This document shows positions 1 to 36,957 of a DNA stretch of 36,957 nt, piece after piece. The translations under genes and the position numbers were made by a program. Every line of letters starts with the position of its first letter. Position 1 is the first letter of the stretch. The stretch spans positions 1 through 36,957 of IMG/VR virus record IMGVR_UViG_3300030012_002104. One strand, 5' to 3'. Below the pieces are notes generated by a model. That model saw nothing but the letters and a program-made list of their open reading frames with translations. It ran no database searches and was not told the origin of the DNA. Origin of the DNA: a virus.

Positions 1-138
1 ACTTGGTATATGAGTCTTCACTGTTCAAGTGTCCACATCTAATAGTAGCTCCTGATGGGAATCTCACCTCTGCAGGTTTACCTACTATCTTTGCATATGG
101 ATAGAAGTCTCTTGCTCTTGATATCCAATCTGCTAAAT
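1..138. repeat. terminal redundancy, left copy
   Basis: The first 138 bases are the same as positions 36820-36957 except at one base (G at 59, A at 36878). The mismatch is the third position of a Phe codon of the large terminase gene (TTC versus TTT), so it is silent. Joining the copies restores one uninterrupted terminase reading frame. The simplest reading is overlap at the ends of an assembled circular or circularly permuted genome with about 36,819 unique bases, not a biological long terminal repeat. Confidence 0.95.
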
Positions 139-325
139 CATCTGCATTTCTTCTTATAACCAATCCTCTAAACTTGGGGTTAGATGTATAGTCTAATAAC
201 CATGCTAATCCAACCATAGTCTTGCCTCCACCTCTCGACCCACCAAAACATACTTCATGTAATCCATCTGACTGAAGAGCTAGTGTTTGTGCACCTTCGT
301 GAGCTTGGAAGAGGATATTACTCAT
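1..325 (-). CDS. terL: terminase large subunit, N-terminal part (gene cut by the window ends)
   Basis: This is the 5' part of the DNA-packaging ATPase/nuclease that pumps genome DNA into the prohead. Translation from ATG at 325-323 starts MSNILFQAHEGAQTLALQSD and reaches a clear Walker A loop, GGSRGGGKT, at residues 28-36. The frame runs off position 1 and continues at 36819 down to the stop at 35744, giving 466 residues in total. The start overlaps the stop of the upstream DUF5681 gene by 8 bases (ATGAGTAA), typical of a TerS-TerL pair. The break is an artefact of where the circle was opened. Confidence 0.93.
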   Translation of the reverse strand, partial: MSNILFQAHEGAQTLALQSDGLHEVCFGGSRGGGKTMVGLAWLLDYTSNPKFRGLVIRRNADDLADWISRARDFYPYAKIVGKPAEVRFPSGATIRCGHLNSEDSYTK

Positions 326-644
326 CCTTCTCCTTGGTAACATCTACCTTTTCAGGAAGGACTACATACCCTTTATTGACCTCTGCGTCTATAGTCAGCT
401 CTTGTGATTTGAGTGTTGGATAGGCTCTTGCTATCACCTCTTTAGCACATGCTACAGCTTGACTATGTTCCTCTTCTGAACCAAGTGTATTTGCTACCTC
501 TATCATCTTCTCCATGAGACCTTCCACCTTCGGATTCTCTCTAAATTGCTGTGCTATAGAAGAGCTACCCTTCGGTCTACCATTAGGATTACCTGACTTT
601 CCCTTCTTGAACTTACCCTTATCATCTCTTATATCATCACTCAT
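318..644 (-). CDS. DUF5681-type protein, probable terminase small subunit
   Basis: A 108-residue hydrophilic protein. Residues about 10-26 read GKFKKGKSGNPNGRPKGS, the signature of the DUF5681 family, often found directly upstream of phage large terminases. The rest looks helical and charged and has no recognised catalytic residues. Its stop overlaps the TerL start by 8 bases, and its own start overlaps the upstream gene by ATGA, so the three are probably translationally coupled. The position supports a role in recognising phage DNA for packaging. That role is inferred from context and family, and no helix-turn-helix was resolved by eye. Confidence 0.7.
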   Translation of the reverse strand: MSDDIRDDKGKFKKGKSGNPNGRPKGSSSIAQQFRENPKVEGLMEKMIEVANTLGSEEEHSQAVACAKEVIARAYPTLKSQELTIDAEVNKGYVVLPEKVDVTKEKDE

Positions 645-859
645 TTGATATTCTCTCGACTATAAGCTCTATTGATTACCTTCTTGACCTTATTAACATA
701 ATTCTTTCCTAGCTTCTCTTTAGAAAACTGTAACATCCCTGCTTTATATCCTTCGTCATAAGCTCTACCACATGAGTTGTTGATAAAGTTCCTAGCATAG
801 CTATTGCTCTTCAGGAATTTAAGTAATAGTCTGCAGTATAATTCTTTAATTCGGTTCAT
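641..859 (-). CDS. small basic hypothetical protein
   Basis: A 72-residue, lysine- and arginine-rich protein (many KVxK, YxR and NxxN patterns) with no recognised domain. It starts at ATG 859-857, overlaps the end of the upstream 98-residue gene by 14 bases, and shares an ATGA overlap with the DUF5681 gene. It is the second gene of the long leftward unit. The basic composition allows a nucleic-acid-binding role, but nothing in the sequence shows it. Confidence 0.6.
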   Translation of the reverse strand: MNRIKELYCRLLLKFLKSNSYARNFINNSCGRAYDEGYKAGMLQFSKEKLGKNYVNKVKKVINRAYSRENIK

Positions 860-1142
860 CTGTATCAGGGTCTATGTATCCAATTATTTTATGTTCACTC
901 TCTTGGTCATTATACTCATTGGTATAAGGATAACTATCCCAATCCATACTAGTCTCTGTTAAATCTGTATCCATCTGAGGGTCATAATCATCGTTTTTAG
1001 AAGCTTTTTTATCTTCGGCAGGTTCATGTATAGCAAAATGATTATATGCATCTAGATTTGATTTAATGCCTATCTTAAAAAATATATAAGAGACTGAGCA
1101 TCCAATGCTAATACCAAGAGAAAATATAAATATTTCTGTCAT
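846..1142 (-). CDS. small membrane-anchored acidic protein, first gene of the leftward unit
   Basis: 98 residues. Residues about 3-25 form one hydrophobic segment (IFIFSLGISIGCSVSYIFF) followed by Lys, and the rest is strongly acidic (many D and E). This suggests a single-pass inner-membrane protein with a cytoplasmic or periplasmic acidic tail. No lipobox is convincing, because the Cys sits mid-helix. It begins at ATG 1142-1140, directly beside the 250-base non-coding region, so it is probably the first gene of the ~33 kb leftward transcript. Function is unknown; a lysis or superinfection role is possible but unsupported. Confidence 0.6.
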   Translation of the reverse strand: MTEIFIFSLGISIGCSVSYIFFKIGIKSNLDAYNHFAIHEPAEDKKASKNDDYDPQMDTDLTETSMDWDSYPYTNEYNDQESEHKIIGYIDPDTDEPN

Positions 1143-1151
1143 AATAATAAT

Positions 1152-1172
1152 TTAACTTATAAATCAAGTTAA
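1152..1172. promoter_or_regulatory. perfect inverted repeat TTAACTT-7-AAGTTAA (possible operator)
   Basis: Arms TTAACTT (1152-1158) and AAGTTAA (1166-1172) are perfectly complementary around a 7-base centre, 10 bases upstream of the first leftward start codon. The low G+C makes a stable RNA hairpin unlikely, so a dimeric-protein operator or an AT-rich promoter element is more plausible. Function is inferred only from position. Confidence 0.4.
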
Positions 1173-1238
1173 TTTTCATGGAAAAATAATTCTTTTAATG
1201 ATATTTTTAGTTTAAAATACACAAAATTCCTGTTTTTG

Positions 1239-1260
1239 AACCTGTTTTTTCAGGTTTTTT
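1239..1260 (+). terminator. terminator-like hairpin upstream of the rightward unit
   Basis: AACCTG (1239-1244), a six-T loop and CAGGTT (1251-1256) run into more T residues, giving a 6-bp stem with a T tract on the + strand. It lies upstream of the TATAAT box, so it could block + strand transcription arriving from the terminase side or act as a leader attenuator. In the - orientation no T tract follows, so leftward transcription should pass. Confidence 0.45.
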
Positions 1261-1352
1261 AAAAAAAATTTCATGTCGTAAAATGATAATTAATTTAAAA
1301 TAATTGTAAAAAAAACTAACTACTTATGCAAAAAAATCCTTAAATTATCTAT

Positions 1353-1358
1353 TATAAT
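1353..1358 (+). promoter_or_regulatory. candidate -10 box (TATAAT) of the rightward unit
   Basis: An exact TATAAT lies 35 bases before the ardC-like start codon, placing transcription start near 1365. No good -35 hexamer is visible at the usual distance. The surrounding ATTATAAT is palindromic, so it could also read leftwards. Confidence 0.4.
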
Positions 1359-1372
1359 TTTATTTATTATTT

Positions 1373-1383
1373 AATTAACGAAA
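1373..1383 (+). promoter_or_regulatory. AATTAACGAAA leader motif, copy 1
   Basis: The 11-mer AATTAACGAAA sits 9 bases before the ardC-like ATG at 1393 and runs directly into the AAAGGA ribosome-binding site. Identical copies precede the genes starting at 2473 (+) and 11158 (-). Role unknown. Confidence 0.4.
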
Positions 1384-1392
1384 GGAAAACAC

Positions 1393-2373
1393 ATGAAAAA
1401 ATATAATAAAAAATTCACTCCCAAAACTACTAATCAAATTGCTACAGAAGTTACCGAGAAGATTCTTGACTGTCTCAAAGAAGGTACTATCCCATGGAAA
1501 TCAGGAATTATCGGAGAGGGTGCGTCTATGGTTTCTTATGATGACAAACAGTACCGTGGCGTTAACCAATGGATTCTTCTCGCTACAATGATTAAAAATA
1601 AATTCAAATCTAACAAGTGGATTACCTTCAACAGATGTCGTAAGGAAGGTGGTCATGTTCTTAAAGGTCAGAAGAGTACCTCGGTAGTCTATTGGAATTT
1701 TACTTACAAAGCAGACCCTGAGTGTACCCAATGCAACAGAAAAACTACTAAACTAAAAGTGTGTGACTGTCAGGTCTGTATTCCCTTCTTAAAAACATTT
1801 GCACTGTTCAACATGGAGCAAACTTCTCTGTTCGATGAGTCTCTACACGTACCAAAACCTCAAGAGGTAGAGGATGTCGATGTCAATGTCGGTATGGCTC
1901 ATCAGCTTGTGTCAGATTGGGACTCTGTTGTTCCTATCAAGTACGGTCACAATAACTTTGCTTCTCCTTACTATGCTCCTATAGGTGATTATATTAATAT
2001 TCCCTTCGGTGATGGTGTTGCTTGGGTTAACGAGGAAGTGCAACACAAAACTACTTTTCACGAGATGATTCACTCTACAGGTCATAAGTCTCGTCTAGAT
2101 AGATTTGACGAAGCTGTTATGGACGGTATCGATGCAGGTAAGCTTCACTCAAGAGGTGAGTATTCTGCAGAGGAGCTTGTTGCAGAGATGGGTTCTCAGA
2201 TGCTTGCAGACCTGTGTAACTTTCAGCAGGAGCACATTGACGATACTTCTGCTTACATTGCTTCATGGATTAAGTGTTTAGAAGAGAATCCTAAATGGGT
2301 CATATGGGCATCAGGAAGAGCTGTTAAAGCTGTCGACATGATTCTAGATAACTCAGAGAAGGGGGTAAAATAA
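1393..2373 (+). CDS. ArdC-like anti-restriction protein: ssDNA-binding domain plus zincin-like metallopeptidase
   Basis: 326 residues. Residues about 10-105 match the ArdC-type ssDNA-binding domain (DUF1738): EGTIPWKSG near 30, YRGVNQW near 54-60, and WITFNRCRKEGGHVLKGQKS near 76-95. Residues about 160-320 match its zincin-like peptidase domain: HEMIH at 223-227 (HExxH), GHKSRLDR just after, and a downstream YSAEELVAEMG helix that likely gives the third ligand. ArdC proteins of plasmids and phages protect incoming DNA from restriction. An unusual Cys cluster (C111, C114, C124, C126, C129) is inserted between the domains and may bind zinc. The ribosome-binding site is AAAGGA, 8 bases before ATG. 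As the first rightward gene it is probably expressed early. Confidence 0.88.
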   Translation: MKKYNKKFTPKTTNQIATEVTEKILDCLKEGTIPWKSGIIGEGASMVSYDDKQYRGVNQWILLATMIKNKFKSNKWITFNRCRKEGGHVLKGQKSTSVVYWNFTYKADPECTQCNRKTTKLKVCDCQVCIPFLKTFALFNMEQTSLFDESLHVPKPQEVEDVDVNVGMAHQLVSDWDSVVPIKYGHNNFASPYYAPIGDYINIPFGDGVAWVNEEVQHKTTFHEMIHSTGHKSRLDRFDEAVMDGIDAGKLHSRGEYSAEELVAEMGSQMLADLCNFQQEHIDDTSAYIASWIKCLEENPKWVIWASGRAVKAVDMILDNSEKGVK

Positions 2374-2377
2374 AAGT

Positions 2378-2390
2378 CCCCCTATGGGGG
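2378..2390 (+). other. competing hairpin CCCCC-TAT-GGGGG in front of the ribozyme
   Basis: CCCCC (2378-2382) and GGGGG (2386-2390) can form a 5-bp hairpin with a 3-base loop. The same GGGGG is the 5' strand of ribozyme stem III, so the two folds exclude each other. A third G run, GGGGG at 2361-2365 in the last codons of the ardC-like gene, can pair with CCCCC 2378-2382 (6 bp including A2360-T2383) and would free the ribozyme strand. Confidence 0.5.
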
Positions 2391-2436
2391 TCGTATGGCG
2401 TTGGTAGCCATGCCTGATGAGATACTCGAAACCCTC
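2386..2436 (+). ncRNA. type III hammerhead ribozyme
   Basis: All conserved hammerhead core bases are present in order. Stem III 5' strand GGGGG (2386-2390) is followed by U2391 and cleavage-site C2392 (GUC). Stem I is GTATGGC (2393-2399) paired with GCCATGC (2407-2413), 7 bp with one G-U and a 7-base loop. The core CTGATGA is at 2414-2420, stem II at 2421-2427 (2 bp: G-C and A-T, loop TAC), GAAA at 2428-2431, and stem III 3' strand CCCTC at 2432-2436. It is open at stem III (type III). Predicted cleavage follows C2392. It sits in the RNA between the ardC-like gene and the next gene. The weak point is the very short stem II. Confidence 0.8.
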
Positions 2437-2441
2437 TTCAG

Positions 2442-2452
2442 AATTAACGAAA
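2442..2452 (+). promoter_or_regulatory. AATTAACGAAA leader motif, copy 2
   Basis: An exact copy of the 11-mer found at 1373-1383 and, on the - strand, at 11171-11181. Here it lies between the ribozyme and the AAGGAAA ribosome-binding site of the gene starting at 2473. Confidence 0.4.
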
Positions 2453-2472
2453 ACACAATAAGGAAAAAAAAC

Positions 2473-4827
2473 ATGAATATCGAAAAGAAAACTCAAATAA
2501 TCAAAGAAGCTTGTAAAGGTACTATCTCTAGAATAAACTTCACTAATCCTGTAGGACTATTGCCTTCAAACATTAGTGGGACTGTAGCTTTCTCTCATTC
2601 AGGTCAGCCTGCTGTCGGTAGATTTTGTTTTAGTAACAAAAAACACGAGACAACTGTAAAGGGTAAAAATTGGGACTTAAGCTCTGAGCACAAAGTTACA
2701 GCTTACATGATAGACCACTATACAGGTTTTGAGATGTATCAGTTCGGTGACAAGATGGATAAAATCATTAGAGATTCTATTCTTGAGCCACAGTCACATT
2801 GGGGCAATCAAGATATGAAGTCAGCTCTATGGTCATATAAGTTTGACGGTACTGATGCTAACGGTGATACAAGATACAAAAAAGTTCATTATCACAATAT
2901 GGATGATGTTCTATTAGATTGGGATATACCGTTGTTAACTGCATCTTTCGAGGAAAAGCAAGAGATTTTAGCACAGATGGTTCAGGACGATGACGGTAGA
3001 GGTAAACATTATCGTGTGAAATGTACTCGTAAATTTGTCGATGATAATTATTCTGCTCTAGTCTCTGACAAGCACGGTACTAAGATTACAGAAGACAGAC
3101 CTCTTACAGTTACTGTACCAATGCGTAACATAAAAATCTATGACTCTGTTATAAACGATGATGTTGTATGTACTTTTATAGAATGCAAACAGGTTATAAA
3201 AGCTAAAGAATCTAACAAAAGGTGGTCTTATGATTATTTTAATATAGCAGAAGACAGACCTCTTGTTAAAAAGTTGTTTATGCAATTCAAGCAGACTTTT
3301 CATCAGGAGTGCTGTATCGAGCAGGAAAGACTATATAAGCTTGCCTACGATAGAAGAGTTGAGATTCTTAAGACAGGTGCTATTCAGGAGCTAGTTTCTT
3401 ACTTTAACGAGTGCATCCTAGAGCACAGAGGTTTAGGCTTTGATTTGTCTCTTGATAACTCTCTTACTAAAGATAATAAGTTTACCTGTGAGTATACTAA
3501 AAAAGCTACTAGTGATTATGAAGAAGATAAAGACATCTCAATCGTCAGAAAATTAGGTGACAGATTTACAACAGAAAATTGTATCTCTGATTTAAAATTC
3601 TCTGAAGGTGCAGGATGTATCACGTCAGCTAATGGTTACTACTATAGCTCTATGTCTAATGAATCTTACGCTGAAGGTTATAATCCTAAGACTATTACTG
3701 CTGATGATATTGCTAATGCTTGGGTTAACCAAGAGTCTACTTCTACGAAGTTTAAAGTAGGACTTAGAATACAAACAGAAGAGTGTAGAGGTGGATATTA
3801 TAGAAAAGGTATCCATGTAGAAGTTGGTACATGCCTTTCTACAATAGGTTGGTGTGACTCAGCTACTGACAAAGCTATAAGCAAGAAGGGTTATGGTTTC
3901 TTCTACAAAGGTACTAGCACAAAAACTAACAGAAGTTACGATGAGCAAGGTAGATTAGCTTCTAACATTAAGACTGTTAAGAAACATATTAACGAATCTA
4001 TTGAGAGAGCTTTTAATAGTTATAATTATAGTGTCGAACGAGTTATAAGCAAGCTTGACGCTGAGAAAGCTAGACTATCTGAGGAAACTAAGAGACAGAT
4101 TAAATACAATCAGGAAGGGTCTCATTTACAAAGTCTTCTTGATAAATCTAACTGTGGTATTGTTGTAGAGAAAGACGGTGATAATTATTCTGTTAATTCA
4201 AACCAAGTAGTTCTTTACATCAGTCCTGACTTTGATGGGTTTCAAGAAGCTACAGACTACATAACTGAAGAAGATGGTTTTTATAGAGTTAAAGTTAGTC
4301 TTACATATTCAGAAGATGATGGTTATTTGCTTAATAACAAGCTTGATATTACTGCTGAAGACACAGAAGTAAACGAATATGGATATCCTATACATACTAT
4401 GGTTGTTTGTGATGCTGAGTCTCTAGCGTTTGCAATCAAGAAGTGTATCGAAGCTCGTAATAAGGTTAAAAAGGCTTTCAAAGCCTATAAAGACCTTAAT
4501 GACCAAAACTGTGAACTTAACCCTATAAAAAAGCCTGCTACAGATAAGGTGATAGTGGATGAAGCTCCTGAATGTGATGCATGCGAAGACTCTAAAGAGG
4601 ATTTATACGGAGACGATTGTTATGCTTGTGCTACTCAGAGACATGGATGTGAGCACGATGATTACAATGAGAAACCTAGTAAATCAGGTGGTATGTCTGA
4701 CTATGCTTTAGAGCAAGAGCAGGATGTAGATGCTTGTTATGATTGTGGTGGTGATGGAAACAAGCCACAACCTGAAGGCTATACGCTTCAATGTGGTACG
4801 TGTAAGGGCGATGGTTACGCTTGCTAA
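2473..4827 (+). CDS. large unrecognised early protein with C-terminal zinc-finger-like tail
   Basis: 784 residues with no family I recognise over most of the length. The last ~90 residues are Cys-rich: CDAC and CYAC pairs, then CYDCGGDG and CGTCKGDGYAC, a CxxCxGxG repeat like the DnaJ zinc-binding domain. A charged, probably helical or coiled segment lies about 160-260 residues before the C-terminus. An upstream in-frame ATG (2395) would add 26 residues, but it lies inside ribozyme stem I and has no ribosome-binding site, whereas ATG 2473 follows AAGGAAA. It is co-directional with the ardC-like gene and ends just before a strong terminator. A counter-defence or host-takeover role is a guess from position. 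Confidence 0.8.
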   Translation: MNIEKKTQIIKEACKGTISRINFTNPVGLLPSNISGTVAFSHSGQPAVGRFCFSNKKHETTVKGKNWDLSSEHKVTAYMIDHYTGFEMYQFGDKMDKIIRDSILEPQSHWGNQDMKSALWSYKFDGTDANGDTRYKKVHYHNMDDVLLDWDIPLLTASFEEKQEILAQMVQDDDGRGKHYRVKCTRKFVDDNYSALVSDKHGTKITEDRPLTVTVPMRNIKIYDSVINDDVVCTFIECKQVIKAKESNKRWSYDYFNIAEDRPLVKKLFMQFKQTFHQECCIEQERLYKLAYDRRVEILKTGAIQELVSYFNECILEHRGLGFDLSLDNSLTKDNKFTCEYTKKATSDYEEDKDISIVRKLGDRFTTENCISDLKFSEGAGCITSANGYYYSSMSNESYAEGYNPKTITADDIANAWVNQESTSTKFKVGLRIQTEECRGGYYRKGIHVEVGTCLSTIGWCDSATDKAISKKGYGFFYKGTSTKTNRSYDEQGRLASNIKTVKKHINESIERAFNSYNYSVERVISKLDAEKARLSEETKRQIKYNQEGSHLQSLLDKSNCGIVVEKDGDNYSVNSNQVVLYISPDFDGFQEATDYITEEDGFYRVKVSLTYSEDDGYLLNNKLDITAEDTEVNEYGYPIHTMVVCDAESLAFAIKKCIEARNKVKKAFKAYKDLNDQNCELNPIKKPATDKVIVDEAPECDACEDSKEDLYGDDCYACATQRHGCEHDDYNEKPSKSGGMSDYALEQEQDVDACYDCGGDGNKPQPEGYTLQCGTCKGDGYAC

Positions 4828-4851
4828 TACTAAACCTTAGGTAAATAAAGA

Positions 4852-4887
4852 AACCCTCTTAAATTAGCGTTTAAGGGGGTTTTTTTT
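4852..4887. terminator. strong, probably bidirectional terminator between the convergent units
   Basis: AACCCTCTTAAA (4852-4863) pairs with TTTAAGGGGGTT (4870-4881), 12 bp with one G-T and a 6-base loop (TTAGCG), followed by T4880-4887. It ends the rightward unit 25 bases after its last stop codon. Its T tract overlaps the stop of the last leftward gene (4886). In the - direction the stem is followed by TTTCTTTATTT, so it can plausibly stop leftward transcripts too. Confidence 0.85.
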
Positions 4888-5077
4888 ATCTGTGAGTTAG
4901 GTTACCAAGTATGTACTGATATATCCACCAACATCTACCGTTATCTGAGTAATCTAGTGCTACTTGTTTAGCTAGCTTGTAAGGGTCTTTTATATGTCTA
5001 TACTCTTCTCTTACTCTTGGTAAGTGTTTTACATTCCTATCACTAAACTTTGGTATCTTATAATATTTATATCCCAT
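4886..5077 (-). CDS. small hypothetical protein, last gene of the leftward unit
   Basis: 63 residues rich in Tyr, Lys and Arg, with no recognised family. Its start (ATG 5077) overlaps the end of the upstream nuclease-like gene by 11 bases, and its TAA stop is embedded in the shared terminator. The mix of aromatic and basic residues (EEYRHIKDPYKLAKQV and CWWIYQYILG) suggests a compact folded protein, not a translation artefact. Function unknown. Confidence 0.6.
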   Translation of the reverse strand: MGYKYYKIPKFSDRNVKHLPRVREEYRHIKDPYKLAKQVALDYSDNGRCWWIYQYILGNLTHR

Positions 5078-5492
5078 CTAATCTTTCTAATGCTTTTATT
5101 AGTGTGTATTCTTTGAAGTGTTCTTTGCTTAAGTTAATCTTGTATGAGTTAACTATATCCACCACAGGCACAAAAGCTACCTTCAAATATTCAGGCGATA
5201 CAAATGCATACATATCGATTTCAGTATCTTTGTATCTATGGTCTATACTTTTTTTACTTTTATAGTTCATAGACCTACGCCTGAGCTGAAACGTTAAGCT
5301 TGGGTTCTTTTTTGATTTATCTTTATACATTGATGTCTTAACCTGAATCTTATATAACTTATTATTATATTCTATAAGTACATCAAACTTTCGTTGTCCA
5401 CCTATCTTGTACGCATCAAATCCCTGCATCAAACAAACAAAACAAGTAAAGTGCTCACCTGCGTGTCCAATCTTAAGACTGTTTTTTTGCAC
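5067..5492 (-). CDS. PD-(D/E)XK nuclease-like protein
   Basis: 141 residues starting at GTG 5492. The N-terminal half shows the order of the PD-(D/E)XK fold: E13 in GHAGEHF, D37 in RKFDVLI and Q50-x-K52 in YKIQVKTS. This resembles the small group-I-intron-endonuclease-like or PDDEXK_5 branch, which often carries Q in place of E before the lysine. Such phage proteins cut or resolve DNA, and a Holliday-junction or branched-DNA role would fit the recombination genes nearby. It overlaps the upstream gene by 20 bases and the downstream one by 11. The fold is confident from the motif, the substrate is not. Confidence 0.65.
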   Translation of the reverse strand: MQKNSLKIGHAGEHFTCFVCLMQGFDAYKIGGQRKFDVLIEYNNKLYKIQVKTSMYKDKSKKNPSLTFQLRRRSMNYKSKKSIDHRYKDTEIDMYAFVSPEYLKVAFVPVVDIVNSYKINLSKEHFKEYTLIKALERLDGI

Positions 5493-5685
5493 TTATAACT
5501 TTCTTTGCAGTTTCATAACTTACTATAAATTTATCTACAATTAATAATATTTTATTATCATAGTTTATGTTAGCATGTTGCAGTGCGTCAAAGTAAGCTC
5601 TTATCTCTGCATCCCTGATTGCAGTGTCGATGTTATTTATAAGCCTTATTGGGTCAACGTATTTAGCTTTCATTTGCATCTTCAA
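5473..5685 (-). CDS. small hypothetical protein
   Basis: 70 residues starting at ATG 5685 (MKMQMKAKYV), with 22 bases of overlap with the end of the NinG-like gene and 20 bases with the nuclease-like gene downstream. It is mostly helical in appearance, with several Asp/Ile/Ala repeats and a basic end (KKVISAKKQS). No domain is recognised. The tight overlaps on both sides support it as a real gene of the recombination block. Confidence 0.55.
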   Translation of the reverse strand: MKMQMKAKYVDPIRLINNIDTAIRDAEIRAYFDALQHANINYDNKILLIVDKFIVSYETAKKVISAKKQS

Positions 5686-6046
5686 GTTCCTTTAGTTTTT
5701 TTTTATAAACCTCTATGAGTTCTTCAATCTCATAATCGTAATACTTTCTAGGTCTTTTAAATGTAGAATACAGCTCATCAAAAACTTCCTGACCGTGTTT
5801 CTTGATAAACCATTGAGTATATGGAACAAAGTCCATGGTGTGTTTAAAGTTACAGGGATAACATTGTTGGTTGCAATTAAGCTCATCCCAACGTGTAGCG
5901 TAGTGTCGTCTAGAGAATAAATGCCCATTGTTCGCTTGGTCAGGCGAACCACATATCACGCAATACTTATCTCTAGCTCTTATATATTTAGAAAAAATAG
6001 CGTCTAATTTTTTTATAAGAGTTTTTCTAGAAGGCTTTCTAGGCAT
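5663..6046 (-). CDS. NinG/Rap-like HNH-type recombination protein
   Basis: 127 residues. A Cys4-type HNH-like arrangement is clear: C29-x2-C32 (YCVICG), H42 in NNGHLFSRRHYATRW, then DELN and C62-x2-C65 (CYPCN). The order YCVxCG...GHxFSRRHxAxRWDELNCxxQCxxCN is the signature of the lambda NinG (Rap) family, which binds or cleaves branched recombination intermediates. The usual long N-terminal extension is short here, and the C-terminal 40 residues are charged and probably coiled. The ribosome-binding site is AGGAGA just upstream. The gene is preceded by a long inverted repeat (6062-6147). Confidence 0.8.
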   Translation of the reverse strand: MPRKPSRKTLIKKLDAIFSKYIRARDKYCVICGSPDQANNGHLFSRRHYATRWDELNCNQQCYPCNFKHTMDFVPYTQWFIKKHGQEVFDELYSTFKRPRKYYDYEIEELIEVYKKKLKELEDANES

Positions 6047-6061
6047 TCTATCTCCTATTTA

Positions 6062-6147
6062 AAATGAGAAGGAAGCAAGTCCGACTATACTATCAAAAAA
6101 CTTACGAGGTTATTTTTTAGTACCTTGCTTCCCTATCTTTCTCATTT
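6062..6147. repeat. long interrupted inverted repeat upstream of the NinG-like gene
   Basis: AAATGAG (6062-6068) pairs with CTCATTT (6141-6147), and GGAAGCAAG (6071-6079) with CTTGCTTCC (6124-6132), 16 bp in all around a 44-base centre with an asymmetric internal loop. The left arm is in the leader of the NinG-like gene, and the right arm is in the end of a small reading frame. In the - strand RNA it could fold just before the ribosome-binding site, but no T tract follows, so it is not a usual terminator. Confidence 0.5.
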
Positions 6148-6259
6148 CTTCCAATGTATGCTTTGCAATTTTGCATTGTCTCGTATCATTAATTGCTTCC
6201 AATCCTTGTTTAGCAATAGCATATTTTTTTTGATACTTATTAAGCTCATATGCTAGCAA
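6110..6259 (-). CDS. possible small helical protein (TTG start)
   Basis: A 49-residue frame from TTG (6259-6257) to TAA (6112-6110). It reads M-LAYELNKYQKKYAIAKQ and ends in MRKIGKQGTKK, with regular Lys/Glu/Ala spacing typical of a real helix. The frame is open back to just before the end of the SpoVG-like gene, so translation may start at a rarer codon or be coupled to that gene. No ATG and no strong ribosome-binding site were seen, so this is tentative. Confidence 0.4.
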   Translation of the reverse strand: MLAYELNKYQKKYAIAKQGLEAINDTRQCKIAKHTLEEMRKIGKQGTKK

Positions 6260-6282
6260 TACATTTTCTTTATAAAGTACAT

Positions 6283-6552
6283 CTAAAATGGGATGTCCTC
6301 ACTTGCTGTTTGAGCAGGCTCATAAGCTTCTGATGCAAGCTTCTCAAGCTCCGGTCTAGCTTCTTTTGGTATCCATACGGTATCATAATACTCACCATCT
6401 TTTGGATTTTTTTCTTGAGGTGCAGAAACAAACATACCGTTAGCACCATCAACAAGCTTACAACCTTTAATCTCAAAACCCTCAGATGTTACAATTGTAA
6501 AGAATGCTCTTATCTTACCCCATTCTCCTGTTCGCATATCTTTTATTTTCAT
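6283..6552 (-). CDS. SpoVG-like protein with an SSB-type C-terminal tip
   Basis: 89 residues. The core resembles SpoVG proteins: GKIRAFFTIVTSEGFEIKGC, then LVDGANGMFVSAPQEK, GEYYDTVWIPK and a final helix, matching the SpoVG pattern of a strand pair, xGxNGLFVxMPxxK and a short C-terminal helix. SpoVG proteins bind nucleic acids. The last seven residues, ASEDIPF, match the acidic-hydrophobic tip (DDDIPF in E. coli) by which SSB recruits repair and replication proteins. No OB-fold SSB was found elsewhere, so this may be the phage single-strand-binding protein. It shares an ATGA overlap with the upstream gene. Confidence 0.65.
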   Translation of the reverse strand: MKIKDMRTGEWGKIRAFFTIVTSEGFEIKGCKLVDGANGMFVSAPQEKNPKDGEYYDTVWIPKEARPELEKLASEAYEPAQTASEDIPF

Positions 6553-6923
6553 TTAGTCCATACTCCTTTCATTACGATTATAGACATCAGTGCATAAGTA
6601 GATATATCTATTAGAGTGTCTTCTATGCTTTCATTATTAGGTTCTTTATTATCTTTAACAAGATTAAGCAACCTCTGTATTTTATCATTCATTCTAATAG
6701 ACAATGCTAACAAAGCAAAATGTCTGTCTTTTTCATTATCCATATCACCACCTAGTGATATGTTACCACTTCCGTAGTCTTGCTGTTTAGAGCAAAACAA
6801 CTTGTATTGCATATCTTGAAGCTCTCTTAACATTTGAGATGTTTCAGGATATTTTTGTTCTATAAACTGACTTGCTGTTAATGTTTTATTTGACAACGAA
6901 TCAGTGCTAGATTTTAAGCTCAT
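6549..6923 (-). CDS. DUF1599-type protein (nucleotide-modification-associated domain)
   Basis: 124 residues from ATG 6923. The longer GTG start at 6929 is rejected because GGGGG lies 6 bases before the ATG and the ATG shares an ATGA overlap with the deformylase stop. The body fits the DUF1599 pattern: CSKQQDYGSGNISLGG, then RMNDKIQRLLNLV and a final ESIEDTLIDISTYALMSIIV helix. This family is common in phages and is thought to act in nucleotide or DNA-base metabolism. Its acidic helix pairs resemble all-alpha NTP pyrophosphatases (MazG-like), but the reaction is not established. Confidence 0.65.
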   Translation of the reverse strand: MSLKSSTDSLSNKTLTASQFIEQKYPETSQMLRELQDMQYKLFCSKQQDYGSGNISLGGDMDNEKDRHFALLALSIRMNDKIQRLLNLVKDNKEPNNESIEDTLIDISTYALMSIIVMKGVWTK

Positions 6924-7369
6924 ACACAACCCCCATCTTTACATAGTTTACCATTTAAATGGTCTATCTCATGTTGAATTATAATAGCAGTAAAACCTGT
7001 ATATTTTTTTTTAGTACGTCCTGTTTTAGTTAATCTGCTCACTGTAACCCATTCATATCTTTTGGTTTTATATGTCTTTTTACCATCTAAAGATAAGCAA
7101 CCTTCAGCACATTCTATAATGTTTTTTGAATGCTTCTCTATTATTGGATTTATAAAACCTTTCCATTTTTTATTTATTAAAGCTATAAACACTCTAGAGC
7201 TTAATCCTATTTGATTTGATGCTAAACCTACAGGTACTTTACTCTGTATAGTTCCCATCAATACAGCAGTCTTTAGCTGTTGAACAACTAGCTTACCTTC
7301 CAAGTAATCTCTTTCTATGCATGTTGTTCTTAAATGCTCTCTATTCTTTTTATATGTTTTTAACATCAT
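6920..7369 (-). CDS. def: peptide deformylase
   Basis: 149 residues from ATG 7369, which shares ATGA with the upstream stop; an earlier in-frame start at 7405 would overlap that gene by 40 bases. All three deformylase motifs are present: GLASNQIG (Q53), EGCLSL (C91, a metal ligand) and QHEIDHLNG (H133, E134, H137). The enzyme removes the N-formyl group from new proteins. Phage copies are short like this one, lack the C-terminal helix of bacterial enzymes, and have been found in marine phages. It may help mature abundant phage or host proteins late in infection. Key residues are intact, so it is probably active. Confidence 0.92.
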   Translation of the reverse strand: MMLKTYKKNREHLRTTCIERDYLEGKLVVQQLKTAVLMGTIQSKVPVGLASNQIGLSSRVFIALINKKWKGFINPIIEKHSKNIIECAEGCLSLDGKKTYKTKRYEWVTVSRLTKTGRTKKKYTGFTAIIIQHEIDHLNGKLCKDGGCV

Positions 7370-7788
7370 AGCTTTGTAAATAATCCTATATCTATAAAAT
7401 AACATGGCTCTTGGTCTTCATCGTCACGCTGTGTTTTAATTCTACCTGCCCATCTAAGCTCATGCTGTTCTCTATTATCTTTATAATAATAAATTTCTCT
7501 GTTAAACTTAACTACTAGGAAAAATGGTAGACCCGTCATATTAGAAACGAATCTACCATGATTAATTTTATGCATGCTTATCATTAGATGTGAGCTTGTA
7601 GTAAACTCCTGTCTTCTACATTTAATCTCTACCCATCCATGTATATCTCCATTTTTGCATATAGCATAATCAAGTATATCTTTGTATGGTAGTTTCTCAA
7701 GCTTGCATAGCCATTTTTTTTGCAGTATATCTCTTACTGCATATTCTCTTTTAAGATGCTCTTTTGTTTCGTACCTAGGTCTACTCAT
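7366..7788 (-). CDS. PD-(D/E)XK nuclease-like protein
   Basis: 140 residues. A likely active site is visible: acidic residues in the first helix (E10, E15), D40 in KDILDYAI and E54-x-K56 in GWVEIKCR, followed by a strand reading LPFFLVVKFN. This is the usual order of small PD-(D/E)XK nucleases (VRR-NUC or endonuclease VII-like size class). It sits between a RecB-like nuclease and a deformylase with overlaps of 8 and 4 bases, so it belongs to the recombination block. The exact DNA substrate cannot be told from the sequence. Confidence 0.65.
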   Translation of the reverse strand: MSRPRYETKEHLKREYAVRDILQKKWLCKLEKLPYKDILDYAICKNGDIHGWVEIKCRRQEFTTSSHLMISMHKINHGRFVSNMTGLPFFLVVKFNREIYYYKDNREQHELRWAGRIKTQRDDEDQEPCYFIDIGLFTKL

Positions 7789-8518
7789 ATGTCTTTAATG
7801 TAAATTTCTTATTTAAGTTACTTTTTATTCTAGGTTTTGGGTTATAGTGATAGTATAAGTTAACTGCACTCTCCCATACATCAGGAACTATCTTAAACTC
7901 TTTTAGGTTAGCTTTAGCTGTGTGCTCTCTAATCCATCCTTTTTTGCAATGCAACGCACCTATACGTTTTATTGGTGTGTCAGGATGGTAATCATTATAA
8001 AGAATAGAGTATGCTGTTAGCTGTAGGTTGACCTGCTCTGATAATTGATTTGAGGTTTTAAAATCTATCAACCATCGTTCCCACTCATTAGTCTTTTCAT
8101 TTAATATGTCACATACTAAATCAGCAGTTCCACACCACTTTCTTTTTTCATTATAAAGATGCACCTCTGTCTTTACCATTTTTTTAGGCACTCCATCATT
8201 CCACCATTCAGCAAAAGATATAAGAGCTTTAATCATACCTCGATTAAGTTTCACCTTTTCACCTCTTATATAATATTCTTTCTCATCAGTAAGGTCAATT
8301 TCCTCACCATTTAAAAGTCTTTCTATGATGTCATGAGTTATGTTACCAAGCACTATAGACTTTTTAAGCTCTACATCTGCCTTGTAACCGTTTTTAATTT
8401 TCCATTCTACTAGATATGGTTTATTAACGATACCAAGTATAGTGGTAACCGAAGCCACTTGGTGGGTATCAGAAACCTGTACCCACCTACCGTTAGAAGT
8501 TTTTAAATATTCGTACAC
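7781..8518 (-). CDS. RecB/Cas4-like PD-(D/E)XK exonuclease
   Basis: 245 residues, with GTG start (8518-8516) overlapping the TAG stop of the annealing-protein gene and AAGGGG 10 bases upstream. Motifs of the RecB nuclease family (PDDEXK_1) appear in order: H62 in LGNITHDIIER, D133 in CGTADLVCD, D152-x-K154 in WLIDFKTS, and Q166 and Y170 in NLQLTAYSIL. It probably degrades one DNA strand from ends to make substrate for the annealing protein encoded directly upstream, like lambda Exo-Beta or RecE-RecT pairs. Confidence 0.85.
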   Translation of the reverse strand: MYEYLKTSNGRWVQVSDTHQVASVTTILGIVNKPYLVEWKIKNGYKADVELKKSIVLGNITHDIIERLLNGEEIDLTDEKEYYIRGEKVKLNRGMIKALISFAEWWNDGVPKKMVKTEVHLYNEKRKWCGTADLVCDILNEKTNEWERWLIDFKTSNQLSEQVNLQLTAYSILYNDYHPDTPIKRIGALHCKKGWIREHTAKANLKEFKIVPDVWESAVNLYYHYNPKPRIKSNLNKKFTLKTYE

Positions 8519-9153
8519 TATTTTGACCCCTTATTTTTTTTAGCTTGTTCACTTCTATATTCAAACTCTTTTTCAATCAACTTCAACGCTTCTTCGTCTT
8601 TTATTAATTTACTGTTCTTAAACCAATAGATTACATCGTCTCTGCTTACATTCTTTATCTTAACATCTAGAGGTGAGAACTTCTTTTCACGCCAAGCAGG
8701 TGAGGCTGAAGGGGGTGAATCTTCGGAAACCTCACCGTTAGATTTACTTGGCTTCGAGTGTGTAGGTTCTTCAAAACTCTTATCTACTTGGTTTGAAAAA
8801 TCATCTTCAGACATGATACCATGTTTAGATGCACCAATTAATCTTAATACCACTCTACCTATTCCACGCTTCTCAGCCATACACCCAAAGTATTTATTGC
8901 CTTTACAATTGACTGAGTCTGCTTCTCCTATAGAAGACATCCTTAAATCACCCATAGACATAGTAATTAAAAATCTTACAAAGTCTCTTTCTGAGTTTAG
9001 TATCTGCACTGACTCTAGCAAGATACCTTTAGTGTCTGCTATTTTTTCTATAGCTTCTTTTTTCATAATCCATTTTTTTGATTGCTGATGTAAATAATAA
9101 TCATCTTTTGTTAATCCACATTCTTTAGCAACTTTTTTTATTATTTCTGACAT
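8518..9153 (-). CDS. Rad52-like single-strand annealing protein
   Basis: 211 residues starting at ATG 9153 with AAGGGGG as ribosome-binding site. Residues 76-108 carry the conserved segment of phage annealing proteins (Rad52/ERF/Sak-like): GEADS, then YFGCMAEKRGIGRVVLRLIG, matching the usual G-E-A/S...MAEKRAxDRVxLxxxG pattern. Residues about 120-155 are a disordered Ser/Pro/Glu-rich linker, followed by a short charged C-terminal domain (about 160-205). It would anneal complementary strands during phage recombination, with the RecB-like nuclease one base downstream as partner. The exact subfamily cannot be fixed by eye. Confidence 0.75.
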   Translation of the reverse strand: MSEIIKKVAKECGLTKDDYYLHQQSKKWIMKKEAIEKIADTKGILLESVQILNSERDFVRFLITMSMGDLRMSSIGEADSVNCKGNKYFGCMAEKRGIGRVVLRLIGASKHGIMSEDDFSNQVDKSFEEPTHSKPSKSNGEVSEDSPPSASPAWREKKFSPLDVKIKNVSRDDVIYWFKNSKLIKDEEALKLIEKEFEYRSEQAKKNKGSK

Positions 9154-9259
9154 GCTTCCCCCTTCTTTTTATTATTATTTTACCACTTGCTATATCCATC
9201 ATCATCTTTTGGATATCATCATATGGCTTTACTATTAGATTTCGTTTATTCTTTTTCAT
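9125..9259 (-). CDS. small basic hypothetical protein
   Basis: 44 residues from ATG 9259 (MKKNKRNLIVKPYDDIQKMM) to TAA 9125. It overlaps the end of the upstream 61-residue gene and the first 29 bases of the annealing-protein gene. Strongly basic, no recognised family. It fills an otherwise unexplained 90-base gap in a region where genes are packed end to end, which supports it, although no clear ribosome-binding site is seen. Confidence 0.5.
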   Translation of the reverse strand: MKKNKRNLIVKPYDDIQKMMMDIASGKIIIKRRGKHVRNNKKSC

Positions 9260-9431
9260 TTATTATTTTCTCCAATTGACCTATTCTACTACATTTTGTT
9301 TGCAAATCTTTTTGCAATTCATTTACTTGAAACTTTAAGTCTTCTAAATCTTCAAATAACAATCTTATGTATTTATAAAACTGCTCTTCTTTCGCTACTT
9401 TGCAGTACATTGGGTTGTCTTTTAATTCCAT
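9246..9431 (-). CDS. small coiled-coil protein
   Basis: 61 residues. From about residue 18 to the end the sequence has a heptad pattern of Leu/Val/Ile (YIRLLFEDLEDLKFQVNELQ, then LQTK, IGQLEKIINEKE), so it is almost certainly an oligomeric coiled coil. It overlaps the last 59 bases of the replisome-organizer gene. Placed between replication and recombination genes, it could be an adaptor, but no function is recognisable. Confidence 0.6.
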   Translation of the reverse strand: MELKDNPMYCKVAKEEQFYKYIRLLFEDLEDLKFQVNELQKDLQTKCSRIGQLEKIINEKE

Positions 9432-10203
9432 TATTTACCTTTTTTTTTGCGTTCAACTTTACCTTACAGCATGGACTATCTTCTCTCAAAGTCCACTGTG
9501 TATGAAATGAGCTATCATTACACTTAGAGCAATACGCTATATAGTGACCTGTTGTACTCATCTTATAATCTTTTAAATCTATCTTTTCTTTTTTAGGTAC
9601 TTGCTTTACTATCTCATCTTCCCATCTTTTCTGCTTTAGATATGTGCTAGCATGAGGTATGTATTGTTTTTCTCTGTCAGCATAAGCAGACTTACAATGG
9701 TTCATATCTATTTCTTTAATAATAGTATCATAGTTTTTTAACCAATAAGCAAGAGCAGGTGCTTTCCCTGATTTTCTAGGATAACCTGAATACCAAAAAT
9801 CAAAATCTTTTTTCTTCTTTGCTATATCTACTTTATTATTGGTAGAAGGTTTTTTCACTAGGGTATGGAAACTATTGTCTATACCCCCCACGTCACTTTG
9901 TTCCATACTGTTTTTCATTGCATTTAACATAACGTTGTTTATATAAAGAAATCTGTTTTTAATTTCTTTTGTTTTGTTAACGTAATTATAGCCAACAGTG
10001 ATATACCCTTTAGATTGCAAGCTTGATACAATACTAGATACTCTCCTAGTGCTAATATTAAACAGCTTAGATATGTGTTTGTTGGAGGCGTAGAAGGTCT
10101 TCTCTTGGTTATCATGAAAACCTTCTACATATGAAAAAAGTAATTTTTCCTGCAAGGTTAAATCATTGTTATACATTACATAATCATGAACTACAAAATG
10201 CAT
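9373..10203 (-). CDS. O-like replisome organizer / replication initiator
   Basis: 276 residues. Residues about 14-72 form a winged helix-turn-helix of the HTH_36 type (LTLQEKLLFSYVEGF, then YASNKHISKLFNISTRRVSS and SKGYI). Residues 133-197 hold the motif pair seen in phage replication-O and helicase-loader proteins: FWYSGYPRKSGKAPALAYW and HASTYLKQKRWEDE. A third part has Cys/His residues (H220, C225, C228, C245, C246) that may bind zinc. With no phage polymerase or helicase gene in sight, this protein probably melts the origin and brings in host DnaB. The origin could lie within this gene, as in lambda, but no iterons were noticed. Confidence 0.8.
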   Translation of the reverse strand: MHFVVHDYVMYNNDLTLQEKLLFSYVEGFHDNQEKTFYASNKHISKLFNISTRRVSSIVSSLQSKGYITVGYNYVNKTKEIKNRFLYINNVMLNAMKNSMEQSDVGGIDNSFHTLVKKPSTNNKVDIAKKKKDFDFWYSGYPRKSGKAPALAYWLKNYDTIIKEIDMNHCKSAYADREKQYIPHASTYLKQKRWEDEIVKQVPKKEKIDLKDYKMSTTGHYIAYCSKCNDSSFHTQWTLREDSPCCKVKLNAKKKVNNGIKRQPNVLQSSERRAVL

Positions 10204-10625
10204 ATTGACATCCCTATAACTTTGTTAGGATTGATTAATAACTCATCTTCATTTTTTTCATTAAAATAAGCTATGACGTTTTCTTTTAATACTTTGCCTG
10301 TAAGTATACACTTGTTTTTAGACTCAAATCTTTCAGCAAACCACTCTGCAGTTTTAAATGATTTAGTCCAATGTATACCATGCCCAAACTTGTCGAAGTC
10401 TAATTCTTCTTCTGATGCGATACCTCTATATATCTCTATCACATCAGGCAACGCATGAAATTCTTCAAGCTCATCGTCATTCATCATTAAACATGGGTCT
10501 CCACTTTTTTCCATCAACAGCATTAGCTTGTCTTGACCTACTGTATCCAATAAACCTTCTTCTGTCTCTGTTAACAAGGTTCTTATAAAATCCCATTTTT
10601 CTTTATCGCCTTTAAATTCTATCAT
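10191..10625 (-). CDS. small ADP-ribosyltransferase-like protein
   Basis: 144 residues. The C-terminal two thirds show the order of the R-S-E class of mono-ADP-ribosyltransferases: R67 in EIYRG, then GHGIHWTKSFKTAEWFAERF (S89 in the W-T-x-S strand, with the typical A-x-x-FA helix), and E126-D-E128 in NEDELLIN as the candidate ExE catalytic site. Such phage enzymes modify host proteins such as RNA polymerase or ribosomal factors. The first 60 residues are acidic and unrecognised. It overlaps the replication gene by 13 bases, and an AbrB-like gene lies directly upstream. Assignment rests on motif order only. Confidence 0.65.
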   Translation of the reverse strand: MIEFKGDKEKWDFIRTLLTETEEGLLDTVGQDKLMLLMEKSGDPCLMMNDDELEEFHALPDVIEIYRGIASEEELDFDKFGHGIHWTKSFKTAEWFAERFESKNKCILTGKVLKENVIAYFNEKNEDELLINPNKVIGMSICIL

Positions 10626-10793
10626 CTATTTATCTCCAAACTCTAAACGCAAACCACTAGAGTTATAAATTGATGTTAATGATACGACTGTGCCCTTTTT
10701 AATTTTATTAGCATCCAAAAAAGTCTTAGGCAGGGTAATCCTGCCTTTGTCATCGACTTTTAATCTAGCTATTCTCAACATAGGTGTCTTCAT
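10626..10793 (-). CDS. AbrB/SpoVT-like small DNA-binding protein
   Basis: 55 residues from ATG 10793 (ATGA overlap with the upstream stop) to TAG 10626. Residues about 8-40 read ARLKVDDKGRITLPKTFL, then a K/G turn and VVSL, closely matching the swapped-hairpin AbrB domain (V-D-x-x-G-R-I-x-L-P-K-x-x). AbrB domains are dimeric DNA-binding folds used by transition-state regulators and antitoxins. No toxin-like partner is next to it except the ADP-ribosyltransferase-like gene directly downstream, which is notable. It may regulate the phage control regions. Confidence 0.7.
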   Translation of the reverse strand: MKTPMLRIARLKVDDKGRITLPKTFLDANKIKKGTVVSLTSIYNSSGLRLEFGDK

Positions 10794-11158
10794 CTTCTAC
10801 CACCTTTCTGCATTACTTCTTTATAGTTCTTACAAACATCTGTAACCCATTTCATTTTAAATACACACTTAGTTCCCCAAGGTCTATATAGATGCTGTAG
10901 TTTTTTAGATGATGTAACTTTGTAATAAAGAGTAGACTCTAACATCTTGATTCTTCTCTTTAAATAAAAGGCATCATGATTAGTAGTTCTTTTTTTGGTT
11001 GGCTTTTCTAGGTTAGATTTGTCGCTACTGATTTGTTTGTTACGCATATAATCAACAGTTCTTTTATCTTCACCACGATAATATGCAGATATAAACCAAG
11101 GCTTATTGCCTAACGCAATATAATTGCCTACTGCTATATCTCTTTTTTTGTATTTCAT
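10790..11158 (-). CDS. basic hypothetical protein, first gene of the DNA-metabolism block
   Basis: 122 residues from ATG 11158; a GTG 6 bases earlier is less likely because GGGGT lies close before the ATG. Very basic, with runs such as KPTKKRTTNHDAFYLKRRIK. The C-terminal region has two Cys and several aromatics (YRPWGTKCVFKMKWVTDVCK). No family recognised; DNA binding is plausible. It is preceded by a non-coding gap holding motif AATTAACGAAA and a candidate promoter, so it may be the first gene of a separate early transcript. Confidence 0.6.
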   Translation of the reverse strand: MKYKKRDIAVGNYIALGNKPWFISAYYRGEDKRTVDYMRNKQISSDKSNLEKPTKKRTTNHDAFYLKRRIKMLESTLYYKVTSSKKLQHLYRPWGTKCVFKMKWVTDVCKNYKEVMQKGGRR

Positions 11159-11170
11159 ATTCACCCCGTT

Positions 11171-11181
11171 TTTCGTTAATT
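11171..11181 (-). promoter_or_regulatory. AATTAACGAAA leader motif, copy 3
   Basis: Read on the - strand this is an exact copy of the motif at 1373-1383 and 2442-2452. As in the other copies, it points towards the downstream gene and lies 12 bases before its ATG (11158), next to the ribosome-binding site. Confidence 0.4.
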
Positions 11182-11200
11182 GATTTCGTATGACAAATAG

Positions 11201-11229
11201 AATTTACAAAATTCCTAGCACAATTACAA
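11201..11229 (-). promoter_or_regulatory. candidate internal promoter of the leftward unit
   Basis: On the - strand, TTGTAA (11229-11224) and TAAATT (11206-11201) are 17 bases apart and each match 4 of 6 bases of the -35 and -10 consensus. The spacer contains AGGAATTTTG, part of an 11-mer also found in the main control region (1221-1231). The 97-base gap 11159-11255 is one of the few non-coding gaps in the leftward unit, which supports a promoter for the DNA-metabolism genes. Confidence 0.4.
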
Positions 11230-11255
11230 CAAATTTTTTTTGTCGAAGAGAAAAT

Positions 11256-11447
11256 CTATTTTTTCAAAACATCTTCTAGCACATCTACAACTGAATCATA
11301 TATTGCAGATAATATTTTAGCTTCTGTATCTTCTCCTATAATAGGGATGTTTAAATTTTTATTCCACTTAGCTACAACTTTTTCTTTAGTATCTTCGTTG
11401 TTTATTTTTTCTATTGCCCAATTTGCTATCTGTTCTTTTAGCTTCAT
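11256..11447 (-). CDS. small hypothetical protein
   Basis: 63 residues starting at ATG 11447 with a strong AAAAGGAGAAAG ribosome-binding site. It looks like an all-helical protein: a basic/amphipathic N-terminal helix (EQIANWAIEKI), a central loop NLNIPIIGEDTEAKI, and an acidic C-terminal helix (VVDVLEDVLKK). No family recognised. It is the last gene before the 97-base gap, in a cluster of small genes next to the holin-like pair. Confidence 0.65.
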   Translation of the reverse strand: MKLKEQIANWAIEKINNEDTKEKVVAKWNKNLNIPIIGEDTEAKILSAIYDSVVDVLEDVLKK

Positions 11448-11544
11448 CTTTCTCCTTTTGTAGTTCTTTAGCTATTCGTTTCATTTCATATTTTCTCTGA
11501 AATGATGATAAACTCATTAAGTATTCCCAATCTATTTTTGACAT
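11386..11544 (-). CDS. possible small charged protein overlapping the next gene
   Basis: A 52-residue frame from ATG 11544 to TAA 11386. It starts MSKIDWEYLMSLSSFQRKYE and continues as a Lys/Glu-rich helix. Its last 62 bases overlap the following gene in another frame. The start overlaps the end of the upstream small frame (stop 11532) and has only a weak ribosome-binding site (AGGTG). The composition is protein-like, but the long overlap keeps confidence low. Confidence 0.45.
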   Translation of the reverse strand: MSKIDWEYLMSLSSFQRKYEMKRIAKELQKEKDEAKRTDSKLGNRKNKQRRY

Positions 11545-11699
11545 GTGCACCTACATTTAAATTCTTTTTTTGGATGTGAATCTTTTTCTAATTTTAATAT
11601 TCTTTGCTCGTGATTACTAGCAATCTTTTTGTCAGGAGCTTTTTCAATAGCTTTTATTACTGCTTTAATAATACCTTTTATAACCATAGCTTGTATCAT
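11532..11699 (-). CDS. small basic protein with Cys-rich C-terminus
   Basis: 55 residues from ATG 11699, which shares ATGA with the XhlA-like gene stop, to TAG 11532. The N-terminal half is an amphipathic basic helix (MIQAMVIKGIIKAVIKAIEK). The C-terminus reads FKCRCTCQK with three Cys in five residues. No lipobox or clear transmembrane span was seen, although the N-terminal helix could lie on a membrane. Position directly after two holin-like genes makes a lysis-associated role possible, but this is not shown. Confidence 0.55.
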   Translation of the reverse strand: MIQAMVIKGIIKAVIKAIEKAPDKKIASNHEQRILKLEKDSHPKKEFKCRCTCQK

Positions 11700-11908
11700 T
11701 TAAACACTCCTATTAAAGTTATACTTATACCTATAATAAAAGATACTGTTGTTCCTATTGCTATAATTTTACTTATATTGTTTTCAGCTTTGTTTAGTCT
11801 TCCATTTACTTTTTCTAGATGATGAAAGTTTGCATCTACTTTTTCTTTTATATAATTAAGGTGTGTCATAACCTCACCTCTATATTCATTAGTATTTTTT
11901 GTTTTCAT
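11696..11908 (-). CDS. XhlA-like small membrane protein (holin-associated)
   Basis: 70 residues from ATG 11908 with GGAGAG upstream. A coiled-coil part (about 12-46: VMTHLNYIKEKVDANFHHLE and on) is followed by a single C-terminal transmembrane helix, IIAIGTTVSFIIGISITLIG, at about 48-68. This layout is that of the haemolysin XhlA family, which works with holins in phage lysis. It overlaps the preceding coiled-coil membrane gene by 20 bases. Its topology mirrors that neighbour (N-terminal anchor there, C-terminal anchor here), so they may interact. Confidence 0.65.
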   Translation of the reverse strand: MKTKNTNEYRGEVMTHLNYIKEKVDANFHHLEKVNGRLNKAENNISKIIAIGTTVSFIIGISITLIGVFK

Positions 11909-12197
11909 TTCTCTCCTGCATTCTTAAAAATTTATCTCTCAAACCATTGCCTGATAATTTAGCTATGACCTCTACTAAGGTTTTATAAGAGTTCTCAATA
12001 CCTTTTTGCTCTAATTGCATTTTCTTTTGTTGGTCTATTAGCTTGACTAAAATTCCTTCTACTCTTGTAAATGATTCTCTTAATTCTGCAGTCAATTGGT
12101 CTTGAATATATTTATTTTGTTTTTGAATAAACATCCAAAAAGCCACAGCAACTACAAGTGGAACGCCATAGGTCTCAAGTATAACTAGCCAATCCAT
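11889..12197 (-). CDS. holin-like membrane protein with coiled coil
   Basis: 102 residues. Residues about 3-24 form one transmembrane helix (WLVILETYGVPLVVAVAFWMF) near the N-terminus, followed by a long coiled coil (about 35-85) and a basic tail. This layout is shared by small single-span holins such as the BhlA type. It follows directly after the 2,383-residue gene and overlaps the XhlA-like gene, at the junction between structural and DNA-metabolism genes. A holin role is inferred from topology and neighbours. Confidence 0.55.
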   Translation of the reverse strand: MDWLVILETYGVPLVVAVAFWMFIQKQNKYIQDQLTAELRESFTRVEGILVKLIDQQKKMQLEQKGIENSYKTLVEVIAKLSGNGLRDKFLRMQERNENKKY

Positions 12198-12198
12198 A

Positions 12199-15100
12199 TT
12201 AATTTCCTAAATTTATATATAGTTTATTTTGTCTCTTTAAAAATTCATTTAACATGCCTCTGTCACCATTTTTACCATAAGCATCATCATGTGATATGTC
12301 TCCATTAACCACAGCATCTTGAAGGTTTCTTCTAAATTGTTGCACATCTTCTTTATTATATAATCTAACATCTGCTTTTCTTAGCATTTCAAATACCTTG
12401 CTTGCCTTTAAGTAAGGTTTTGTTTGTAATACTCTAGTTCTTATTAAAGGAATTTCTTGAAAGTTAATAGTACCTTCATCATTTCTAACTCTAGGTAGCC
12501 TAGCATCTTTCATTAAAGATACACCTATTGCAGTATTTCTTTGTATTGTTGATAAAGCACCACCACCTAAAAAGTTTACCCATGTCTTATATGTTTCAGG
12601 ACTTACATCAAAGAAACCACCTTGATAATCGTTACCACCTGATACATCGCTTACCCATTTTGCTCCTTTAACATATATGTCAGATGTGTATTTTTTATGT
12701 TTCATAAAGTCAGGTCTTACATTCTTTGAGTATTCATATGGGTATAAATCATCACCTTTAAAATCTTTACCCTCCCCAATCATAACTAAGGGGTCTGTAA
12801 TAGTAGGTGATAAAGCCTGTATTGCTGTTCCACCACCCATAGGATTAAATGAATGGTCTGCAGAAACAAATGCTCTAGCTATTGCATCTCCAAACTTTAT
12901 TGTTCCATCCATGTAATCATAAGATATACTACCTAGTGCTTTAAACATTCCCCAACCATAAGGCATCCTTAGCTTAAAACCCATTTTGCAGTTAGGCTTC
13001 ATAAATATCATATAGTTATCTTTTTCATAAGCAGAAACTTCATCATCATAATTTTCGCATACTGCTTTGTTGTAAAATTGATTTAACATTCCTGATGCAA
13101 ACAATCCTGATGAAACTGCTACCCCTGTTGGAGTTCCAATAGCTCTTCTTCCTACATTAACAGCACCTTGTACACCTGCGTTAAAGAATAAATAAAATGA
13201 ATTTATTAATGAACTCCACTCACCTTTTCTATTAAAGTTTATAGTTAAGTCTTTTGCAACTGCAACAGCTTTAGCTTTTGATAATCCACTTTTTTTCATT
13301 CTATAATAAGTAGATAGTCTTACAGCCTGTTCTACTGTTTCGTTCATGTCCTCAATCCACTGTACAATAGCTCCAATAGTTTTTCTAGTATTTCCTCTAC
13401 TGCCTGCTAATCTAATTCTATTTTCTATCTCACTCATTTTTTCTTCTATAGATTTAGAATCAAACCATCCCATTTGACCACCTTCACGTTTGTATTCCTC
13501 ATAAAGGTTTTTCCAATCATTACCAAACATACCTGCCTTCTTATACCCTCTAGTGTTTTTATATATACCAACTAAAGCTTTTCGTGTGTCGTTAACTATT
13601 TGTAATGCAATTTTAGGATTATAATCAATATTTAGATTTGCAAATGCTGTTTGTATATCTCTCTCAAAGTTAGTTATGATAAAATCAGGATTCCATGTAG
13701 TGTAGTTTCTTCTTAAAAATGAATTAATTTTATTTAAAATAAACACACTTTTTTCTACACCGAGATTATTCATTGTAGTTACTAATGGATTTCTAACAAC
13801 CCTACCAAACTTATCTCTTACAACAGTAGAGCTGTCATTAATTTCAATTACATATTGTTTTACTTTTCCATCTTTATCTATTTCTCTAAAACCTATTTCA
13901 TTGTCAGCTAATTCTTTAGAACCTACATATTCAAAATTACCATCATCATCCCATATTGGTTTTGTTTTAACAAATGTTGGTCTTTTTATTTTCCATAACT
14001 CTGATGGGTTTTTACGTATAAGTTTAGCTAATGCTTTAACTACATTTTGTTGTTCAACTCTTTTTATTGTTTCTTGATAATCAGCCACAGCTTGAAGAAC
14101 TACGTTTCTAGCTCTATCACTTCTACCTGTAGCTGTGTGTACATCTCTTCCCTGTACATTAAAACCACTTCTTACATTTTGAATTATTCTTTGTACTGTT
14201 GATGGAGATTTAAGAGGCACATAAAAATCCCATTGACTTTTGTATTGGTCATACTGCTCTTGATTAATTAAGCCACTTTTTCTTAAAAGCTCTAGCCTAG
14301 GTGTTGTTACTTTTCTATGGAAAGTGTTTGCGATTCTTTCGAGTTTTGTTCCATCAAACTCCTCCATAATTTCAAGAGCTTCTTTGTCTGTCATTCCTGA
14401 ACCTTTTAAATTTTCACCGTTAGAACGTTCTTTAATAAGTTTGTTTCTTGATATTGCATGTTTTGCATATAGATAGTTTTCAAATTGCTCCATAGTAAAA
14501 CCACTGTTTATTACAGCCTCTATTATTTTCTCTACATCCTTACCTACTTTTTCTACTTTAAATTTAGTTTTACCCGGAAACTGTATCATTTTTAAATAGA
14601 CATCAGTGTCAGGACTTACATATTTCAATGTATCCTGTACTACTTTCATTCTATGATATTTATCTGCTAACTTTTGGAAAAAGTAATCACTAAGGGTTTC
14701 AGGCGATAGTTCTAATCTTGATTTTAAAGACTTAAGCTGATATGATGTTTTCTTTCTTATATCAATTTCATTAGCGTCAAATACTACAATACCTTTTGCT
14801 GTTGCATTTAGTCCTGCAGGCTTTACTCCTGATACAAAAGTAAGTCCATCAATTCCTGCCTTCAATAAAAATTCAGATGTTTCTTTTAGTGTGTCATTTA
14901 GGTTAACAGGTGGGTTCACGCCTTTTCTAGCAACACTTCTTTTGTAGAATACTGTAGATAGGTAAGTATATATATCTCTTGTTATAAACCTACCCATATC
15001 AGTAAAGTATTCTCCGGGCACTGCATTGTACGCTTGACCGTTACCCCATACTATATTGTCATACTCAGCCATCTCACCACTTTGCAATGTGTTATGCAGA

Positions 15101-18100
15101 TTTAAAAATACATCTAACTCAGGTTTAGTAAGATTATATTCAGCGTGCTCTAATAGTTTTATTGTTTGTTCTCTTGTAGGCGAGTCACCCCATTCTAAAT
15201 AGTCATATTCTTCAGGCTTTTTGCCTTTATGTACAACTACTTCATATACTGTGGGAGATGTGCTAGGGTTATTTACATCGTATCCTTGAAATGCATACCA
15301 CCTAGCTAGCTCATATTTATCTGTAAGGTAAGTACCCCAACCTTGCTGTCTGCCTGTACGCATTCTTTTGTCAGGGTCAAATTTTTTGATTAGTCCTGTA
15401 TCAGAACCATGAAAGCCTGTTATTTGATAAGATTTCCCTTCCCTGATAGACTTTCTAATTTCTTCACTTCTTGCTTTAGAGTCTCTAGCAACCTTAACCG
15501 GTTCTCTGTTTTCAAGACCCCTATCCTTTGTAGCTTGCTCAAGCTCCTGAGGACTTGTGGTGGTGGTAAATCTGTCATCCGTTACTCCTTTTCTTTCTTC
15601 TGCAACTGTTTTAAAACTTACTAAATCTGATGGTCTCGCACCTGCGTTAATATACAAATCTTTTTCTAAATACCAAAGCAATGCTTGTACATCCTCAGGG
15701 TTTATTGTTTCACCTGTTGGATTAAATTCTTTATTCTTTGTTAACCTAAGAGCTATGGTATTTAAAATTCTATTCATAGCACTTCTCTCTGCGTCATTAC
15801 GAGGAGCTTCAACTAGTGCAGTTTTAACTTCACCTTTTTTTGTAGTGGTTGTTGTTACAGGTGTTCCCATCCATCTATTATAAGTTCTTGTCCACCATAA
15901 ATCATATGTTGGTAATTCACTTATACCATTCATATTAAGAAAAAATGCACCTAGCTTTTTACCAAAACGTTGTGCACCATAATGTTGCTTTGTTATGGTA
16001 ACACCACCTCCTGTACCAAGCTCATTTTGAATAGTTAGTCCTACATGTTTTTCTAGCATAAATCTCATAGCACCATCAAGACCTAGCTTTTTAATAAGGT
16101 TATCTATAGCTAGTAAATTTTTCATAGCTGTTTCATATCTCAGACCACCAACTAGTTTTTGCGTACCATCTATGTCTTTATAGAATACAGCGTCAACTAA
16201 TTTTTTCTCACCTGTTTTTACCCTATTCCCTGTAACAGGGTCTGTTTTATAAACATCTGTTTCGTGTTTTTTTATTGTAAACTTTCCGGTTTCTAGGTAT
16301 TCTTCTACTAGTCCAAACGCTTGATTGTAATTTGTTCTTACTTTTTGACCGTTAGATGTTATAGCTAGTAAAAGTTTTGCAAACACGTTATGTCCTTCTG
16401 TTTGCATAGCAGGTATAGATTCTCTCATTATAGATATAGTACCTTCTACCTCTTCGTTATACCATTTCTGTGCTTCGTTTAAATTTATATTTCCTTTTGC
16501 TACAGCAGTCATAATATCTCTTAAACCTCTAAGCACACCTCTATTAACCACTTTATTCCTGTAATCTTTTGACTTTACAAGGTCAGGTGTTAATACATTT
16601 TTTTCTGCTAACTTTATAGCAATATCTTTAACAGGTATAACATCATAAGATTTATCACCTTGTCTTACGCTAAGATTGTTTACCTCACGTACATTGTTGT
16701 TAACTTTAAATTCTTTCTTACCAAATATTTCTGAATACATTGCTTCCATGTTCTCAGGTAAGTCTACAGTATCGCTAGCTTTCTTTAAAAAATCTTTAAT
16801 ATAATTTTTAGCTTCATTATAAAATTTAATTAAAGGAGAAGTCCCTATAAGACTATTGTTATCTAAAATATAATCTACACCATTCTTTTCAAAATACTCT
16901 TGTGGAGTAAGCTTAGTGTTTACTTTATTATATATATCCATATACGCTTTCATGTCAGCGTTAGACATAGTTTTAAAATGTACTCCTAAAAATTCTTCTA
17001 ATACTGTGTTTTTAGTAGCTCCTGCATATAAGGATAATAATACTTTGTTATGACCGTCTTTTGTTTTTATAACATCTGTACTACCCAAAGCCTGTGCTAT
17101 TGTAGTGTTTTCATCTAATCCTTCACCCTCTGTAAACTCTTTCCAAATCTTCTCAGCTTCTTTTCTAGAAACATTTTCATCCTTCATTATCTTTTCTATT
17201 TCAAGCTTGTCATATAAAATTTTAGCATCTTCATGTATTTTTATCATTGCAACAGCATCAAATGATTCTAGGTTAGGATTTAACTCTGTTTGTCCTATCA
17301 TAAGTTTTATAAAGTTTCCTGTGTTGCTATCTATTTTATTAGACTGTACTGCTCTATCTACTGCTCTTACTGAATTTTTTTTGTTAAATCCACGTATATA
17401 AAGTCTTTTATTGTTTCTGTCAGAATACTTAGCTACTTCTTTTGCTATAGCTCTGTTCTTTCCATTCTGCATGTAGTTAACGCTAACCCCTATACCCGGC
17501 ATTACACTAAACCCTACTAACTGTGCAGACAATTCTTCAAACGTTGGAAGCTGATATTCAAAAGACTCATCTCCTATTCCTATAGTATGGAATGCTCCCC
17601 TAGTTGTTCTACCTAGTTCTTCTTCAGCCATTTCAACTGCTACACCATGAAAACCACCTCTTTCTAGCATTTTATTAAATTGAGTTTGTTTAACTTTTGG
17701 GTTTTTCTTAGCAAATGCTTTTACAAAAGCAGTACGAAATGCTACTTCTTTTAACTGCTTGCTACCTTTTACTATACCTGCACCTGCAGATTCAGTAACG
17801 GTTTCTATTAAATTATCTAAACTTGCGTTGGCTAAAGCCTCCATAAAGCCCTGACCATCTCTTAAGATAACTGCTTTAAGTCCATCTCTGTTTTCATACT
17901 CTCCTACAGCGACTGTATCTATCATTCTCTCAGCTGTAGAGCTAGCTGTCCCTAAAATCATACCTCCGTAAACTCTACCTCTTAGGTTTCCATATACAAC
18001 CGAGCTTCCTGTTACAGCATATTGAGTCAATCTATTTTGTAAAACCTTCTGACCTTTTTTAGATAACAATCTAGTAATGCCTGCTTTCATAACTTTTTTT

Positions 18101-19350
18101 GCACTTTCTGTCGCAACTTTTGTAGTCCCTGCTGTGAAAAAAAATTCAATGCCGTACTTAGGTAAGTTAGTAACAATATTATAAAAGGTTGCTCCCCAAC
18201 TAGGATTTCGTAAACTTTTTTCAGAGAATTGTTTTAATACGAGCAGTTCCTCATTTGTCAATATTTGTTCGCCTGTTTTCTCTTCCTCTTCTAGTTTTTC
18301 AATTAAAAAATATATTTGAGTTAATTCAGCTAACATAGATGCATCACCTGCAAATGGTAGTTTCCTCTCAAAAGGCACAAGATATCCACTCTCTAAGTCT
18401 TCTTTAAAAGCGTCAGCCATGGTGAACTCTTGTTCAGATAAATCTAGATTGAATATGTCTAAGTCAGTTAATTTTTCTTTGTAACCCTTTTCTATAACAC
18501 CCTCTTGATTTAAAAGCCTAAACCCTTTATCATGTGCGTCTTGTACATCTGCCCATTTTTCGCCTAAATTCATAGCTTCTGCTTCTTCTTTTGAGTTAGG
18601 CATAGAAAGTAATAGCTCGAGTATTTCTTGGTTTTCTACAGGGTCTACATATATTTCAGGATTTGCAGGGTCTGTTGTTTCGTCAGCCATTTGTACTAAA
18701 GTATAATTACCCTCTCTTCTATCTATTCCATCAACCTCATTGTAAAACTTCGTAGTTTCTATGTATTCGCTAAGCTGTGATATATCAGCATTATACTTAC
18801 CATAAAAAGGATTAAATGAATTATATATATTGTTAGGGTTTATTCTTGTTACCTTAATATCTTGAATATTAGGAGTCTCTCCCTGTATTGCGTTTTTAAA
18901 GACAGGATTCTTTCTAAGCTCTTCTATTGCTAGATATTCACCCATATCTAAATCGCTTTCAGCTAGCTCAACGATATCGGGGTATTTTTTTCTTAATCTA
19001 GGGTCTGCTGATATGTTGTTTATTATTTCTTTTGCTGTGAATTTTACTTGTTTAGGTTTTTCTTTCTTATACTTTTTTAGAGATACGGGTATTAAATCAC
19101 CACCTCTTAAAATAACTTTTTCCCAATCGTTGTTTCTCCAAACAAATATATTATTTTTTTCTATTTTATATTTATTGTTGTCTTCAGGAATATATTTAAA
19201 TAATTTATTCTTTTTATCATCTTTTGTTGCTGTATTGTATATGTAGCCATTATATTTAAAAAATCTATTTGTACCTAGTTCTTCACGTGCTTTCCTAAAG
19301 GCTTCTCCTTTAGTTAAAGATATGTCTTCAAATGTACTATAATCTGTCAT
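12199..19350 (-). CDS. giant polyvalent virion protein with ADP-ribosyltransferase-like domain
   Basis: 2,383 residues, about a fifth of the genome. Around H1314 the sequence reads FHGSDTGLIKKFDPDKRM, then GRQQGWGTYLTDKYELARWY, the pattern of ADP-ribosyltransferases in polyvalent proteins (HG...F...G.G.Y.t....A..YA). From about 1860 to 2090 it matches the large-polyvalent-protein domain LPD38: NYTTWNPDFIITNFERDIQ and later AKDLTINFNRKGEWSSLINS followed by a hydrophobic FYLFFNAGV segment. Alanine/glycine-rich stretches at about 390-520 may be amphipathic or membrane-active. Polyvalent proteins are packaged and injected with phage DNA. As the last of three large genes before the holins, it takes the place of T7 gp16-type ejection proteins. 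No transglycosylase site was recognised. Confidence 0.8.
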   Translation of the reverse strand: MTDYSTFEDISLTKGEAFRKAREELGTNRFFKYNGYIYNTATKDDKKNKLFKYIPEDNNKYKIEKNNIFVWRNNDWEKVILRGGDLIPVSLKKYKKEKPKQVKFTAKEIINNISADPRLRKKYPDIVELAESDLDMGEYLAIEELRKNPVFKNAIQGETPNIQDIKVTRINPNNIYNSFNPFYGKYNADISQLSEYIETTKFYNEVDGIDRREGNYTLVQMADETTDPANPEIYVDPVENQEILELLLSMPNSKEEAEAMNLGEKWADVQDAHDKGFRLLNQEGVIEKGYKEKLTDLDIFNLDLSEQEFTMADAFKEDLESGYLVPFERKLPFAGDASMLAELTQIYFLIEKLEEEEKTGEQILTNEELLVLKQFSEKSLRNPSWGATFYNIVTNLPKYGIEFFFTAGTTKVATESAKKVMKAGITRLLSKKGQKVLQNRLTQYAVTGSSVVYGNLRGRVYGGMILGTASSTAERMIDTVAVGEYENRDGLKAVILRDGQGFMEALANASLDNLIETVTESAGAGIVKGSKQLKEVAFRTAFVKAFAKKNPKVKQTQFNKMLERGGFHGVAVEMAEEELGRTTRGAFHTIGIGDESFEYQLPTFEELSAQLVGFSVMPGIGVSVNYMQNGKNRAIAKEVAKYSDRNNKRLYIRGFNKKNSVRAVDRAVQSNKIDSNTGNFIKLMIGQTELNPNLESFDAVAMIKIHEDAKILYDKLEIEKIMKDENVSRKEAEKIWKEFTEGEGLDENTTIAQALGSTDVIKTKDGHNKVLLSLYAGATKNTVLEEFLGVHFKTMSNADMKAYMDIYNKVNTKLTPQEYFEKNGVDYILDNNSLIGTSPLIKFYNEAKNYIKDFLKKASDTVDLPENMEAMYSEIFGKKEFKVNNNVREVNNLSVRQGDKSYDVIPVKDIAIKLAEKNVLTPDLVKSKDYRNKVVNRGVLRGLRDIMTAVAKGNINLNEAQKWYNEEVEGTISIMRESIPAMQTEGHNVFAKLLLAITSNGQKVRTNYNQAFGLVEEYLETGKFTIKKHETDVYKTDPVTGNRVKTGEKKLVDAVFYKDIDGTQKLVGGLRYETAMKNLLAIDNLIKKLGLDGAMRFMLEKHVGLTIQNELGTGGGVTITKQHYGAQRFGKKLGAFFLNMNGISELPTYDLWWTRTYNRWMGTPVTTTTTKKGEVKTALVEAPRNDAERSAMNRILNTIALRLTKNKEFNPTGETINPEDVQALLWYLEKDLYINAGARPSDLVSFKTVAEERKGVTDDRFTTTTSPQELEQATKDRGLENREPVKVARDSKARSEEIRKSIREGKSYQITGFHGSDTGLIKKFDPDKRMRTGRQQGWGTYLTDKYELARWYAFQGYDVNNPSTSPTVYEVVVHKGKKPEEYDYLEWGDSPTREQTIKLLEHAEYNLTKPELDVFLNLHNTLQSGEMAEYDNIVWGNGQAYNAVPGEYFTDMGRFITRDIYTYLSTVFYKRSVARKGVNPPVNLNDTLKETSEFLLKAGIDGLTFVSGVKPAGLNATAKGIVVFDANEIDIRKKTSYQLKSLKSRLELSPETLSDYFFQKLADKYHRMKVVQDTLKYVSPDTDVYLKMIQFPGKTKFKVEKVGKDVEKIIEAVINSGFTMEQFENYLYAKHAISRNKLIKERSNGENLKGSGMTDKEALEIMEEFDGTKLERIANTFHRKVTTPRLELLRKSGLINQEQYDQYKSQWDFYVPLKSPSTVQRIIQNVRSGFNVQGRDVHTATGRSDRARNVVLQAVADYQETIKRVEQQNVVKALAKLIRKNPSELWKIKRPTFVKTKPIWDDDGNFEYVGSKELADNEIGFREIDKDGKVKQYVIEINDSSTVVRDKFGRVVRNPLVTTMNNLGVEKSVFILNKINSFLRRNYTTWNPDFIITNFERDIQTAFANLNIDYNPKIALQIVNDTRKALVGIYKNTRGYKKAGMFGNDWKNLYEEYKREGGQMGWFDSKSIEEKMSEIENRIRLAGSRGNTRKTIGAIVQWIEDMNETVEQAVRLSTYYRMKKSGLSKAKAVAVAKDLTINFNRKGEWSSLINSFYLFFNAGVQGAVNVGRRAIGTPTGVAVSSGLFASGMLNQFYNKAVCENYDDEVSAYEKDNYMIFMKPNCKMGFKLRMPYGWGMFKALGSISYDYMDGTIKFGDAIARAFVSADHSFNPMGGGTAIQALSPTITDPLVMIGEGKDFKGDDLYPYEYSKNVRPDFMKHKKYTSDIYVKGAKWVSDVSGGNDYQGGFFDVSPETYKTWVNFLGGGALSTIQRNTAIGVSLMKDARLPRVRNDEGTINFQEIPLIRTRVLQTKPYLKASKVFEMLRKADVRLYNKEDVQQFRRNLQDAVVNGDISHDDAYGKNGDRGMLNEFLKRQNKLYINLGN

Positions 19351-19352
19351 TA

Positions 19353-21374
19353 TTAATCTTCCTCTTGTGAAGGTGTTCCTGCGTCAGGATTTCTTATGCT
19401 ATCAAAAGCTTCGTTCTTTAGTTGTATTTCCATAGGTGTCGTAAGTCTCCTGTCTACTGTCCCTACTATATCATAAAATGCAGGATGATAAACCGGCTCT
19501 AAATTTAACCAATCCCATGGTTCTCCTTCAGGATTCATAGTTCCATATACCTCATTAAGTCTTTGTATTATATCACTAATCATACCATCGTTAGCAAATG
19601 AATACTTCTGTTTAGCATCACCTTTAAACTTATTATTTTCATTGTAAGCTATTGAAGCCTGTATATAGTTTATAACTGCTGTTGGATTTTGTATTACCAT
19701 TCCATCTAGCCATTGATGTGAACCTTTTTTTATTCTTACTTGGTTTTTACCTTGCTGTAATAGAGGTTCAAATTGGTTAAATGCATCGTGCGATAATTTT
19801 TTAGATTCAAATCCTAGTAGATTATTAGGGTGCACATCTAAAATATTACTATACATAGCATTTTGTGTTACGCTATTCATTTTATGTTTTTGACCAATTA
19901 GACTAATTATTTCATACAAAGAATATTCGCTATCACTGTCATCGTTTTTACTATACAGCTCATCCGGATGGTTTTTTAACCATAACATAAAGTCCTGTGC
20001 AGTAAAGAAATCATTTTCTTCTTGATATTCTTTAATTAACTCAGGCATAAATTGATTTACAATTTCAGAATTTAAACTTACAAAACCCCCTTTATCTGTA
20101 TCTTCGTTTAAATATAATTGTGCAAATTTAGATGGTTCAGTTTTATGCATCCAACGCAAAGGACTTACTTTATTTCCGTTTATAATAGTTGCTATATCTG
20201 CTCCATCTTCCGTTTTTGTCATTCTCTTTGCTACTTCTACAACAATATCCTTATAATCTCTGCCTGCTAATTGTTCATCTGAAGACAGAAAATCAAACCA
20301 AGAGCTATTATTAGCTACAAAACGTTCTGCCTCTACCATAAGATTAGCAAACTCTTTATCTTTTGGTTTGTTGTAGTTTTTGATAACCTGATGTATTTCG
20401 TCTATTTTTAATCTTTTTTTACCCATTGTTAAATTATAAGAAAGTTCTATAGCTTTTTCTAAAATTGCAACCTCAGCATCAATAGCCTCAGGACTCTTTT
20501 TAGATTCTGATAAGTCTAAATAGTATGAACGGTCAAGCATGTCATCACCAAATATACTTTTAGCCATATCTAGAACTCTTTCTAATCCATCTTTGTCATC
20601 ATGAATCAAACCCATTGCTAACATTTGTGCAAACTCGTCACCATTCATATCAAGGTCTTTTAAATATTGTGCGTTATCAAACAAATTAGGATTTTCTATT
20701 ATATCGCTTGCAAATATCTTTTTTTCTAAAGCTTTGTAATCTTTATCATATTTTGTTTTATCAAAACCATTGACCTGCTTTACATATTCATCAAACTTAA
20801 AAAGGAGAGATTTATTATGTGATTGTTTTTGGTTTTGAAAGTTAGTATCAGATACATATTTCTCGTAATCTGCTTGTGTTGGGAATGTTTTTGTAATGTA
20901 TTGGTCACCTTGTTTTATTTTGTAAGTGACTTCAAGGCTTTTTTTATAATTTTTAATCAGTTGTTCTTCAGCTTGCTCTATTGTGCTAAAATATCTTACC
21001 CCACCATCTTTTATGTTAAATTGTCCCTCGCCATTTTTATCTTCCATAAAAACAGCAAATCTTCCTGCGTTTTTATTTGCTAAAACAATAGGAGATTTAT
21101 TAGGGTCAGAGTATAAATCGTAATATTGGTCGTAGGATAGATTGTTAAACGTAGAGTCTAATCGGCTTTGTATAGTTTTTCGGTCTCTGCCTTCCATGTT
21201 TTTCAATATAGGTTTAACCTCTGCATTATAAAAGTCGTTTAGATTTGAATATTTAAAGTTATTATATTGAGGATGCTGTATGATTTTACCACCATACGCC
21301 TCCATCCCATCGTACACTGTATATTCGTTTCGCTTTTTTTCGTCCTTTAGCCAAGCTCCATTATCCCATTCCAT
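19353..21374 (-). CDS. large virion protein, probable ejection (internal core) protein
   Basis: 673 residues, hydrophilic, mostly helical in appearance, with no signal peptide and no recognised domain. It lies between a gp14-like candidate and the giant polyvalent protein, with 2 and 9 bases between genes. This order (small, medium, very large) is that of internal core proteins in T7-like podoviruses, which are ejected to form a channel across the cell envelope. The role is inferred from order and size only. Start ATG 21374 follows AAGGAAC. Confidence 0.6.
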   Translation of the reverse strand: MEWDNGAWLKDEKKRNEYTVYDGMEAYGGKIIQHPQYNNFKYSNLNDFYNAEVKPILKNMEGRDRKTIQSRLDSTFNNLSYDQYYDLYSDPNKSPIVLANKNAGRFAVFMEDKNGEGQFNIKDGGVRYFSTIEQAEEQLIKNYKKSLEVTYKIKQGDQYITKTFPTQADYEKYVSDTNFQNQKQSHNKSLLFKFDEYVKQVNGFDKTKYDKDYKALEKKIFASDIIENPNLFDNAQYLKDLDMNGDEFAQMLAMGLIHDDKDGLERVLDMAKSIFGDDMLDRSYYLDLSESKKSPEAIDAEVAILEKAIELSYNLTMGKKRLKIDEIHQVIKNYNKPKDKEFANLMVEAERFVANNSSWFDFLSSDEQLAGRDYKDIVVEVAKRMTKTEDGADIATIINGNKVSPLRWMHKTEPSKFAQLYLNEDTDKGGFVSLNSEIVNQFMPELIKEYQEENDFFTAQDFMLWLKNHPDELYSKNDDSDSEYSLYEIISLIGQKHKMNSVTQNAMYSNILDVHPNNLLGFESKKLSHDAFNQFEPLLQQGKNQVRIKKGSHQWLDGMVIQNPTAVINYIQASIAYNENNKFKGDAKQKYSFANDGMISDIIQRLNEVYGTMNPEGEPWDWLNLEPVYHPAFYDIVGTVDRRLTTPMEIQLKNEAFDSIRNPDAGTPSQEED

Positions 21375-21383
21375 AAAAGTTCC

Positions 21384-22028
21384 TTATCTATAGTTGTTTA
21401 CTATTTCATTAAATTTATCATTTGTAGTTCCAAAATTCATCTTTCCCCAAGCTATGAATCCTTTCATTTGTTCAGGGTCATTAAATGGGGGATTGTCTAA
21501 ATCGTACATCTGAGGAGCTCCACTTCCATCAAATTTAAATTGATTTTCTATTCCACCTTGGACAAAACTTGTAGCTAGATTAGCATACTGCATGTTTTGC
21601 TGATTAAAGAATTGTCTTCTAGCTTCCATAGACTGTCTTTCGTTTTGCTCTAAACCTAATTCAAATTGATTTAATTGATTTTGTGCATTTTCCTTGTATG
21701 TTTCGTTTTGCATTGCAATCTCGTTACTTATTTTAGTAACTCTCTCCTGAGTTTCTCTGTCTACTTTTCTTAATAATTCATCGGTAATTATAGAGTTTTG
21801 CGTATTATTTTGGAATGACCTACCCATAATTTGTGATTTTGATTGGTCTCTTATATCTAATGCAGGTCTTGTTGCTTGCTGTATTCTATTGCCTATATTT
21901 AAACCTTCTTTAGCCTTTTTTTCTAGGTCTGCAAGTATTCGTTTTTCTGCTTCAGAACGCCTATATCTAGGTGGAGCTTTTTGTGTTGCTGTTCCTATTG
22001 CTCCTATTAAAGGTGCTACCCACCACAT
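21384..22028 (-). CDS. internal virion protein, gp14-like candidate
   Basis: 214 residues. The N-terminus is hydrophobic and Gly/Ala-rich (MWWVAPLIGAIGTATQKAPP), followed by a long Gln/Asn/Glu-rich helical region (about 25-150). This layout (short N-terminal membrane-seeking segment plus long polar helices) is common in small ejection proteins such as T7 gp14. It begins one base after the adaptor gene ends. Function is inferred from layout and from the two large genes that follow. Confidence 0.55.
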   Translation of the reverse strand: MWWVAPLIGAIGTATQKAPPRYRRSEAEKRILADLEKKAKEGLNIGNRIQQATRPALDIRDQSKSQIMGRSFQNNTQNSIITDELLRKVDRETQERVTKISNEIAMQNETYKENAQNQLNQFELGLEQNERQSMEARRQFFNQQNMQYANLATSFVQGGIENQFKFDGSGAPQMYDLDNPPFNDPEQMKGFIAWGKMNFGTTNDKFNEIVNNYR

Positions 22029-22029
22029 A

Positions 22030-22629
22030 TTAAATTACCTCCCTTACTCTATTTACCATATCTCTATCACCCTCTTGGTTTTTAATTTTTTCTATAGCTC
22101 TATTCCATAGATTCAAAAAAGACGCTGATGCATTTGGGTCATCTTTTAGCGTAGCTATATGACACGCATAATATACCAAATCTTTATGATAAATTTCAGG
22201 AATACTTGGTACAGAATTTAAGGTATATTCAGTAGGTACTGCTACATATTTTACCCTTAAACTGTCACCGGTTCTTAAATTATGTGAGAATATTAAACTT
22301 TCATTATTAATTGCATACCCTACAGGAGTACCATCATGCACGGTGTTGTCGTTTTTATAATAAAAATCTTCTTCAAACATTGGCTTTATTTTCTTTCCGT
22401 TTACTAATACGGTTTTCATGCTTTTAAATGCATGGCTGTCTATTTTACTGCCTGCTCCCGGTAAATCAAATGTATTTGTATTTGTTATACCTGTATAAGC
22501 TAAAAGCTCTTCTAAAAGATTTACTTCTCTACATAGTTCTTGTTCTGCTTCGTACATTAAGTTAACTAGTAAAGCTCTATCAGCATTTACCATTAACTCT
22601 GCTTTATCTACTAGTTTACTCCACTGCAT
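22030..22629 (-). CDS. head-tail adaptor-like protein
   Basis: 199 residues. The N-terminal helical part (WSKLVDKAELMVNADRALLV), the beta-rich middle and the end segment (DLVYYACHIATLKDDPNASA, then NLWNRAIEKIKNQ) look like phage adaptor proteins that form the ring between portal and tail tube. A second adaptor-like gene occurs at 26269-26952, so one may be the tail-tube gatekeeper. Alternatives are a gp11-like tail tubular protein. Conserved aromatic and helical features support a structural role with fair confidence. Confidence 0.6.
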   Translation of the reverse strand: MQWSKLVDKAELMVNADRALLVNLMYEAEQELCREVNLLEELLAYTGITNTNTFDLPGAGSKIDSHAFKSMKTVLVNGKKIKPMFEEDFYYKNDNTVHDGTPVGYAINNESLIFSHNLRTGDSLRVKYVAVPTEYTLNSVPSIPEIYHKDLVYYACHIATLKDDPNASASFLNLWNRAIEKIKNQEGDRDMVNRVREVI

Positions 22630-22637
22630 TTATTCTC

Positions 22638-22886
22638 CTAATGTGTATGTGTTGTTATATCTGACTGTATTTGTGTTATATCTGCTTGAATAGCTGTAAT
22701 ATTTGTTTGAATTTGTGCTATATCAATTCTTATTTGTGATAGACTTAAATCTACCTGTAAATCTTTTGTCTCTAATTCTTGAACTCTTTCTTTTAAGATT
22801 TTTAACTCTGCTAATAATGAATTTATAGATGACTTTATTTCGTTATTAGCTTTGTTTTGTATATTATCGTTTTTTATATAGCTCAT
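22638..22886 (-). CDS. small coiled-coil tail-associated protein
   Basis: 82 residues. From about residue 45 the sequence shows near-perfect heptad repeats (DIAQIQTNITAIQADITQIQ and on), ending in THTH. The repeated I-x-x-I-Q-x-D-I pattern is typical of trimeric coiled coils in phage fibres, and the terminal His residues could bind a metal. It shares an ATGA overlap with the tail-nozzle gene before it. It may be a short fibre or fibre-attachment stalk. Confidence 0.65.
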   Translation of the reverse strand: MSYIKNDNIQNKANNEIKSSINSLLAELKILKERVQELETKDLQVDLSLSQIRIDIAQIQTNITAIQADITQIQSDITTHTH

Positions 22887-25800
22887 TCTACATCTATCTC
22901 ATACGTTAAAAGTTCAAACAAGTTTTCACTTTCAGTGCTAACTGTTTTACCGTTACTATAGCTATCTAATTCTATTGAAAAATACTTACATCTTGTTCCA
23001 ACTCTAGCAGAAACATAAGCTTCTTCGCCTGTAGTATCAGAAAATAACAAATTTCCTGATATGGTTTTTGCTACAGTTTCGCTACCATCTATATATATAT
23101 TTAAGTTAGGTGCTATAGATGATGATTTATTTTTATATCTTATATTTAACCTTCTTATCATTTTAGTATCTTCAAGGTTTCCTAACCTAATCCAACCTGT
23201 TCGTTTTTGGAATCCAACAGATATACCTGAACGTGATTCTAAATCTGATATAACACTATTTCCTCCCATATTATTGCTAAAATAATATGCGTTATAAGAT
23301 TCATCGCTTGCAAAACCACTCCAACCATTTGGGTTTTTTAATTGCATCCACACAGGTTGTTGTATATTTTTCATGTCTAAAACCCAAACCTCTGTTTTTA
23401 TACCCTGAGATACATACAGCATTTTGTTTTTAGGACTATAAAATATTTTAGTATCATCACTGTAATTAGCTTGATAATGTTCTCTCCATAGCATACTTAT
23501 TTCTTGAGGTATAAAGTTTTGATTTAACACATATACACCTTCTTTGTTTGCAAAAAACACTCCTGCTTCAGTTGATATTACGCTTTTTGTTGCTGTGCAT
23601 CCTAAATCAGGAGATGATTCTAATAAAGACCATTGACTTACATCCGTTGTAGGAATACTAAGCCTCCATATACTTCTTTGCATAAATACTATAAGGTTAC
23701 CTAATGATTCAGCTAGTCCTGTTATTTGTCCACCTTGAGCATCTTGACATTTTATAAAATTAGTTATAGGTATAACATTTGGTTGGTTTAGTTCACTAAA
23801 AAACACCATGTTTGTGTCTTGTTCTGTGTCATCTAGATTTGCCGATGTATAAGAACAGTTAGCAACAAACAATCTACCATCTATATATACTGAAAATTCA
23901 GGCTTAACGTTTATAGGTGTTTCATCATAAGGATGTGGTGTTAAAGCTGTAAAACCATCATCTGTAAATTGCACAGATACTATATCTTGACCTTGTGCGT
24001 TCGTACCTGATGTAGACGTAACGTCTTTTGATATTGTAATTTGAGTTGCTGAGCTTGTAGGTAAATTAGATATGCTTGGTTCAACAGTAAACAATGTGTT
24101 ATCATGACTTTGTATATTGTGAACATTACCGTCTATTTGTATTTTTCCATTATTAAAATTATTTGTAGTTACAACTGCAGAACCTGATTCAGTGTTGTCA
24201 TACCCTGTAGTAATTACTGTATTATTTCCTGCGTAATAAGAATTAGGTCTTTCATCAACCTCAGATATTACAACGTTTCTTATTCTAAGACCTGAACCAT
24301 TACCGAATATATTACTAGATGAGTTTGAATGATGTAGCCAAAAATTTAATCTTGCTGTACCTGATTCAGTTGCTGTAAATGTACCATTGCTTAAAACCCA
24401 CCAACCTTCATTTGTTTCTGTTATCTCAGGAATATTTAAATTATCTGTTCTGTAGGTTGCTCTTCCGTGATTATGAAAAAAATAAGCATTGTCTGTGCTA
24501 GATTCACCCCAATCTCCATCTATATGTGGAGCAGTAATACCTGCGTTTTTTGTTAGCTTAGCCTTAAACCATTGATGATTAAAAATGTTTTCGTTTTCAT
24601 AAAAACCCCATGAAAACTCGTATTGATAATAATATTGTTTTCCATCTTCTAAGGTAATGTCTTGATATAAACCATTATTTTGGTCTTGAGGATAAAAGTC
24701 TTGATTTCCTGATTGTCCAACATCAAAGTAACTAGAACTTTGTTTTACAAAGAAAGAAGCTAACGGTCTTTTAAATTCGTGCTCAGACCATAATCCTCCT
24801 AGTGCACCTTTAAAAGGTGAACCTGCACTAAAAATATCTATATAATTGGTATTATTCATTAAATGCCTATTGCCTCCAAAAAATATAACAGGCGTAAAAT
24901 CCTTACCATTTACAGTTCTAGCTCTTTGATTCCATCCGGTTTTATCTAAAAAATGCCCATTTTGTACTTTGTTGTTTCTACTTATAAGCATCCAATCATG
25001 GTTTCCATTTGAGTGATAATATGGACTTGAGTTTTCATTTGGTCTAAGTTCATTATATAACAAAACATGGTCTGCACTGAAATCTGAATTTCCCTCAAAG
25101 CTTTGCACTGAATGCACACCGGGATTAAATGTATTCCAATCTGTATCTTGTTTGTCTGCGTAAAAAGTATGTCCTACATTATTTATAGTTTCTAAATTAT
25201 ACGGTTGGTCAGGAATCCTGTATGCATGACCTGTAGCATCAGATGTCCCTGTTTCATTACACATTCTAATTCTTGTGTAAGGACTGTCTGTGTTATCTTT
25301 TAATTTAATAGCCTGATTAATACTGTTAAGGTTAATGTTTCTATTAGCCATTTTTGGTCTTAATATAACTATCCAATCATTTACACCATTAGCATCTCCA
25401 ACTGCATATGGTGTCCCACCTGCTATTAACGTAGATTTATCTCCTATAACACGATTATAATTAAAATTAGCTTGTATTCCACTTGACTGTACAAGAGGAA
25501 ATTTAGCAGATATGCTTTTAATAAATCTATATGTTGCTTGATGCTCTAATTCACTTACGCTTTCTGCTCTATATATATCTAAAGATGTAGTTCTAGGATT
25601 AAATGTATCTTTTATTATATCTGCAGTTATTTGCAAAGCTTTGTTTGCTGTAGGTTTTGCAGTTACATAGTTAGCTGTTAAAGGTGAAATCTGAGTTCCA
25701 TCCATTACAACCACTACTTTATAAAAATAATTTTTATTTACATCTAATAAAGATGTGTTTTGTGTTACCTCTGTAGGTGTTCGTAAAGATACAAAATTAT

Positions 25801-26269
25801 TTATAGGTCTTGCAATATCTAAAAACCATCCCTTTTTTGTAAACAATCCGTCAAAAAAATTTTTATTTATATATTTATATCTTAATGGGTCGAGACTTTT
25901 TCCTAATATAAAAATAGCAACATCGTCTAAAATTTCTATCTTTCTAATTTTTGTTGCTGTTTCTGTTACTAGCTCATACTCTGTAAAATCTTTAGATATT
26001 AAATATATACCTAACACACCATTATAGGTAGCACTAGCTAGCCATGCAAAATTATTTGCATAGTTTAAATTTGGGTTTATATACATAACTAAAGAATAAA
26101 TTTCAAAACCCTGTAATGTACTTGTGTTATTAGAATAAGGTCTCGAAACTAATTTTCCGGGTATGTGTACATAAGAATTTACAAGCTCTATATTACCATT
26201 AATTCCTAGCTCTTCTCCGTCAGAAAATTTATCTATACCGGTATTTAAAGGAATCTTTATTTCAGGCAT
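22883..26269 (-). CDS. large tail protein, P22 gp10 / tail-nozzle-like with beta-propeller region
   Basis: 1,128 residues. The N-terminal 290 residues (IPLNTGIDKFSDGEELGING, GKLVSRPYSNN) and the C-terminal part from about 780 share features of phage tail stabilisation or nozzle proteins (PEFSVYIDGRLFVANCSYTS, FFANKEGVYVLNQNF, NKMLYVSQGIKTEVWVLDMK): repeated four-stranded blades with G-x-L-Y-V patterns. Between them, about 300-760, is a Trp/Tyr/Asn-rich insert with beta-sandwich character that may bind carbohydrate. It probably forms the tail tip that seals the channel. The insertion may serve host recognition. Confidence 0.65.
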   Translation of the reverse strand: MPEIKIPLNTGIDKFSDGEELGINGNIELVNSYVHIPGKLVSRPYSNNTSTLQGFEIYSLVMYINPNLNYANNFAWLASATYNGVLGIYLISKDFTEYELVTETATKIRKIEILDDVAIFILGKSLDPLRYKYINKNFFDGLFTKKGWFLDIARPINNFVSLRTPTEVTQNTSLLDVNKNYFYKVVVVMDGTQISPLTANYVTAKPTANKALQITADIIKDTFNPRTTSLDIYRAESVSELEHQATYRFIKSISAKFPLVQSSGIQANFNYNRVIGDKSTLIAGGTPYAVGDANGVNDWIVILRPKMANRNINLNSINQAIKLKDNTDSPYTRIRMCNETGTSDATGHAYRIPDQPYNLETINNVGHTFYADKQDTDWNTFNPGVHSVQSFEGNSDFSADHVLLYNELRPNENSSPYYHSNGNHDWMLISRNNKVQNGHFLDKTGWNQRARTVNGKDFTPVIFFGGNRHLMNNTNYIDIFSAGSPFKGALGGLWSEHEFKRPLASFFVKQSSSYFDVGQSGNQDFYPQDQNNGLYQDITLEDGKQYYYQYEFSWGFYENENIFNHQWFKAKLTKNAGITAPHIDGDWGESSTDNAYFFHNHGRATYRTDNLNIPEITETNEGWWVLSNGTFTATESGTARLNFWLHHSNSSSNIFGNGSGLRIRNVVISEVDERPNSYYAGNNTVITTGYDNTESGSAVVTTNNFNNGKIQIDGNVHNIQSHDNTLFTVEPSISNLPTSSATQITISKDVTSTSGTNAQGQDIVSVQFTDDGFTALTPHPYDETPINVKPEFSVYIDGRLFVANCSYTSANLDDTEQDTNMVFFSELNQPNVIPITNFIKCQDAQGGQITGLAESLGNLIVFMQRSIWRLSIPTTDVSQWSLLESSPDLGCTATKSVISTEAGVFFANKEGVYVLNQNFIPQEISMLWREHYQANYSDDTKIFYSPKNKMLYVSQGIKTEVWVLDMKNIQQPVWMQLKNPNGWSGFASDESYNAYYFSNNMGGNSVISDLESRSGISVGFQKRTGWIRLGNLEDTKMIRRLNIRYKNKSSSIAPNLNIYIDGSETVAKTISGNLLFSDTTGEEAYVSARVGTRCKYFSIELDSYSNGKTVSTESENLFELLTYEIDVE

Positions 26270-26952
26270 TAATTATCTCCTGTGTCAGCTAATCCCATTT
26301 CAGTATCCTGAATATGTCTCTGATTTAACAAGTTTATCATATTAATACCTGATGATTGAGCTAGCGACACCCTATTTGGTTTATTGTCAGTTTTCCATAA
26401 ATAGGATTCGGCAAAATCTAACATTGGGTCTATAAGAACAGAAGCTAGTTCGCAGTGTTCAGCAACCTGATTTGTCACATTATTGTATATTAAATTAGGC
26501 TGTTTTAAATATCTTATAACACAATTAAAAGAATCTTGTGGTATAAGGTGTAGTTTGTCAGCAAAAATATAATAATAAAAAGCTTCATTAACGCTATTTA
26601 AATATTCATTATCAAGCTTATCTAAATCTTTTATATCTATTCTTTTAAAGCTTTTAATTTTGTTTTGCCTGTAAACGCTTACTGATAATAAATCCCCTCT
26701 AAACAAACCATGCAAACTATTAACATCTGATAGTTCTTTTAAGTCTATAATCCCGTCTCCTGAAGAAATCAAACTAACTTCTTGCTCAAATGATGTTAAG
26801 TATTTATTGTGTATAACAGAGCATATATACCTTTGAGCTTGGTCTAACGCATCATGTATTTCTTGGTCAGGAAAAGCAAGACCTGTTGGGTCTTCAACTC
26901 TTGCTCTTATTAATCTAACTAATTCCGATACTTTAATTTTAAAGCTAGCCAT
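26269..26952 (-). CDS. head-tail adaptor/connector protein
   Basis: 227 residues. Start at ATG 26952 (MASFKIKVSEL) is preferred over an ATG 9 bases earlier because the GGAGG ribosome-binding site touches the earlier codon but is well spaced for this one, which also overlaps the upstream TAA as TAATG. The N-terminal half (ELVRLIRARVEDPTGLAFPD, then EIHDALDQAQRYI) fits phage adaptor proteins of the gp4/SU10 kind, which join the portal ring to the tail. It lies directly before the tail-nozzle gene. Confidence 0.65.
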   Translation of the reverse strand: MASFKIKVSELVRLIRARVEDPTGLAFPDQEIHDALDQAQRYICSVIHNKYLTSFEQEVSLISSGDGIIDLKELSDVNSLHGLFRGDLLSVSVYRQNKIKSFKRIDIKDLDKLDNEYLNSVNEAFYYYIFADKLHLIPQDSFNCVIRYLKQPNLIYNNVTNQVAEHCELASVLIDPMLDFAESYLWKTDNKPNRVSLAQSSGINMINLLNQRHIQDTEMGLADTGDN

Positions 26953-28637
26953 TAATACCATCCCTCCACTTTATTTGAATGTATATTTATAGGTATATTA
27001 CCTGTTGGAGATGTTGTTGCAATTTTAGTAGCACTAATATTAGCAACAAGATTATACTCTTTTTCTGCTCCATTTGTTGTTCCTGTAGTAGGGTCGCCAT
27101 AAGTACCATCTGTTGGGTTGTGGCTAAAATACCCTGCAGGCTGACTGTTTAAATCTGATTCACCACTAACAATGTACTTACCGTGATATATTTTAGCTAG
27201 ATAACCTACTGTAATGCTGTTAATTGTAGAGTTCACATATTTAGAAGTAGAAGCATCCCATGTAGGAATACTTGCTTGACCTGCTTGGTCTTGACCATTA
27301 GTTAGTGCCCCTATACCTCCATATGTTTTTGTATTATCAGTCCTAATTATTCTAACGCTATTTAAATATATATTAGTTTCCTCACCTTCTTTAGTGTTAA
27401 TGAATGGTGCATCTCCAAGCTCAATTCTAGAGTTATGTATATATATATTATTTGTACTAGGTGTAGAAGTATTAGGAGATTTTACAAAACCATAACCTCC
27501 ATTATTTTCTGTTTGAGAGTTTTGTGCAGTCCCATATATAGGTGTAATTAACCTTAAATTTCTAAAAGATATATTGCAATTTCTTGCGTTTATTCCGAAT
27601 GACTCTAAAACACTACCTGAGTTATTCATAGATGTATATATTTTAGGATAATCATGCTCGAAAAAATTATAACTATTACTATTGTAATATGGTGTCCCAC
27701 TTGCGTTAACCCCTACAAAATTTAAAACACAATTGTAAAAATTATAATGTCCTTCTAAAGTGTAAACTGCATTAGACAAAGGAGATGATGTTCTTGACAT
27801 TAAATATATAGTTATAGATTGATTACTAGAACCGTCTAAAGCAGACAGTGCACTGTGAAGAAGCTTGTAAGGAGAAGTTGCTGTACCTATTCCGTCTGTA
27901 GCAATATCATCATCAACATATATAGTCCTCTCTTGCATTTGTATTGACCCATCTACGTTTACATCACCGGTAATTTGTATGTTTTCTGATTTAGAGATGC
28001 TTATATCTCCACCAATAGAAACTATATTTCTACCTGATGCATTTGGGTTATCGACAACATGTATTCCCTTTTCCCTGTTTGTATAATTACCTGCACCAAT
28101 TAAAACTTCGCTTTGTTTTAATGGAGAATTTGAATGACTTGCAACTATAGTATGTTTTATATCTCTAGCAGATGTTGCTTTGTAATCCCCTGCTGTCGTA
28201 ATAAATTCTCCTTCTGTAGCTGTTTTTTTATATGTGCTAGTTAGCATCCCTTGAGATGTTGCGTCTCCATCGTTTGGAGACTGTATCATAAGTTTTCTAT
28301 ATTGACTACCTGAAGCATATAAATCTTCAGCTCCATATTGTGCTACATTTACGCTATTTATATGTGCATTACGAACAACAAGTGGATAAGTTTTATAAAA
28401 AGCTACTGTTGAAGCATCTCTAGGTTCACTACCAACTTGAAATGTTAAAAATTGATTGTCATCAACGCCTTCTTTAGATAAAATAACTCCTGTAGAATTA
28501 TTATTACCATCTGTCAGATGATTGTTAGCACCAACAGTTATATCTTGTAATTCTGTTAAATCTTGCGTTCCTTTCTTGCCTACATGTAGCCAAGATGGAG
28601 CAACGTCTTTTATTTTTTTTGAGCTTACTGTAGCCAT
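26952..28637 (-). CDS. tail fibre / tailspike protein with right-handed beta-helix
   Basis: 561 residues. The N-terminal ~90 residues probably attach to the virion (GTQDLTELQDITVGANNHLT). From about 235 the sequence shows the Asn/Ser/Gly-rich short-strand repeats of a parallel beta-helix (YVDDDIATDGIGTATSPYK, then CVLNFVGVN, NCNISFRNLRLIT, NIYIHNSRIEL, NIYLNSVRII). Such helices in phage spikes bind or cleave surface sugars. No catalytic acid cluster could be pointed to. Good ribosome-binding site (TAGGAGA) 5 bases before ATG 28637. Confidence 0.7.
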   Translation of the reverse strand: MATVSSKKIKDVAPSWLHVGKKGTQDLTELQDITVGANNHLTDGNNNSTGVILSKEGVDDNQFLTFQVGSEPRDASTVAFYKTYPLVVRNAHINSVNVAQYGAEDLYASGSQYRKLMIQSPNDGDATSQGMLTSTYKKTATEGEFITTAGDYKATSARDIKHTIVASHSNSPLKQSEVLIGAGNYTNREKGIHVVDNPNASGRNIVSIGGDISISKSENIQITGDVNVDGSIQMQERTIYVDDDIATDGIGTATSPYKLLHSALSALDGSSNQSITIYLMSRTSSPLSNAVYTLEGHYNFYNCVLNFVGVNASGTPYYNSNSYNFFEHDYPKIYTSMNNSGSVLESFGINARNCNISFRNLRLITPIYGTAQNSQTENNGGYGFVKSPNTSTPSTNNIYIHNSRIELGDAPFINTKEGEETNIYLNSVRIIRTDNTKTYGGIGALTNGQDQAGQASIPTWDASTSKYVNSTINSITVGYLAKIYHGKYIVSGESDLNSQPAGYFSHNPTDGTYGDPTTGTTNGAEKEYNLVANISATKIATTSPTGNIPINIHSNKVEGWY

Positions 28638-28646
28638 TTAATTCTC

Positions 28647-29708
28647 CTAAGTAATTACTAGTTTTAATTGTATATTTAAAAATAAATCGTCTGTATTTAT
28701 ATTGTCTGTCGGCTCTGTAAAAACATCTTCCCATGTAGAAGAAGAGGTTACAGTAGCACCATTTTTATCAATTAATGTTGGATTTTGTGTATGGTCAAAA
28801 TCAGGCATTTTTAAATGATAAAAAGCAAAATTATCTATTATATTTTCATCTACAAGAGCCTCTGCATCTGATACATTATAGTCTATAGTTTGTATAGAAG
28901 AACCCTCTAAAGTAATACCTGATGTAAAATCCCTTCCTGTACCCGGAACTGCATTAGAATCTAAAGCTCCTGTAAATACTAAAGTTGATGTACCTAAATC
29001 ATTATGCCTTCTAGCTTCAATATAATTTTGAGTATTGTTACTAGAATCATACGTTGCATTATGAACCTGACTATAAAAATTAGTGCTAGAATAATTTTGT
29101 CTAAATGACATTACTATTTGTGGCTTCCATGTAGCTTTACCATTATATTCTTTAATAACAAATTTAATACCATTTAACATAGCTTGATTTAATAAAGAGT
29201 CAAAGTAATCCATTTGTATAGCTGAGGGAAGTGTATTGTTAAACCCTTTATTAGTTCTTAAATCAATTTCAGGTTGATATAAAGCTTTAAATGAAGGGCA
29301 ATCATCTACAGGGCAACTCCATTCCTGATAATCGTCCAAATGAGCTAAATCTACAACATTAATTCTTCTTATTTTTGGCTGAATATAATATGTTTTTCTG
29401 CTTGTTCTAGATGAAGCTAAATAGTATCCTAAATCTAAATCTGTATAAAATATTTTAAAATCTTGATAACCCATATAACTTAACTTATAGGTTTCGTAAT
29501 GTTCTGTCCAATTAACTTTATCTTCAGATATGCAAAAATACAACTCATTCGTCCTTACGTCTCCCGGAGTATAGGGTTTAGGTTCGTTGTTTTGTGCATA
29601 ATCATCAAACTTAAACATAAAAGATATTCTGCACATACCATCCCCTGTATGCTCTGCTTTAGCATTTTTTACATGTGCGTATCCTAATGATATGTTAGTT
29701 TGTTTCAA
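28647..29708 (-). CDS. virion structural protein of unknown fold (TTG start)
   Basis: 353 residues, probably starting at TTG 29708, which follows AAAAGGAAGAA; no ATG lies near the beginning. Rich in beta-strand-forming residues (SLGYAHVKNAKAEHTGDGM, CRISFMFKFDDYAQ), with Cys-rich EWSCPVDDC near the middle. No family recognised. It lies between the capsid module and the tail fibre, just after a hairpin that may limit transcription. It may be a fibre or a neck-associated protein. The TTG start may also lower its expression. Confidence 0.6.
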   Translation of the reverse strand: MKQTNISLGYAHVKNAKAEHTGDGMCRISFMFKFDDYAQNNEPKPYTPGDVRTNELYFCISEDKVNWTEHYETYKLSYMGYQDFKIFYTDLDLGYYLASSRTSRKTYYIQPKIRRINVVDLAHLDDYQEWSCPVDDCPSFKALYQPEIDLRTNKGFNNTLPSAIQMDYFDSLLNQAMLNGIKFVIKEYNGKATWKPQIVMSFRQNYSSTNFYSQVHNATYDSSNNTQNYIEARRHNDLGTSTLVFTGALDSNAVPGTGRDFTSGITLEGSSIQTIDYNVSDAEALVDENIIDNFAFYHLKMPDFDHTQNPTLIDKNGATVTSSSTWEDVFTEPTDNINTDDLFLNIQLKLVIT

Positions 29709-29721
29709 ATTCTTCCTTTTG

Positions 29722-29754
29722 TTAAAGGGGGAAGCTAAAAAACTCCCCCCTTAA
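29722..29754 (-). terminator. G/C hairpin after the capsid module (partial terminator or processing site)
   Basis: AAGGGGGA (29725-29732) and TCCCCC-C-TT (29744-29752) form an 8- to 10-bp stem with one bulged C around an A/T loop. It lies downstream of the highly expressed capsid genes and upstream of the TTG-started gene. On the - strand the stem is followed by TTTAAC only, so termination would be incomplete. It could instead stabilise the 3' end of capsid mRNA. Confidence 0.5.
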
Positions 29755-29772
29755 TTAGCAATGCGAGATTTC

Positions 29773-29997
29773 TTAAGTGGCTTCAGCCCACCCATTAGCA
29801 AGTCCTGTTGCATTTACATATAATTTACCTGCATTGGTATCTACATATAAAGCTCCTTTACTTGACACATGGTTAGGTGCTCCCACTCCTGAATAAATGT
29901 GTATACCTCCTATAGAAGTAAAAACAAATCCACCTGCATCAACCTTAGTAATCATACTTACTGATTTTTTATCAGCATCCGATTGTGATGTAGCCAT
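29773..29997 (-). CDS. small head-fibre/decoration-type protein
   Basis: 74 residues. The C-terminal half, GAPNHVSSKGALYVDTNAGK followed by LYVNATGLANGW, is a pattern often found in phage fibre and decoration proteins (G-x-P-x...G-x-L-Y-V-D-x-x-x-G-x-L-Y-V). It lies 12 bases after the major capsid gene and before the hairpin at 29722-29754, so it is probably made at levels near those of capsid. A head-decoration or short-fibre role is inferred from pattern and position. Confidence 0.6.
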   Translation of the reverse strand: MATSQSDADKKSVSMITKVDAGGFVFTSIGGIHIYSGVGAPNHVSSKGALYVDTNAGKLYVNATGLANGWAEAT

Positions 29998-30009
29998 TAT
30001 TTATTCTCC

Positions 30010-31071
30010 TTAATAGTCTGATGCACCACCAACAAGCAATCCTTGCATTCTTGGATTAGTACAGGTTAACTGACCCATCCAAAAGATTTTTGCAACTCTT
30101 GCATCTTGGTTTACAGGTTTTTGGAAATCTTCAAACACAAAGTTTCTCTTAGAGTGTACTTTAAAATCAAGATATTTTGTATTTAAGAAATACATTTGAC
30201 CGGCAGGTACGTGAGAATCTACTACTACTGTAGCTCCTTTAAATCTTAAAGTCTGAAAGCCTGCATCTGCTAAATCAGAAGCACCTTCAAATCTTTTGTT
30301 AGACATTAAAGAAGTCTCATAAGCATCCATAAGAACCTGAGTAGTCACTATTAAATCAGGACTATCATTATCTATTGTGCACTTACCGTACATTTTAGTC
30401 ATATCTGTAATGATTTTAGAAACGCCACCATTTGTAGGCACAGTAATGTGCTCTGTAAATGTTGAAGCGTCTGTACCATCTGTATCATCAAAAGAAGCTG
30501 TTTGTGCATCCCACCAAGTATAAGTCGTACTATCAATACCACCTAACTCTCTGTCAAAACCGATAATACAGTTATTGACACCTGAGCCGACAAAGTCTGT
30601 AGTTGAAGCTGATGCATCATACTTAGCACCACCTAAAGCTACAACTTCACCTGAAGCAGGTGCTGTAGCACCATCGCCATTGAACATAGAAAGTCCAAAC
30701 ATATCTTTTAATGATTTCTCTGCGTTACGCATTTTGGATTTTAGTAACGATAATACTTGTGAATCACCTGAGTTTTTCAATTCATCTTCGCCTGAGATAG
30801 AAATAGTAGCATAAGCTAATCTCCAATCCCATTCAGCAGAAGTAATTGGGTCACTTGGTGTTGTATCAAGTACATCGTAACCTGAGTAATAACCCTGAGC
30901 TGTATTTAATCCATATTCTAGTGGAGTAATAATTTTCTTACCACCATCTAATTTCTCAGCATTTTTTAACAATTTAAATGCTAATACGTTAGAGTTGAAA
31001 ATGTTATCAACTAAAACAGGAATAAACTTGTCTCTAGTTAAAGAACTCAAAGCATTATAATTTAAAGACAT
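30010..31071 (-). CDS. major capsid protein, HK97 fold
   Basis: 353 residues. Features of HK97-fold capsid proteins are visible: an N-terminal arm (MSLNYNALSSLTRDKFIPVL), the E-loop region about 45-75 (GGKKIITPLEYG), a long spine helix after about 105 (VLSLLKSKMRNAEKSLKDMF), and a C-terminal A-domain/P-domain pattern (DLIVTTQVLMDAYETSLMSN, VVVDSHVPAGQMYFLNTKYL). The ribosome-binding site AAGGAGA lies 8 bases before ATG. It follows the acidic scaffold gene, the usual order. Confidence 0.85.
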   Translation of the reverse strand: MSLNYNALSSLTRDKFIPVLVDNIFNSNVLAFKLLKNAEKLDGGKKIITPLEYGLNTAQGYYSGYDVLDTTPSDPITSAEWDWRLAYATISISGEDELKNSGDSQVLSLLKSKMRNAEKSLKDMFGLSMFNGDGATAPASGEVVALGGAKYDASASTTDFVGSGVNNCIIGFDRELGGIDSTTYTWWDAQTASFDDTDGTDASTFTEHITVPTNGGVSKIITDMTKMYGKCTIDNDSPDLIVTTQVLMDAYETSLMSNKRFEGASDLADAGFQTLRFKGATVVVDSHVPAGQMYFLNTKYLDFKVHSKRNFVFEDFQKPVNQDARVAKIFWMGQLTCTNPRMQGLLVGGASDY

Positions 31072-31087
31072 TATAATTTCTCCTTAT

Positions 31088-32008
31088 TTACGTGTTGAAG
31101 TAACGAGAAACCTCAGGATTTTCCATTGATATTTCATTGTAGTTTTTAGGAGAATCGCCTGAACGAACCTCTCTAGCTCCTATTTCTGAATTACCTATTG
31201 TACTTCCTTCGTTTCTCATTTTATTTTGATACAACTGCTCTCTTCGGTTTTCCTCAGTCATTACCTTGTCGTAACTCCATAATTTAAAAGACGCTTCCAT
31301 GTCGATGTCTCCACCTCCATACACACCTTTCTCATAACAGTAGTTAAGAAATTCCATATTATCTTCTTCAGATTTAAAAAAGTTAGGGTTCTCTTCACGA
31401 ATAGAATCATATCTGTCGCTTATTGACCTCTCTAACTTTTCGCCCTCTAAAGCATTAATACGGTCTACCAAGCCATCGTACTGAGGGTCTTGCTCACCAA
31501 AATCTTCAACTTCTTCAGTAGTTTCAGGTTCTTCCTTAGCATCAAAATCGATACCAAATTCAGAATCTAATCCATACTTATTTATATCTCTTTCTGACCC
31601 ATCAAAGTAGTCTTTAATGTAGTCTTTAAAAGATTCATCGTTGTCAATTAGGTTTAGCAATTTACCTCCACGAGCAATTGCTTGTGCTTTTTGAGTGTTA
31701 GATTTATTCCACTCAGACTTATTGTCTGCGTCTTTCTTCCACTCAATTACACTATCTAATCCAAATGTCTCATCTCCAATTTGAAACTCGTACTGTTCTT
31801 CTGAGTCCCCATTTTGAGAATCTTCATTAAGATTCGATTTTTCCCCAAATCCTTCACTTACTCCATAGTCTTCCCAATTATCGTTTAGGGTAGACTCTGA
31901 AGGTTCGGAATTAGAGTCAGACGAAGTTGAAACAGGTTTATCTTCGACCTGCGACAAACTACTTGTCTCTTCTTCAGTCAACGTTATATTGCTATAATCG
32001 TCCGGCAT
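31088..32008 (-). CDS. acidic scaffold protein
   Basis: 306 residues, strongly acidic, with a disordered Ser/Glu/Asp-rich N-terminal 75 residues and helical, charged segments after that (SDRYDSIREENPNFFKSEED). Amount of Glu/Asp, position directly before the capsid gene and ribosome-binding site GGAGG 8 bases before ATG are those of a capsid-assembly scaffold. The C-terminus (ISMENPEVSRYFNT) may contact capsid subunits. No protease motif was seen, so scaffold removal is probably by exit, not cleavage. Confidence 0.75.
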   Translation of the reverse strand: MPDDYSNITLTEEETSSLSQVEDKPVSTSSDSNSEPSESTLNDNWEDYGVSEGFGEKSNLNEDSQNGDSEEQYEFQIGDETFGLDSVIEWKKDADNKSEWNKSNTQKAQAIARGGKLLNLIDNDESFKDYIKDYFDGSERDINKYGLDSEFGIDFDAKEEPETTEEVEDFGEQDPQYDGLVDRINALEGEKLERSISDRYDSIREENPNFFKSEEDNMEFLNYCYEKGVYGGGDIDMEASFKLWSYDKVMTEENRREQLYQNKMRNEGSTIGNSEIGAREVRSGDSPKNYNEISMENPEVSRYFNT

Positions 32009-32043
32009 TAGACATCCTCCTTGATTGGTCTATTAAAAAAATC

Positions 32044-32511
32044 TTAAGGTTTTTGCTGTTGCTTTTGTTGTTGATTTTGCTGTTGCTGTTTTTGCTCAGC
32101 ACTACCATCTTTAACAGGAGCTTTACCTTTCCCTTTGAGTTGGTTTATAACATTCATAGAACCTCCTGTAGGGTATATCATATTTTTATATACAAATCTA
32201 TCATCTTTATTTTGTATCGCTTGTTGCAAAGCATTCATAAACCCTTTTTCGTCAGTTTTAAAAGCCTGTCTTACATCATCAGGTCTTGCTTCCTTCATTT
32301 TATCTTTAGAAGGCTTATCTTGAACAGGCTTATCTTTTGCAGGTGGTGATTTAGGAGCTTCTCTTTTTGTTTTAGAGTAACCCTTACCACTTGATTTACT
32401 ACCTTTGCCTCCTTTTCCCTTACTACCTTTGCCCTTTTCCATCTCTTCTTCTTCAAGAGCCTTTTGTTTAATTAAACTTACTGCTTCGTCTTTGGAATAT
32501 GTTTTATCCAT
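32044..32511 (-). CDS. low-complexity Lys/Gly- and Gln-rich protein
   Basis: 155 residues. Residues about 24-46 are almost only Lys, Gly and Ser (KGKGSKGKGGKGSKSSGKG); 50-75 are Lys/Pro/Asp repeats (KDKPVQDKPSKDK). About 76-125 looks folded (DDVRQAFKTDEKGFMNALQQ), and the last 15 residues are a Gln/Lys run. Lies between portal and scaffold genes. A histone-like or DNA-packing role in the head is possible because of the basic stretch, but not shown. The repeats are in-frame and probably vary among relatives. Confidence 0.6.
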   Translation of the reverse strand: MDKTYSKDEAVSLIKQKALEEEEMEKGKGSKGKGGKGSKSSGKGYSKTKREAPKSPPAKDKPVQDKPSKDKMKEARPDDVRQAFKTDEKGFMNALQQAIQNKDDRFVYKNMIYPTGGSMNVINQLKGKGKAPVKDGSAEQKQQQQNQQQKQQQKP

Positions 32512-32662
32512 TTTTTTCTCCTATACGTTTTATAATTCCTGTTTTAAGATGTTCTTCAGCCATTTTACGTAGCTTGACATCGTCTTGCTGTGAGGCACTC
32601 ATTAAACACTCTTTAGTTACACCATTGTAGCCATTCTTTTTACACCAATCATTCATTGTCAT
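32504..32662 (-). CDS. small hypothetical protein between portal and scaffold region
   Basis: 52 residues from ATG 32662 (MTMNDWCKKNGYNGVTKECL). An earlier ATG (32704) would overlap the portal gene by 35 bases, but 32662 starts 7 bases after the portal stop and follows GGAATAGAAAG. It contains two Cys and a basic C-terminal part (KTGIIKRIGEKNG). It overlaps the start of the Lys-rich gene by 8 bases. No family recognised. Confidence 0.55.
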   Translation of the reverse strand: MTMNDWCKKNGYNGVTKECLMSASQQDDVKLRKMAEEHLKTGIIKRIGEKNG

Positions 32663-32669
32663 TATCTTT

Positions 32670-34493
32670 CTATTCCGTAGCTTGGACTCTTCTTCTTGGT
32701 GCATTTTGCTCTCTCTTAGGTTGTTGCTCTTCTTCTTGAGGCTGTGGGTTTTGACCCATTAACTCTCTCATCATGAGCTGTGCTTGTTGAATTTCTGCAG
32801 GGTCTGTTGAAGTATTAAGAACCTCTACTAGTCTCTGCATTTCCTCTTCCTGCTGTTTTTCTTGCTGAAGAATATCATCAAGAATTTCTTTGGACATATC
32901 CTTCTGAGTCCACATCCAAAACTGTTTTGCATCAAGTAAACCTAACTGAACTAGGTCTAACGCTTGGTCAAACCTACTTGCTCTAGATTCAGGCATACTA
33001 GAACCCGGTACATATTTAAAGTCCATATCATCATCTATATCAATAGGACTAATCTTATAAAACTCATACCCTGCACCGGATTGATTAAATTTTCTTACAT
33101 CTATATCATCTTCATAGTTATTCTTTATCATTTTTAAGGTTTGTTTATAAACCTCTATCATAGTATCGCTTCCGACCTCACGTTCCTTGGTTCTTATTAT
33201 TTGTTGTGAGGCTTCTTGTAACTGACTAATAGCTCTACCTGATGTTACTCCGGAAGGATTTCTACCTTGTGTAATATCGTGAACACCACTAACAGTATCA
33301 GCCATTTGCATTAAAGTTTGAGCCATAGGCATAGTAGATTGGCTAACATTTCCTGCAGGCAACCTTTGTATTGACTGACTAGGATTGTCAACGTAAAACA
33401 CCTGTCCCGGCTTATCTGTAGGTATTTGGTGAGAGTCTTTTACTACACCTTTACTTAATACCCAAGCAGGGTTACCATGGTATACTAAATTATCTACACC
33501 TTGAGATAATAAAACACTAGTACCAACTGCTAAAGGTTCTATGATTTCAGGCTCTCCCTTTCCCCAAAAATGATGCTCATCAGAATAATTCTTAAACATA
33601 GCTACAGGTATGAAAGGGTAGGGAGACTCAACTTTTTGCAAAAGAATTTTTCCACACCATGTAGCTAAACATAATTTATCACCTTCATAATACCAAGCCT
33701 CTTTAAGTAAAGCCTGACCATCTCCATAATCATACTCAGCAGATTCGCTAAGTGGAGTCTTTTCAATATAATCTGTTCGCACGTCACCACCTGACACACT
33801 ACTATGTGTAGCAGTAGTAACCTGAGCAACATCATCATCTTGTGCATTTCTTATAAAAGAACGATACGCATCCATATTACCTTCAGGCTTAACATACTTT
33901 CCGTTTGGAAAATCATTTACTATATCTCTTATATAAGTAGGTGTCGCAAATATCACGCACTTAGCATTCTCTATAGATGTTGCTAGTGGGTCAACAAACA
34001 CTGTGTAAATATCAGGAACGCTGTATGATACCTTACCTTCGTTTATAATAGTCTTTAAGAACCCATTACCGTATACTAAACCATCTTTCTTCATAGCACG
34101 TACTGCACGATTTGCACGACACTTATCCATCTCAATTTCTACTGCCTCTTGTGCAACCATAGCATCTTCTATTTGGTCTTCCCTTTTAGGCATTATATCT
34201 ACCTTAGGGAATCTATCTGTCATGATTGCGTAAATAGTTTCCACAGTAGAGTGTATGATGTTCGCAACAATCCTAGATTTGTACTTAGGAAGTTTAAAAG
34301 GCTTAAAAAAATCACCATTATATAATTCTTCATTTCTACGCCATCTTTTTATTTTATGAGCTCTTGCTTTCTCAGATGCAGAAAACATTTTATTAAGATA
34401 TTTAATTGTCTTTCTATCTGAGTCTGATGGACTATAGCCTGCTATTTGTGTAACCTCAGCTCCCTGAGGTATTGATGTATCGTATTTATCCAT
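32670..34493 (-). CDS. portal protein (P22-type)
   Basis: 607 residues. The layout fits long podovirus portals: an N-terminal helical part (KAREHKIKRW-like AHKIKRWRRNEELYNGDFF, KYKSRIVANIIHSTVETIYA), a wing domain with DGLVYGNGFLKTI near 140, the PFIPVAMFKNYSDEHHFWGKG segment near 295-315, and a central crown/stem region with GVHDITQGRNPSGVTSGRA near 400. The C-terminal ~80 residues are Gln/Glu-rich coiled coil, like the barrel of P22-type portals. The portal is the dodecameric ring through which DNA is packaged and ejected. It overlaps the preceding small gene by one base. Confidence 0.88.
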   Translation of the reverse strand: MDKYDTSIPQGAEVTQIAGYSPSDSDRKTIKYLNKMFSASEKARAHKIKRWRRNEELYNGDFFKPFKLPKYKSRIVANIIHSTVETIYAIMTDRFPKVDIMPKREDQIEDAMVAQEAVEIEMDKCRANRAVRAMKKDGLVYGNGFLKTIINEGKVSYSVPDIYTVFVDPLATSIENAKCVIFATPTYIRDIVNDFPNGKYVKPEGNMDAYRSFIRNAQDDDVAQVTTATHSSVSGGDVRTDYIEKTPLSESAEYDYGDGQALLKEAWYYEGDKLCLATWCGKILLQKVESPYPFIPVAMFKNYSDEHHFWGKGEPEIIEPLAVGTSVLLSQGVDNLVYHGNPAWVLSKGVVKDSHQIPTDKPGQVFYVDNPSQSIQRLPAGNVSQSTMPMAQTLMQMADTVSGVHDITQGRNPSGVTSGRAISQLQEASQQIIRTKEREVGSDTMIEVYKQTLKMIKNNYEDDIDVRKFNQSGAGYEFYKISPIDIDDDMDFKYVPGSSMPESRASRFDQALDLVQLGLLDAKQFWMWTQKDMSKEILDDILQQEKQQEEEMQRLVEVLNTSTDPAEIQQAQLMMRELMGQNPQPQEEEQQPKREQNAPRRRVQATE

Positions 34494-34702
34494 TATGGTT
34501 TATCTTGGTTGATTAGGTCTCTTGGTCTTTTATTATTTTTAGCTTGACCTGTTCCATAATCATGTTTTTTATTTTTCCTTAAAGATACAGTGTTTCCTTT
34601 TGGTTTTACCATTAGCTTAATTTTTAAGGGTTTTGCTACTTTTCCCTTAACTTTTTTTAGCGAAATGTCTACATCATATCCAAATTCGTCATGTAAACTC
34701 AT
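34493..34702 (-). CDS. small basic hypothetical protein
   Basis: 69 residues, very basic (KKVKGKVAKPLKIKLMVKPK, then LRKNKKHDYG, NNKRPRD), overlapping the endolysin gene by 4 bases upstream and the portal gene by one base downstream. No family recognised. The Lys/Arg/Asn composition resembles disordered RNA- or DNA-binding tails. Confidence 0.55.
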   Translation of the reverse strand: MSLHDEFGYDVDISLKKVKGKVAKPLKIKLMVKPKGNTVSLRKNKKHDYGTGQAKNNKRPRDLINQDKP

Positions 34703-35241
34703 TTATTCTCCTCATGTTTATATACAGTTTTTCCTTTTACTTTAGTCGCCACTGTGACTTTTTTTCTATTAGGCTTTCCTGCACTAACATAACTTATGTG
34801 TATCCATCCGTTAGGAAGAAACTCAGATATGCATTGGTCAAAATTTAGATTACTATCTTTTGTAATCCAATTAAAACATTCCTGTAAATCTACTGAATTG
34901 CCTAAAAATTTAAAGTCTACTGCACAATCTCCATTCTTCGCCATATGTTGGGACTTAGTTGAACCTCCGATAGCCTCGTTTAGTTTAGGACATCTATAAC
35001 CTGATGTCACTCTTATTGGTACTCCAAAGTGCTCTCTTATAGGGTCTAGAATGTGTTTGCATATATCTCTTAACTGTACCTCTTGTGCTTTAGAGGGTTT
35101 ATTATTAATACCTTGTCTAGTTGCAGTCTCCGACCGTACTAGCTCTTCTAATGTAAAGTATTTAGAAAACTTACCACTTGGCTTTGAGTCTTCTACATAT
35201 TCATTTATAAGCTTTATAGCTTCTTGTAATTTGTTTACCAT
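34699..35241 (-). CDS. endolysin, M15-type (D-Ala-D-Ala carboxypeptidase-like) zinc peptidase
   Basis: 180 residues from ATG 35241; a TTG 15 bases earlier lacks a ribosome-binding site, while GGAG is 9 bases before this ATG. Residues about 28-40 (FSKYFTLEELVRSETA) and the catalytic part fit Peptidase_M15_3: RVTSGYRCPKLNEAIGGSTK, then S-x-H99-x...A-x-D109-F and W-I-H148-I as zinc ligands. These enzymes cut peptide bridges in peptidoglycan. There is a two-residue insertion between the usual SxH and GxAxD parts. No signal peptide, so a holin is needed; holin-like genes lie far away at 11696-12197. The basic C-terminus (KKVTVATKVKGKTVYKHEEN) may bind the wall. Confidence 0.88.
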   Translation of the reverse strand: MVNKLQEAIKLINEYVEDSKPSGKFSKYFTLEELVRSETATRQGINNKPSKAQEVQLRDICKHILDPIREHFGVPIRVTSGYRCPKLNEAIGGSTKSQHMAKNGDCAVDFKFLGNSVDLQECFNWITKDSNLNFDQCISEFLPNGWIHISYVSAGKPNRKKVTVATKVKGKTVYKHEENK

Positions 35242-35504
35242 TTTTTGCAACTCCAATATCTAGGTGTAGTTTTATCTTTAGCTGTATCACACTTATGTCT
35301 AGCTCTAAAAGACTTCCTGTTCTTAGGATTATCTTTCTTAATCTCCATATTAGGGTCGCCAAACATTACTTTCTTTATCTTGTCTCCTGCCTTCACAAAT
35401 ACCTTAAATTTTTTTCTACCATGACCCGGTTCTCCCGGCTGTATTCTAGAAGGAGAGTTTAGCTTCTTAGCAATTTTTTTTATAGCTTTTTTAACTTTAC
35501 TCAT
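35235..35504 (-). CDS. conserved small basic phage protein
   Basis: 89 residues. An N-terminal Lys-rich helix (MSKVKKAIKKIAKKL) is followed by a well-patterned segment: FGDPNMEIKKDNPKNRKSFR, then ARHKCDTAKDKTTPRYWSCKKW with Cys/His residues that might bind zinc. I recall this C-terminal pattern from many marine and environmental phages, next to structural genes, but know no function. It ends 7 bases inside the endolysin gene. Confidence 0.7.
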   Translation of the reverse strand: MSKVKKAIKKIAKKLNSPSRIQPGEPGHGRKKFKVFVKAGDKIKKVMFGDPNMEIKKDNPKNRKSFRARHKCDTAKDKTTPRYWSCKKW

Positions 35505-35632
35505 TTCTTCTTTTTAATAATGGTTTTAACCTTACCATTTTCGGTTCTAGCAAATATCTTATCTGCTGTCTCTCTTATAAAAGTTCCATAGTAACGCTTA
35601 CCTCGCCACATCCAACTTATTTTCCTGCTCAT
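35501..35632 (-). CDS. small basic hypothetical protein
   Basis: 43 residues from ATG 35632 (ATGA overlap with the upstream stop) to TGA 35501 (ATGA overlap with the next start). It reads MSRKISWMWRGKRYYGTFIR and ends in KTIIKKKK. Coupled starts on both sides argue that it is real. No family recognised. Confidence 0.65.
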   Translation of the reverse strand: MSRKISWMWRGKRYYGTFIRETADKIFARTENGKVKTIIKKKK

Positions 35633-35733
35633 TTTTTACCCTTAATCTTATTTATTATCTTCTTGATAATACCCTTTTTTTTCTTTTTAGGTCTACCTAC
35701 TTTACTACCGTAAGTTCCTTCACCGTAAGGCAT
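35629..35733 (-). CDS. tiny basic protein after the large terminase
   Basis: 34 residues from ATG 35733 with a near-perfect AGGAGG ribosome-binding site 5 bases upstream, to TGA 35629. It reads MPYGEGTYGSKVGRPKKKKK followed by IIKKIINKIKGKK. The start MPYxxGTYGSKVGRPKKK is a pattern I have seen as tiny genes in many phages, but its function is unknown. It begins 10 bases after the terminase stop. Confidence 0.7.
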   Translation of the reverse strand: MPYGEGTYGSKVGRPKKKKKGIIKKIINKIKGKK

Positions 35734-35743
35734 AACTCCTCCT

Positions 35744-36957
35744 TTAACTCCAATTGTAAGACCAATTACCCGGCTTGTCTCTTTCTGCCCAAATCAATTC
35801 GTCTTTTTGTTTCTGTAAATATGTACGCTTCTTCTTAGGTTTAGCAGGAGCTGTTATATGGCTTAACATATATCTGCACGCATCAACTGCATGGTCTTCT
35901 AAGGTCGTATCTAAATCTTCAGGGTTCTTATCATCTCTAATCATATCCGGTATAGTTCGTGTAAGATTAGGACATGTCCCTTTTATAATATAAAATGAAG
36001 GTATTGTTCCTTCCGTAAAATGCATTAATTGAGACATATTATTCCATCCGTTAACTCTACTATTGTTTGCTTTCATTAAGCTTGGTAAATAGTCTCCTAG
36101 ACAGTCTGCTATAGAACTATCTGTATACGCACTAGTCTCAGGACTGTTCCATGACATAGGATTTCGTGCCCACATACTTGGGTCTCCAAGTGCTAGCGTA
36201 ATTCTTCTTTCAACATTTTTCTTCTGTATAAGCTCACCCCACTGTGCAGGATGCTTTTCTGTACCGTATAGTTCATCATCTATAAAGACAATCTTGTCAT
36301 CTGTTACCTGACACCATAGTGCACTAAAAGGATTAGCATATCCCCAATCAATACCCATGTAGTGATTATTGTTATACTTTCCATATCCAAGTATCTTAGC
36401 ATCCTCTTCTTCTATGACATGTATCTTTGGATTCCACTCTGTAAAGTATTGACCTGTAAAGATATTCCAATCACCTAGTAACCAAGCACTTCTTAGTGGC
36501 TCAGGTAACCCTTCTAGGTAATGTACATAGTCAGGGTCTTTAGCCATTAGCGTTGGGTTGTCATAGATAGTAGCAGGTATATACATTCTATACCTTCTAG
36601 TTATGGGGTCTCTGTATGGTTTTTTGTGTTCACCTACATCTACAAACCTCTTCTTAACCCATGCATGACCCTTACCACCCGGATTACAGTTGAGCATTAC
36701 CTTTGGTGTTAAGTCGTCTACAGTTGACCTGCACGATGATATGAGTTTTAGGTATGACTCTTCTGTAGGTATTTGGGTGGCTTCCTCTATTAAAATCTTT
36801 TGATATTCATGTCCTTGGTACTTGGTATATGAGTCTTCACTGTTCAAGTGTCCACATCTAATAGTAGCTCCTGATGGAAATCTCACCTCTGCAGGTTTAC
36901 CTACTATCTTTGCATATGGATAGAAGTCTCTTGCTCTTGATATCCAATCTGCTAAAT
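35744..36957 (-). CDS. terL: terminase large subunit, C-terminal part (gene cut by the window ends)
   Basis: Continuation of the gene that begins at 325; the frame is open through 36957. It contains the Walker B-like ILIEEATQIP (residues about 118-127 of the joined 466-residue protein) and the ATPase coupling region (PKVMLNCNPGGKGHAW). The RNase H-like nuclease starts at YMGIDWGYANPF with D266 as a metal ligand, and a later acidic site lies in TLEDHAVDACRYML near 430. With a P22-type portal and a DUF5681 partner it probably packages by the headful mechanism, matching the circularly permuted map. An internal GTG at 36886 should not be taken as the start. Confidence 0.93.
   Translation of the reverse strand, partial: LADWISRARDFYPYAKIVGKPAEVRFPSGATIRCGHLNSEDSYTKYQGHEYQKILIEEATQIPTEESYLKLISSCRSTVDDLTPKVMLNCNPGGKGHAWVKKRFVDVGEHKKPYRDPITRRYRMYIPATIYDNPTLMAKDPDYVHYLEGLPEPLRSAWLLGDWNIFTGQYFTEWNPKIHVIEEEDAKILGYGKYNNNHYMGIDWGYANPFSALWCQVTDDKIVFIDDELYGTEKHPAQWGELIQKKNVERRITLALGDPSMWARNPMSWNSPETSAYTDSSIADCLGDYLPSLMKANNSRVNGWNNMSQLMHFTEGTIPSFYIIKGTCPNLTRTIPDMIRDDKNPEDLDTTLEDHAVDACRYMLSHITAPAKPKKKRTYLQKQKDELIWAERDKPGNWSYNWS
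36820..36957. repeat. terminal redundancy, right copy
   Basis: Right-hand copy of the 138-base overlap at 1-138, with one silent difference (A36878 versus G59). It lies inside the large terminase coding sequence. Confidence 0.95.

Follow-up and report, generated by a model that had tools for sequence, protein, structure and literature searches.

A Type III Hammerhead Motif and a Hairpin at Its Predicted Cleavage Site between an ardC-Like Gene and Its Downstream Neighbor in a Viral Genome

Genomic Context of the ardC Locus

The window (the whole stretch of DNA that was analyzed, 36,957 nucleotides from an uncultured phage) contained an ardC-like antirestriction gene on the + strand (1393-2373). 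Its 326-aa product harbored ArdcN and zincin-like MPTase-PolyVal domains, with matches to Pfam PF08401 (E 3e-23) and PF18818 (E 2e-19) and to PHROG 7245 (anti-restriction protein). This upstream cistron was followed on the + strand by a second cistron (2473-4827) encoding a 784-aa protein, which carried DnaJ-like CxxCxGxG motifs at its C-terminus and had no family match in Pfam or PHROG. Relatives of the locus included the near-identical L001 and L002, as well as the diverged L005, in which ArdC was 61% identical, and L252. An ArdC fragment in L252 shared 64% identity with P0002 across 61 aa, and the 784-aa protein had a partial homologue in the same relative. L252 came from a DNA pattern, and these two homologues were recognized in it only afterwards. 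Identity to the 784-aa protein was 81% in L001, 28% in L005, and about 25%, over part of the protein, in L252. Phage DNA and protein collections queried with the 784-aa protein and with the locus gave no match, and an ArdC search of genome contigs recovered nothing closer than distant ArdC sequences from one plasmid and one MAG.

The ardC-like gene and the 784-aa gene (1393-4827) were apparently the sole gene pair on the + strand of the window. Other large ORFs were located on the - strand, and one of the proteins encoded there (12199-19350, 2383 aa) contained the large polyvalent protein domain LPD38. The first 138 bases (1-138) recurred at the other end (36820-36957) as a direct terminal repeat that differed at one position, and a terminase reading frame apparently spanned the join; the record thus appears to represent a complete genome that is either circular or terminally redundant.

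A Type III Hammerhead Motif between the Two Genes

A type III hammerhead motif was located between the two genes at 2386-2436 (+). From 5' to 3', it consisted of the stem III 5' strand GGGGGU (2386-2391), the cleavage-site base C2392, after which cleavage is predicted, the stem I 5' strand GUAUGGC (2393-2399), the loop GUUGGUA, the stem I 3' strand GCCAUGC (2407-2413), the CUGAUGA core (2414-2420), the segment GAUACUC (2421-2427), in which GA (2421-2422) can pair with UC (2426-2427) as a 2-bp stem II, the GAA core (2428-2430), and the stem III 3' strand ACCCUC (2431-2436). The type III core (CUGANGA, GAA, the A15.1-U16.1 pair, and H17) was complete, every core base lying where the preliminary description had placed it, and the 7-bp stem I and 6-bp stem III of that description, including the A-U pair adjoining the cleavage site, were also found. 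All three helices were present, with stem III open. The anatomy given in that description holds for these elements, although it missed a hairpin at 2376-2392 and a possible pairing between 2358-2366 and 2431-2439. A loose hammerhead descriptor matched once in the window and twice in 150 first-order Markov copies, a chance rate of about 0.013 per window. At the level of sequence, the motif is confirmed as real. The 3' part of the motif and the bases after it (GAAACCCUCUUCAGAAUUAACG, 2428-2449) resembled the 5' half of the operon terminator GAAACCCUCUUAAAUUAGCG (about 4850-4885), a resemblance that L005 did not have.

A hammerhead was also present between the same two genes in L005, as UGCGU C UCCUGA..UCAGGA CUGAUGA GUUCAAGAGAAC GAA ACGCA, and in L252 it read GCCGU C ACCUGA..UCAGGU CUGAUGA GUCCAAAAGGAC GAA ACGGU. 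Stems I, II, and III were all rewritten yet paired across the three orthologous loci (window, L005, and L252), and the compensatory changes in stems I and III that had been put forward as a check were found in both relatives. A covariance model was derived from a set of 49 viral type III hammerheads that left out the window, L001, L002, and L005. It scored the window motif at 45.6 bits (E 2.1e-12), as the sole match in the window, and gave 58.8 bits for L005 and 62.2 bits for L252; the phage PaP3 ribozyme, at 36.5 bits, scored lower than the window copy. In the alignment of the 49 hammerheads, for which MAFFT was given no structural information, 96% of cells paired vs. 64% after shuffling, and the covariation score was 0.745 vs. 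0.162. Owing to the wholesale compensatory replacement of stems in diverged loci and to the left-out covariance model, the earlier proposal of a type III hammerhead within the intercistronic RNA is strongly supported.

The ArdC relatives L011, L012, and L013 gave no match to the hammerhead model and carried other genes after ardC. An exact-pattern match in L006 was rejected by the descriptor, as it contained the core without stem I or stem III. Two further viral hammerheads were observed near genes for distant ArdC homologues on the same strand: one about 250 nt upstream, with a small ORF between (L264, 1105-1151, -), and one about 2 kb downstream (L044, 6231-6278, -).

A check against the Rfam type III model had also been suggested, a score below threshold counting against the motif. 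No match was obtained when the window was scanned at Rfam gathering cut-offs, and in a local e-value scan the sole row from the hammerhead clan was type II (15.1 bits, E 1.3), which was not significant. The window copy did not reach the curated cut-off of 48.5 bits for Hammerhead_3 (RF00008) and was absent from the listing of that family, with which it shares the core and the type III permutation. This counts against it in form only: the L005 copy, which matched Hammerhead_3 at 38.9 bits (E 1e-7), likewise fell under this cut-off, and among 28 loci (15 + 13) chosen for viral hammerhead patterns there was one hammerhead match at Rfam gathering. Since hardly any comparable viral copy passes the cut-offs, L005 being another that fails, the failure of the window copy is a matter of thresholds. 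Rfam cut-offs leave most phage hammerheads unannotated.

Short Stem II and a Proposed Loop I-Loop II Pseudoknot

Loop I of the window motif contained GGUA (2403-2406, +), which could form a pseudoknot with UACU of loop II (2423-2426). One of the four pairs would be G.U, and the fourth would use U2426, a base that can instead join A2422 as part of stem II. In L001, a G-to-A change in the loop turns the proposed G.U into A-U. Hammerheads of a short-stem-II subclass, with a 7-bp stem I and a loop I of 7-9 nt, paired loop I with loop II, and the pairs covaried across the subclass: GGUA/UACU in the window, AGUA/UACU in L001, GGUA/UACC in L028, UGGC/GCCA in L045, AGCG/CGCU in L093, UGACG/CGUCA in L128, and UGUA/UACA in L144. 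The pairing was evaluated by permutation because the MAFFT alignment of the subclass had end-gap errors. Among 12 members found by a pattern not requiring that pairing, the observed complementarity was reached in 0 of 5000 permutations. A tertiary contact between stems I and II is indicated here by covariation, not by a structure. Short stems II are common in bacterial hammerheads, with 2 bp being frequent and a single bp occurring in one case, and pseudoknots between stems I and II are known among them (PMC3088659). The preliminary description regarded the 2-bp stem II as its main caveat. The length was correct; however, it is a normal feature, and the pseudoknot plausibly compensates for the weak stem.

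Hairpins Upstream of the Cleavage Site

The hairpin in the window, GUCCCCC-UAU-GGGGGUC (2376-2392, +; core CCCCC-UAU-GGGGG, 2378-2390), ended at the cleavage site, and its 3' arm doubled as the 5' strand of stem III; the hairpin and the active fold therefore exclude each other. Equivalent hairpins, each with its end at the corresponding base, were found in L005 (GGCGCA-GAAA-UGCGUC) and L252 (GACGGC-GUUAU-GCCGUC). In all three loci, a hairpin of 6-7 bp terminated either exactly at the cleavage site or no more than 1 nt away from it, for which the joint chance was 1.4e-4 when the upstream bases were shuffled, and the ardC stop codon (2371-2373 in the window) lay 2-4 nt before the hairpin. The predicted minimum free energy structure was the hairpin conformer in each of them, and in the window the mutually exclusive helices were nearly equal in computed energy (-15.9 vs. 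-17.2 without the pseudoknot). In addition, GAAGGGGGU at the end of ardC (2358-2366, +) can pair with ACCCUCUUC (2431-2439) in an inactive fold that was computed as even more stable than the hairpin conformer. This pairing was not seen in L005, and it was set aside as a conserved switch. Since both the hairpin and this longer-range pairing are favored by the predicted energies, the ribozyme might cut slowly or only under certain conditions. The hairpin was not followed on the + strand by the U-tract of an intrinsic terminator, as UCGUAUGG comes next, and a terminator scan detected a terminator-like site at this hairpin only on the - strand (2390-2378).

A wider set was obtained by two pattern scans of viral contigs, each with at least 120 matches and with patterns that fixed the pairs adjoining the core, so that frequencies in it are not estimates; the matches listed included 162 non-redundant viral hammerheads. 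For these 162 listed copies, the 30 nt before stem III had a mean folding energy of -10.2 kcal/mol, as opposed to about -4 kcal/mol in each of the remaining upstream windows and -1.7 on the downstream side. Among the matches listed, hammerheads (-10.7) also differed from same-pattern matches without stem I (-5.4; P 3e-9). The upstream hairpin ended most commonly 5-7 nt before the cleavage site, where stem III starts, and in the majority of listed copies having one, no more than about 2 nt separated it from stem III. Since these hairpins were no stronger than the best hairpins of other intergenic gaps, their notable feature is position and not strength, and for the same reason attenuated terminators might account for them in part. 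As a general enriched class, hairpins that overlap stem III found no support overall, with 16 observed and about 18 expected among the matches listed. Overlap was favored only by the three orthologous ardC loci and by the pseudoknot subclass, in which 7 were observed vs. 2.6 expected among the matches listed after a post hoc split.

Hammerheads recurred between successive genes, at 12927, 11818, 11271, 10404, and 8492 in L156, four times in L147, and three times in L139. These arrays of 3-5 copies occupied 8492-12975 (L156), 2480-5497 (L147), and 3319-6044 (L139), and their hammerheads were mostly located behind a strong hairpin, often as GAGUGUCUUC..GACACUC. In Pseudomonas phage DL54, and by position also in PaP3 (L269, 44922-44970, -; L270, 45419-45467, -), the first leftward gene had a hammerhead in its 5' leader; the annotated start codon in DL54 overlapped the stem III 3' strand.

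Proposed Mechanism and Alternative Explanations

We propose, with a probability of about 0.6, that the type III hammerhead and the hairpin act jointly as an intercistronic mRNA-processing element. The parts of this element, their conservation, and their geometry are those described above from sequence. The ardC-like gene and the 784-aa gene would be transcribed as one RNA, and the ribozyme, made up of stems I and III, the minimal stem II, and the loop I-loop II pseudoknot, would cut it after C2392. From this anatomy and general knowledge of bacterial mRNA decay, we infer cleavage and RNA stabilization as follows. The upstream ardC mRNA would carry a 2',3'-cyclic phosphate on C2392, its last base, and the bases freed from stem III would close the hairpin at 2376-2392, leaving an almost blunt 3' end that would be a poor entry for 3' exonucleases and not easily religated. 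For other phage copies, the hairpin of the upstream product would usually retain a tail of 5-7 nt, in contrast to the nearly blunt end in the window. The downstream mRNA would start at G2393 with a 5'-OH, thereby evading decay that depends on a 5'-monophosphate. As the cut would yield a hairpin at one end and a 5'-OH at the other, the two genes could be given separate mRNAs with separate half-lives, no second promoter or terminator being needed. At the ardC loci, the hairpin would form first and compete with stem III, and cleavage may need a trigger; for this reason a ribosome at the ardC stop codon, which would cover the 5' arm of the hairpin, may license cleavage, although such coupling is speculative.

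It is unlikely, by comparison, that the hammerhead merely splits the transcript and that the hairpin, whether incidental or the weak remnant of a terminator, has no role alongside the ribozyme. All of the hammerhead evidence would also fit this explanation, as would the equal stability of the best hairpins in other intergenic gaps and the chance-level overlap with stem III over the viral copies among the matches listed. On the other hand, among those matches the hairpin was locked in position next to stem III in most copies having one and was absent from decoys, it was kept with a different sequence in all three orthologous loci, and it had no U-tract on the + strand.

A regulated switch appears less likely still. 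The hairpin and the 2358-2366/2431-2439 pairing would then hold the ribozyme off until a signal, for example ardC translation or its loss, freed stem III, and the purpose would be control of ardC or of the gene after it and not routine processing. The near-equal energies of mutually exclusive helices, the hairpin conformer predicted at all three loci, and the stop codon just before the hairpin are consistent with this; however, in most viral hammerheads among the matches listed the hairpin adjoins stem III and does not block it, the longer-range pairing was not shared by L005, and no ligand pocket or trans-acting factor was evident. The 2-bp stem II and the stable competing folds could instead point to a decayed, inactive hammerhead, but this is very improbable given an intact core, a loop change in L001 that keeps the proposed pseudoknot pair, and a position conserved in diverged relatives. 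Finally, a chance origin of the motif as coding sequence for an 810-aa reading of the downstream protein can be dismissed: the frame from the ATG at 2395 is open through the motif, but the same ATG in L001 reaches a stop before the gene start and the corresponding stretch of L252 carries stops, so that N-terminal coding is refuted by closure of the frame in both. L005 and L252 also retain the motif with its stems rewritten, and the chance rate given above is low.

If the hairpin and the hammerhead do act together as a gene boundary, the element would be an RNA-only counterpart of a terminator. A hairpin whose position is fixed where the upstream product would end, and which is kept despite sequence replacement, points to the formation of mRNA 3' ends. 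An extension beyond this locus is tentative and, in our estimate, doubtful: many dsDNA phages may use a hairpin and a type III hammerhead as a self-processing boundary between genes that provides protected mRNA 3' ends without terminating transcription, and in the ardC family the hairpin would block stem III, with cleavage gated by the ribosome finishing ardC.

Comparison with Known Systems

The literature searched, in which subscription papers and preprints were partly covered so that priority is uncertain, contained no description of the position-locked hairpin or of its overlapping form at ardC loci. Intrinsic terminators and protective 3' stem-loops place a stable hairpin at the 3' end of bacterial mRNAs. 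The element in the window resembles them in this respect; it differs in that a ribozyme, and not a stop of transcription, would generate the 3' end, which would bear a 2',3'-cyclic phosphate, and in that its hairpin has no U-tract on the + strand. ArdC and ArdA, the products of ardC and ardA, belong to unrelated families.

That hammerheads occur in some phage genomes, as had been noted for this locus, agrees with Perreault et al. (2011; PMC3088659), who covered an array at ardA in Agrobacterium and the copy in PaP3. According to that study, active tandem hammerheads flank ardA in Agrobacterium and cleave in vitro and in E. coli, the PaP3 ribozyme was reported to be active, and bacterial and phage hammerheads were suggested in 2011 to process long phage transcripts. 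Their purpose has been an open question since 2010-2011 (PMC3088659; PMC6155905), and the function of prokaryotic hammerheads was still called open in a 2017 review (PMC6155905). With the pairing of hairpin and hammerhead, simple constructs would suffice to address this question by experiment. The window element is a further member of the phage hammerheads already known beside antirestriction genes: the phage and prophage hammerheads of types I, II, and III in Perreault et al. likewise lie between phage genes, some of them next to antirestriction genes, and share short stems II and pseudoknots between stems I and II. The window copy differs from the Agrobacterium array and PaP3 described there (PMC3088659) in lying beside ardC and not ardA and in occurring once per genome, and it carries a hairpin that reaches the cleavage site and overlaps stem III, a feature that the available text does not mention for its hammerheads.
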